Below are positions 1 through 64,000 of a DNA stretch of 64,000 nucleotides, piece after piece. A program made the position numbers and the translations under genes. The stretch is from Bugula neritina (taxonomy: Eukaryota > Bryozoa > Gymnolaemata > Cheilostomatida > Bugulidae). How positions within the stretch are numbered: the stretch's first letter is position 1; each line of letters begins with the position of its first letter. The stretch lies in NCBI GenBank assembly GCA_964035545.1, contig OZ037772.1, positions 3,294,501-3,358,500 of the forward strand. The letters are read 5' to 3'. The notes under the pieces are model-generated. The model ran no database searches. It was not told the DNA's origin and saw only the letters and a list, made by a program, of their open reading frames with translations.

Positions 1-454
1 ACTATACTATAGATATACTATGCTATAGATATACTATACTATAGATATACTATGCTATAGATATACTATGCTATATATATACTATACTATATATATACTA
101 TGCTATAGATATACTATACTATAGATATACTATACTATAGATATACTATGCTATAGATATACTATACTATAGATATACTATGCTATAGATATACTATGCT
201 ATAGATATACTATACTATATATATACTATACTATATATATACTATGCTATAGATATACTATACTATAGATATACTATACTATAGATATACTATGCTATAG
301 ATATACTATACTATAGATATACTATACTATAGATATACTATGCTATAGATATACTATGCTATAGATATACTATACTATAGATATACTATACTATAGACAT
401 ACTATACTATAGATATACTATACTATAGATATACTATGCTATAGACATACTATA
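1..454. repeat. 16-bp AT-rich satellite array
   Basis: The array repeats a 16-bp unit close to atactatactatagat, alternating with a variant in which 'tactat' becomes 'tgctat'. It runs off the left edge of the window, so its full length is unknown. No coding capacity is seen. Confidence 0.95.
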
Positions 455-580
455 CAGTACTAATATATATACTACACAGTACTAATATATATACTATACA
501 GTACTAATATATTATATACTATACAGTACTAATATATTATATACTATACACAGTACTAATATATTATATACTATACATAA
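455..580. repeat. 22-27-bp satellite array (acagtactaatatat)
   Basis: Five or so units begin with acagtactaatatat and end with atactat. It is a separate array directly next to the 16-bp satellite and ends about 17 bp before an exon of the valyl-tRNA synthetase relic. Confidence 0.9.
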
Positions 581-2271
581 TATATAATACAAGTACCTCT
601 ACAGCCTTGGCTGCCATATCGTCACATGCCACATATCACTGTGGTTTGGGTATCGGCTCAATGATATCTTTAGATCGACTATAACACAAGAGAACACGTT
701 GTGGAGGTCATTGTTAACAGACAGACTCACATAGTAACAGTTCAACTCAACAGCATTGTAAAATATAGTGGATATGTTAATGGAGCTATTCTTTAGGAGA
801 ACAAGAGAGGACAACTTCTATTACATCGAGATCTGCAGCTATGAGTCATTTTACTTAATTTAATACACAAAGCTATATACCTCTAGCTTTTAGCTATTGT
901 TCACAGTTGAGCTGCTAATTCAACATTTTAATGTAAGAAACTATACACAATAGCAGCTAAACTGTGAAAATAGCTAAGAACCAGATATATGGTGTGTACT
1001 AAACTAAGTAAAATGACTCACAAGTAAACATGACTAGAAAAAGTTCAGGATCTAACTGGACGTGTATGAAGAAAATGTAATGGAACCTGTAGAAATCTAA
1101 CAAATTGGGATAAAATTGTAGAGAGAAGACGACTCACCTACATACAGGAACTACCATAGGGTTGTCTTCCTTTCCTTTGTATAGCCCCAAGTCTTCCAAC
1201 CTTTTATGAACACCTGCACATAAAACTTACACAGAGTATAAATTGCTAATAGGCTCACACCTGTCACCTGCTTACAAATGTCACCTGCTCACACCTGTCA
1301 CCTGTACACACCTGTCACCTGTACACAAATGGTATTAAACCACTAAAACCTATGTAGATCAATATTTTCTTGCTATTAAGTTGACTAATTGTGAAACAGC
1401 CAAAATAGGAAAATAAGACCTTGTAGTGCAGTGAGCAAGGCAAGTTCAAGCCATACAACTTCAACATGTTGCATTACAGAAGAAAGACCTGCTTCATTTT
1501 GGTAAATAACTATAAGTAATATTGGGAGTTACGCCACTTATGAGTAACAACATGGAGTTGTGTTTCTTTTCATAAACGCAAAAAGGTAAAAGTTACTTGT
1601 TCCTTCGAGGTAGCATATATAATGCAAGGAAGAACCATCTCAACTTAGAAATATGTCACACATTTAGGAGTTATGCCACCTCCTTGTCAGAAACACGGAA
1701 TACTAGTTTCACACACCTTTTCATTTCCACAAACTCGCCGAAGTCTCCACATATTAACCCGTCATCGTCAATGATTGTGAGGAAGGGGAGTTTGTGTCAG
1801 AGGCCAACGTCGTAATCCTTGGGATCATGTGAGGGAGTTATCTTCACCGCCCCTATCGACAATTAGATGGGAAGTGAGAAGCTCTGAGGCTATGAATATT
1901 ACAAACAGTACTCGTTGCTATACGAATAGACTCCAATTTAGTTCTCCCTCCGTATCTCAGTAAGGGACCTGAAACCTCAATTCATGACACAGTAGAATTC
2001 TTACCATAGCAGAATACCATATTTAACACACGGATCTGTTAATTTAAACTATTTTGTCCCAATACACATAACATAAGTCACAAAACAAAGGACCAAGCCA
2101 TTCTCATGACCTGGGGTATTTCATGAGAACTAGAAACATAAGATATAGTGGAAGCACTGCCCCAAACAAAACAAATCAAATGAAATGATAGTTTAGTGAT
2201 GGAAATAATTAGTTAATAGTCTTTGAAAATAGTTGGGCCGGTCAACTTCTGAAATTACCATGTAAGAAACA

Positions 2272-3290
2272 CAACAGGCTATGAATATACAGGACAACAG
2301 GCTATGAATATACAGGACAACAGGCTATGAATATACAGGACAACAGGCTATGAATATACAGGACAACAGGCTATGAATATACAAGACAACAGGCTATGAA
2401 TATACAGGACAACAGGCTATGAATATACAGGACAACAGGCTATGACTATACAAGACAACAGGCTATGAATATACAGGACAACAGGCTATGAATATACAGG
2501 ACAACAGGCTATGAATATACAGGACAACAGGTTATGAATATACAGGACAACAGGCTATGAATATACAGGACAACAGGCTATGAATATACAGGACAACAGG
2601 TTATGAATATACAGGACAACAGGCTGTGAATATACAGGACAACAGGCTATGAATATACAGGACAACAGGCTATGACTATACAGGACAACAGGCTATGAAT
2701 ATACAGGACAACAGGCTATGAATATACAGGACAACAGGCTATGAATATACAAGACAACAGGCTATGAATATACAGGACAACAGGCTATGAATATACAGGA
2801 CAACAGGCTATGAATATACAGGACAACAGGCTATGAATATACAGGACAACAGGCTATGAATATACAGGACAACAGGCTATGAATATACAGGACAACAGGC
2901 TATGACTATACAGGACAACAGGCTATGAATATACAGGACAACAGGCTATGAATATACAGGACAACAGGCTATAAATATACAGGACAACAGGCTATGACTA
3001 TACAGGACAACAGGCTATGAATATACAGGACAACAGGCTATGAATATACAGAACAACAGGCTATGAATATACAGGACAACAGGCTAAGAATATACAGGAC
3101 AACAGGCTATGAATATACAGGACAACAGGCTATGAATATACAGGACAACAGGCTATGACTATACAGGACAACAGACTATGAATATACAGAACAACAGACT
3201 ATGAATATACAGGACAACAGGCTATGAATATACAAGACAACAGGCTATGAATATACAGGACAACAGGCTATGAATATACAGGACAACAGA
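2272..3290. repeat. 23-bp minisatellite (about 44 copies)
   Basis: Unit ggctatgaatatacaggacaaca with rare variants (gactatac, aagacaac, ggttatg). It lies in the valyl-tRNA synthetase relic, in the interval where an exon is missing. Confidence 0.97.
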
Positions 3291-3886
3291 GAACTCACAA
3301 AACCAAGATGGAGGACCTTATGATTAGTGTTTTACTTTAAGGACTTTATGCAGAGTTGTTGCCCCCTGATCAGGAAACGGCGGTAGGTGGAGGTAGGGTG
3401 CAGTAATGGAAAAATTGAGGAAAACATGTGTTCTAGATTAGAAATATAGCACAAGAAGTTATTTTCTTGAAACTTCAACCCGCACCTTAAACCAAAATGC
3501 AATAATAAAATTAAAGAACTTAGGCTATCTCAAGTTCTCCACTACTGCTCCTAAGTGAGAAAGTGAGAATAGTTAAGAATAGGGAGTTGAGAGAATACTG
3601 GAGTTATTTCAACTGGCAGCAAGAGTCAGCCATTATTACGTTGCTAAGCAACAAAGCTATTAGCGACATAGTTTCTAATCTAGTTGTGGCCACAATGATC
3701 TCTTCGTCAGAGTCTTCCACTTTATATGCAAAGGAAAGGAGAACTCCGAACTCCACTTTCTCCTTGTAGCCCGGCACAGAGAGCATAGTCCTTCCTGTCA
3801 ACTCTACTTTGTCTACCTGCAATCAGTGATACAACTCTCTCAGACTATACAGGTCAAAGGTTAAACTGTAGTGTGTGCTTCTGAGT

Positions 3887-4130
3887 CACTGCATTCCGAT
3901 TCTTCTCCATTAGTTCACATTGTGTGAGAGGAAAGGAAGCTCCTACGTATGAATTTGCGGTTGTGGTCTCATTGATGTAACTGTTACCAAACATTGCATG
4001 AGAAATCCATTCGCATAACACAAAAGCTTAGAAACATAGTGATTGCTTCACATTATGATGGATTTTTCATTGGATGTTCGGGAGGTCAATCGAACTAAAC
4101 CGCAACCACAGATCCGTTCGTATTCATCCG
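3887..4130. mobile_element. palindromic MITE at a synthetase splice donor
   Basis: The left half (3887-4041) starts CACTGCATTCC and contains atgagaaatccattcgcata. It aligns with the right end of the element at 58903-60262. The right half (about 4043-4130) is a diverged inverted copy of the same stretch. Its edge meets the coding end of the exon at 4249-4131, and no GT donor is present there. Confidence 0.7.
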
Positions 4131-5723
4131 AAGATATCAGAGATGGCAGAGTTGAGAGTACAGGACCAGTTGACCAGTCGGTTAGCTCTGTAGATTACAC
4201 CTTTCTCGTGCATTCTGATAAACGCTTCGTTCACCGCTTTCACAGATTTCTAATAAACAATTATATATTAGTCATGTGTCAAGTGTAAACTGATTGGAAA
4301 CAAGGCCTCATGATTAACCAATCATAGAGAGGATAACACACTGAGTCAGTAAACAGCCGACACGGCATATAGACTCCACTACTCAAACATAATATATGTA
4401 TAGAGAGGATAACTCCTCACCTCATCCATAGTGAACGTAGTTCGGTCCCAGTCATAAGACCCGCCCACTTTCCTCAACTGATGGTAGATTCTGTCTCCTT
4501 TTCTATAGAAATTATATAATAACACTGACCAATCGTTGTGCTGCAAAACTTAGTTATATTAGCAACTTAAATAATGAGTCCAATGATAGAGTGTGATGAA
4601 GTAAACCTATATTTAACTTTTTGTATATTCAATTATATATATAATTTTATCATATTATCGCTATTATATTATCTTATATCAAACTGTAGCAACTGCACAC
4701 CAATAAGATAAAATAAAAACTCAAACCCGAATACTAAGTCGCTATGAAATGCATGTCAGGATAAAATATTCTCTTACTGGTTCTTCCAGTCCCACACTCG
4801 TCTCACAAACTCATCTCGTTCCAAATCGTGTCGAGTTTTATTCTCTTCTCTAGCGAGTTTTTTCTCGACGACAACTTGAGTGGCTATTCCTGCGTGATCA
4901 CATCCGGGTACAAACAGTGTCACCTTCCCATTCATCCGGTGCCTGATAATACAACAGAACTGACACCTGCAGACACCTGACAACGCAAGCATATCAGACA
5001 CCTGTAGATATTCTGGAAAGGTGCTGAGAGAAATATCTGTGGTTGAAAAAACATCAATATGATAGATGAATGACTTATGCCAACCGGTACTTAACACAAA
5101 TTTTCTCAGCATTCAAAAAAGAATTAACAGGGGGATGTTCATAGCCTGTCTGTGGAATATCTCAAAGTGAGTTGGCAAGATGCCGAAATGTCATGTAATC
5201 ACCACCAGAGGAATGGTGTCTACTGTTACATGCTATAAGCTACATACACCACCAGTTTAGTGACTAGGTAAGTACGGAGTTGTCTCATCTATATGAATGA
5301 ACATCTTACCACCGAACTATCGCATCCTCAACCGCCCCCGCGAGGGCGTGTCCTAGGTGAAGAGTCCCGGTCACATTAGGGGGAGGGATCAGGATGATAA
5401 ACTTCTCTTCAGGTGTGAGTTTCAGCACATCTCTACCTGTTACAAAGCAACCAATCACATCTCTCTCGGTTACAAAGTAAAAAGCAACCAATCACAGTAC
5501 CTGTTACAACAGAGTAACAAATCACACCTCTACGTGTTAGAAGTAACCAATCATACATTATAGACTTTACTATGATGAGAAGTGTACCTTTGAGATTATA
5601 CTCAGGTTTGAAGAATCCTTCCTTCTCCCACCAAGAGTACCAGGCAGCTTCCACATAGGACGGGGAGTAAGAATCAGGCATGGGACACGTCGTGTCTAGA
5701 ATAATAGAAAACTATAAAGTATA

Positions 5724-5865
5724 GGGGAGCAGCTGTGGTCTAGGGGTTAGAGCGGCTGCCAATGAAGCACAAAGTCATGGGTTTGAACCCCGACAAAAGC
5801 CATTGGTGATGTTAGGAAGAGCATTCAGTCATAATAGCCCATGTGCCTCATCTGAATAAGTCCTT
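5724..5865 (+). mobile_element. tRNA-like SINE
   Basis: An A-box-like stretch (TGGTCTAGGGGTTAGAGCGG) is followed by a B-box-like GGGTTTGAACCCCGA about 30 bases later, as in a tRNA-derived pol III promoter. The flanks do not form a convincing acceptor stem and a tail of about 60 bases follows, so a SINE is preferred over a tRNA gene. It sits just upstream of the first synthetase exon found. Confidence 0.65.
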
Positions 5866-5990
5866 AGCCTGTTTTAACAAAAATGCTTTCCACCAGGAGT
5901 CTCTCACAAGGATGGTGACTATGCACTGATATATAAATATACTAAGTTGTAGACTAAACATACAAACTACTGACCCACTATAGTTATAGA

Positions 5991-6204
5991 TGCAATATAC
6001 GGTCCTACTTACTCGACAGTCTGTGAAAGAGTTCCCTCGTGCAGTCTTTACTTTTACTTTCACTCTCACAATAGCCAATATCCAAGCCGTACAAGCTGGT
6101 AGGAAATCCGGTAGGGAATCCGAATGCTTGTAAGGCAGTTAGCCAATCGTCTCAGGTTAGCTTGTAGCTTATCTGCTAAAGACTATAAACCGCATTATAT
6201 TCCA
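5991..6204 (-). repeat. Element H 3' LTR
   Basis: 214 bp, TG...CA in element orientation. It is nearly identical to 16106-16319. It is preceded on the element strand by the purine run AAAAGGGAGGGCA. Confidence 0.92.
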
Positions 6205-6325
6205 TGCCCTCCCTTTTATAGAGATGAACCATTTAATATTCCATGCTCCCCTTTTGGGGGTTTAATAGAAAGCAAAACATGGAATTGAGTACATAATATT
6301 CCATGCTCCCCTTTGAGGAATTTAG
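6192..6325 (-). repeat. three copies of polypurine tract plus LTR-start motif
   Basis: On the element strand a purine-rich run followed by (C)ATGGAATAT occurs three times, around 6325-6294, 6254-6231 and 6214-6192. Only the last copy leads into the full LTR. The others look like duplicates of the PPT/LTR junction. Confidence 0.75.
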
Positions 6326-6443
6326 CAGTATAAAGTAACACATGGAACTGAGTGGTTTGTTGGGCTGAGCAGTAACACCAAAATACCAATCAGCCTGATA
6401 ACACAAAATACCAACCTCTATGTACAGTACACAGTTTGGTTTA

Positions 6444-6599
6444 CCACCAAAGTGGTTTCCAAAATTGCCACCGAAGTGGACTTTAGCCTGACCACCGGAG
6501 TGGACAATAACCTGGCCACCAGAGTGGTCGTGAACTTGATCACCGAAGTGATCATCTTTAGCACCACCAGGGTGGGCTAATACTGTGCCACCAAGGTGG
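6444..6599 (-). repeat. seven tandem tetraloop hairpins, 24-bp period
   Basis: Seven palindromes of the form CCAC-NNNN-GTGG start at 6444, 6468, 6492, 6516, 6540, 6564 and 6588, exactly 24 bp apart. On the element H strand the loops read TTTG, TTCG, TCCG, TCTG, TTCG, CCTG and CTTG. The fifth unit changes both arms together (TCAC/GTGA, extended to GATCAC/GTGATC), so pairing is kept. The stretch also encodes an 8-residue repeat (xHxGGxxx) in an open frame (6646-6233), which differs from the gag-protease frame. Confidence 0.9.
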
Positions 6600-6690
6600 A
6601 CTTCCTGCGCATCCGCTTTACCAGGTGTTTGACCTAGGTCGCCCACTGGTAATTTCCCTAGCTATAACTAAGTGCTAGAAGTCACTACTG

Positions 6691-7589
6691 CTACTTCAAT
6701 GTATTTCTCCAAGAGACCAACTGAGCATCAGTGCTAACTACAGTTAACAGACTATGGTTCTTCAATTCCCTCAAACCTAGTATATTAGACTTAGAACCTT
6801 TAATAACATACAGGTTAGTTACTGTTTTCTTGAAATTGCTTTCTAAAACAACCTCAGCTTTGCCCAACACTGAGAGCTGGGAGTTGTCGGCACTCTTCAA
6901 AACTCTATCACTTTCGTGAAGCTTAAGTGCTAATGTTTTACTTGTGTCTTCAGTAATTGTAGACACATCTGCACCAGTATCTAAAACAAACTCAATATTT
7001 CTATCATTAACACTAAGATTCTGTTTCCATGTTTCAGCTCTATCGTATAGTTCACTATCAATAAATCTAACCTTACTAGAGCTGACAGCTCTAGTTCTAG
7101 GTGATCTCCAAGAAGAACTATCTTTACTATCCACTGACCATTCTCTATCTGAGCTACTACTCCTTTGACTTCTATAGTTACTTCTACTAGAGTAATCTTT
7201 GTCCTTGTAAGACCTACGCATTCTACAGTCTCTTGCTATGTGGGCATGTTTTCCACATGCATAACATCTTATTTTTGGACAATTCCTAGCAACATGCTCA
7301 GGTTTATGACAAACATAACATAAACTGTCTGAACTGCTACTACTACTACTATTACTGCTAGCTCTATGTCTACTCCTATAGCCTGGAGATTTGTGGCGAG
7401 GATAATCTCGACTACTATCTCTAGAACTATATCTACCTTTATGTCTATCATTATCATAGTAAGATGACCTTCTGTCCGTTACTCTATCAGACTTAGTTCT
7501 AACTTCAGCTATGTTAGCAAAGTTATTATTCAAATTAGAACTACTAGATCTAACCTCAGAAACCATCGCAGCAGATTCTCTAGCAATAT
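6691..7589 (-). pseudogene. Element H Gag C-terminus (two zinc knuckles) and aspartic protease
   Basis: This is the 3' part of the H gag-protease frame, cut off from its 5' part by element A. It reads an Arg/Ser-rich stretch, then two CCHC zinc knuckles (CYVCHKPEHVARNC and CYACGKHAHIARDC), another Ser/Arg-rich linker and a retropepsin-like active site (VLDTGADVST). It ends at a stop at 6691 with no polymerase after it. The knuckles would bind RNA in the particle and the protease would mature Gag. The frame itself is open; the break is the insertion at 7589/15029. Confidence 0.9.
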
Positions 7590-7893
7590 TGTGGTGGCTC
7601 GTGGAGCTACCAGCAACACAATACGCAAGGTTGCGTATTGACCCGGAACAATGTATTAGCCAATTAACTAAGCTGTTTGATAAGTAATAGTAGCCGCTTC
7701 GCGCTACTAGCTCAGTTGAGGATAGTGCTGTAAATTAAATAGACGTGCGTATCATTACTGTTGTACATTGGATTTTATTATGTATTCTGGTATTAAATAT
7801 AACAATATCTACTCGACTTAACTGGTGAAGTTTCTCTAGTGTTAAATAGACTCTCTTGGTGGCACATCAACCCTAAATCTGAAAACTATAACA
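7590..7893 (+). repeat. Element A 5' LTR
   Basis: 304 bp, TGT...ACA. It contains a perfect inverted repeat (CAATACGCAA-GG-TTGCGTATTG) near its start. It matches 14725-15028 apart from about two bases (tgttgtac versus tgttacac). Confidence 0.96.
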
Positions 7894-7894
7894 G

Positions 7895-7912
7895 TGGTGG
7901 CAGCGGTGGGAT
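7895..7912 (+). other. Primer-binding site, tRNA-Leu type
   Basis: TGGTGGCAGCGGTGGGAT starts one base after the LTR. It is complementary to the 3' end of animal tRNA-Leu (ATCCCACCGCTGCCA plus CCA). The same 18-mer occurs at the matching place in B and C. Confidence 0.9.
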
Positions 7913-7926
7913 AGTGTATATCAAAG

Positions 7927-8793
7927 ATGGAGACTGAAAACGCTGGAATGCAACCACCCCCAGTAGAAGGTGAGCGTAGAAATGCTGTTAACCCTGTAAA
8001 CTATGAAGGAGAAGAAGCTTATAGACATTACTTGAAAGCTCCCACCTTTACTGGGTCGGAAGATGTCGAACAATTTATACAAGAATTTAGAGAAGTAATG
8101 GAAGTTGCTCAATGGCCGCATAGAGTGGCCCTCATTCAATTGCGGAGAGCGGTGACGGAGCAAGCCAAGCCGTACGGAGTGGGAACGGACGTAAACGGCA
8201 TACTGGCTGCGCTGCGGGCCCGTTTTGGCACCTCCGTCATAGACGCTAGGACCAAGCTGGAGAGATTGTGCCGCACCCCGCGGACCTCGCTGCAAGAACA
8301 TGCCGCGACGGTGAAGAAGCTGGTGCAGATTGCATATAGCGATCTGCCAGCACAACACCAAGAGCGTTACACCTATGACGCCTTTGTCCAGTCCCTAAAC
8401 GACCTGGGCCTAGACCATCACCTACGAGCTAAAGGGATAACCAGAATAGAGGATGCCCTGAAGGCTGGAGAAGCTTACCTGTTGGCTACCCAAATGCATC
8501 GAGCACAGCGGAACCCACCAGTAGTTGGAGTCAGCGCTGCTCGGGCTACGACAGGCTCCGAAGCCCTCCCGCTGGAAGCCGAAGTGGACCGTATGGTAGA
8601 GATGCTGGGACAATTGGTAACCATTCTGGCCGGTGCTGGCCCCGGTCAGGCCTTGCGGATGCCCCCAACACCTGTGGGGCAAGGCTGGAGTAGCGCTGAT
8701 CAGGACCAGAGACAGAAAGGACGACCCCAATACCAGGGGGCGTTAAACTGTCACGGCCCGCGGACATTCTCCCTCCCCGCGGGCCGCAACTAA
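7927..8793 (+). CDS. Element A Gag (288 aa, zinc knuckle lost)
   Basis: The start ATG lies 14 bases after the PBS, and the N-terminus METENAG is shared with element B. The capsid-like region (APTFTGSEDVEQFIQEFRE and following) matches Gag of B and C. Where B has a CX2CX4HX4C knuckle, A keeps the length but has no zinc ligand left (GWSSADQDQRQKGR). The stop TAA at 8791-8793 lies directly behind the frameshift hairpin. Its product would form the particle. Nucleic-acid binding by the usual knuckle seems lost. Confidence 0.88.
   Translation: METENAGMQPPPVEGERRNAVNPVNYEGEEAYRHYLKAPTFTGSEDVEQFIQEFREVMEVAQWPHRVALIQLRRAVTEQAKPYGVGTDVNGILAALRARFGTSVIDARTKLERLCRTPRTSLQEHAATVKKLVQIAYSDLPAQHQERYTYDAFVQSLNDLGLDHHLRAKGITRIEDALKAGEAYLLATQMHRAQRNPPVVGVSAARATTGSEALPLEAEVDRMVEMLGQLVTILAGAGPGQALRMPPTPVGQGWSSADQDQRQKGRPQYQGALNCHGPRTFSLPAGRN
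8742..8793 (+). promoter_or_regulatory. Predicted -1 ribosomal frameshift signal, element A
   Basis: The slippery heptamer GTTAAAC (8742-8748) is in the gag frame as G-TTA-AAC. A 5-base spacer (TGTCA) leads to a perfect 10-bp stem (8754-8763 with 8777-8786) and a 13-base loop. The gag stop follows at 8791. The frame entered by a -1 slip is open and matches the start of pol in element B. GUUAAAC is the known arterivirus (EAV) slip site. Confidence 0.82.
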
Positions 8794-11700
8794 AGGAGTA
8801 TGGTGGAACACGCCGTCGTCTGTCCGTACGGACGCGGCGGAACATCCTACCCGAGTGGCAGGTACCATGCAGGACTAGTAGGCCCGCACAACGGCCCAGT
8901 ACCTTTTCCCTGCCACTCGCTAACCGGTTTCACCGGTTACCTCGGGAGGAGGAGCCCGCCACTGAAATGGAGCCAGAAGGCCCAGTGGAGAGGCCCAAAC
9001 CCCGCCGGCACCAACCTCGCCGCCGGAAGCCCCGTAAACCACGGGTGAAACCCCCGCCGTCCTGTCAAACCAGGGCAGCACATGCGGGGGGGGGGTGAAA
9101 GTACAACCACATGGAGAGAGCTATTTCCTACCCGGAAAGGTGGCCGGCAACGCCGTCACTTTCCTGCTCGACTCCGGTTGTACTACCAACCTTCTCAGCC
9201 GTAGAGTCTTTGAGGCACTGCCCCGCCGGGACAGGGATAGAGTACGACCGTATACTGGAGAACATGGCACCCTGGCAGACGGGTCATGTATCCCCTTTTA
9301 TGGTATTATCGAGCTCCCTGGGCGTGTCCGAGATCAGGCTGTACAGGAGACCTTTATCATAGGTCAACTGGAAGAAGATGCTATCCTCGGAATGCCCTTC
9401 TTGAAGCAGCACCAGTGCCGAATAGATTTCAGCAAGTCGGTGGTGCTGATGGGCGGGCGAGAACTCGCCTGTGTGGATAAGTTTGGGCGTCCCCTGGTGG
9501 GCGGTGTTCAGGTAGTTCGAAACTGCACCGTACCCGGACGCTCCAGAGCTACTATCCACTGCCGAGTGAACAGCAACCGGATAGCCAGGCTCGGGGTCGT
9601 TGAAAGCGCGCACGAAAAGATCCAACTCGCCAGTAGTTTAAACCGACTAACTGAGCGAGGGGAGGTCTTAGTGCAGTGCGTCAACCCCTTTACCGAGCCC
9701 ATTGAGCTCCCAGCTGGGTCAATGCTGGGCCGGTTCCATTCCGTCCAGGAAGAGGACGTGGGCCCGTCGCTGGGTGACGCGACGGAGGCACCCCCTCGAC
9801 ACCCTATTCAGGGACGAGGGGCAGTCCCAACACATCTCCGGGAGTTATACGAAACAGCCAGTGGCGGCTGCGCGAGTAACAGAGAACGCCAAGCTATGGC
9901 CAAGTTACTACGCGACTACGGTGATGTGTTCAGTAGCGGAGAGCATGACGTGGGACTGACTGGAATTGTCAGACACGAAATACCGCTGACTGCAGGGACA
10001 GTCCCTGTCCGGCAACCCACGCGCAGGCTGGGGCCGGAGAAAGAGAAGGAGGTTAGCCGACAAGTACGGGATCTTCTGGACCGGGGACTGATAGAGCCCG
10101 CCCATAGTGCGTGGAGCTCGCCAGTCGTACTGGTCCGGAAGAAAGACGGCAGTTGGCGGTTCTGTGTGGACTACCGCAAACTCAATAGCGTAACCATACA
10201 GGACGCCTACCCTCTACCTCGTATTGACGAGTCATTGGACGCCCTAGCCGGCAGCAAGTACTTCAGTACGTTAGACTTGCTAAGCGGATATTGGCAGGTT
10301 CCTCTGAGTCCCGACGCCCAAGAGAAAGCGGCGTTTATCACACGGGACGGTTTGTGGAAGTGGAAGGTGCTGCCCTTCGGGTTAACCTCCGCCCCAGCCA
10401 CCTTCCAGAGGCTGATGGAACAAGTCCTTAGCGGACTCCATTGGAAGACACTGCTGGTCTACCTCGATGATGTCATCGTAATCTCTCCAGACTTCGAGAC
10501 ACATGTCAGTCGTCTGCAGGAGGTTTTCGAGAGACTCCGAGGTGCCGGTCTTAAGCTCAAACCTTCCAAGTGCGCTCTGTTGCAGCCGGAGGTCAAGTAC
10601 CTGGGGCACGTTGTCGGTCGAAACGGCGTGGCAACGGATCCCGAAAAGGTACGGGCAGTAGAAGACTGGGTCACCCCCCAAGACTTGACCGGACTCCGGG
10701 CTTTCTTGGGGCTGGTAGGGTATTACAGGCAATACATACCAGACTTTGCGGGCATAGCCCAGCCGTTAAACCGGCTTACCGCAAAGGGAGTGACGTGGCA
10801 GTGGACTCCAGTCGAACAAGAAGCGTTCGACCACCTCAAGGGCTGCCTCCTAACGGCGCCCATCTTGGCCTACCCAGACCCCACTCTGGAGTACATCCTA
10901 GACACGGACGCCAGTGACCAGAATGTTGGCGCTGTGCTGTCACAAGTGCAGGAAGGCCGAGAAGTAGTAGTAGCCTACTACAGCAAATCTCTCTCTCCCG
11001 CTGAACGAAACTACTGCACTACCCGCAAGGAGCTGCTGGCAGTAATCAAGTCAGTGAAGCACTTCAGACCATACCTATATGGCAGGAAGTTCCGACTGCG
11101 TACGGATCATGCCTCGCTGATCTGGTTGTGCAGGAGAGCAGAGCCCTCCAGTCAGGTCGCCCGGTGGCTCGAAATCCTAGCTGAATTCTAGTACCGGATC
11201 GAACACCGACCGGGCAAGAGACACAGCAATGCGGATGGGTTGAGTCGCCGACGTGACGGAGGTTGCAAACAGTGTCTCAACATCGAGAGGAGGGATGGAG
11301 GTCCCCCACGATGCGAGTTGGAGACGCTGGCTCATCACGGAGCACCGTTTGACTGGGATCAAGGTCAACTCAGGCAAAGAGTTGATGAGTCCCCGGAGGA
11401 TGTACAAAACCTCCGCGCCAACCCTGTACTGGCCGGTAATGTTCGAGAGCTGAAGAAGCTCCAAGAGGAGCTGCCTGGAGTCGTGGCAGACATCTACCGG
11501 GCCAAAAGGGAAGGGCGACGACCCAGCGAGGAACGCATACGACAGGGATGCGCCGAGTTCCGGCTATACTGTCAGCGTTGGGACTCGCTGCGGATCGGGC
11601 AGGATGGGTTACTAACCATCTCTCTAGCTGCCAGCGGCAGACACCCGGAAAGGAAGAGGGTAGTCTGCCCCACAGCCATCCGCCGTGAGTTGATTTGGGA

Positions 11701-13369
11701 TACTCACAAGCAGGCCCACGCAGGGGTCAAGCGAGTGATATCCAAATTACGACTCCGGTGGTATTGGCCGCAGATGGAGCGTGACGTCCGGCTCAGAGTC
11801 AAACAGTGTGAGATCTGCCAGGCCAGTAAGCATAGCCGCCCCCCTGGTGAAGCAGGACGGCGGAGGCTATATGCTGGTAGGCCCTGGCAAGTAGTCGCTG
11901 TAGACCTGGTCGGACCCATGCCCCTGACCCCCAGAGGCAATAATTGGATCCTAGTACTAACCGACCACTTTACTAGGTGGGCGGATGCTCTGGCTATCCC
12001 AGATGCATCAGCCCCAACAGTGGCCAGGGCACTAGACCAACATGTATTCTGTTATTTTGGGCTTCCCGAACAGATACACACTGATCAAGGCGCTCAATTC
12101 CAGTCTCAACTGATGAGCGACCTTTGCCACCTCTGGGGAGTAAATCAGAGCAGGACCACCCCCTACCACCCTCAAGGTAACGGGGTGGTGGAGCGCAACA
12201 ACCGGATGCTAGGTGATGCGCTCCGGAGTCTCCTCCTTGGACGAGGTCAAGAGGAATGGGATACGGTGTTGCCGCAAGTCATGCGTGCATACCGTAGCAC
12301 CCCACACACCAGTACTGGTGAGACCCCAAACCTCTTGATGCTCGGGAGAAAGACTCGTGTCCCTGACCATCTCACCTATCACGTTCCAGAGCAGGATAAC
12401 TCAGTCCACGAGTATGCCAGTGAACTAGTGGAATGGATGAAGGCCGCACACGAGATACTGCGTCAACAGCAGTGGAAGGTGCGGCACGAAGATTCCGATG
12501 AACCACCCCTCTATCAAAGAGGAGATAAGGTGTGGATGGTCAATTACCGTAGGCGCCGCGGACAGGCTGATAAGCTGAAGCCTAAGTTCGTAGGCCCCTA
12601 CGTGGTCGTCGAGGCTATGCCCAATCATACGTACAAGATTGAGCGCTCAGGACAGGTGTCTATCCAGAATGAGTCTCGCTTGAAACCGTATTGGGCTAGC
12701 CCTGACGGAGTGGGAGAAGCCCCCCCGTTGTTAGAGCCCAGGAGGCAGACAACGACGCGCGGGCGACGGCGGCATGGACCTGAATACGAAGTGGTCATAC
12801 CGCGGGAGGAAAACTTGGTGAGAGAGGAGCGGCAGCTTCTACCAACAGAAGCGTGTCCGCCACCGCCAAGTCTAATTCCATCACTTCCAGAAACCGAGCC
12901 GGTTCCGGAAGTGCAAACCCCCACGGAGGGAGGGGCTCCATCCGGAGAACAAGAAGAGGTGACCACTAACGGTGAAGTAGAGACGCCATTTGAGGCCCCT
13001 ACTAACGAACCGGCAAGCGTGTCACCCCCCCTAGAAAGGGGACAGCGTACGAGGAAACCCCCACCGTATTTGAAAGACTTCATATGTGACTGCATCAGAA
13101 GCGGCGCATATGAAAGTCTAGGGGAAAACCGTACGATAAAATGTTGGAGTTGTGAACCCCACGCAAATATCAACTTTTGCGAGGGCGGAATAGTGGGAGG
13201 AATTAATGCGCGTAAAGCAAATAGTTCCGACCTCGTGCCTCAGAAACGATGCTCAGCCTTTTCTTATGCTGACATCGCCAAAGGCAGACGTATCCCACAA
13301 CCAGCTCCAACCTTACCAAGAACGTTGAGTATGGACATTAATACCGAGTTCCCAGGTAAGCCAGTATAA
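8748..13369 (+). pseudogene. Element A Pol (protease-RT-RNase H-integrase), two lesions
   Basis: Pol begins in the -1 frame after the slip site (RGPQLKEYGG..., then SLPLANRF, both similar to B). At 9083-9092 a run of ten G breaks this frame. From 9095 the next frame carries protease (FLLDSGCTTN), RT (FSTLDLLSGYWQVPL; YLDD in LVYLDDVIV) and RNase H (YILDTDASDQNVGAVL). A TAG at 11189-11191 stands where B has TCG (Ser). The same frame resumes with the integrase HHCC finger (HKQAH...CEIC), the D,D,E core (AVDLVGPMP, IHTDQGAQF, GNGVVERNN) and a GPY module (KFVGPYVVVEAM). It ends at a TAA at 13367. Family assignment is certain. The breaks are seen directly, though the G run could be an assembly slip. 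Confidence 0.93.
13331..13355 (+). CDS. Predicted ORF3 mini-exon, element A
   Basis: ATG at 13331 lies in the pol frame. After 25 bases a strong donor follows (CAG|GTAAGC) in phase 1. An acceptor with a T-rich tract (TTCTACTTTTGTAG) at 13665-13666 opens ORF3 in the matching phase. B and C have the same 25-base arrangement. In A no pol stop precedes the ATG, so splicing could also fuse Pol to ORF3. Confidence 0.65.
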
Positions 13370-13386
13370 GTCTTGTATTCCTATTC

Positions 13387-14460
13387 ATGGAAACGGGCTC
13401 GATGCCAGTAAATTCTGAACTAATTCAGCAGATTGAATCAGAATTACTGGGAACCACGTTTCATGTGAATGACGATGAAGACACTGTAATGACCGACGGT
13501 CTGTTAGACCTGGAGCTAGACACTGTTCTTGGTCAGTCCACACATGATTCATCAGTTCCTCGAGTGCATTCCAAAAGCTGTGACTCTCAGGCTAGCAACG
13601 GTCGACAGTCACTAGAATTATGTTGTAAAGATCCACCGCGATCTAACAATAATTCTACTTTTGTAGACACACTCGCACCCGTCTCTACGGACATGCCTTC
13701 TCTAGAGATGGCATGGGACCCAGAGCCGGCCCCAACAACTCCTACCACCAGGCAACTACCACCCCAGTTGGAAGCAACCTCCAACTGGATTACCCCTGCC
13801 ACAGAGAGGGAAATCAGGACCCATCAAGGAGGTGAGAGTAATCGTGAATGCAACCTCTGCCAGCAGCGATTCACAACCCACCGCAGACTAAAGGTGCACT
13901 TGCCACAGCACTACATCACCACTTTCTGCCCTTGCGGAGAATATAGCTATAACCGTGATTACCTACTGCGGCACCAACGTACTATGCAGTGCTATCAAGG
14001 ACATGTCTATGAAGTAGACGAATCATCATATCCTGCCTTTCTCAACGCCATCAAACCACTCATCACTGACTCAGCTCGGCTATCTCGCCTGGAGCAAGGC
14101 TTCCCTTCCCCGCGACCTATCATCTCTGGAGCCACAGATAAACCTACACAGTCTGCTAACTCTCCACCTCACAGTCCTATACGCATGCCGCATACCTTTC
14201 CTCGTGTCGTACTACAGAGAGTAGACACAAATGCGTATACACTCCCTCCTCCTCTTCCATCCTCAGAGCGGAAACGACACAGGCAACCAACTTCCTCTCG
14301 CTCGTCCCCCTGGGCCCGTAACCTACGTGAGGTAGAAGCTAGGGCGCAGGACTTGGAGCAAGAAGTCTACAGGCTGGCCCCACGAATACAGGCAGCCTCC
14401 AGTGAACTCAAATACTTACAGGAGTCGATTAAACGCATGAAGCGTGCGGCCCGCAGTTAA
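13387..14460 (+). CDS. Element A ORF3: tandem zinc fingers and coiled coil
   Basis: 357 codons from the ATG 17 bases after the pol stop, or about 264 codons if read from the predicted acceptor at 13667. Features in order: an acidic N-terminus; a C2H2 finger (CNLC, 12 residues, HLPQH, near residues 157-177); a second CPC...H...C finger directly after it; a Ser/Pro-rich region with basic RKR patches; and a C-terminal heptad-like helix (NLREVEARAQDLEQEVYRLA). There is no signal peptide or membrane segment, so it is not an Env. C has a homologous protein and B a more diverged one. A nucleic-acid-binding, self-associating accessory protein is inferred; no known family was recognised. Confidence 0.85.
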   Translation: METGSMPVNSELIQQIESELLGTTFHVNDDEDTVMTDGLLDLELDTVLGQSTHDSSVPRVHSKSCDSQASNGRQSLELCCKDPPRSNNNSTFVDTLAPVSTDMPSLEMAWDPEPAPTTPTTRQLPPQLEATSNWITPATEREIRTHQGGESNRECNLCQQRFTTHRRLKVHLPQHYITTFCPCGEYSYNRDYLLRHQRTMQCYQGHVYEVDESSYPAFLNAIKPLITDSARLSRLEQGFPSPRPIISGATDKPTQSANSPPHSPIRMPHTFPRVVLQRVDTNAYTLPPPLPSSERKRHRQPTSSRSSPWARNLREVEARAQDLEQEVYRLAPRIQAASSELKYLQESIKRMKRAARS

Positions 14461-14693
14461 CTCGAGTCTACCTACCACTCCCTACTACTCATTCCCCTAC
14501 CTCTCTGTGGCATTCCCTACCGTAATGGTGGCACGTACTCTATATGTAGATAGGACCTTCTCTTGCTTATTACTTAGTGCACGATATATATATCTGTATA
14601 TTTTTTACCAGTTGTTGTTTTTTTTATATACTTTTATGCTGTTCTCTTACCCCCCAACGAAGTATACGTTTTTTTATGTGAATCTTATTTTAT

Positions 14694-14724
14694 CAGAAAG
14701 TGGGCTTTCTGCTGGAGGGGGCAG
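14694..14724 (+). promoter_or_regulatory. Element A 3' hairpin and polypurine tract
   Basis: A 7-bp stem (CAGAAAG-tggg-CTTTCTG, 14694-14711) is followed by CTGGAGGGGGCAG, which abuts the 3' LTR at 14725. The purine run would prime plus-strand DNA synthesis. The hairpin recurs at the same place in B and C. Confidence 0.8.
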
Positions 14725-15028
14725 TGTGGTGGCTCGTGGAGCTACCAGCAACACAATACGCAAGGTTGCGTATTGACCCGGAACAATGTATTAGCCAATT
14801 AACTAAGCTGTTTGATAAGTAATAGTAGCCGCTTCGCGCTACTAGCTCAGTTGAGGATAGTGCTGTAAATTAAATAGACGTGCGTATCATTACTGTTACA
14901 CATTGGATTTTATTATGTATTCTGGTATTAAATATAACAATATCTACTCGACTTAACTGGTGAAGTTTCTCTAGTGTTAAATAGACTCTCTTGGTGGCAC
15001 ATCAACCCTAAATCTGAAAACTATAACA
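14725..15028 (+). repeat. Element A 3' LTR
   Basis: 304 bp, nearly identical to the 5' LTR. The ATAT duplication follows at 15029-15032, after which the gag frame of element H continues. Confidence 0.96.
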
Positions 15029-15615
15029 ATATTCCTAGTCTTCAAAATATCAGACAACGCTTTCCAAGTGATATTTTCATTAAGCATAAGTTGTCTTCTA
15101 AGATATTCATCTCTTAAACCAACTACTGCCATACTAATAGCAAACCTTTGTCTAAGGTCTTCCACATTAGCCCCTTCAACAAATCCTAAATTTCTACTAT
15201 GTTTCTCAACACGTAGCAAATACTCTAACTCATCTTCGCCGCATGTTTGAGACAAAGTTGCTGCCTTAACCCAAGCCACATGAACATTTTCTGTTTTCTC
15301 ATAGTGACCTTTCAACAAGTTTAAAGCATCATTATGAGCATTATCATCATTCCTTTCAAGATCAAATCCTGAAGATTGTAACACATCAATACCCTCATCT
15401 CCAATGGTATTGAGCAAAGCTAGAAGCTTAGCTTCACCTCTAAATCTATTTACTGCAATATTGGACAGCATTTCAGTACCCATTTCAAGGGTTGCTAATC
15501 GAACTGACAGGTTGTATTTTACCAACCATTTCTTAAAACAATCACTCTGATTATCGGAGCTCAAAACTAACTTAGGAAACCGATTGAGGTCGGTGAACCT
15601 AGTGTTAGTTGCCAT
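15029..15615 (-). pseudogene. Element H Gag N-terminal part
   Basis: ATG at 15615 starts MATNTRFTDLNRFPK. About 195 codons of a helical, capsid-like Gag follow, up to the element A insertion. The frame runs directly into the zinc-knuckle part at 7589 if element A and one ATAT copy are left out, so the insertion is what broke it. A distance of about 470 bases separates the ATG from the primer-binding site. Confidence 0.85.
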
Positions 15616-16105
15616 TATGATCTGAATGTGAGCGTGATATAAAATTTAAAATTTTAATTTTCACTACCAGAAAGCTTAATTATTTTAATAACCCTGTTAA
15701 TCCTTAAACCTAATATTAAATTTGAATTTATCAAATCTAATACTTTAACCGAATTATGAATAATAATATTAATATTTGAATTTCACTGTCACTCCACTAA
15801 CTACTACTCTTACTCTACTGATAACACAAAATAAACTCCACAAATGTATCTCGAATAAACTTTTATAGTTACTCTCCACTGTTTGCCTCCCCTCTATTAT
15901 TTGATTCTGCTCCACTATTCACTTTTCTCCACTATTTGATTCTTCTCCGAACTCCACTATTTGATTCTGCTCCACTCTTTATTTCTTCTCCACTATTTGA
16001 TTCTTCTCCGAACTCCACTATTTGATTCTGCTCCACTCTTTATTTCTTCTCCACTATTCACTCCTTCTCCGCTGTTGACTGTCTACAATCCTGCTGACTG
16101 CGCCA
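15616..16105 (-). other. Element H leader with primer-binding site
   Basis: The untranslated leader contains tandem, pyrimidine-rich (plus-strand) repeats around ctccactatttgattctgct at 15895-16070. The PBS TGGCGCAGTCAGCAGGAT lies at 16105-16088 against the LTR. No ORF of note. Confidence 0.8.
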
Positions 16106-16319
16106 TGCAATATACGGTCCTACTTACTCGACAGTCTGTGAAAGAGTTCCCTCATGCAGTCTTTACTTTTACTTTCACTCTCACAATAGCCAATATCCAA
16201 GCCGTACAAGCTGGTAGGAAATCCGGTAGGGAATCCGAATGCTTGTAAGGCAGTTAGCCAATCGTCTCAGGTTAGCTTGTAGCTTATCTGCTAAAGACTA
16301 TAAACCGCATTATATTCCA
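16106..16319 (-). repeat. Element H 5' LTR
   Basis: 214 bp, partner of 5991-6204. At least one difference is visible (ctcgtgcag versus ctcatgcag). ATAGA follows on the outer side. Confidence 0.92.
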
Positions 16320-16658
16320 ATAGACAGATATCTTAATACTAATAATATAAACTAATAGCTCAGTATTGCCTTAGTTATGCGTGGGGGTTCAGTGATAAAA
16401 CTCCTATAAACCACACAGTTCGATAATGAAAGACTGTGACTTTTCACGAACAGACATCTCATCTCTGATTCTAATGAAAAATCACGAAATTTTCAGACAA
16501 ACGATACTGCATTTCAACTTTGTGACTATCACATGATAATAATCATTGTCATTTGAAAGATTCTGCTAAAATCGAAATGCCAATGTTAATCACAAGGTCA
16601 ACCATAAATGACTCAGTCTGATGACTGACGGTTATGCTTAATGATTAATTAGTAATAT
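16320..16658. other. Flanking DNA between elements H and B
   Basis: AT-rich, 339 bases. No exon, RNA gene or repeat was recognised. It ends in gtaatat, a target-like AATAT against the B LTR. Confidence 0.6.
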
Positions 16659-16964
16659 TGTTAAGATTTCCAGATTTAGGGTTGATGTGCTATCCAGAGA
16701 GTCTATTTATCTACTATAGAACTACACCAGGCTAAGTCGAGTGAACGAGTATATTTTATACACAACTATACATTATAAAACACGATACATTATTTCCAAA
16801 CAAGTTACACATCTAATCTATTTCACACTCTAGCTTCGACTGAGTTAGCAGCGGGAAACTACAATTGCTGCTAACTATCAACTACGCTAATTGGCTATCC
16901 ATTGTTCCGGGTCAATTACGCGACCCTACATGTTGTGCTGCTGGTAGTTCCACGAACCACCACA
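16659..16964 (-). repeat. Element B 3' LTR
   Basis: 306 bp, matching 23856-24161. The purine tract (GGTGGGGGCGG on the element strand) lies just upstream at 16965-16975. Confidence 0.95.
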
Positions 16965-16995
16965 CCGCCCCCACCAGCAGAAAGCCATCTTTCTG
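16965..16995 (-). promoter_or_regulatory. Element B 3' hairpin and polypurine tract
   Basis: CAGAAAG-atgg-CTTTCTG on the element strand (16995-16978) is followed by CTGGTGGGGGCGG and the LTR. It is the same arrangement as in A and C. Confidence 0.8.
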
Positions 16996-17253
16996 ATATA
17001 TAAATAAAAAAAACATTCAATAGTAATTGCATACATCAGTGGACAAAAATAATACATAATATACAGGAAGAGACATAATAATAGACAGAGTCATTATAAC
17101 GATCCGTTGCATACAATTGGCCAGCTGTAGATAGACGAGGAATACTAGCTAGCTGTGGTGTTAGACAGGGGATAACCTGTTAAGCAGTCAAACATTTACA
17201 TGACATCTGGGCTTCTCCCAAGAGGCGGAGTTGGAGTACTCCGAGTAGTCTAA

Positions 17254-18041
17254 CTAGAGTCCTTGTTGGGCACGCCGGTGCTTGGCTTGGCATGTACGCA
17301 GTTTCCGTTTCATACGGCATACGGATCCCTTTTGCTGGAAGAGTCCTGTTGTAGTGTTAAGTAGATCTGGTGCCAGCTGGGTGAACTCTTCTTGTAATCG
17401 TAGGAGGCGTTCTTCTACTGTGGCTAGTCGTACCGGGTCTGGGGACGGTGTCCGTCTGCGGCGTAAGGGTGGACTGGGGGAACTGGTCCGTCTCTTCGCC
17501 GGGGTAGGGGAGATCTCTCCTTCTTCTGGATATGTAATTTCCTCGGGGGTGTATGTAATTTGAGGGCGGTCAGACACCAACGGGGATTGTTGGCGAGCGT
17601 TGTCTAACACACGTTGGAACCCCGAGGATAGAACGGCTAATAGCATGGCTTTCTTTACCAGAGGTCGTATATATGTGAGGAACTCCGGGTACAGCTTAGC
17701 GTCGACCACATAGTTTTCTCCAGGGAAACAGCCCGCCGCTCTGTGTCTGGTGACGGGGTAGGGGTACACATCATTGTACCCGCAGGGGCAGAAGGTCAGT
17801 AGGAGATGAGCATTGACGTGTAGTTTAAGGGAGCGGTGAGAGGCGCAATCTTCACCACAGATCTGGCATCTCGTCCGTCCTCTGGACCCCCAGGCTGTTT
17901 CTATTTCTTCTTCGGTTTGTGGAGACACCCACCGCCAACGGCGGCGTAGTGGCTCAGGCCGATCACCACTAGCATAGTCCTCCGGATACGGAACGGGAAG
18001 TGTTCTATCCCGTACCCTGGTTGTAGCGAGTCGAGTGTAAT
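17254..18041 (-). CDS. Element B ORF3 main exon: tandem zinc fingers and coiled coil
   Basis: The frame is open from an acceptor (CTTTTTCAG, 18050-18042) to a stop at 17254, about 262 codons. There is no in-frame ATG near the conserved start, so splicing from the mini-exon at 18330-18306 is the best explanation. It reads basic RRRWRW, then a C2H2 finger (CQIC, 12 residues, HVNAH), a second CPC...H...C finger, a Pro/Ser/Arg-rich stretch (SPSPPLRRRRTPSP) and a helix (ATVEERLLRLQEEFTQLAP). Finger spacing equals that of A and C, but sequence identity outside is low. Role unknown; nucleic-acid binding is inferred. Confidence 0.82.
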
Positions 18042-18305
18042 CTGAAAAAGTTTCAACAGTGTTAGTACAGTATACTGCTGTGTTGTCAGCTTGAACAGCT
18101 TGGCAACTCCTAATTCAGTTACCTCGTAGAGATTAATGATAGTGAATAGTCAGATAGAACCGTATTGCAATGAGATTATAAAAATCTCTAAGTCAAACTG
18201 AGTTCTTACTACGGTATTTCACTAACCTATCTCCAGCTCGATTGACTCAGTGAGTCAGAGCTGAGCGATGCAATCTAGTTTCGTATTAAGATATAGTTAA
18301 CTCAC
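18042..18305 (-). other. Predicted ORF3 intron, element B
   Basis: 264 bases with donor G|GTGAGT and acceptor CTTTTTCAG. A possible branch region TAACACTG precedes the tract. Stops occur in the ORF3 frame, as expected of an intron. Confidence 0.65.
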
Positions 18306-18330
18306 CCCACGATCTGTTGTCGTAAGACAT
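18306..18330 (-). CDS. Predicted ORF3 mini-exon, element B
   Basis: 25 bases from ATG (18330) to a phase-1 donor. The ATG is in the pol frame, eight codons after the pol TAG. Its length and phase equal those in A and C. Confidence 0.65.
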
Positions 18331-18354
18331 ACTGAATATGTGAAATGGTTTGAA

Positions 18355-21300
18355 CTACTGCTTAGAAACACGTCTACTCTTGACTGCATCAGCGTATGAA
18401 AAGATCGAGCAACGTGGTTGAGGTGCGTGATTAAGACTTTGTGCACCCGGCGGATGAATTTTATTTCTATTTCCGCCGATGTAAAAGTTGATATTCCCGT
18501 GGTGTTGACAACTCCCACATTTGCTCGATTCTTTTCTCGTACGGCTTTCCCCTAGACTTTCATGCGTGCCGCTTTTAACGCAGTCACATACGAAGTCCTT
18601 CAAGTATGCGGGGGGTTGCCTCGTACGCTGTCCCCTTTCTAGGGGGGGTGACACGCTTGCCGGTTCGTTAGTAGGGGCCTCTAATGGCGTCTCTACTTCA
18701 CCGTCAGCAGTCACCTCTTCTTGTTCTCCGGATGGAGCCCCTCCCTCCGCCGGGGTTTGCACTTCCGGAACCGGCTCGGTTTCTGGAAGTGATGGAATTA
18801 GACTTGGCGGTGGCGGACACGCTTCTGTTGGTAGAAGCTGCCGCTCCTCTCTCACCAAGTTTTCCTCCCGCGGTATGACCACTTCGTATTCAGGTCCATG
18901 CCGCCATCGCCCGCGCGTTGTTGTCTGCCTCCTGGGCTCTAACAACGGGGGGGCTTCTCCCACTCCGCCGGGGCTAGCCCAATACGGTTTCAAGCGAGAC
19001 TCATTCTGGATAGATACCTGTCCTGAGCGCTCGATCTTGTACGTATGATTGGGCATAGCCTCGACGACCACGTAGGGGCCTACGAACTTAGGCTTCAGCT
19101 TATCAGCCTGTCCGCGGCGCCTACGGTAATTGACCATCCACACCTTATCTCCCCTTTGATAGAGAGGTGGTTCATCGGAATCTTCGTGCCGCACCTTCCA
19201 CTGCTGTTGACGCAGTATCTCGTGTGCGGCCTTCATCCGTTCCACTAGTTCACTGGCATACTCATGGACTGAGTTATCCTGCTCTGGAACGTGATAGGTG
19301 AGATGGTCAGGGACACGAGTCTCCCTCCCGAGCATCAAGAGGTTTGGGGTCTCACCAGTACTGGTGTGTGGGGTGCTACGGTATGCACGCATGACTTGCG
19401 GCAACACTGTATCCCATTCCTCTTGACCTCGTCCAAGGAGGAGACTCCGGAGTGCATCACCTAGCATCCGGTTGTTGCGCTCCACCACCCCGTTACCTTG
19501 AGGGTGGTAGGGGGTGGTCCTGCTCTGATTTACTCCCCAGAGGTGGCAAAGGTCGCTCATCAGTTGAGACTGGAATTGAGCGCCTTGATCAGAGTGTATC
19601 TGTTCGGGAAGCCCAAAATAACAGAATACATGTTGGTCTAGTGCCCTGGCCACTGTTGGGGCTGATGCATCTGGGATAGCCAGAGCATCCGCCCACCTAG
19701 TAAAGTGGTCGGTTAGTACTAGGATCCAATTATTGCCTCTGGGGGTCAGGGGCATGGGTCCGACCAGGTCTACAGCGACTACTTGCCAGGGCCTACCAGC
19801 ATATAGCCTCCGCCGTCCTGCTTCACCAGGGGGGCGGCTATGCTTACTGGCCTGGCAGATCTCACACTGTTTGACTCTGAGGCGGACGTCACGCTCCATC
19901 TGCGGCCAATACCACCGGAGTCGTAATTTGGACATCACTCGCTTGACCCCTGCGTGGGCCTGCTTGTGAGTATCCCAAATCAACTCACGGCGGATGGCTG
20001 TGGGGCAGACTACCCTCTTCCTTTCCGGGTGTCTGCCGCTGGCAGCTAGAGAGATGGTTAGCAACCCATCCTGCCCGATCCGCAGCGAGTCCCAACGCTG
20101 ACAGTATAGCCGGAACTCGGCGCATCCCTGTCGTATGCGTTCCTCGCTGGGTCGTCGCCCTTCCCTTTTGGCCCAGTATATGTCTGCCACGACTCCAGGC
20201 AGCTCTGCTTGGAGCTTCTTCAGCTCTCGAACATTACCGGCCAGTACAGGGTTGGCGCGGAGGTTTTGTACATCCTCCGGGGACTCATCAACTCTTTGCC
20301 TGAGTTGACCTTGATCCCAGTCAAACGGTGCTCCGTGATGAGCCAGCGTCTCCAACTCGCATCGTGGGGGACCTCCATCCCTCCTCTCGATGTTGAGACA
20401 CTGTTTGCAACCTCCGTCAGGTCGGCGACTTAACCCATCCGCATTGCTGTGTCTCTTGCCCGGTCGGTGTTCGATCCGGTACGAGAATTCAGCTAAGATT
20501 TCGAGCCACCGGGCGACCTGACTAGAGGGCTCTGCTCTCCTGCACAACCAGATCAGCGAGGCATGATCCGTACGCAGCCGGAACTTCCTGCCATATAGGT
20601 ATGGTCTGAAGTGCTTCACTGACTTGATTACTGCCAGCAGCTCCTTGCGGGTAGTGCAGTAATTTCGTTCAGCGGGAGAGAGAGACTTGCTGTAGTAGGC
20701 TACTACTACCTCTCGGCCTTCCTGCACTTGTGACAGCACAGCGCCAACATTCTGGTCACTGGCGTCCGTGTCAAGGATGTACTCCAGAGTGGGGTCTGGG
20801 TAGGCCAAGACGGGCGTCGTTAGTAGGCAGCCCTTGAGGCGGTCAAACGCTTCTTGTTCGACTGGAGTCCACTGCCACGTCACTCCCTTTGCGGTGAGCC
20901 GGTTTAACGGCTGGGCTATGCCCGCAAAGTCTGGTATGTATTGCCTGTAATACCCTACCAGCCCCAAGAAAGCCCGGAGTCCGATCAAGTCTTGGGGGGT
21001 GACCCAGTCTTCTACTGCCCGTACCTTTTCGGGATCCGTCGCCACGCCGTTTCGACCGACAACGTGCCCCAGGTACTTGACCTCCGGCTGCAATAGAGCG
21101 CACTTGGAAAGTTTGAGCTTAAGACCGGCACCTCGGAGTCTCTCGAAAACCTCCTGCAGACGACTGACATGTGTCTCGAAGTCTGGAGAGATTACGATGA
21201 CATCATCGAGGTAGACCAGCAGTGTCTTCCAATGGAGTCCGCTAAGGACTTGTTCCATCAGCCTCTGGAAGGTGGCTAGGGCGGAGGTTAACCCGAAGGG

Positions 21301-22986
21301 CAGCACCTTCCACTTCCACAAACCGTCCCGTGTGATAAACGCCGCTTTCACTTGGGCGTCGGGACTCAGAGGAACCTGCCAATAGCCGCTTAGCAAGTCT
21401 AACGTACTGAAGTACTTGCTGCCGGCTAGGGCGTCCAATGACTCGTCAATACGAGGTAGAGGGTAGGCGTCCTGTATGGTTACGCTATTGAGTTTGCGGT
21501 AGTCCACACAGAACCGCCAACTGCCGTCTTTCTTCCGGACCAGTACGACTGGCGAGCTCCACGCACTATGGGCGGGCTCTATCAGTCCCCGGTCCAGAAG
21601 ATCCCGTACTTGTCGGCTAACCTCCTTCTCTTTTTCCGGCCCCAGCCTGCGCGTGGGCTGCCGGACAGGGACTGTCCCTGCAGTCAGCGGTATTTCGTGT
21701 CTGACAATTCCAGTCAGTCCCACGTCATGCTCTCCGCTGCTGAACACATCACCGTAGTCGCGTAGTAACTTAGCCATAGCTTGGCGTTCCCTGTTACTCG
21801 CGCAGCCGCCACTGGCTGTTTCATATAACTCCCGGAGATGTGTTGGGACTGCCCCTCGTCCCTGAATAGGGTGTCGAGGGAGTGCCTCTGTCGCATCATC
21901 CAGCGACGGGCCTACGTCTCCCTCCTGAACAGAGTGAAAACGGTCCAGCATCGACCCAGCCGGGAGCTTGATAGGCTCGGTAAAGGGGTTGACGCACTGC
22001 ACTAAGATCTCCCCTTGCTCAGTCAGCTGATTCAGACTGCTGGCAAGTTGGATCTTTTCGTGCGCGCCTTCAACCACCCCGAGTCCAGAGATCCGGCTAC
22101 TATTCACCCTGCAGTGAATGGTAGCCCGGGAGCGGCCTGGTATGGTACGGTTGCGTACCACTTGCACACCTCCCACTAAAGGGCAGCCAAACTTGTCGAC
22201 GCAGGCGAGTTCCCGCCCGGACATCATCATTGCAGATCTGCTAAAATCTATGTGACATCCGTGCCGTTTAAGGAACGGCATCCCGAGGATAGCATCCTCC
22301 TTGAGCTGACTGACGATGAACGTCTCTTGGATCGTTTGATCGCGGACTCGTCCCGTCAGCTCAATTATACCATAGAAGGGAAGGCACGACCCGTCAGCTA
22401 GGGTGCCGTATTCCCCTTCGTATGCTTCCATCTCGCCCCTGACCCTAGCACTGAGGGTGTCGAAGAGTTGGCGGCTTAAGAGGTTTGTGGTACAGCCCGA
22501 ATCAATGAGAAAAGTAACAGCTTTGCCTTCCAGTTTACCGGGCAAGAAATAGCTGTTCCCATGGGGCTGCACCTGAACTCTCCCTTCAGGCCTTACTCTC
22601 GCAGGGAGTACCTCCCTCGCTTTGGGTCGCGAAGGAGGTCTCTTGGGACGGTGATAGGTAGGCCTCGGGGGTGCCGAGGCTAGATTCTCAGCTACCTTTG
22701 TGTGCTCCCATCCAGATTCTTGGACTTGTAGCCCTGTGAATCTGTTGTGAAGGGGCATAGAAAAGGCAGCCGCGGGGCGCAGCCCTTTGCTGGTCCGTCG
22801 TGGCTGTTGCCACTGTTGGTTGCCAGTACGCGGTACCCGTCTGGGTGACCTGCGTTTCTTCTTCCCTAGAGGTTTCATCGTCGGCCCGCGGAAGGTGGGA
22901 ACATCTGCGGGCCGCGGTAGTTTAACCCCTGATTTAGGAAGGGACAATATCGGCGGAAATGTCCTTGATTTCCGCACTCCCAGCAA
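18355..22986 (-). CDS. Element B Pol (protease-RT-RNase H-integrase), intact
   Basis: 1543 codons without interruption when counted from the first Met; real translation should enter by -1 frameshift near 22920. The protease has DSG at about residue 162. RT motifs run from about 470, with YLDD at about 592. RNase H has LDTDAS near 738. The integrase HHCC finger lies near 1007-1044, the catalytic D, D and E near 1073, 1133 and 1169, and a GPY module near 1290. A Pro-rich tail follows, ending in VSKQ. Reverse transcription and integration of the element are its role. All catalytic motifs seen are complete. Confidence 0.95.
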   Translation of the reverse strand: MLGVRKSRTFPPILSLPKSGVKLPRPADVPTFRGPTMKPLGKKKRRSPRRVPRTGNQQWQQPRRTSKGLRPAAAFSMPLHNRFTGLQVQESGWEHTKVAENLASAPPRPTYHRPKRPPSRPKAREVLPARVRPEGRVQVQPHGNSYFLPGKLEGKAVTFLIDSGCTTNLLSRQLFDTLSARVRGEMEAYEGEYGTLADGSCLPFYGIIELTGRVRDQTIQETFIVSQLKEDAILGMPFLKRHGCHIDFSRSAMMMSGRELACVDKFGCPLVGGVQVVRNRTIPGRSRATIHCRVNSSRISGLGVVEGAHEKIQLASSLNQLTEQGEILVQCVNPFTEPIKLPAGSMLDRFHSVQEGDVGPSLDDATEALPRHPIQGRGAVPTHLRELYETASGGCASNRERQAMAKLLRDYGDVFSSGEHDVGLTGIVRHEIPLTAGTVPVRQPTRRLGPEKEKEVSRQVRDLLDRGLIEPAHSAWSSPVVLVRKKDGSWRFCVDYRKLNSVTIQDAYPLPRIDESLDALAGSKYFSTLDLLSGYWQVPLSPDAQVKAAFITRDGLWKWKVLPFGLTSALATFQRLMEQVLSGLHWKTLLVYLDDVIVISPDFETHVSRLQEVFERLRGAGLKLKLSKCALLQPEVKYLGHVVGRNGVATDPEKVRAVEDWVTPQDLIGLRAFLGLVGYYRQYIPDFAGIAQPLNRLTAKGVTWQWTPVEQEAFDRLKGCLLTTPVLAYPDPTLEYILDTDASDQNVGAVLSQVQEGREVVVAYYSKSLSPAERNYCTTRKELLAVIKSVKHFRPYLYGRKFRLRTDHASLIWLCRRAEPSSQVARWLEILAEFSYRIEHRPGKRHSNADGLSRRPDGGCKQCLNIERRDGGPPRCELETLAHHGAPFDWDQGQLRQRVDESPEDVQNLRANPVLAGNVRELKKLQAELPGVVADIYWAKREGRRPSEERIRQGCAEFRLYCQRWDSLRIGQDGLLTISLAASGRHPERKRVVCPTAIRRELIWDTHKQAHAGVKRVMSKLRLRWYWPQMERDVRLRVKQCEICQASKHSRPPGEAGRRRLYAGRPWQVVAVDLVGPMPLTPRGNNWILVLTDHFTRWADALAIPDASAPTVARALDQHVFCYFGLPEQIHSDQGAQFQSQLMSDLCHLWGVNQSRTTPYHPQGNGVVERNNRMLGDALRSLLLGRGQEEWDTVLPQVMRAYRSTPHTSTGETPNLLMLGRETRVPDHLTYHVPEQDNSVHEYASELVERMKAAHEILRQQQWKVRHEDSDEPPLYQRGDKVWMVNYRRRRGQADKLKPKFVGPYVVVEAMPNHTYKIERSGQVSIQNESRLKPYWASPGGVGEAPPLLEPRRQTTTRGRWRHGPEYEVVIPREENLVREERQLLPTEACPPPPSLIPSLPETEPVPEVQTPAEGGAPSGEQEEVTADGEVETPLEAPTNEPASVSPPLERGQRTRQPPAYLKDFVCDCVKSGTHESLGESRTRKESSKCGSCQHHGNINFYIGGNRNKIHPPGAQSLNHAPQPRCSIFSYADAVKSRRVSKQ
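22875..22926 (-). promoter_or_regulatory. Predicted -1 ribosomal frameshift signal, element B
   Basis: GTTAAAC (22926-22920) is in phase as G-TTA-AAC. A 5-base spacer TACCG leads to an 8-bp stem CGGCCCGC/GCGGGCCG (22914-22907 with 22889-22882) and a 17-base loop. The gag TGA is at 22877-22875. Pol lies in the -1 frame. Confidence 0.82.
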
Positions 22987-23824
22987 AAACTGACTGTTTC
23001 TCCCTGTGGCGGCGCCGATGGCCGCATGGGCTCTGGGGCGGTACTCACTGGGTTTTGTGGTGTCAGTGTTGCTATCAGCTTGGCTAGCATGTCCGTCAGT
23101 TGAGTGACTTTTGATGCCGTCGCCAACTGGGACACGGCAGCCGCGGCGGGGGTTTCCTCCCCTTGTCGGCCGTGTCTGCGCGGTCTATTTCCACTTGGCG
23201 GGAGCTTCCGCGACTTTTATGCATTTGGTTAGCTAGGAGGTAAGCTTCCCCCTCAGTCAGAGCATCTTCAACGGTGGTGACTCCCCTAGCTAGAAACTGG
23301 TGGTGGAGACCCAGATCGTCGACAGATGCTATGAAAGCGTCGAGGGTGTACCTCTCGCGGTTGACTGGGGGCAAGTCGCTGTACGCGATCTGTGCCAGCT
23401 TCATGACCGCGGCGGCATGCTCCCACAGCGGGGTGCGGGGATCACGCCGCAACCTCTGCAATCGGGCCCTGGCATCTGTAGCAGAGAGGCCAAAGCGGGC
23501 CCGCAGAGAAGCAAAGATATTAACAATGTCTACGCCCAGCCCATAGGGCTTGGCTTTGTCCATCAATGCCATTCTAAGCTTCAGCAGGGCCACCCTAGGG
23601 GGCCACTGAGCGACGTCCATTACGTCGCTAAACTCTTGGATAAATTGTTCCACCTCCTCTTCACCCGTGAAGGTGGGCGCCTTTAACCTGTAGCGGTCTT
23701 CAGCTAGTTCTCGCGGAACCCTTCGCTCTTCTACTACATGGTTAACAGGCATTGTCTCTACAGCATTGTCTCTATGCTCACCTTCAATTGCCGGTGGTTG
23801 AGTTCCAGCATTTTCAGTCTCCAT
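22875..23824 (-). pseudogene. Element B Gag with zinc knuckle, one frameshift
   Basis: ATG at 23824 begins METENAG, as in A. The capsid-like region is open to about 23180, where near AAGGGGAGG the reading must move by one base to continue in the frame holding SQLATASKVTQLTDMLAKL and a perfect knuckle CWECGNQGHFRRYC (CX2CX4HX4C). A one-base loss in a G run explains it. The frame ends at 22875 behind the frameshift hairpin. It is the only one of the three family members that keeps the knuckle. Confidence 0.88.
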
Positions 23825-23836
23825 CTTGGATGCACT

Positions 23837-23854
23837 ATCCCACCGCTGCCACCA
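23837..23854 (-). other. Element B primer-binding site, tRNA-Leu type
   Basis: TGGTGGCAGCGGTGGGAT on the minus strand, one base from the 5' LTR. Confidence 0.9.
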
Positions 23855-23855
23855 C

Positions 23856-24161
23856 TGTTAAGATTTCCAGATTTAGGGTTGATGTGCTATCCAGAGAGTC
23901 TATTTATCTACTATAGAACTACACCAGGCTAAGTCGAGTGAACGAGTATATTTTATACACAACTATACATTATAAAACACGATACATTATTTCCAAACAA
24001 GTTACACATCTAATCTATTTCACACTCTAGCTTCAACTGAGTTAGCAGCGGGAAACTACAATTGCTGCTAACTATCAACTACGCTAATTGGCTATCCATT
24101 GTTCCGGGTCAATTACGCGACCCTACATGTTGTGCTGCTGGTAGTTCCACGAACCACCACA
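23856..24161 (-). repeat. Element B 5' LTR
   Basis: 306 bp, almost identical to 16659-16964. Confidence 0.95.
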
Positions 24162-24705
24162 CCATGAATAGATTGCAAGTGATCAGCATGATGATGATGA
24201 TTGCTTTTCACCATCGAAGGTCAAACTTTGTAATTGCAGCTTGAAATGTAAAATTAAATAATATTACTTTTATTTAATTATACAAGTATAACTTACTATC
24301 ATAACATTCAACTTTATGTAGTCATTATGAACATGATAACGGTTTACCTTTTACTTTAGGTGATCATTATACTATTCACGATTATCATTATGTCTACCAT
24401 TATGATTATCTCAACTTTAACCTATCAATTACGATAATTAACCATTTATTTTTTAATGATAAAAACTTAAATCATTGAATGAACACTAAAAGTAATTTAA
24501 ATTCACACTTTTATTATCATAACTATCAAATTAATATTAATAGGCATATTTGATTTTTAGATTACAATAATAATTATCAAATCATGGTATAGAATTAAAT
24601 ATTATAGTTAATATTATTATAAATATAATTAATATAATTGTATTGATTGAAACTAAAATAGTAAGGTAAACTAAATGAATTATCGACATGAGTATGAGTA
24701 TGAGT

Positions 24706-25104
24706 AGGCCACAACTAGAAGGTGCAGCAGCAATTTGAGATCCCCGTTTGCAATACCTCATCAAAGATATAGAACAGGTGCAAAATAATGCAATCAGATT
24801 CATTGCTAAATTGAAAGGCAAAGACAGTATCACTGTGAAGCGTGACAAACTAAACCTAGAATCTCTCCCCGACAGACGCTTCAAGCTGAGGCACAAGTTA
24901 CTGTTGCGACTTCTATCTAATGAGGGAAATCAGGCATCTCTAACCAACTCCTATGAACTGATGAACAGTAAAACCTAAAATACTAGGTTTACTAAGGCAT
25001 CAAGCAGGGACGATCCCTTAACCATTTTTGCAAAATCAGCAGCCTACTACAGCAGCTTCTTTCCAAAAACAGCCCGAGAGCTTAAGTCTATGCTAAATAA
25101 TTAG
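24706..25104 (+). pseudogene. LINE reverse transcriptase C-terminal fragment
   Basis: The translation shows the end of a CR1/Jockey-like non-LTR RT: RPQLE..., DPRLQYLIKDIEQVQNNAIRF, LNLESLPDRRFKLRHKLLL and FFPKTARELKS. A TGA stands at the Trp of the usual AIWDP, and a TAA follows MNSKT at about 24976. It is 5'-truncated and dead. It lies in the DNA between elements B and C. Confidence 0.8.
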
Positions 25105-25231
25105 TCAATGCACCAGAGTTGTATATGTGCAACATACTGAAAATACTTGCTAGCCTGTAATCGGCAACTGTAGAGGTGTGCTTCTTGCTACATGCTCTAA
25201 TGCGTGTAAGAGGTAAGAGGACTATCAATAT

Positions 25232-25508
25232 TGTAGTAATTTGTGTAACTACTATGCGTGGGTTCCTAGCTTGTAATTATGTCTATTTATCTACACCAAT
25301 AAAGTATTTAGGTAAAAGTTTCCAAGTTTATTTACTACTAATTATACAAAAGATACAGCATGTACACAGATTAGAGATTACATCCTCGCTTAGTTAGCAC
25401 GCTCTCTCTACTGCAAAACTACTACTAACTAAGGCCTATCACGTGACGCACTTGGATAGGCTGAAGGAATGCGGGGGGGGGGGACGCGCGTATTACGTCC
25501 TCACTACA
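25232..25508 (-). repeat. Element C 3' LTR
   Basis: 277 bp, TGTAGTGAGG...AATTACTACA on the element strand, with a run of about 12 C on that strand. Partner at 32541-32814. Confidence 0.95.
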
Positions 25509-25539
25509 CCGCCCCCCCAGCAGAAAGCCCTACTTTCTG
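25509..25539 (-). promoter_or_regulatory. Element C 3' hairpin and polypurine tract
   Basis: CAGAAAG-taggg-CTTTCTG on the element strand (25539-25521) is followed by CTGGGGGGGCGG and the LTR. Confidence 0.8.
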
Positions 25540-25865
25540 ATAACACAGATACGATAATTCGAACATAAAATGTTATAAAACTATATATATATAAAAAAAC
25601 TGAGAGAGCGTGTGGCACATAAAGAAAAACATGGCTATGTACAGTAGTAAGAAACATATACATATATAAAAAATATAACAGTAAATATACAATGGCACCG
25701 GCGGGAGGCACTATAAGGGGATAGTTTGTAGAGGTAGAGCTGTATACTGGTAGGTTACTATATTGTTACACTGAGTAATTGTTTGTGAGCACCGGCGTGA
25801 GAAGGGTCTGTAATGGGGCACCACCTGCTGTACCATCACGGATAGGGAGAGGAGGGACATCATCT

Positions 25866-26954
25866 TCAAGCACTTCCTTTCATTTGGGCTACAGAGGCAG
25901 AGAGGGCCCGGAGTTCTGATGCGGCGGCGGAGATTCTCGGTGTCAGTCTTTGCACCTCTTTCTCTAATTCTCGTATCCGCTCTTCTGTCTCGCCTAGATT
26001 CCTGGCAGGGGCAGAGTGTCGATTGGGGGATGAAGATGGCCAACGCCGTTTACGAGACGGCCTTGGGGAGACAGGGGGGGAGGGACGCCATCGCTGTGGT
26101 ATATCGATGCGTCGTAACACGACTCTTGGTATGGAGTCGGGGCGAGGCACTGTGCGTGTGGGGGGTGAGGAATGGGATATGCGTGGTTTCCTATATCCGG
26201 GTGGTTTAGGGCAGGGTCCCTGTGTGATGGTCCTGGGTGCGGGGAACTCCTGACGCAGCCGTTCATATCGAACTGGGTCTGATATGAACGGTCGGATGAG
26301 ATTAAGGAATTGTGGAAAGGAGGGTTCGTCGACTTCGAACAGGTGTCCAACATGGCATCCCATAGTTCGCTGGTGACGGAGGATGTAGTCCCTGTGGTAA
26401 CTATATTCACCACAGGGACAAAAGGTGGTGAAATAATGTTGGGGAATATGAACTCGAAGTCTTCGTGGGGTAGTGAAGTGAAGCTGGCATAAACGGCAGG
26501 TGGTGCATTGGTCGTCTCCCTTGTGCTCTCGTATCAGTGTTTCCGTATCTGTTGCAACCCAGCATGATTGTTGTAGGAGTGCCTCCGGAAGAGTAGTGGG
26601 AATGGGTTCCTCGTTCCAAGCCATTTCTAGTGACGGCATGTCACCAGATAGAGGAGAGAGAGCGGTATCTAAAAGAGCAGAATTACTGTTAGATCGAATA
26701 TGATCTTCACACCATAATTCTGATGACAACCGACTGTTACTAGTCTGGGAGTCATACATCTTTTCAGATAGCACTCGAGGGACTGAGTCGTGTCGTGTAG
26801 ACTGACAGAGAGACATAGTGTCAAGCTCCAGATCTAGTAGATCGTCGGCCATCTTTATGTTCTCGTCGCCTTTCACGTAAGACTCAGTCCCCAGTAGTTG
26901 TGATTCAATCAAGGCGATTAAATCAGAACTGACTGATGGTAGACTGGTTTCCAT
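25866..26954 (-). CDS. Element C ORF3: tandem zinc fingers and coiled coil
   Basis: 362 codons from ATG 26954, or about 267 from the predicted acceptor at 26670-26669. The layout equals that of A: acidic N-terminus with LLDLELDT, a C2H2 finger (CRLC, 12 residues, HIPQH), a CPC...H...C finger, a Pro/Ser/Arg-rich basic region (RPSRKRRWPSSSP) and a C-terminal helix (ETEERIRELEKEVQRLTPR). Similarity to A is strong through the fingers (HYFTTFCPCGEYSYHRDY) and weaker elsewhere, which indicates selection on the fingers. No signal peptide or membrane helix is seen. Confidence 0.87.
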   Translation of the reverse strand: METSLPSVSSDLIALIESQLLGTESYVKGDENIKMADDLLDLELDTMSLCQSTRHDSVPRVLSEKMYDSQTSNSRLSSELWCEDHIRSNSNSALLDTALSPLSGDMPSLEMAWNEEPIPTTLPEALLQQSCWVATDTETLIREHKGDDQCTTCRLCQLHFTTPRRLRVHIPQHYFTTFCPCGEYSYHRDYILRHQRTMGCHVGHLFEVDEPSFPQFLNLIRPFISDPVRYERLRQEFPAPRTITQGPCPKPPGYRKPRISHSSPPTRTVPRPDSIPRVVLRRIDIPQRWRPSPPVSPRPSRKRRWPSSSPNRHSAPARNLGETEERIRELEKEVQRLTPRISAAASELRALSASVAQMKGSA

Positions 26955-26985
26955 GAGTGGAAATGTTAGCTCAGAGCAAGCTTAC

Positions 26986-27010
26986 CTGAGAACCCGGTAT
27001 TTGTAATCAT
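26986..27010 (-). CDS. Predicted ORF3 mini-exon, element C
   Basis: ATG at 27010, in the pol frame three codons after the pol TGA. After 25 bases comes the phase-1 donor CAG|GTAAGC. The matching acceptor CTGCTCTTTTAG is at 26680-26669, giving an intron of 317 bases that contains the N-terminal part of the unspliced ORF3. Confidence 0.65.
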
Positions 27011-27019
27011 ACTCAGCGT

Positions 27020-30000
27020 TCAAGCTTGGATGTCCGTGGATTGAGTTTGAATGCGTCTTCCCTTGACAACGTCAGCGTACGAAAAGACTGGGCAGCGTGG
27101 TTGTTGCGCACGGCTGGAACTATTTGCCCCGGGCGTAGTAGTTTTGTTTACTACTCCGCCTTCGCAAAAGTTGAGATTTCCGTGGTGTTCACAACTCCCA
27201 CGCTTTGTTGCCAGTCCTTCCGTACGGCGCCCAGCTAGACTTTCATAACTGCCGTTTGTAACACGGTCACATATGAAATCTTTAAGGTATGCTGGGGGTT
27301 GTCTAGTACGCTGTCCCCGTTCCAGGGGAGGTGACGCATCAGCTGGAGAGGGAGTTGTAGCTGTTGGTTGGGGCGGCGTACTCACTGGTGGGCTATTTTG
27401 CTCCACCTGTGGTGTTTCTGGCCCGCCGTTGGTGGTGGTGTTCCCCTCTCCGCTGTTGTCTCCAGATGGAGCCCCTCCCACGGGGGGGTTTTGCACTTCC
27501 GGACGCGGATGCGGAACCGGAAGTGGTGGGGGTAGACTTGGTACTGGGGGCGGTGGGCGCACTTCCGTTGGTGGGAGTGGCGTCTCCTGCCTCACCAAGT
27601 CCTCTCCCCGCGGCACAACCACTTCGTATTCTGGTCCATGCCGTTGCCGCCCGCGCGTTACTGTCTGCCTCCTGGGCTCCAACAACGGGGGGGCTGCTCC
27701 TGCTGCTCCTGGGCTAGCCCAATACGGTTTCAAGCGGGTTTCGTTCTGGACAGAGACCTGTCCAGATCGCTCCAACTTGTACGTATGATTGGGCATAGCC
27801 TCAACTACTACGTAGGGTCCCACAAACTTAGGCTGGAGCTTAGCCGCTTGTCCTCGACGCCTACGGTAGTTGATCATCCACACCCAGTCCCCAGTTTGAT
27901 AGAGGGGTGGTTCCTGAGAGTCCTCTCGCCGTACCTGCCACTGCTTCGCCCGCAGTATTTCGTGTGTGGCCCTCAGGTCCTCTATCAATTTACTGGCATA
28001 CTCGTGGATGGTATAGTCCTGCTCTGGGATGTGGTATGTGAGGTGGTCAGGCACTCGCGTCTCTCGACCGAGCATCAGGAGGTTAGGGGTTTCCCCCGTA
28101 CTGGTGTGTGGTGTACTACGGTAGGCCCGCATGACTTGCGGTAGTACCGTATCCCACTCCTCCTGACCCCGGCCGAGGAGCAGACTGCGCAGTGCATCGC
28201 CCAACATGCGATTGTTGCGTTCCACCACCCCGTTGCCCTGAGGATGGTATGGGATGGTCCTGCTTTGGTTTACTCCCCAGAGGCGGCAGAGGTCGCTCAA
28301 CAGTTGGGACTGGAATTGAGCCCCCTGGTCCGAATGTATTTGCTCAGGTAGTCCAAGATAGCAGAATACATTTTGGTCCAGCACCCTGGCCACCGTGGGG
28401 GCGGACGCATCTGGAATAGCCAGGGCATCCGCCCACCGTGTAAAGTGGTCGGTTAATACTAGGATCCAACTGTTTCCTCTGGGGGTGACGGGCATGGGTC
28501 CGACTAGGTCGATAGCTACCACCTGCCATGGCCTTCCAGCATATAGCCGACGCCGTCCCGCTTCACCAGGGAGACGGCCATGCTTGCTGGCCTGGCAGAT
28601 TTCGCATTGTTTGACTCTACGCCGCACCTCACGCTCCATGCCGGGCCAGTACCACCGGAGTTGTAACTTGGAGAGCACCCTGCTCACCCCGGCGTGGGCA
28701 TGCTTGTGGGTGTCCCATACTAACTCCCGGCGTATGGCGGCTGGGCAGATCACCCTTTTCCTGCCGTACTGGTTGTTGTGAGCAGCCACTGTGATGGTCA
28801 GCAGACCATCTGGCCCGATCCGCAGGGAGTCCCAACGTTGGCAGTACGACCGTAACTCGGTGCATCCCTGCCGCAGTTGTTCTTCACTGGGTCGTCGCCC
28901 CTCCTTTTTGGCACGATATACGTCGGCTACCACTCCAGGGAGGTCCTCCTGGAGTCTTCGTAGCTCCCTAACGTTATCAGCCAAGACAGGATTGGCACGG
29001 AGGCGTTGGATAGCCTCCGGGGGCGTAGCGGCCTTCTGTAGGAGTTGACTCTGGTCCCAGTCATACTCCGTTTCAGAGTGGTTCAGTGCTCTCAACTCGG
29101 ATTTTGGAGGACCTCCGTCCCTCTTCTCGATGTTGAGGCACTGTTTACACCCCTCGTCCGGTCGCCGGCTCAGTCCATCAGCATTGCCGTGTTTCTTACC
29201 GGGTCGGTGTTCGATCCGGTAAGAGAACTCGGCCAGGACCTCGAGCCATCGGGCGACTTGGCTGGACGGTTCTGCTCTCTTACATAACCAAATCAAGGAG
29301 ACGTGGTCGGTCCGCAAGCAGAACTTCCTGCCGTATAGATAAGGTCTGAAATGCTTCACCGACTTGATTACTGCCAGCAATTCCTTTCGGGTAGTGCAGT
29401 AATTTCGTTCAGTGGGCGAGAGAGACTTACTGTAGTAGGCCACGACTACTTCGCGGCCCTCCTGCACCTGGGACAGCACAGCGCCGACATTTTGGTCACT
29501 GGCGTCAGTATCGAGGATGTACTCCAGGGCAGGGTCTGGATAGGCCAGGATAGGGGCCTCCAGCAGGCGGCCTTTGAGGCAGTCGAACGCTCTCTGTTCG
29601 ACGGGAGTCCACTGCCAGGTCACCCCCTTTGCGGTGAGCCGGTTTAACGGCTGCGCTACCCCCGCAAAGTCTGGTATGTATTGCCTGTAATACCCTACCA
29701 GCCCCAGGAAAGCGCGTAGCCCGGTCAAATCCTGGGGGGTTACCCAATCTTCTATAGCTCGTACCTTTTCAGGATCCGTCGCCACGCCGTGGCGGCCGAC
29801 GATGTGCCCCAGGTACTTCACCTCTGGCTGCAAGAGAGCGCACTTGGAGGGTTTGAGCTTCAGATTGGCGCCTCGGAGTCGATCGAAGACCTCCCGCAGA
29901 CGGCTGACGTGCGTCTGAAAGTCTGGGGAGATCACGATGACGTCGTCGAGGTATACTAGCAGTGTCTTCCAGTGGAGTCCACTGAGGACCTGTTCCATGA

Positions 30001-32479
30001 GCCGCTGGAACATGGCGGGGGCGGAAGTCAGTCCGAAGGGGAGGACTTTCCACTTCCATAAGCCGTCCCGCGTGATGAACGCCGCCTTCTCCTGGGCGTC
30101 TGGGCTGAGGGGGACCTGCCAATAGCCGCTCAACAAGTCTAGCGTACTGAAGTACTTGCTGCCGGCTAAGGCGTCCAGAGATTCGTCGATCCTGGGTAAG
30201 GGGTAGGCGTCCTGTATGGTCACGCTATTGAGCTTGCGATAATCCGCACAGAACCGCCAACTGCCGTCTTTCTTTCGGACCAGAACGACCGGTGAACTCC
30301 ACGCTCTATGTGCTGGCTCGATGAGGCCGCGGTCCAAAAGATCCCGGACTTGTTGGCTGACCTCCTTTTCCTTCTCGGGTCCCAGCCTCCTAGTGGGCTG
30401 CCGAATAGGGGTAGTCCCTGCAGCCAGCGGTATCTCATGACGGACGGCCGTGGTCAGGCCGACGTCATGGTCCCCACTGCTGAACACGTCGCTATAATCA
30501 CGTAGCAACTGAGCCATAGTCTGGCGTTCCACGTTGCCCGTGCAGCCGTTACACGCTGCCTGGTATAGCTCTTTGACGTGTGATGGGACGGTCCCCCGCC
30601 TAACTGACGGGCTCTGTTGGGGACCTTCCCTCGCAGCTCCCAGCGACGGCCCTATATCCTCCTCCTGGATGGAGTGGAAGCGACCCAGCATGGATCCTGA
30701 CGGTAATTGTACTGCTTCGGAGAAGGGGTTGACACACTGCACCAAGATCTCTCCTCGGTCAGTCAGCCGGTTAAGACTGCTGGCGAGTTGGATTCTAGAG
30801 TGCGCACCTTCGACAACCCCTAGCCCCGAGAGTTGGCTATTGTTCACTCTGCAGTGAACGGTAGCCCGGGAGCGGCCGGGTATAGTACAGTTGCGTACTA
30901 CCTGCACACCTCCCGCTAGAGGACGACCGAACTTGTCGACACAGGTGAGCTCTTTGCCGCCCATTAGCATGGCTGACTTGCTAAAGTCAATATGGCACCC
31001 GTGTCTCCTCAAGAACGGCATCCCTAGTATGGCATCTTCCTCCAGTGGGCTGATGACGAAGGTTTCCTGAATGGCTTGGTCGCGGACGCGCCCAGCCAAT
31101 TCTATGATACCGTAGAAAGGAATCCGTGACCCGTCAGCTAGGGTGCCCGGTTCCCCGGTATAGGGAGCTAAGGCTCCCCTCTCCTTGAGAGGGAGGGTGT
31201 CGAAGACCCGACGGCTGAGGAGATTAGTGGTACACCCGGAGTCTAACAGGAAGGTGACAGCTTTACCGGCCACCTTCCCTGGCAAGAAGTAGCTGCCTCC
31301 GTGAGGTTGTACCCGTACTCCCCCAGCGTGCTCGGTCTCGGCCGAACGGGGCTGTGCCCGTTTGTTCCGCAGTTTGCGGGGCCGGTGAGAGTTTCCTTGC
31401 GGGGAGGTGTTCTGATCCTCCCCGATGCCCTGAGAGTTCTCGCTGGTCTGTTCCATTACTGGTAACGGACTGAAGCGGTTGGTGAGAGGCAGAGAGAAGG
31501 GGTCTCGTGGTCGACCTGGTTGGCTGGTCCGGCGAGGTGTTTGCCATTGACGGGGGGTGTGTCGCTGGGCCCGTACGGGCTCCTGGCGACACCCACCCCG
31601 TTTTTCTCTCTGTGTGTGTCCGCGGAGCTCTGGGGGTCTCCGGGGAGGTTTTGGTTTCTGCTGCCGTTTGAATCGTGGGCCGCTCAGGTGGCGGTGTCCC
31701 TGATTGCCGCTTTCCCAGCGTCGCATCATAGGTCTGGGGGGTTTTGCTGCCGTCCTCTTACTCTTCCTTGAATGGTTGTATGTTATCGTCGCCACCAATT
31801 GTCCCAGTCTAGTCATCAAGCGGCTTATCTCCATCTCTATGGGGGTTTTAGTGGTCGCGGCAGCTATGCGGACCGAATGGTCTGGTTCCCTAGAGGGCTG
31901 GGGCGTGGTCTCTTCCGTCTTATAGAGTCGCTCGGCTCCAGCGTAGGCCTTGTTCTCTTGGATTGCAGCCTCAATTGTGGTCACTCCCTTGGCTTGTAAC
32001 TGGTGGTGGAAGTCCAAAGAATTGAGAGACTGTACAAAGGCTTCGAATGTGTAGTGCCGTCTGTGTGTTTCTGGCAGATCGCTATACGCGGTCCGTGCCA
32101 GTCTCTGCACCAGAGTGGCGTGGTCAGAAAGCGGTGTACATGTCTTGCGGAGTAATCCTCGCAGTCTGGACTTGGCGACGGCAACGGGCATGCCAAAACG
32201 GGCCCGTAGTGTAGCAATGATCCCGTTTATGCTAGGCTTCCACCCGTACGGCTTGGCTTCTCCCGTCAGTGCCATCCGCAATTTTGTAAGGGTTACTCTT
32301 GGCGGCCATCTTGTAATGGCTGCAGCTTCACGGAACTCTTGAACGAATTGTTCGATATCCTCGCGGCCTGTGAACACGGGAACCTCTAACGTGTTCCTAT
32401 ATACCTCCTCTCCAGCTCCGAGAGGGCCTATAATAATGTTCTGCTCACCTCCTTCCATTGAAGTTACTCCCTCGTCCAT
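27020..32479 (-). CDS. Element C Gag-Pol fusion polyprotein (1819 aa)
   Basis: One frame covers Gag, protease (LLDSGCTTN, about residue 411), RT (YLDD, about 840), RNase H (LDTDAS), the integrase HHCC and D,D,E core (AIDLVGPMP, IHSDQGAQF, GNGVVERNN) and a GPY module. The Gag knuckle is degenerate: RWESGNQGHRHLSG keeps the GNQGH core but has lost all three Cys. The GTTAAAC/hairpin region found in A and B is gone, and Gag and Pol are in one frame. No stop or frameshift is seen, so it could still be functional if the knuckle is not needed. Confidence 0.95.
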   Translation of the reverse strand: MDEGVTSMEGGEQNIIIGPLGAGEEVYRNTLEVPVFTGREDIEQFVQEFREAAAITRWPPRVTLTKLRMALTGEAKPYGWKPSINGIIATLRARFGMPVAVAKSRLRGLLRKTCTPLSDHATLVQRLARTAYSDLPETHRRHYTFEAFVQSLNSLDFHHQLQAKGVTTIEAAIQENKAYAGAERLYKTEETTPQPSREPDHSVRIAAATTKTPIEMEISRLMTRLGQLVATITYNHSRKSKRTAAKPPRPMMRRWESGNQGHRHLSGPRFKRQQKPKPPRRPPELRGHTQREKRGGCRQEPVRAQRHTPRQWQTPRRTSQPGRPRDPFSLPLTNRFSPLPVMEQTSENSQGIGEDQNTSPQGNSHRPRKLRNKRAQPRSAETEHAGGVRVQPHGGSYFLPGKVAGKAVTFLLDSGCTTNLLSRRVFDTLPLKERGALAPYTGEPGTLADGSRIPFYGIIELAGRVRDQAIQETFVISPLEEDAILGMPFLRRHGCHIDFSKSAMLMGGKELTCVDKFGRPLAGGVQVVRNCTIPGRSRATVHCRVNNSQLSGLGVVEGAHSRIQLASSLNRLTDRGEILVQCVNPFSEAVQLPSGSMLGRFHSIQEEDIGPSLGAAREGPQQSPSVRRGTVPSHVKELYQAACNGCTGNVERQTMAQLLRDYSDVFSSGDHDVGLTTAVRHEIPLAAGTTPIRQPTRRLGPEKEKEVSQQVRDLLDRGLIEPAHRAWSSPVVLVRKKDGSWRFCADYRKLNSVTIQDAYPLPRIDESLDALAGSKYFSTLDLLSGYWQVPLSPDAQEKAAFITRDGLWKWKVLPFGLTSAPAMFQRLMEQVLSGLHWKTLLVYLDDVIVISPDFQTHVSRLREVFDRLRGANLKLKPSKCALLQPEVKYLGHIVGRHGVATDPEKVRAIEDWVTPQDLTGLRAFLGLVGYYRQYIPDFAGVAQPLNRLTAKGVTWQWTPVEQRAFDCLKGRLLEAPILAYPDPALEYILDTDASDQNVGAVLSQVQEGREVVVAYYSKSLSPTERNYCTTRKELLAVIKSVKHFRPYLYGRKFCLRTDHVSLIWLCKRAEPSSQVARWLEVLAEFSYRIEHRPGKKHGNADGLSRRPDEGCKQCLNIEKRDGGPPKSELRALNHSETEYDWDQSQLLQKAATPPEAIQRLRANPVLADNVRELRRLQEDLPGVVADVYRAKKEGRRPSEEQLRQGCTELRSYCQRWDSLRIGPDGLLTITVAAHNNQYGRKRVICPAAIRRELVWDTHKHAHAGVSRVLSKLQLRWYWPGMEREVRRRVKQCEICQASKHGRLPGEAGRRRLYAGRPWQVVAIDLVGPMPVTPRGNSWILVLTDHFTRWADALAIPDASAPTVARVLDQNVFCYLGLPEQIHSDQGAQFQSQLLSDLCRLWGVNQSRTIPYHPQGNGVVERNNRMLGDALRSLLLGRGQEEWDTVLPQVMRAYRSTPHTSTGETPNLLMLGRETRVPDHLTYHIPEQDYTIHEYASKLIEDLRATHEILRAKQWQVRREDSQEPPLYQTGDWVWMINYRRRRGQAAKLQPKFVGPYVVVEAMPNHTYKLERSGQVSVQNETRLKPYWASPGAAGAAPPLLEPRRQTVTRGRQRHGPEYEVVVPRGEDLVRQETPLPPTEVRPPPPVPSLPPPLPVPHPRPEVQNPPVGGAPSGDNSGEGNTTTNGGPETPQVEQNSPPVSTPPQPTATTPSPADASPPLERGQRTRQPPAYLKDFICDRVTNGSYESLAGRRTEGLATKRGSCEHHGNLNFCEGGVVNKTTTPGANSSSRAQQPRCPVFSYADVVKGRRIQTQSTDIQA

Positions 32480-32521
32480 GATGTTCTAATACTTCTCATT
32501 GTTCTTATACAGTAGCTAGAA

Positions 32522-32539
32522 ATCCCACCGCTGCCACCA
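32522..32539 (-). other. Element C primer-binding site, tRNA-Leu type
   Basis: TGGTGGCAGCGGTGGGAT on the minus strand, one base from the 5' LTR. Confidence 0.9.
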
Positions 32540-32540
32540 C

Positions 32541-32814
32541 TGTAGTAATTTGTGTAACTACTATGCGTGGGTTCCTAGCTTGTAATTATGTCTATTTATC
32601 TACACCAATAAAGTATTTAGGTAAAAGTTTCCAAGTTTATTTACTACTAATTATATAAAAGATACAGCACGTACACAGATTAGAGATTACATCCTCGCTT
32701 AGTTAGCACGCTCTCTCTACTGCAAAACTACTACTAACTAAGGCCTATCACGTGACGCACTTGGATAGGCTGAAGGAATGCGGGGGGGGACGCGCGTATT
32801 ACGTCCTCACTACA
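32541..32814 (-). repeat. Element C 5' LTR
   Basis: 274 bp, partner of 25232-25508. ATAT follows at 32815. Confidence 0.95.
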
Positions 32815-32873
32815 ATATCCAATTGTACGGTTTTTATGACTTTAAAATCCGTTTTTGAGAAGCAAGGCTAGAT

Positions 32874-33324
32874 CAGTGTGGTATATTAAGAGTGTTGCCA
32901 TTAGCAAATCTTACGGAATCATATGGGCGCCACTATGCCGAGATTGGTACCGCGAGTTTATATAAGTTATAAGGGAAAAATTTTGCCACTTTTGTTATTT
33001 TATTTTTTTTCTATTTTATGTAGACATTTTTTTTAATTTTTTTTATTGGTAAAGTTTTTAAACACATTTTTAATGCACATAAAATTAAAAGAAAAATTAA
33101 AACTCAATCATGCACATAAATACAAAGCTATAAAGTTCAAGCTTCGCTGTGATTTTAATGTGAATATGAATTGAATAATGCTTGCAATAACCATTATACA
33201 CAAAATACGTTACAGTTGCTATAAATGTAAGACTAGTTAATTGGATGCAAATAAGCACAGTAATACTACTTAATTTATGCTATTTTTGATTTTTGTAGTA
33301 AATATTTGGCATGTATATATATAT

Positions 33325-33402
<78 letters not shown>

Positions 33403-34576
33403 TGCTATTTACTAAATAAAAGCAATTACATAAAAAGAATCTTTCTTTTAAATAGATTCGTTTTTAAAATAATTGTGCAAACTAATTTAAATAATGAATA
33501 TTTAAGCCGTCCAAATCATTTTTAGGTTTTTGATTTGCTTGATTTTGTGATTAGGGAAAGCTAGATTTTTAAGCTGAGTTTAATTCAAACAAGCCGGATA
33601 AACATTTTTTAATCTTTTAAAACTTTTGAATTGATTAAATTAAATCAAAAATAAGCGATTAAAATAAACTAGCGAAAATGTTCTTTAAATTTTAGTACCA
33701 GATCAACTCTACCCAATAGGAGCCCGCCGTGATTTTTTGAATCAAGCACTGCTTGATCAACGCCGCAACGTATACCGGAGTACGATTTATCCCGGATGTT
33801 AACAAAACTCGCTAAAATTTGCTGTTACGGCGTACGGTACGGTAAGTGTGAATAGGGGGTTACCCCTCACCCCTCACCCCTCATTCACACTTACCGTATC
33901 GTACGCCGTAACAGCAAACATAAAATGGCGACGCTGTTGCATTTTGTCAACGGGTGTTCACACATTGCCGTAAAAGTACAATGCATGACGGTGAGCTGTG
34001 ACCAATCATGATAAAGCCAACTCGTGTCTGCGGTGATTTGACAGCCTTTGAATATTATTTACAAATTATTCGCAACATTCTTATCAAAAGATGTTATACA
34101 AATGCTATTTACTAAATAAAAGCAATTACATAAAAATAATCTTTCTTTTAAATATATTTGTTTTTGAAATAATTGTGCAAACTAATTTAAATAATGAATA
34201 TTTAAGCCGTCAAAATCATTTTTAAGTTTTTGGTTTGCTTGATTTTGTGATCAGGAAAAGCTAGATTTTTAAGCTGAGTTTAATTCAAACAAGCCGGATA
34301 AAGATTTTTTTAATCTTTTAAAACTTTTGAATTGGTTAAATTAAATCAAAAATAAGGGATTAAAATAAACTAGCGAACATGTTCTTTAAATTTTAGTACC
34401 AGATCAACTCTACCCAATAGGAGCCCGCCGTGATTTTTTGAATCAAGCACTGCTTGATCAACGCCGCAACGTATACCGTGGTACGATTCAGACCGGATGT
34501 TAACAAAAATCGCTAAAATTTGCTGTTACGGCGTACGGTACGGTGAGCGTGAATGAGGGGTTAATATACCACACTG
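32874..34576. mobile_element. hAT-like non-autonomous DNA transposon
   Basis: Perfect 16-bp terminal inverted repeats (CAGTGTGGTATATTAA) are flanked by a perfect 8-bp duplication GGCTAGAT (32866-32873 and 34577-34584). Eight-base duplications and CAG ends are typical of hAT. No transposase is seen. Inside are a (TA)n tract (33313-33400) and a direct duplication of about 450 bp (33402-33866 and 34101-34562) holding TTGCTGTTACGGCGTACGG, which also occurs inverted at 33880-33915. Confidence 0.88.
33313..33400. repeat. (TA)n microsatellite
   Basis: About 44 TA units, interrupted once. Confidence 0.97.
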
Positions 34577-34639
34577 GGCTAGATAGAAGTTAAACATTCT
34601 AGGAATCCATGTTATTTTGAAATAATCAATCACTTTTAA

Positions 34640-37245
34640 GTAAAAGAACATCACAGTTAGTTTAAGGTCATTACTTTCCAGATTCAAGCACTGCTTTATG
34701 TTATATACAAACGGTTTCCAGGGGATAGCTCAAACAGTTTTTGTCTCACATTAACAAATTTTACATGAAAAGATAGCTCTTGCATTCCTCTTTCATATAC
34801 TTTTTTAATTTTTCAATAAAAAAATTTCTGAGAAAGTTGTTGCATAATAAGTAAAATTTTACACCCTCCATGTTCCACTGCTGTAGCACAGGGGATTCAT
34901 TTTATAAAGTCTAAAAGTTAAACTTGACATTCCTTGATATGTTTTCTCTAATATACTTTCTTTGTTTTTTGAAATTCTGTTTATGCTCTTCACAATTTGG
35001 TAAAAACATACACCATTTTGCAAGTTTCACTGCAATTTTCTAAATTCTTCATATGGTGGTTCTAGCTACGCTCCTGTGACTAATTATAACATTCCTAGTA
35101 CGTTTGCCGCTCTGCGCTATCACAATAACATATAGTACCCTCTCGCACAAATTGGCAATCTATTGGATTTCTGCCAAGATAATGTTCCCTGTTTTACATT
35201 AGCACTTAGCTGAATCATCTTACTATGTTACAATAATAATATATTGAAAATGCCTCAGCACAACATAATTCTTTGTTTGTTTGGCAGAGTTAATTTCAGC
35301 TAAATCACTTCACTTTGCAGTCTTGTCAGTAAAGGTCTGTCTATAGCGCAGCAGGTGTACTTTCAGTTTCTCTAATTCACATATGATTATTTTAAGTACA
35401 TTGTATTCTATAAGATCAATTTAAGGTTTAGTCCAGCGTTCAGTATCTAATTATTATGCATGTATGTTGTCTTACTGTTGAACAAAAGTTAAAAAAAAAA
35501 CTTTACACTTATAGCCATATTTATTATACATTCGTAGGATTTGCATAAGTTGACAAAAAAAATTGCAACTTAACAGGGTTGAACCATGACCAACCAACTC
35601 GTCGCTGACGCCTCTAACCTCTGGACCACGCAGTCATCATTAATGAGACACGCACTATATGAGTGACTATCATTACATAAATATTTCGCGCGCAAACGGG
35701 TTATAATTATTAGGCTGTCAATTCATGTTGATAGCAGTCAACTGTTGCAATAGTCTCGGTTACTAGCAAAGCTAATGGTTTTGAACAAATAACCCAAAAG
35801 TTTAAAAATAAGTAGCTTGCGTATTACTAGCTACAAAAACAGGTCTGAAATAGACTGGTAAAGCAAGCTCTTATTGTAGAGTTTGCAGATGTGCTCTAAA
35901 ATAAAACCTAAACTGTATGCTATTACATAAGTATTTGTATGCGAGAGATAAATGGACATTACTTAGTTTCTGGAAAACAACATACTTGAAGTTAACTTTG
36001 ACAATGGTGTGTTATTTTCATCATAGCTAGCCTATAGCATAAATCTCTAATCATATGAATCTTTATGAAGCCCACAGCTCATGTAAGGGTGGCAATGTAA
36101 TTTGAAATGAACAATTATGTTGCTGCATTGTGTCTAAGGTATATTAGAGAGCAGAATTTGGTTTTAATAGCCTACCCCAACGGCATTCTACAATGCAGCT
36201 TATATGCTGGCAGTTGTAATAAGTACTGCCAATAGCAAGGTTACTATCACTGCTAGCTCTGTGCAGTATGTAACCTCTTGAATAATTGCGCCAATTTTAA
36301 ACTCTTGGAAGTTGGCCAAGTTATCATATCGCAGCCAGCCACCGGAGACAAAGCATCAGAGCTATTCATATAATATTATACTGACGCACTTGGTAGCAGA
36401 GTGGCTAATCTAATATAGTTCATAGTTCAACACCCTTTACTTTGGGAATACAGCCTCTTTTTTTAGGTTTACCTTACAAAGCATGAAAATATCTAAACTG
36501 ATATTCTGATAATTTAGAGGTACATTTTGAAAACTAGGTTAATTGCACTTGTTTGCACAACAACAATAATAAAATAGATATTATGCAGTATAATAAAAAC
36601 ACACATAATACTATATAATATATTATAATGATAATAATATAATATTATAAGTACCATTACTGCATTTTATAAATCACATGGTTGCCAAAAAAATGTATCA
36701 CAAATTTTGTAATTATACATCAAAAATAGAACTAGCTAGGCAGCAGGTTAGAATAGAGTAAATTTTTAAAACATGAAATCATGATTTGACTATTGTTTTA
36801 TTTAGGCCAACCAACCTAGGAATACAAGATTGGGTTTTAGCTGACAGTTTATAACATTTAGCTTTTGAGCCAGCAGCACTGGCACTTGTGAAGTATAGGC
36901 AAAGTTAGTGAAGCGAGACTAACAAGCACTCAAATACAAGGCATATTGAGACACAATAACAAGTCAGGAGCGTATAAATTGAAAAGAATGTGGAAGGGGG
37001 ACTATGTTTTTCAACAAGCTATAACTTAAACATGAATTGGCTTTTGAAAAAAATAAAAAAGTATATTGGAGAACATAAATTTCTTTATCTTTTCATATTT
37101 TTTTTGTTCCTGTGACATTCAACCTGTTCGAGCTATCAGTGGAACATTGTTCATATAGAACATAAAGCACCTGGCAAAGAGCCAGAAAATGAAAAGTATG
37201 ACCTTAAACCAACTGTGATGTTTTGTTAGTTGCATCTGAAAGATT
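34640..37245. repeat. long imperfect inverted repeat
   Basis: The stretch 34650-35080 (cacagttagtttaaggtcat...) recurs in reverse complement at 36965-37225 (cacagttggtttaaggtcat on the minus strand). Both arms end near GCTCCTG. A degraded foldback element is likely. Inside lie two tRNA-like remnants: minus strand near 35570-35645 (TGGTCCAGAGGTTAGAGGC, then GGTTCAACCC) and plus strand near 36380-36430. No gene is seen. Confidence 0.65.
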
Positions 37246-37316
37246 TGTAAAAAAAAATTCTAAGCCTAATACACCAAAAAAGTTAATTGAAGTATATATG
37301 TTAATAGTACCGATAA

Positions 37317-40300
37317 TGACGTGCGGCGGCTGAGAGAAGAAAAATTTAAGTCGGAGTTACCCCTCATTTCTCTATACCAATATATAGAGATTTGCGAGAA
37401 GATAAAGATTTTTTAAAAATAATATTGTGGCTCTCTAGTAACTTTCTGGGCTTAGAAAATTAGATCACATATTTTCTTCAATGTGAACAATAACTCAATT
37501 TTTTTTAAATTTATTTTGAAGCTCTTTTCTTAAAAAATAATCAAAAGTAAAAAATCCAAAATATTTCCTAATTGGTTCGGGGCTTGACGCTAAATACACT
37601 TGGATGAAAATGTCAAGGTCAGTATTATTTATTTTATCACAATACTTCGTATAATAATGTTCTAGAACTAAAAGTAACTGAAGTGATCCGAAGCAATTAA
37701 AATTGCAATAAAAGAAAATGTTGCAAGCATATTGATCGTAAGTTATTGAGTTAAATTTTGTTTAAATTTATATCGCTTTCAGTTGAACTAATATCTAATT
37801 AGTTACAATAAGTATAACTTAAACAGTTGAACTAAAACAATAACTATAAGTATTAGTATAACATTTAGTTTTACATTATGATTTAGATTATGATTATCAA
37901 TATGAATATCTTTATTCTTTATGATTAACATAGCTATATTATACTATTACTCTTAGACATAGAGTCATACTGTTGGTGATGCTAATAGTAATACTTTGTA
38001 GACTTAGAGTTCTAAGTTAAGCATTTATTATATTTATAATCATAATGATAATGATATTTGATAATCATATGTTTATGTTAGTTATACTTACAGTTAAGTT
38101 ATGCTTATACAGTTATAGTTATACTCATAGTTATACTTATAATATGAAATTCAATCAGATGTAATAATTTTAAACTTAATTGCTGGCCTTGAAAATTGAA
38201 ATTAAATATGAATAATTATAAAATAATTTCATTATAATTATAATTTATACTAACGATTATATTTATAACAAATTTTCAACTTGAGATATAGTGCTATCAT
38301 ACTCATAGTATATATTGAAAGGTAATTATAGTTACTAACTAAGTTAGAGTTAAATTCATCTAAGTGACCTTTATTTTAGTCATTCCTCAGAATAACTAAC
38401 TTGTACTGCTTAAATTTAGCAGCTCATTATGATTATTAGTTTTGAATGATGTTTAATAAGTTTAATTTTTGCATGTAAAACTAAAAGTTTTTCATAAATA
38501 TGGCTGGTAGACTTCGTAACCTTTGGCAGTAATAACATTGTAGCATAAATTAAACACATTTTGATAAGAATACATAATTACTAATAATACTAATAATTCT
38601 AAAAGGTGTGATAATATTGCTTTTATCATTGCTTGTGAAGCATCTTTTTAATTATTTTCCAAAGGAATTTTTATGCTGCATATCATGTGCTGAATAGATT
38701 ACAACTACAACATATCATGTTGCTGTACCTTCTATGTTGCAGCTCAGCTTACACTCCCTGCCACAAATGTTCTTACACCAGCAGGACCACAGAATGATGG
38801 AGCTGTATTTATATAAATTTCTTTTGTTAGCAGTAGCGGTATCATGAAAAAAATGGCAAGTGTTTTACTCAATAAAAGTATTTTTTTTTTTCAATTTTAT
38901 AAAATATTCTATAGCCTACTCTATTGTTTTATTTAAATAAAGGACTGGTCTGAAATGTCTTAGCAATTAGTTAGTTAATATAGTAATTATTATACAGACT
39001 TATAGGTTAAAAGGCCACAAAAATAATTAGATAAAACATCAATCACACAAAGCAGGTTAATATTGCCTTATATCAACTAATTTCACATTATTATTGTTTG
39101 CTAGCTGTCACATATTTACTTAATATGTTTGTTCAATTTAGTGTTTAGAAGTAGAAGGTTCAAACAGCAGAGAAAAACTATCTCAACACTACATGTTCTA
39201 CATCTCCAACTCATTTTAGTATTGATGGTCAGTTTATTGCTATCTGAAACATAGTTTTATTTTGTTTTCAGTCAATTAGATAATTTTGTAGATAGTTAAG
39301 ATTAAAACGCTTGTGCAATGATTGTCTATAATGCTAAACTGATTTATTGAAACTAAAACTATTTTTAAAATTACAAAAAACCTTGACAATCTTTTCATAA
39401 AAAATAATGTCCTATAATCGATCTTCATTGTAAACAAACTTAAAAAATTTCCAATCAGCTAATTGTTCATGATCATCTGTAGGTGGAAGAAGCTTGCACC
39501 CAGTTATACAGGCAAGCTGGCAGCTGTTTTCTTTGTCCTCTATGAAGAGTTGAGAACAGCCAGAAAACGAATGCTCTATAACTGCAAAACCTTCTTGTAT
39601 TGCCTTGTGTTATCCAATGAATCATCTGTAGCAAAAACAATTATTAATTTATTTTACATTGAATGTATTAGCAAAATTACTCATCTTGGTAAATATACTC
39701 AAAAATACTATATCGTAACTCATGTTTGGCTATGTTTATGCTCTTTATGCAAACTTACAGCAGAAATCAAACTATATATTAAAGATTGATATACGAATAA
39801 GTGTAAGAATTAAATGTAAGCTAACCTTGGTAGCATATACAACTGTTGAATGTGGCGTCAGTTCAAATACACCAGGGTGATAAGTTATTAGAATCAAGCT
39901 TTGTAAGTGCCTCTTCACAGCTCTGGCAGCAACCGGACTGCTCCTTAGCTCCTCACACCATTCTACTGGTGGGATGCTAGCCTAAAATACATAACCTTAA
40001 CCAGTAAGCCAAAGAAAGATCTATTTCACTGCACTAGAATATTATTCAACTCATTAGAAATTAACATACCATTACATAAATCACATAATTGTATTTATTT
40101 TTTCAGCTTTACTTTCCAAAGTTGAACCACATGTTTAGTAACGTGTTGTTGTAATGATAATTGTATAACCTATAAATTAAAAACTTTATTTGATTGCCTA
40201 ATTTTATGAATAGAATATACATCAACTTGATACTTTAATAAGTCAGTTCACAATGAAACTAATAAACAAGTATTAGAAATAATATTTTTGTTATGTAATC

Positions 40301-41594
40301 CAGCACAAAACTACAGTATTTTGGTTGTTTAGTTCAAAGTTTATCAAGCAATGAATGCGCTGCCATGACCAATTAATGTACTATTATTGCATTTACATGT
40401 TCTGCTCACAGTGTGTTGGTAAGTTAAAATCGTTGTTAATTTTAGCTACTTTTGTACAGTAAATTATAAATATCATCATGGTATCAATTAGATATAGTCT
40501 GAGCATCAGCATGGCTATGCAATTAACTAGCTTTATAGCAAATTATTGCAACTGATACAAAATATTTGGCTAGTTTTTTAGTTAATTTAATGACCATATC
40601 AACTTAAATTTGAAACACTACCAGAACAAAATAATAAATATCACTAGTAGACATAGTACTGCTAGTCTAAGTAATACTATTGATATTAGCTATTACTATT
40701 ACTATTAGTATAAATATTAGTATCGAATATATAGTTCGTAGAAACTAGGATTAATACCAATTATAATAGTAATACTAATACAAGTTCATACTATTAATAA
40801 TACTTATACTAATAGTGATAGTTACAATTTGAATTACAATTATTAATATTAGTAGTATCTGTATTAGTATTACTATTACTCATAATTGATAATAATACTT
40901 ATACTATAGTCAGTTACTAGAGTTTTTTACTACTACTAGTATTAGTAATACTAATAGTATCAGTATTAGTTCAACAATCTGAATCTACGTTTACTACTAC
41001 TAGTACTTGTACTAGTACTAATAGTAATACTAATAGTAACAGTAATACTCCTATTCACTCATAGTCATACTGATATACTTATAGTTATAGCCTATAGCCA
41101 TGGTGATAGGGACTAGTCAATGTCATAATAATAATATTAATATTAATCCATATCTGATATCATAATGATTAGATTTAGTGGTATTAAATTTAATTCAGTT
41201 TCACCTGCGGCTTCAGTCATTGGTGATGGGGTTCCAAATTTTAAAACTAGGATTCACCGTTACAACCAATAACCTGTAGTGTGGTCGACATGGTAACCGT
41301 AATGTATTATAAATTAAAATATTGAAGACTAATTATTTTTGCAGAGGATCGATATCTACTGGCAATTTGCAGAAGGTAGAAACTAGCGAAATGGAATAGT
41401 TCATTTGAAACTAGCTAAGTTGATTATCATTTGCAGTGTTCAATAATTACCGTTGGTTATTAGTAGCACCCGAAGAGCAACATTTATATGATTTGAGCTA
41501 CGAATAACACGAATCTGCGACAAACCCGCTACTCAACAACTTTATGCGCTATAAACTCACGCTACAAAAGAGCTTTCTCAGCCGCCGCACGTCA
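37317..41594. repeat. 4.3-kb segment bounded by 19-bp inverted repeats, no gene seen
   Basis: TGACGTGCGGCGGCTGAGA at 37317-37335 has its exact reverse complement at 41576-41594. No duplication flanks them, so one large element or two separate short ones are both possible. The interior is AT-rich with many TAATA/ACTAGT simple runs (40670-41060). The only ORF over 100 codons (39463-39789) has no recognisable motif. Confidence 0.6.
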
Positions 41595-43186
41595 CCAAGC
41601 TGCGCTAGCGGGCAAGTCTGGGCATGTCTAAAGTTGCTAAAATGCCAACATTCAGAAGCATTTTTTTAGTGTTCTTGAATAATAAATTGTATAAAAAGCT
41701 GAGAGATTAGTTGAAATATGTGTTTTTAACTTATTCAATGCAATAAATAGCTTGGATTCCTATCTCCTTTAATGATCGATATTGACTCGCTAAGAGTTTT
41801 CATGTAAACCCGCAAACTACAACTTTTAACTTGACCGCAAAGCTGGAAGTACGATAAGCGTCGCCGTATTGATTTCAGGCGAATTTTAGTTGATTTCTTT
41901 CAAACTGTTGAGAAGTAATATTTGCTTCCATTTTATGTCTGTATCAGCCATCAGGGCTATCGCGATACAATTATAAATGTTCTTAATTCAATCAATATTA
42001 TGAAATAATTAATGTAGGAAATTCAATTTTGACTATTTAGAATAATCTCAATCTGAATAAGTATTATTTATTTATTGTAACACTTGCACATCGTCTTACT
42101 CTTACTCTTAGTCAGATAACATAGTACATACTGATACTCATACTGATACTGATACTCATACTGATACTCAATCCCATACTCAATCTCATACTGAGTCTGA
42201 TACTCATAGTCATAGTGATAGTCTTTGCCAGATTATTGCTAGATAATTTAAGCTAGTACTAGTACTACTACTAGTAGTACTAGTACTAGTAGTACTACTA
42301 CTAGTAGTAGTACTAATAATCACAGTACTAAAGTAAATTAGTAGTACTAATAGTAATAGTATTAGAGTAATACTAATACTAATAGTAATACTACCACTAG
42401 TAGTAGCAGTAGTGCTAGTAGTAGTAGGCTACATGATGATGATCATTATGATTATGATTATGAAGATGGTTATTACTATAACTATTATGGTATGAGTATA
42501 ACTATAACTGTATTAGTATTTGGTTTTATTTTGCATTGCTAATTGAAGACCATGCGTTAAAATTAACTGTTTCTCTCTTTTCTAAATTACATTTCAAGTT
42601 GCACACTACTAGACATATATGCTTTCAATTTTTTGGTCTATCTTCAAGTTGTGAAACTTGACCAGTATGACTACGACTAACTGTAACTAGAATAAAATAT
42701 TGAATAATAGAGAAGTTCCATACTGTTACACCTCCTTTGACTTGTGCTACCGTCGGTAGTGCTAAAAGAGTGGAGCCAAAAAAAAGCATCATCACAGAAT
42801 TCACAGCCTGCTGGTTTGAGATTTTTGTGGTCTAGAGATTGTACTGGGTTACAGAGATCTTTTTCCGTCTGTGAATTTTTGATCCCTGCGGTTGTCTCTG
42901 ACTGTGAGTAGTTGGAGGTGTTGAGGGAGTGGGCTCACTTGGTAGGCTATATTATTGTAATCATATTAACCAACTTGACAGTTTACTAATTCATTGTCTA
43001 ACTCTGTCTGTCTTAGTCTAGTAACACTATTTATTTATTTATTTACTTATTAATTTAATTAAATTACTAGTTTATATTACCAAGTTATATTACTAGTTTA
43101 TACTGCTAGTATTCAACAACTATTCTCCATCACATCTCAACTCTGACGCAACTACACTGACTAAACATCGGTATAGTTTATAGTTT
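41595..43186. other. Gene-poor DNA with simple repeats
   Basis: Contains ACTGATACTCAT-type runs (42130-42200) and ACTAGTAGT-type trinucleotide runs (42250-42430). No exon was recognised before the collagen relic. Confidence 0.6.
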
Positions 43187-44129
43187 ATGTTGAACTCTTC
43201 AGACCCTGAGATATGTGCGTGTGGCTTCACCTGCGAGTGTGGTGCCTGTGTTGGGGTATGTGACCTTGACAGAGACTGTGGGAAGCTGCAGATCTGTTTG
43301 GAGAAAAGATGTTATCAGCAGGCCTCACCAGATGACAGAACAGTTGTCTGGGATCTTTATCACTCAGAACTAGTAGAATGTTCTTCAGGTTTGAATGCGA
43401 AATCTTTGTTTTAAACTCTATTAGAGTTTAAAAGTGTTGCTTTTTGTTGTATTTATATCTGTGCTGGCCAGGATTTTTGAATGATTTTTGTAATGTATTT
43501 ACATAACAGAGTGTAACCTTAAAGCTGAATTTGCTTTATATTCTACATATTTTGGTTTGTGATTTTTCAGTAGAAACGAGGCATCACACTTGGTGTGATT
43601 ATCAGCATTTTTTGCAGGTGCTTCTATCCGTGTACAGCCTGTCCTAGTGATGGACAAATCTGTCACCATGGTGTCTGTAAAGAGGGCTGTCAGGTGAGTA
43701 GTCGCTATGACCTACACTGCGAGTTATTGATGACTTTCATACTATGAGTTGTGACTGCCTACTATAATTTATACTGCGAGTCCAAGTAGCTGCTGTAACT
43801 TATGCTGTGAGTCATGACTAACTGAAATCACTTATACTGTGAGTCATGACTAACTGATATCACTTATACTGTGAGTCAATTATCAAAAATAGCAAAGAAG
43901 TAGAGACATGTTGTGTATGTGAGATATGTGAGGTTATTTAGTGACTAGTTCGCTATTTATAGAGTTTTGTTTCTATTAATAGACTGTACTGAAAATGAAC
44001 AATGTGGATCTGAGTTTACTGAATGCATATCCAACATATGCTATCAGCTTTATCCTCTCAACAATCCAGATCTTTCTGATGCTGAGCAGGACAGACTCTT
44101 TGATGATCGGCTGGATCTACAGAATGATG

Positions 44130-45125
44130 GTAAGTTACTCTGTTAGTACAGTTACTCTGTTAGTACAGTTACTCTGTTAGTATAGTTACTCTGTTAATAT
44201 AGTTACTCTGTTAGTATAGTTACTCTTTTAGTACAGTTACTCTGTTAGTATAGTTACTCTGTTAGTATAGTTACTCTGTTAGTACAGTTACTCTGTTAGT
44301 ACAGTTACTCTGTTAGTACAGTTACTCTGTTAGTATAGTTACTCTGTTAGTATAGTTACTCTGTTAGTACAGTTACTCTGTTAGTATAGTTACTCTGTTA
44401 GTATAGTTACTCTGTTAGTATAATTACTCTGTTAGTACAGTTATCTGTTAGTATAGTTACTCGGTTAGTATAGTTACTCTGTTAGTATAGTTACTCTGTT
44501 AGTACAGTTACTCTGTTAGTATAGTTACTCTGTTAGTATAGTTACTCTGTTAGTTTAGTTACTCTGTTAGTATAGTTACTCTGTTAGTACAGTTACTCTG
44601 TTAGTATAGTTACTCTGTTAGTATAGTTACTCTGTTAGTATAGTTACTCTTTTAGTACAGTTACTCTGTTAGTATAGTTACTCTGTTAGTACAGTTACTC
44701 TGTTAGTACAGTTACTCTGTTAGTACAGTTACTCTGTTAGTATAGTTACTCTGTTAGTATAGTTACTCTGTTAGTATAGTTACTCTGTTAGTACAGTTAC
44801 TCTGTTAGTATAGTTACTCTGTTAGTATAGTTACTCTGTTAGTATAGTTACTCTGTTAGTACAGTTGCTCTGTTAGTACAGTTACTCTGTTAGTTTAGTT
44901 ACTCTGTTAGTATAGTTACTCTGTTAGTTTAGTTACTCTGTTAGTATAGTTACTCTGTTAGTACAGTTACTCTGTTAGTATAGTTACTCTGTTAGTACAG
45001 TTACTCTGTTAGTATAGTTACTCTGTTAGTACAGTTACTCTGTTGGTACAGTTACTCTGCTAGTACAGTTACTCTGTTAGTATAATTAATCTGTTAGTAC
45101 AGTTACTGTTAGTATAGTTACAGTA
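44130..45125. repeat. 17-bp minisatellite in a collagen intron
   Basis: Unit gttactctgttagtata/aca, about 58 copies. It starts directly at the splice donor of the exon ending 44129 (G|GTAAGTTACTCTG), whose intron bases are the first unit. Confidence 0.95.
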
Positions 45126-46304
45126 ACAGTTTGCTAGTCATAATAACTTTCACTGTTAGTTGCTTAACAAGTTATTCTACATCTCTTGTAGCCACAACCA
45201 AAGTGGTGTCTATATATCCTGCTAGTGACTTGAGTAATGACTCATATGTAATTGTAATTAATTACATATCTAATGTAATTGATTTTTGCAATTACTTTAC
45301 AATTACATCTCAATTACTTTAAACTTTTAAATCTTAAAATCTTAAGAAATTTATTTTTTTTCAGCATGACTACTGTTAAATAACAAGTACAGATTAAGTC
45401 AATGTAGTATAGTATCACTTTTGCGAACAAAGCATGTTCACCCCTGTCAAAATTGCCCCTGCTAGGTGGACCCTAGAGGTGAAATTGCATAACTTCCATT
45501 TGTCCTTTGTGAGAACAAAAGTAATTGTAATTGTAATTATTTGCATTGCCATGTAATTGTAATTAATTGCTTTACAATGTAGTTTTGTACTGTAATTAAT
45601 TACATTTATTTCAACTGTAATTATAATTATAATTGTAATTGACAAATTATCATGTAATTGTAATTAATTACATTCACATGTAATTGACCCCAACAAACCT
45701 GGTTTATTATGGAGCTCATACTTTTATTGTTCAAGGTCTAGATGTATTCTCCACCATGTTTTTACTAGAAGTAAACTTTAATTTGGTAATAAGTATAAAA
45801 TAAACTGTTGTTTCGCATTGTACAGTTTACTATTGCCTGAATATTGTATTGAGAATATTGGCTTAACCATTCCAGTGCAGCGATGTGATTGGCCTGACAA
45901 TATCAAAGTAGTGATGTGATTGGCTACTCTGTTCTGTTCTGCAGGGCCATGCCTACTTGTATTATGTGTTAATCTTGTTTTGCAGTGAACAGAAAGGGAT
46001 AATGGGTCCCAAAAGACACCCGGGATCTTACCATGGAGAGGAAGGGTTCACCCGATGTTGATGGCCTGCCTGGTATATCCGGCAATCCTGGAGATGCAGG
46101 AGAAAGGAGACCACCTTGTTTTTCAGGAGATACCGGACTTTTTGGAGAACCAGGTAATGTTTATGCTCAATTGAGTTTAATCTGTCAAGTTATATTGGGA
46201 TCTTTTTCGTTTTCGTTATTTTATGTTTGTTACGTGGAAAAAGGAAAAAACTCTGTCTTGGAGCATTTTGGTTTTTTCAGAGAGCTTTGGATTATTTGAT
46301 TATG

Positions 46305-46545
46305 GTCTACACAGGGGTGTAGACAAACTAAACTAGACAGGGGTGTAGACAGACTAAACTAGACAGGGGTGTAGACAGACTAAACTACACAGGGGTGTAG
46401 ACAGACTAAACTAGACAGGGGTGTAGACAGAATAAAATACACAGGGCTGTAAACAGACTAAACAACACAGGGGTGTAGACAGACTAAACTACACAGGGGT
46501 GTAGACAGACTAGACTACATAGGGGTGTAGATGGACTAAACTTAC
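46305..46545. repeat. 26-bp minisatellite in a collagen intron
   Basis: Unit near ggggtgtagacagactaaac(tagaca), about nine copies. Confidence 0.93.
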
Positions 46546-46859
46546 TACGAACGTATAACTACCCTGTGTCATGCTGTCATGACGTCTCTATTCTCTCCTT
46601 TAATTTGACTTTTATTTAGCGAGCAGATTTTTAGTAGGCTATACTATAGTGACCAGTCACACTGTTTATTATAGCAACATAGAAATCAAGTTGAAAACTA
46701 GTTGCACCTGTTGTGATGCTATCAATGGGTGCTTACAGGTAGAGACGGAGTACCTGGACCTGTTGAGATCGGATATCAGGGTAAACAAGGAGATCAAGGT
46801 CCTGCAGGTAAGAATGAGGAGTTACTCACCCTTGCTTGTGTATTTCTGTTCTTTTTAGG

Positions 46860-47105
46860 TATTCTATAATATGCTGGGGTTTCCCTCACAGCTATTATAT
46901 ATGCTGGAATTCCCCTCACACCTATGATATATGCCGGGGTTTCCCTCACAGCTATGCTATATGCTGGGGTTTCCCTCACAGCTATTATATATGCTGGAAT
47001 TCCCCTCACACCTATGCTATATGCTGGGGTTTCCCTCACAGATATTCTATATGCTGGGGTTTCCCTCACAGATATGCTATATGCTGGGGTTCTCCTCACA
47101 GCTAG
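46860..47105. repeat. 30-bp minisatellite in a collagen intron
   Basis: About eight copies built on atgctggggtttccctcaca. The period is divisible by three, so both strands stay open, without being a gene. Confidence 0.95.
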
Positions 47106-49809
47106 TCTGCACTAAGGCAGGGAGTAGGCTAAGTAATCATATTGAATCCCAGCAGTGCTTGTTATTTCAACTGGCAGGATTACTGTGTATGATAGTTACT
47201 CTGACTGGTTTTCATGGATCATTTTTACCATATTGTTTGCCACATGATGCATTGTCTTAGTAAAAACAAAAAAACAAAGAAATATACCAGAAATGTTGAG
47301 AAATGTGGTGTTCCAGAATTAATAAATGACCACTTGTAATGCATACTGGTGCTGCTTGGTTCATAGGACCTGTCGAACAAGCTGGAGAACCTGGTCTGGA
47401 TGGCAGAAATGGAAAGACAGGAGAAACTGCACGAACTGGTATGCCTGGTCCAACCGGCTCAAGGGGGGTCACTGGAAAACCCGGATCTGATGAAAGGTAT
47501 TTTTTGTGCTTTACTCTACCCTATTCAGCTTCTTAGAACTTTTTATTTGATTTAGTTTTTATAATTTGTTGTCAATTTTTTCAGAGACGGTTTACCTGGA
47601 GTACTGGGTGCTGATGGTAGACCTGGGGAGCAGGGTGATCAAGGACCTCCTGGCTCCATGGGTCCAGTGGGAATCCCTGGTAACCAGGGACCTGAAGGTG
47701 CTCAAGGAGACAAGGGTGATAAGGCAGGAACATTCTTTATTCAGTTTTCTATTTATTTCAGTTCTCTGGTTTTCCACTAGTCAATCCTGTAGTTGTTTAT
47801 TTGTTTTAGTTTATTTATGTTGATACTAAAGTTGCTTCAGTGACATCACTTCATGTAATATATTACATAACAGTACAGTATAATACACCATAATATAATA
47901 TGTTATACAATACAATAATATTACAGAAATTATAATTCACTAATATCTCACAGTTAAGTTGTGTCTCCTAAATATATTTATTACTATAGGGGCCAGCTGG
48001 GCCACAGGGTGCTTCTGGACCAACTGGATTGTTTGGGCCAACTGGTCCTCAGGGACCCCACGGAGCTTCCGGGAATTCCCGGCGAACAAGGACCTAAAGG
48101 TATGAATTAAGTTGAACCAATCGTTGACCTTAGTTATTGGCCATCAACAGAATCTTGACTCTAAGAGTTATCCTACTTGGTAAGAAGGTAAGGCAACTCC
48201 TAACTCATGATAATATGAATATCATCTGCTGTTGTAAGACCCACTGGTTTCCAGGGACCTCAGGGATTCCTCGGAGCTCCTGGTGTTGATGGTTAAAGGG
48301 GAGATGTTGGATCAGTTGGCATTGCTGGACCACCCGGGCTACGGGGTGCTGATGGCAAAGAAGGAATTACTGGTTCTCCTGGTGCTATGGGTGCTATGGG
48401 ACCACCTGGACCTGATGGTGCTAAGGTAAACACTTACACTGTTAACAGGTTATTGTTATTCATCTTGTTGGTTTAGTGGTAATAAACCAATAGTTTGTAT
48501 TTCTAGGGTGAGCAAAGGAGAGATGGGGAAATGGGTAGTCCTGGCAGACCTGGACTTCCTGGTGAAGCCCCAGTATTTGGTTAGTTATTAGCAAAACCAA
48601 GTTATTGTTCATTACTTGTATCTTTTTCATTCTCTTCCAACTGTGTATTGGTAATATTTTGGGAATTTCATCCATAGCCTGTGATTGAAGCTTTTATTTT
48701 ATTCTACCATGGTTATGTTAGGTGCGCCCCCTATGATGATGAGTGCAATGATGTCCAACGGTAAAGGTGTATAAGCTGATGATGCAGGCGCCAACAATGA
48801 GCTCTATAATATGTACCTCAGTGAGTAATGGCCATGATGTGCTTTGATGTTGCCCGATTTGTAGCAGAAAAGCTCTTTTAAATAGTGTTTTGGAACTCAA
48901 ATGACGGACCTGTTTCAAATTGTGTGTATGTTTAATTTACAGACAAACAATTTTATAATTAACTGTTAGAAACTATTGTAATAAAAATAGAGACAGCTGT
49001 TATAATGTATTTCTCCTCCTAGCATTAATGATTGACATTCTTTTTTGATGAGTCACATATTTAGTTCGTTTCCCCAGTTAAATGTTGCTACATTCTGACA
49101 TATTATATAATGTTGATTTATTGCTGTTAGCTTACATCACTACTTCCACTTTATTTCTCTAGAAACAAAAGTAAGGGACGGGTCTAAAGACAGCCCTGTT
49201 AGAGACTGTAGAGAACTCCTCACTGAAAACCCAGAGTTCAAGAGTGGAACTTATTGGGTGAGAGAAGATGCTGATATGTTTCTATTTTCTCTGCTCAGAG
49301 GAAATCTGCATCCAAGTCTAATGACTGAAATTCTGTGAACATGTTTTACATTCTACAATTGCTACTCCTGAGATGTCAATATAATGTCATGTGAAGTTTC
49401 TACAGATATTTAATGAATTGTTGTTTAGGAAGAAGAGTTTTTCTATGAGTTGCCTGTAATATATAATTCTGTAGATTCAACAGCTGAACATGTTTTAGTA
49501 GTTTTATTTGATATTAGCATTATGTTGGTGTGAAATAGAGAAGTTGTATTCTCTATTGTTTGTTGTCAGGTGGATCCAGATGGTGGCTCCATAGCTAATG
49601 CTATCCAGGCTTACTGTCGCAAGGAAATGAAGAGCACTTGTATCAATGCCAAGACCTCCGAGTTTGCCACCAAATCGTATGTCACCCAGCAGCTAGATAA
49701 TCAGCCATTCGTTGCTAAACACATGGGAACAACAATTGTGAGTGTTTATCTTGCATCAACCATGACTTTCTCAGTAATACTTGAGAATATTCAAAAGTTT
49801 TATGTTGAG

Positions 49810-49988
49810 AATTGTCGCTATAGTAACATATTTGTTTACTGTATGGATGTTGATAAGTGTTGCTATAGTAACATGTTGGTTTCCTGTATGGATGTTGATA
49901 AGTGTTGCTATAGTAACATGTTGATTTCCTGTATGGATGTTGATAAGTGTTGCTATAGTAACATGTTGATTTCCTGTATGGATTGTAG
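49810..49988. repeat. 45-bp minisatellite in a collagen intron
   Basis: Nearly four copies of tgctatagtaacatg... gatgttgataagtgt. It ends at the acceptor of the exon starting 49989. Confidence 0.93.
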
Positions 49989-50881
49989 TTTGAGTATCAG
50001 GCAGAGTTTTCCCAACTCAACTTCCTTCAAATTCACTCTGAGAGAGCAAAGCAAACCCTGACTTACAGGTAATAGTCACTGCTAGCAGCTTATCAAATAG
50101 TCACTAGTTGCTAGTCGCTAATCAGGTAATATTCACTACCAACAGTTTACCAAATAGTCACTAGTCAGTATTCACTAGTCACCAGTTGCTAGTCACCAGT
50201 TGCTAGTCACCAGTTGCTAGTTGCCAATCACCAGATACTAGTCCTCTACTATGTTGCAAATCACTTGATAATCTGAACAATCACAGGCTTCTTCTTAAGC
50301 TGAGCGAGTTGTTGGTATGTCTATTCCTTTTGCTGATTGTAGATGTATAAACTCAGTGGCGGTAGAAGACGCATACGGTAGGAAGAATAAGTCAGTCATT
50401 TTATATACAGCTGGTGATAAAGAATACACAGCGACAGATAGCAGGTTTCAATATTCAGTGCTGCAGGATGATTGCAAGGTATGTAAATGTGACCTATATA
50501 ATGTAAATCTGACCTATATAGTGTAAACCTGATCTATATAGTGTAAATCTGACTTTTATAGTGTAAATATGACCTGCATATGCACATGATTGCGATAGTT
50601 GCATCTTTTGTTCTATTAATTTACTGTGGAGCTTGCTTTTGAGGCTTGCAATAAATTTTTACGAGTTCAACCCAAAAGCCACTTTGAGTGCTGTACGAGT
50701 TTAGAGTTTTGAGTTTGCCGTCTGCCATTTTGTAGTATGCCAAATCATCAGAAGCTCAGACAGTGATTGAGATGACACCAAGACCGCCACCCACTTGCCT
50801 ATTATTGACATTGCTCCTGGTGACGTTGGGACAACCCACAAAGAGTTTGGGGTTCAGCTTGGAGAAGTCTGCTTTTCATAG

Positions 50882-51607
50882 ACTCATATCTAACAACAGT
50901 TTTACTTGGCTGATTTTTTAAAACTGTCCCTGATTAGAGAATTAGTGGCCAATCAGAGAATGCAATCAATGTTAGTTGGCTGAGACCAGCAGTCTGATTT
51001 TTATATAACCTAATTGTAAATGAAAGATTTGATTACTCTAAATAAATTTATCCGAGACTTCCAAGGCAGTGATGGTGATTTTTGCACATATAAATTTGAA
51101 GGAGTTTAGCTATAGGGTTTATACTGTTTTTTTAATTATTCCACCATAACCTGAGATTGTGAGTAGTGATTCTAGAATGAGATAGGAAGGGTGTAAAGCC
51201 CCTCCCTATGACTTTATATATTTAGAAACTGTTGTTAATTTAGTAATTCTGTTGGTGCTACATTTTTAAATTCATTCAATCCAATCATTTCTCTGATATT
51301 GCAAAATACATTTTACCATAAGGTGCTACACAACTTATTTCTCAGCTTGTAGATTTCATCATCAAAATTATTATAGTACAAAAGTTGGTCACAGATTTCT
51401 GATAAGCTGCAGTTTTCAGATCTGATTATTTAACCTATTCATCCTGAAATGAGACATTGTTAGTTTAAAATGGAATTTAACATATATTTTAGTTACTTAG
51501 TTCCAACTGTGTTGACCATATCAACATTTTAAATTTTATTTTGGATGCTATGAAGTATATAAGCAAATGGCATTAAGTTATTAATATATAATAAGGTTTG
51601 CAAAGAC
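50882..51607. other. Intergenic DNA after the collagen relic
   Basis: AT-rich. No gene, RNA or clear repeat was recognised. Confidence 0.5.
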
Positions 51608-51955
51608 TTGATATACCAAGCAACTGTGACAAGACATGACAATAGCTCCAGCCAATCATACATAAGAATTTGTTCAACTACCTTCAAAGCCAGACTCAAC
51701 AACCATAAAGCCTCTTTCCTACATGCAGATAAAGCCAACAACACACAACTCAGCAGACACATCCGGAATTTAGAACAAAAACAACACGAAATTCAGCCTA
51801 AAATGGATCATTTTAAAAATTTGTAAATCTTACTCAAAACCTAATCAACAGATGTAACTTATGTAGCTATGAGAAATATGTAATTTTGAAACAATCGGAG
51901 TTATCCACTCTCAACAAACGCAAAGAGCGAAGTGTGAGAATTCCACACTAGCGAC
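51608..51955 (+). pseudogene. Penelope-like element fragment (GIY-YIG region)
   Basis: The translation (TVTRHDNSSSQSYIRICSTT, FKARLNNHKASF, LSRHIRNLEQ, then CNLCSYEKYVILKQ and LNKRKE in a shifted frame) matches the C-terminal GIY-YIG endonuclease end of Penelope-like retroelements. The YIG motif has become YIR, and frames are broken. A dead fragment. Confidence 0.7.
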
Positions 51956-52130
51956 CTGCCACACACAGTGCGTGTGTTGCGAGTGCAAAATATTATTAGC
52001 AAATGATGTTAGCGTTAAACTTTACTGCTCGCCTACAGACGTTTGTTTTTAAACAGCGTCACCGGGCAAAGTTATTTGGATATTATAAAGGCGGAAATGT
52101 AAAATATATAAAACTGTTTTAATTCAGCTC

Positions 52131-52710
52131 AGTATATTATGTCATACAGTATATTATGTTATACAGTATACTATGTTATACAGTATAAATTATGTTATAC
52201 AGTATATTATGTTATACAGTATACTATGTTATACAGTATACTATGTTATACAGTATATTATGTTATACAGTATACTATGTTATACAGTATACTATGTTAT
52301 ACAGTATATTATGTTATACAGTATACTATGTTATACAGTATACTATGTCATACAGTATACTATGTTATACAGTATATTATGTTATACAGTATACTATGTT
52401 ATACAGTATATTATGTCATACAGTATATTATGTTAAAAAGTATACTATGTTATACAGTATATTATGTTATACAGTATATTATGTTATACAGTATATTATG
52501 TTATACAGTATACTATGTTATACGGTATACTATGTTATACAGTATACTATGTTATACAGTATACTATGTTATACAGTATACTATGTTATACAGTATATTA
52601 TGTTATACAGTATATCATGTTATACAGTATATTATGTCATACAGTATACTATGTTATACAGTATATACTATGTTATACGGTATACTATGTTATACAGTAT
52701 ATTATGTTAT
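52131..52710 (+). repeat. 17-bp satellite, open in all three forward frames
   Basis: Unit atgttatacagtatact, about 34 copies. Because 17 is not a multiple of three and no frame of the unit holds a stop, ORFs of up to 237 codons arise in all three frames. Confidence 0.95.
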
Positions 52711-55700
52711 ATTATTCAACATACAAATGAGATGCTCTTGTCAGTCTATAATGATGAATATTATACACTGGAACTGGGTTACTCTCTCACCTCCCCTCAC
52801 TTTAGCTCAGCTAGACCAGATCTTCCCAAGTGATGAAGATTTTTATTTCTAAAAGTTTCACAGTTTGTTACCAGCTCTTTGAGCTCTTGCTTTGTTTTCA
52901 AGATTACATGTACTGTATATGTATAACTACAACTCCTTCATTTTATGTAGTTCATATATTTATCCACACTACACTCTACAATCTAAGTTTACTTCTACAT
53001 CCATGTGTCTATTATTCACTCTACCCTAGCTGCTACCCCTCCTACTACGAATGAAGGTTTAGAAGTTTGAATTGGAAGCAAAACCAACAGGAAGTTTAAG
53101 CAGCAATGCAAGCTCATTTCTATAAACTATACACACTGCATACATATAGTGGATATATGTCCTGTGTTCCAGTACAATCATCACATCATCACTCTTCATT
53201 ATAGCTGCATCAATCCTTTCAAAGCTGAACTCAAGTTGTGACCTTGACATAATTCTATGATACAACTATCCTCACACTCAATAAATTATTAGAAAAAGAA
53301 CCTGTTCCAGAGATATCTTTCAAAAAGCATTTCTGCGAATATATTTGAACTTTTACCATTATTTGACAGTATTTCTCTGAGCTACCTTTATAAGAGAGTT
53401 ACATGAGAGTGTCATTGAGCTGGTTTGCAGTGAAGGATGATTTGATGAATTCTGTGTTTTCACAAGCAAACTCTACCCACACATTGCTGACAAAACTTTA
53501 ACAGTTTTAGTGCCATTCAGCACCACGTTTTTATATAAGATAGGATTCCTTCAATTAATATGCTAATGGTTAGGAATCAGCAAATAAACTGCCTTGACCT
53601 GCAAAGTGACCTACAATGTACAGCTTGTCAAAACCCAAGTCAAACTTAAGCAAGCTGCAGCACAAATTCACCAGCTGCAGCCATAGTATTAATAATTGAA
53701 CTGCTCTGTGCTTTTTACATGCATAATATAATAATCATAATCTTATATTATAATCAAATATACTAGAACAAATATAAACTTTTATTGTATATTATGCCTA
53801 TCATTCATAAATTGCACTTTTAGAAAGAGGGAAACTTAATAGTAAACAGTTATGGAAGGGGAGATGATATGGTATGAAAAAGGTTTGGAACCACTGAGGT
53901 AGAGGAACCACCATACTTCTACCATAGCATCACATCCCTCTGCCATCTTGATTGCAGCCTGCCAATTAAGAAAATTCAGGATTAATCAGATGTTCAGTGA
54001 TGTCGCTGAATATGCTAGTACTAAACAGCTCAACTTAAACATAATAAAAATATTTTACATAATGAAAGTACAAACAAAAAGATGCAAGTGCTAGCTGACA
54101 CTCAAGACTACTAATAAGAGACAAAGTCCTTGTAAAGATTTTGCTACTAAAAAGGACATAGATGTTATGGGTATTTTTGTAATTTGAAAATATACAGGAC
54201 CGGAACTGGATATTCTAAAATAGCTCAATTGAAAAACATGCACACTTGGTGCCCTGTATAATTTTTCAGATTTCAACCTAAGAGTTGTCTCTCTTCGACG
54301 CTAAAATATAGGAATGCAACATTTCTTTCACGTGATTATTATAGAGCTGACCATTTGTAGTCGGGTGACGTGAAATAATCCTTCTGCGCGCAGAACTTCC
54401 TCGTTATTTTGGTTTTATTGTGCCTCATCTCAGTTACTACTTACTAGTTACCAAGTTTCTTACCAGTTTACAGACTGACACTATTGACTCTCGTGAGGTG
54501 AGAACAGTTTGAGTCATCTCATCATTTCTCAAATTAATCAGGTACCCGTACTTTAATACTTGCAGTTAGATTTACTATTTTAGTATTTACTATAAAAATT
54601 TAGTATTTTACTATTTTAATTCTAGATTTACTTTTACTTTTAGTTTTAGTTTCACTTTTAGCCTTAAGGCTTTAGGTTTAAGTCTAGGCTTATAACTTAT
54701 ATAATACCAATATAATATTAAGCTTAAGACTAAGTTATATTTAAATTATAAGTTATATAAATTAAAATTCTTACAGTTAATCATAATGTTATAATATTAA
54801 TTAAATATAATATTAATTGTTTCTCTTTGAGTCTTTGATTTGAAATTTACAATAGACATAGTAATACTATAGCCCATAGGCATATGATCAATAATTAATT
54901 AATTATAATGATTTATCGAATAATATAAATATGAATATCGTATTAAATTTAATGATATTAAATTTATTATTATTATAAAAAATTTAATCGACTTCAAGTT
55001 TAGGTTCAAGTTTTAATACTGAAAAATTGATCTACTAGTAGTAGTACTAGTACTACTGCTAGTACTACTACGTCTACAGTAGTAGTAGTGGTAGTAGCCT
55101 ACGATTACAGATTACTATTACGTACTATAAGTATTAGTCTATTAGTAATACATGTACTATTAGATTACTCTTAGTATTGCTATTCGATTTACTGTTGGTA
55201 TAACTAAGTATTTCAGTTTCGCACTATTTTATTTATATATATATTTGTATTAACTTTAAGTATTACTATTAGTAATCACAATTAGTATTGATATTGCATC
55301 TCCTATTAGGATTACTGCTATTACTATTAGTATTGTTGTATGAGTAATTACTAATTAGTATTAGTAATTTTTACTCATTGCATTACATTTACTATAAGTA
55401 TAACTATAAAGTGTAAGTTACTATTATTGCTCTACTATAACTATCAGTATTAGATTTAGTGTTGCAGTTGGTTTTACTGCCAGGTCCCCTACCATCATTA
55501 AATTTATTTATAATGATAATCTTGGTGATTATCACCCAATATTGACCCATATGACTAGGTTAGCCACATTTATATGATCTACTATTGTTGTAAACATAAA
55601 AATATGAGGTTAGTGTTAATAAATCATTTGCTAGGTAAGAGTGTAGAATAAATAATTGGCTAGAGATGAGTGTAGAAGCTGCTAACTCATGAAACAACTA

Positions 55701-55840
55701 CACCTGACCTAACAGAAGCACGAACATGTTAAATTAGTATGTTCCACACCACCATAGTTTCTATTAGATGATTAGAATAGCAAACTAGCAGTTGATGGCT
55801 ATTTCCCTGGCTGGTGGAAGAGTGAATCTAAGTAACATAT
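52711..55840. other. AT-rich DNA without recognised genes
   Basis: A hAT-like MITE end (minus strand, about 53770-53899; ggtttggaaccactg) and trinucleotide runs near 55030-55100 are the only structures seen. Confidence 0.5.
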
Positions 55841-56437
55841 TAATATCTTGGTGTGTTAGTGGATCAGAATTTGAGATTTCATAAACATGTACAATCAGTA
55901 GTTACAACAGTATCAAGAAGAATGTATATTGTGAAGAATTTTGCATATCTTAGCTCTAAACCTCTAGCAAATATGTTATTCAAAAGTTTCATCTTGTCCC
56001 GCATCGCCTATTGTCTACCTACTATTTTTACTTGTATCTATGCCAGTGATAAAAAAGCCATTCGAAGGATTTTCAAAGATTGCTCAAAACTTGGGATTGA
56101 GTATCTAAACATTGATTTGCACATTCAGAAACTCACTAAAGAACTTGCCATCAAATATATAATAGACAATGACCATTTCATCAATAACTTTCTGAGTCAA
56201 TGCCCCTCTGGAAGATATCGAACTATCAAATATAGAGGGGCATGGGGCAGAGATAGCTTCTTGCGACATCTTGTAAATACTTTAAACGAGCTTTTATTTT
56301 AAATAGTCTAACAGAGTTTTGACTTTTTCTCTTAATTTTGTTCATGCCTAGTTATGTTATAATCAGCATTTACACTGAATTTTGCAACGTGTTGTCTTGT
56401 TTGTGATATGTAATAAATCAATCAATCAATCAAATCA
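55841..56437 (+). pseudogene. LINE 3' end with (AATC)n tail
   Basis: A 450-base frame from YLGVLVDQNLRFHKHV to a stop at 56302 is the C-terminal part of a CR1/Jockey-like reverse transcriptase. About 135 bases of 3' UTR end in aataaatcaatcaatcaatcaaatc, a short tandem tail as in CR1/L2-type LINEs. An in-frame TAA precedes YLGV, marking the truncation. It differs from the fragment at 24706. Confidence 0.82.
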
Positions 56438-57118
56438 TGCATCACCAACACTGCAGAAATGTTAAAATGAATTTTGTCATTTAGATTATGGAGAAAACAA
56501 AGTATTTTCAACACCCAGCACAAAATATTTCATGAAACTATGTTTTCTCCCACTGCTATGTTTCCCCCTATTTTGTGTCTTAGCGTGAGCCCACGCAATG
56601 TATCTAGCCCAAAAATGGGCAGGTAACATTGTAAAACTGGCTAATATTTTTGAATGAGGGGATAAGCAGCTGAGCCCAATTGTGCTGTTTGTTCATAAAA
56701 GTAATACATAACTCACTGGTATTCATGTTTCACTTCTCCTCTATATATTAGAAACACTTGGTTAGTGGTGTTCAATAGAAGTAGAATAATAGTGTTCACT
56801 GAAGCACACAACATCGCTTCATATTTATTGTATAAGGAGTTTGAGTCACCAGCAAAAACCTATTCAGTGATTACAATGGAAACAATACAGCCTTTGTTAG
56901 AGAGTTAAAGCTGTGAGCTCAGCATGTTGTAGCTGACTATCATGTATACCAGTGTTATTAACTGCCTTTGTTTAACAGAATTGTTCATGTCTTTATTTTG
57001 TATGGTTTGTTGTTAATGGTTAAGTCTTTGATTTGGAAACCTTCACAGATGTAGTGTGAAATATTATGCTAAGAGTATATGTGCATCTTTTACAGGATTT
57101 CCTTATCATATAACCAAG

Positions 57119-60100
57119 ATGGCAGAATCCAGAGTCGTGAAAAAGAGACTCAACAATTCATATCGCTGTGGGTACTGCTCGCAGTACTTCAACAAACTTG
57201 AAGATCCCAGAACTCTGCCCTGTCTGCATGTGTACTGCATGAGATGTTTGAAGACTGACATCGGTGGTAGGAAGGATCATATCAGATGTGCTTATTGTAG
57301 GTGAGTTACAGTACATAACACAATATATCATGTCATAGGCTTGCGTATGATTTTCTCACTATCATCTAGGAGTTGTCTGATCTGTGTCTATGAAAAGCAA
57401 ACAATACTGTGTGTTCTATGTGAACTCTGGTTACTAACTTGTGGAGTGTGTGGATATCTTTTCATTGGGTAGAGAAAATAACTGTTATGTAGATTACATC
57501 ATCAGCTGTCCTCTCTTGTTGAATTGTGGTGCTGTTGGATGTCATGGGATTGGGGTTGTCTCCTCATTATATTATTTTGTTCTCATACAGTACAAGACTT
57601 GTTAGACCAACCTTTTTCATATCATTCCCACTTTCATAAATGTTTACTATTAATTATCCCCCCTTTAAAAAACGAAAAAATTTATGACTGACATAATGAT
57701 AATATAGATTACTATGCAATATTTTTCCTATTACATTTGAATATAATATAGTTATTTCTGATAACTATATTATGCATGTATAAAACACAGAGCAGTTCAA
57801 TTATTAATATTATGGCTGCAGCTGATGACATTGTGTCAGCTTGCTTTCAAACCTCCCACCCCAACCCCTAAACCCCAACCCCAATATTGTAATTAAAACA
57901 CATTTATGTAGAAGTAGACTGAGGTGACAGAATTGGTTAAATAGATAAGCTAAGATGAATGCTTATAGATATACATGTACATGTAACTTGCAAGAGCTCA
58001 AAAGTCTTTAACAAACTGCTTGAAATTTTCAAAATCGAAATCCAGGCTCCCCCTAAAAAGCCCAAATTCCCTCTTATAGGGGGATTCTCCCAGGTTGGGA
58101 ACCACTGTGTTGGATTGACTTGTGTTTACTATCTTCTTTCCTGCAATTAGAAACATGTATGATGTTGTCATGACAACAGAGTTGCTGTGGCACAAAGTAC
58201 AGTTTACTAGTATGTAGTGATTGTGTAGTGAGAGTGGAGTGTCTGGTTATTGTCCATGGTTATGTGTGATCTGTAAGGAATAGAATTATATTATTTTAAT
58301 ATAATGTTGAGAGAGGTACTTTTATGATGGCAGTTTGCTCAATAGCTTTAGTTCTTATGCGATAGACTCATAGCTCTAGACTCTAGAGTCTAGCAGCTGC
58401 TACTATTACCACTAGCTGTTCAAAGTTCTGCCAACATCCGGGCTGCCAAAGCATAATAGCCATTGACAAGGCCAAGCAGTCACTGGGAAATTATTTGACT
58501 GAAGAGCACGTCTTATGACAATTAGTAGTCAGTCCCTTAGACAGGAATCAGTGATTCTGTGACCTATTTAGTTAAATTCAATGCTGAAATTTTGATAGAA
58601 TATTAGATAGCCATCACAATTGTATTTGGTACAATGTAATATTATGGGGTGCCAATCAGTGTCTAATATAATCTGTGAATTGAGTGTTTCCTTTAGCTTT
58701 GATGAGTTGGTACTTCTTCTACCATCAGTCAGTTGTATTAAGTGTTGCTTTGTACTGAGTCATGAATAGTGTTGAGGATTTGGGCCTATATTATGCCAAC
58801 CCCCCCCCCCTCTGACTTAGACTGTGACCCAACCTGCTGCACATACATAGTAGTACTACACTGAAGATAGTTAAATGGATTACTAACTACAACTTATCCT
58901 ATCACTGCGTTTCCATGAAGGCGAATGAATGCGTACGGGTGCCCGTACGGATTGCATCGAAGGAAAAACCACACGTTCCTATGCAATCCGTACGAAGTTA
59001 TCTTCTCTTTGCAACTGTGATAATTAATATGGCCAACTTTGAGTTTGAGTTCATGCACAACGACAATTTTTTAATTCTGTCCCCATTTTTGATAGATTAA
59101 ATCAACTAAATACACAAACTTTGAGTCAGTTTATTTAAACTATAAACCAATGAAAGCATAACGTATTTCTTGATCGATAAACAAAAGCTTAAAGTTGCGT
59201 TTATACCTTCACGATTTTCGGTCAAAATTTCAATTTGGCCGGGTTGAAATTTCTCCTAGTTGCATTGCATTGTAAAAGCCACTCGTTGAAATTTTTGTAC
59301 TGTGATAACTTAATCGGCCAATTTTAGAATAGGAGTAATAACTCCTTGTAAACTTCATTATTTAGTTATTACTTTGGCGATTAGACAACGTACTTATACG
59401 GTTATAATTATATAGCCTACGCCTTCTCAATTATCACTTTTATGGTTTCCGCTTCACTAATTCACGACGTTTACAAAGGGCATCAAATAGCTATTATGCG
59501 AGTCAAATTTCAATTTCAGAAAGTGAGCAACCGCATCAATATGATTTCAACGAGTTTCAGTTTGACTATAAAGGGGTACCCGGACAAGCATGATTAACTT
59601 AAACTCGGTACTTTTTTTCAGCAGAGGTATAAACGCAACTTTAGGTGAGATATACTGTTAGGTGAGACATACTGTTAGGTGGGATATACTGTTAGGTGAG
59701 ATATACTGTTAGGTGGGATATACTGTTAGGTGAGATATACTGTTAGGTGGGATATACTGTTAGGTGGGATATACTGTTAGGTGAGTCATGTTATTAACTT
59801 ATTAACTTAAACTCGGTACTTTTTTCAGCAGAGGTATAAACGCAACTTAAAAGTAATTTAAATTTTCAAAATGAAATTAGCTGTCAACTTATTTTTAGCT
59901 TGAGAAAGCTTTGGCTTGCAGAATAGTTTTATAAATTTAAGATGATTAGTAATTATTTTAAATAATAGCAGCTAGGATAAATAAAATAATTTAAATTTTT
60001 AAAAGTCGAAGTACACTTTAGCGTAGGTTGTAACCTATAATTATTGTTAGCATCGCGTAACTATGCAACTAGCCGCCACAAATGCTGATCTCTGCCTCCG

Positions 60101-61679
60101 GCACAAAAGGAACCATTTCCATGATGCGCATAATGCGAAGGAAATTTTTCATCGAAGGAGCCGTTCGGTGTAATTTCCGGCTGCGGTTTTGCTTCGATGC
60201 AACTGTTTCCATAGGGCGAATGAGAAAATCCATTCGCATAATGCGATAATGGAAACGCAGTGTATGACTCACTCTTCTTATGATAGCTGCACGAGATAGG
60301 CAACACTCACACGTGACACGCACTCACAGTGCACTAGCTCTTGACACATTGCCAAGGATGATGAAATGACAGTTTCGCACCACTCCTAGCAGTTAGCCTA
60401 GGGCCACACGATGCGCGTTGAGAAAACGTTCGCACTTGTCGCTCTGCATTTTCAACGCAAGTGCGAATCGTCTCTGTCGTCGTCACCTAATTGGCTGGTA
60501 GTTATTCAGCGAGCCCAATTTCTTTATTTAGTGCTATATTCCAGTAAATTGCGTTTTATTGAAAGCGAGTGCGATTTAAAAATGAAAGCTTTATTTATCA
60601 CGCATCACTGACGCTACAGTGGACACCTTTGCTACCCGTGATTTTAATTTTCGCATGCGAAAATACGCACCGTGTGGCCCTAGGCTAAGAGTGGCAGGGA
60701 ATAGTTGTAGTATGTTGTAGTATTGGCTCCTCAGAATTCACTCCTCAGTAATTAGTTGCATTGCACAAACTTGCAACAAAAGTGAATAATTATTGACAAT
60801 ATGGCCCCCACTCAGTAGTTAACTAGTAATTTGTCTTGTCATTTTACTCTACAAGTTACAGTTGAGTCTATTTGTTGAGTAGCAGTTCTTTGTCATGAGT
60901 GACTATTTTCCAGCATATTAGTACATAATATAGTCAAGTGTGTTTGTGTGATAGCCTGTGGTCTATATAATGAATGTGTGTTGATGAGTTATGAGTATTT
61001 ATTTGAGTATTTGTCAAAGACACAGCTGTGTGTGTGGATGGAGTATTTCATTACTTGAGATATACTAAACACAGCTAACACAGTTAACACACTGATTGCT
61101 ATATATTGTAGGAAAGATCACTATGACATCACGGATCCCACAACACTACCAGTAGCTCAGCATGGAGACCCCTTAGAATACAAGTCTCCACCCAAACCGG
61201 CACCCATTCCCTGCGATGTGTGTAAAGGTGGAACACAAGCTGCTGTGTTTTGTCTTGAGAGTCGAAAGAAATTGTGTCAGCAGCATCAAGAAGTGAGTCT
61301 TTCTTATATAATTTCTCAAGATTAGTTTATAAACCAGTTCTGGATTGTATGTAGAATATTATTGAAAAGAAATGTTGAGTCTGTGTGACTTTTTATACTC
61401 AACACACAGTTTCACAGTGCAGTGAGTCAACTATGACAGACTTGTTGGTGAAAATACAACCAACTAAACTGTTGACCTTTATTATACAGAATCACAGAGA
61501 GCTGATGGGAGATAGACATCAGTTTATTGACATTGAGGTCTACAGAGCTTCTCCCCAAAGATATACTATAACTGAATGTGAACATCATAAAGAGGAACAG
61601 CTGACAGAAGTGTGTTCCAAGTGTCACCAGATATTCTGTATGAGATGTGATATGAGGACTGGCTGTAAGGATGAGACAG
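57119..61679 (+). CDS. TRIM-type RING/B-box protein, first three exons
   Basis: ATG at 57119 opens exon 1 (to 57300): a C3HC4 RING with C17, C20, C35, H37, C40, C43, C57 and C60. Exon 2 (61112-61292) has a B-box 1 (CDVCKGGTQAAVFC...CQQH). Exon 3 (61490-61679) has a B-box 2 (CEHHKEEQLTEVCSKC...FCMRC). Donors (GTGAGT, GTGAGT, GTATTT) and phases agree. No lesion was found, unlike the two genes before it. RING domains of this family act as ubiquitin E3 ligases. The coiled coil and C-terminal domain should lie downstream but were not identified, so substrate and class are open. Confidence 0.85.
57590..58107 (+). mobile_element. hAT-like MITE copy 1, in TRIM intron 1
   Basis: Begins near accaacctttttcatatcatt and ends AGGTTGGGAACCACTG. 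The ends match those of the copy at 61934-62551 and of the part at 53899-53770 (minus). Confidence 0.65.
59192..59641. mobile_element. nested MITE with AAGTTGCGTTTATACCT ends
   Basis: AAGTTGCGTTTATACCTTC at the left and GAGGTATAAACGCAACTT at the right, with TA next to both ends (Tc1/mariner-like). The right end is repeated at 59805-59849, on the other side of the 17-bp array. Confidence 0.7.
59641..59785. repeat. 17-bp tandem repeat
   Basis: About eight copies of taggtgagatatactgt, lying between two copies of the nested MITE end. Confidence 0.92.
60393..60688. mobile_element. 296-bp MITE with TTAGCCTAGGGCCACACG ends
   Basis: TTAGCCTAGGGCCACACGATGCG at the left has its near-perfect reverse complement at the right (CGCACCGTGTGGCCCTAGGCTAA). 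The interior carries cgcacttg and caagtgcg runs. No ORF of note. Confidence 0.82.
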
Positions 61680-61933
61680 GTATTTACTTGCTGTTTCTAT
61701 TTCTGTAGTAAGAAACTGAGAAATATTACAAGAACCTGTTATTCATTATTTTATTATTAAAGTGAGTTATGTAACAGTAAAAGAGGAAGTAAGTTTGACA
61801 GCATTAAGGTTTGTGTGAGACAGAAGTGGATAGTGCAGGAGTTTATATTCTCACTGTTATGTTGAATATTTAGTATATTTCATCCTTCAAGTGTCTGTTT
61901 CCTTGATAAGATGGTATAGGCATAGCTTTAACT

Positions 61934-62551
61934 CAGTTGTGTCCCACCTTCTTCATACCATCTCCCTTCTTATAAATATTTTCTTTTAAGTTTCCGCCTT
62001 TTGATAAAATTGTAATTTTTATTTGTGAAGAAAATCTGAGACATGGGTTGTTTTCCTAATAATTTATTGAGTGTAGGAAAAGGCCAGTGTGTTTGACATG
62101 GATTAGTGTCTGCCGCAACTTCAGTTCAGCTTTGAAAGCAGTGATGCTGGTATTAAAAGCAGTGAGTTGATAATTATACTCATTCATTTTAGGTTCAAAG
62201 TTTTTAGTACAGCAAATATATCTACTAGGTATGCAATAAGTAGTTTATGGAGATCAGATTGACTCACTGCAAAAACTTGCTGTTGGTTTTTACTTTCAAG
62301 AAACTTTTTAACCTCCATTCATAGTATAGGAGGGGTAGCAGCTAGGGTAGAAAAGGAAAAGGCACTTTGTGTTTGACATGAATCAGTGTCTGTCACAACT
62401 TCAGTTTAGTTATAGTTATACATTTACATGTAACCTGGAAAACAAGGCAAGAGCTCAAAGAGCTGGTAAACTGTGTGAATTTTTGAGAAATGAAACCCCT
62501 GAAAAACCCAAATTCCCTGCAAGGGGAATTTCCCAAGGTTGGGAGCCACTG
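61934..62551 (+). mobile_element. hAT-like MITE copy 2
   Basis: Starts CAGTTGTGTCCCACCTTCTTC and ends GGTTGGGAGCCACTG. The flanks ctttaact/ctctaaca match at six of eight bases, like an aged 8-bp duplication. An internal stretch (tgtttgacatg.atcagtgtctg.c.caacttcag) is present twice, at about 62090 and 62370. Confidence 0.7.
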
Positions 62552-63113
62552 CTCTAACATTTTCAATTATATTATTCCAAGTGCAGCAATTAATGAGCTA
62601 ACCTGTGAAATATTTCTAGTCCAACCAACTCTGTAGTTGTTACATGTTTATTAGATTCCTGATTGCATGACAAGAAACAATTTGATTGGCTACTCAATGC
62701 TATTGTTTGCACAGCAATGGAATGTATAACATTGTGAATGGTTGGAATAAATTTACTTAGTCATGTTGGAGTTACTTGCACCTGCATGTCAATTCAGTGT
62801 ATAAATTCTCCCACAGACAAGTCATTTACAGTTACTGCTCCAGTAAAGATTATTTTTTAGTAAGTGAACTCAACTTGAACTAAAGCTAATGAGGCATGAA
62901 AACAGACTATATTTTCGCTAGCAAATAAACTTTATTAGATGGTAAAATGGCAACATATATTTGATACAGAAAAACATCTCATATCTAACTATAATTACAG
63001 AGTGTGTGTATTGATGAATTGTAATGAATATAATTATGTTGATGACAAATATTATCCATTTTATCTCTCAGTACCTCACTGAGCTGATTATTAGTAAACT
63101 GTAGCTGATAAGT

Positions 63114-63247
63114 TTAGTATTTTATTGTGTATCTCCTCAGTCCATCTTCACATGCTAGAAACACTGTGTCTCTGTTATACACAGCAATGTCCCACACCAA
63201 GTCACTAACACCAAGACTTTCTCTGGGAATCGTTACCATCAGTTTAC
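63114..63247 (-). CDS. Last exon of a possible beta-propeller protein
   Basis: After an acceptor (TTTTTAAAG, to 63248) the minus strand reads VTIPRESLGVSDLVWDIAVY, then NRDTVFLACEDGLRRYTIKY and a stop at 63114. The blade-like pattern (WDIAVY...VFLACEDGLRRY) suggests NHL- or WD-type repeats. The earlier exons lie to the right or were not found. It converges on the TRIM-type gene. The domain call is tentative. Confidence 0.5.
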
Positions 63248-63864
63248 CTTTAAAAATATAATGTCAGATTGAATCAGTTTGAGACAAACAGACAGACTAC
63301 AGTAACATCACAACAGCTGACACCACTACAAGCAAGTTTTTACTTTCTAGTATAATATAGTAACTGAAATATATTCGATAATAATACATAAATTTCAAAT
63401 ATATTTCTCACTCAGAAAGACTTCCTTTAAAGATGCAACTATGCAGATTATGTTGAAGATAATAAAGTTCTACCAGTCAGTATTGAATAATTCACTGAGC
63501 TGCTCTACTGTTTACTTCATAATAAATGACAACATGGAGAGACTCAACATAGAAATTTACCCCCTCAGCAAATATGATTATACAGGAGAGAAGATATATA
63601 ATATAAGTATTACATACATGAAGTAAATATTCTAACAGAAAATAGTGTCTCATTATACAACTGTATTGACCTTGACTCACAAACTTAGCCTGTGGCTCTT
63701 ATATAAAACACACCCACATGTCTACTTCTAATAATACTGGTACTGCAGCTACTCCAACATTATCACATATTAAATACTTGACAAGAACCAACCACAGCCA
63801 CCTGAGTCTCACCCGCAAACACTGCTCTACCAGCCACCATCAAATTACACTAGTCTCAGTAATA

Positions 63865-64000
63865 ATTACATAATATAAGTTATATTACATAATATCAGAT
63901 ATATTACATAATATAAGATATATTACATAATATAAGATATATTACATAATATCAGATATATTACATAATATAAGATATATTACATAATATAAGATATATT
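63865..64000. repeat. 21-bp AT-rich tandem repeat
   Basis: Unit ataatataagatatattacat, about six copies, running off the right edge. Confidence 0.93.

Follow-up and report, generated by a model that had tools for sequence, protein, structure and literature searches.

A spliced zinc-finger accessory gene in the envelope position of Ty3/gypsy elements of Bugula neritina

In Rous sarcoma virus (RSV), gag codons are fused to Env by a splice. The gag AUG of RSV lies at nt 380 and the splice donor at nt 397 (PMC5035971). In errantiviruses such as gypsy, env is the third gene, placed after pol and expressed from a spliced subgenomic message (PMC4276936), and the third ORFs of bdelloid rotifer LTR elements are varied captured genes in the env position, typically expressed from spliced messages (PMC5408684). 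Cer1, a Ty3/gypsy element of C. elegans that must export unspliced RNA, carries in the env position a non-envelope protein, CERV, made from a spliced message that begins with exons in the gag frame; CERV is nuclear and has a basic stretch and a leucine-zipper-like motif (PMC10309623). We describe three elements in a 64,000-nt stretch of the B. neritina genome (the window) whose third ORF, ORF3, is a conserved, spliced accessory gene, and for which the splice junction predicted in an initial annotation is right.

Three elements with a third ORF 3' of pol

The window lies in contig C8 of the genome that we searched (216 Mb, with at least nine contigs longer than 10 Mb). It contains three related Ty3/gypsy elements: A on the forward strand (7590–15028), and B (16659–24161) and C (25232–32814) on the reverse strand. 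Each has LTRs, gag, protease, RT, RNase H and integrase, and then a third ORF 3' of pol. The domain order protease-RT-RNase H-integrase, assigned with Pfam, is that of Ty3/gypsy elements (Metaviridae), and the LTR ends, judged by eye, are the TG..CA of Ty3/gypsy LTRs (TGTG..AACA in A). The sequence TGGTGGCAGCGGTGGGA, which starts one base 3' of the A 5' LTR, presumably fits the end of a leucine tRNA. Target duplications are 4 bp long in three intron-less B copies described below, and ATAT flanks A on both sides. The Troyka superfamily, with CG..CG LTR ends and 3-bp duplications (PMC12440569), is excluded by the TG..CA ends and 4-bp duplications. The features are as follows.

7590–7893, forward: A 5' LTR (TG..CA; ATAT on both flanks)
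7927–7969, forward: A first 43 nt of gag, up to the phase-1 donor AAG/GTGAGC (GT at 7970); would be the first coding exon in the proposed ORF3 message
9095–13369, forward: A pol (protease, RT, RNase H, integrase), with a stop at 11189–11191 and possibly more stops just 3' of it
13331–13355, forward: A mini-exon, ATG plus 22 nt, ending in phase 1
13356–13666, forward: A intron, GTAAGC..CTAAC..TTTTGTAG; doubles as code for the N-terminus of long ORF3
13387–14460, forward: A ORF3, unspliced long form, 357 codons
13613–13657, forward: A possible hairpin that includes the branch-point-like CTAAC, with the last nine intron bases outside it; weak covariation
13667–14460, forward: A ORF3 main exon, with C2H2 and C2HC fingers, basic region and long helix
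14725–15028, forward: A 3' LTR
16659–16964, reverse: B 3' LTR
17254–18041, reverse: B ORF3 main exon, without an ATG upstream of the fingers
18042–18305, reverse: B intron, with stops in all frames; precisely absent from four genomic copies
18306–18330, reverse: B mini-exon, with TTCAG/T directly upstream
23782–23824, reverse: B first 43 nt of gag, up to the phase-1 donor (GT at 23781–23780)
23856–24161, reverse: B 5' LTR
25232–25508, reverse: C 3' LTR
25866–26954, reverse: C ORF3, unspliced long form, 362 codons
25866–26668, reverse: C ORF3 main exon
26669–26985, reverse: C intron, also coding
26986–27010, reverse: C mini-exon
32449–32479, reverse: C first 31 nt of gag, up to the phase-1 donor GAG/GTGAGC (GT at 32448–32447)
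32541–32814, reverse: C 5' LTR

Identical 215-bp repeats at 5990–6204 and 16105–16319 bracket A, and between them lie, as named by eye, a gag-like ORF (14977–15615) and an ORF (6691–7566) with CCHC- and protease-like stretches; no RT ORF was seen between the repeats outside A. Thus, A may sit inside another element on the minus strand (5990–16319), perhaps a gag-only non-autonomous one. The LTRs of the B copy in the window are nearly identical (1/306 positions differ) and its flanks are unmatched (ATGG/ATAT), so this copy may be recombinant or its site may have changed. When the pol genes of A (9095–13369) and B (18355–22986) are compared, their synonymous difference forms a mosaic: it is ~0.9 by the protease end, drops to almost 0 across most of RT to integrase and climbs again at the pol end, which looks like recent recombination between families; ORF3 of A and B is only 31% identical, unlike the near-identical middle of pol. 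Tandem repeats with units of 16 bp and 23 bp form long arrays at positions 1–592 and 2110 to ~3440.

Splice signals, intron-less copies and a coding intron

According to the initial annotation, ORF3 of each element is preceded by a mini-exon of 25 nt that begins with ATG and joins the main exon in phase 1 at an Asp codon. We found all of these features where they had been placed, with donors at 13356 (A), 18305 (B) and 26985 (C), second exons starting at 13667, 18041 and 26668, and introns of 311, 264 and 317 nt, respectively. The mini-exon donor, described as strong, ranks first among 380 GT dinucleotides of the sense strand in A, second among 390 in B and first among 356 in C, as scored with a simple matrix. 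The ORF3 acceptor ranks second of 543 AG dinucleotides (A), eighth of 553 (B) and sixth of 518 (C).

These signals are kept throughout the families. ATG, 25-nt length, GT and AG were intact in 20/20 fetched A copies and 40/40 fetched C-type copies, a conservation of signals that exceeds chance. The 40 fetched B copies comprised three intron-less copies, three that are rearranged or unaligned at this site (L082, L087 and L095), one fetched on the wrong side (L096) and 33 others, all of which keep the GT and 32 the AG. Codons 2 and 3 of the mini-exon vary freely among subfamilies, with ATG and length constant. Allowing at most one mismatch, the genome holds 145 matches to the A mini-exon and 150 to that of B, compared with none for the reversed-pattern control.

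Direct evidence for splicing came from a gapped pattern for the B junction, which located four places in the genome with the identical, base-exact join and the intron gone (reversed-pattern control, 0). All four copies are full length and lie between two LTRs, which differ at 0/306, 0/307, 0/309 and 11/307 positions; the target duplications are perfect in three (GTAC, CACG and ATAT) and one base off in the fourth (ATAC/ATAT). These copies were reverse-transcribed from RNA that had lost just the small intron and retained pol. The mini-exon donor and the acceptor are therefore used in B. In a tree of 36 fetched B copies, the B of the window and the fourth intron-less copy (L082, L087, L095 and L096 were left out), the nearest intron-bearing neighbour of an intron-less copy was 0.3% (L073), 0.7% (L089), 0.5% (L091) or 4.2% (L111) away. 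L073 and L089 may stem from a single event, and the distances point to at least three and at most four events in all. L111 (G000:C4:19374000-19382400) belongs to a diverged B subfamily, 13–14% distant from the other intron-less copies and with LTRs ~81% identical to those of B; its own LTR pair is identical, which indicates a recent insertion. The copy with 11/307 LTR differences and an imperfect target duplication (L112, G000:C6:6198700-6207100) is unlike the other three, and appears to be older or recombined. Were the intron-less copies DNA deletions, they would have no bearing on splicing, but this explanation has nothing beyond its general possibility in its favor and is contradicted by the base-exact GT/AG join shared by four copies, which are full length, carry target duplications and go back to three or more events; we regard it as extremely improbable.

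The same kind of genome search returned no intron-less copy of A, C or the C2 subfamily. The predicted junction is thus borne out in B by four retrocopies, and in A, C and C2 it is backed by conserved signals only. The numbers themselves, four intron-less copies for ~150 B mini-exons versus none for ~145 of A, are suggestive only.

A feature absent from the initial annotation is that the introns of A and C are open in the ORF3 frame from an ATG of their own (13387 and 26954). Counted from the first base of the donor GT, this ATG comes 31 nt downstream in A and C; the spacing is 30 or 31 nt in the majority of the remaining intact copies. The 357-residue form has eleven database homologues (JGI or ENA), which align over 98–100% of its length, N-terminal block included, at 49–73% identity. 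From 62 sequences, of which eight without an ORF longer than 250 codons were unused, we drew 11 representatives (55 pairs), sets that lean towards copies with an intact ORF; pS and pN were 0.32 and 0.16 in the intron minus its last nine codons, 0.026 and 0.093 in those nine codons, and 0.72 and 0.27 in exon 2. Among 13 aligned introns, all indels 3' of the ATG are 3 or 9 nt long, and the single 1-nt gap falls 5' of it. The whole-codon indels, the excess of pS over pN and the homologous N-terminus together indicate that the A and C introns encode protein; both parts of ORF3 are conserved as protein. The B intron has stops in all frames, and its main exon, as previously noted, has no in-frame ATG upstream of the fingers; B therefore needs a splice or another kind of start.

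These observations bear on the possibility that A and C make ORF3 from intron-retaining RNA, starting at 13387 and 26954, with splicing minor or lost and only B relying on it. The long form is conserved inside and outside the host genome and no intron-less A or C copies were found, both in line with such a scheme. However, donor and acceptor persist in 60/60 fetched A/C-type copies, the contrast of 0 in ~145 with 4 in ~150 is no more than suggestive, and synonymous change is frozen at the acceptor, so that we consider it unlikely. Among eight representatives, pS is 0.06 in the last 12 codons 5' of the acceptor versus 0.52–0.89 in the windows after it, nearly nil and explained by the splice signals, hairpin or no hairpin. 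Between A and C, pS for the bulk of the intron equals that of pol (0.58), so only the acceptor end is special there, and low intron divergence was accordingly rejected as proof of RNA constraint over the whole intron. In closer pairs the intron changes more slowly than exon 2, a pattern that recombination could also give.

In A/C types, the CTAAC stretch before the acceptor can form an interrupted hairpin of 17 pairs that leaves the last nine intron bases free. Its z-scores range from −1.5 to −3.5 in six sequences, compared with −0.2 for B, in which folding did not reveal the hairpin. In A and L068 the minimum-energy fold differs and keeps only the inner hairpin pairs; in A the hairpin is the centroid. 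Twelve of the 17 pairs are invariant and one has changed on both sides (co-varying); 25/500 shuffles matched the paired percentage and covariation score, and 484/500 matched the number of pairs changed on both sides. That the hairpin might act as a brake on splicing is a guess.

Two candidate donors for one acceptor

In each element, the two best donors among the 380, 390 and 356 sense-strand GT dinucleotides of A, B and C (same simple matrix) are the mini-exon donor and a second one just inside gag, 43 (A), 43 (B) or 31 nt (C) after the gag ATG. This gag donor ranks second in A and C and first in B. Among 17 readable leaders (three from the window, four from the elements with intron-less copies and 10 of 20 fetched; the other 10 were left out as no primer site was found), all 17 have GGTRAGC at 31 or 43 nt in phase 1, across gag N-termini of five unlike types; L140, with a weak exon side, scores below the 4.5 cut-off. 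Being in phase 1, the gag donor would join the ORF3 acceptor in frame through a single splice, a simpler route of the env type. Given its presence in frame in 17/17 leaders, the main ORF3 message would more likely arise by an env-type subgenomic splice, and the mini-exon would be an alternative.

The initial annotation had ORF3 made by splicing from the mini-exon. As the chief start of ORF3, the mini-exon ATG would belong either to a message with an internal start, as its first exon, or to a 26-nt internal exon (AG/T-ATG). Three observations agree with this account: the junction is used in B, as the four intron-less copies demonstrate; ATG and 25-nt length are constant despite the differences in codons 2 and 3 between subfamilies; and the acceptor-like site just 5' of the B mini-exon is fair, ranking 14 of 553. 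The corresponding sites in A (413/543) and C (350/518) are poor, however, and simple arithmetic puts the gag AUG out of the ORF3 frame when the mini-exon follows the gag exon. Moreover, the intron-less copies retain pol and so record a small intron cut out of genomic-length RNA instead of a short message. The mini-exon ATG of A lies ~5.4 kb from its 5' LTR. With the in-frame gag donor of all 17 leaders and the poor acceptors of A and C, the mini-exon does not suffice as the whole account of the ORF3 message; its role as the main message start is probably mistaken, and we would give this account only a minor share of belief.

Copies that record a leader splice did not emerge from the searches. 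A leader/LTR probe detected no leader upstream of ORF3 among 100 fetched copies, whose sequence extends no more than ~600 nt upstream, and in each of 19 additional B copies the intron precedes exon 2, with no leader-ORF3 join. Two genome pattern searches for copies spliced from leader to mini-exon or from leader to ORF3 gave three (L093, L085 and C1:19736819) and zero matches, and neither of the two inspected was confirmed: L093 aligns through the pol end, and L085, when fetched, has an ordinary intron start.

We favor, with a probability of about 0.55 for the explanation as a whole, including a nuclear ORF3, the following model. A, B and C, Ty3/gypsy elements of the layout LTR-gag-pol-ORF3-LTR, would express ORF3 through splicing to a single acceptor, where its main exon begins. 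Two phase-1 donors fit this acceptor, the gag donor (31 or 43 nt in) and that of the 25-nt mini-exon. The gag donor would yield an env-type subgenomic message translated from the gag AUG, in which 10 or 14 gag residues are followed by Asp and ORF3. The mini-exon at the end of pol would provide its own AUG as a competing or alternative first coding exon, and A/C-type elements would have a third, unspliced N-terminus inside the 3' intron. The hairpin beside the acceptor may hold back splicing so that genomic RNA stays whole. We infer both the use of the gag donor and the proportions of the forms. A fuller scheme, a regulatory gene like those of complex retroviruses, is tentative and a good deal less probable: one ORF3 body with three N-termini (gag-fused, mini-exon and intron-encoded), two competing phase-1 donors, a structured acceptor that doubles as splice signal and protein code, and zinc-finger feedback on the splicing or export of the element's own RNA.

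The ORF3 protein and its counterparts in other elements

ORF3 in the env position encodes a conserved protein with a long helix and, as the initial annotation proposed, two zinc fingers, which we assign as C2H2 and C2HC. The fingers and helix are predicted with confidence, C2H2-pair matches were found, and the Cys2-His2 spacing and fold are those of a C2H2 zinc finger. In a PDB sequence search with the ORF3 alignment (46 matches to E 1), the best match, at 0.0025, is a single C2H2 finger stretch; bZIP-like matches to the tail, none better than 0.037, are not claimed. A BFVD fold search gave 31 matches to E 10, none at or below 0.001, and 31 stretches fit a pattern in an IMG/VR scan for relatives, none of them confirmed by tblastn.

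The highest 19-residue mean hydropathy is 0.46 in A, 0.93 in C and 1.24 in B (from 17928 on). By this measure a membrane-like stretch is lacking from all three ORF3 proteins, and no Env family occurs among Pfam matches to E 1; an envelope of the errantivirus type, with signal peptide and transmembrane stretch, was rejected on these grounds. ORF3 would instead be a non-envelope protein of a nuclear type, as judged from the fingers and Arg/Lys stretches, a reading that forms part of the favored model. Its task would be a nuclear one, acting on RNA or DNA of the element itself, for instance by exporting or protecting unspliced RNA, the role that CERV has in Cer1. A different task might be read from gag, as Pfam detected no CCHC knuckle in A gag (7927–8793; the stretch from 8793 to 9095 was left out of the search), in B gag (23096–23824) and pol ORFs, or in the C gag-pol ORF (27020–32479). 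The two fingers and long helix of ORF3 could then substitute for the knuckles in a packaging or nucleocapsid helper. C gag has Arg/Lys-rich stretches (by eye) that may suffice for this purpose, and we hold the helper role to be distinctly doubtful.

The initial annotation knew of no described element with this accessory gene. The novelty is partial, since a spliced non-Env protein in the env position is known in Cer1 (PMC10309623). A gypsy element with such an ORF3 was not found in the open-access literature, among the matches listed, most subscription papers and repeat databases being outside the search. The third ORFs of bdelloid elements, as described in PMC5408684, are Env, GDSL esterase, DEDDy nuclease or membrane/coiled-coil types, unlike the zinc-finger ORF3, and the main text of that paper does not contain the word zinc. 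The RSV donor lies just inside gag, like the gag donor of A, B and C. In contrast to the env products of errantiviruses and RSV, ORF3 is without a membrane-like stretch and has zinc fingers.

CERV and ORF3 share the nature of a non-envelope protein in the env position, and the splicing of ORF3 to a gag donor is our proposal. CERV is encoded by five exons and has 517 residues, with no zinc finger mentioned in the cited sections (PMC10309623), whereas ORF3 has fingers. A, B and C further differ from Cer1 in a short 3' intron preceded by an exon that has its own ATG; in A and C that intron is coding. The A/C intron is a compact overlap of protein code and splice signal. The intron-less retrocopies provide a natural record of splicing where RNA is not at hand. 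If the proposed reading is correct, complex splicing control with a dedicated accessory protein would not be confined to vertebrate complex retroviruses and Cer1, and a further gypsy lineage would exert such control, through a zinc-finger protein.
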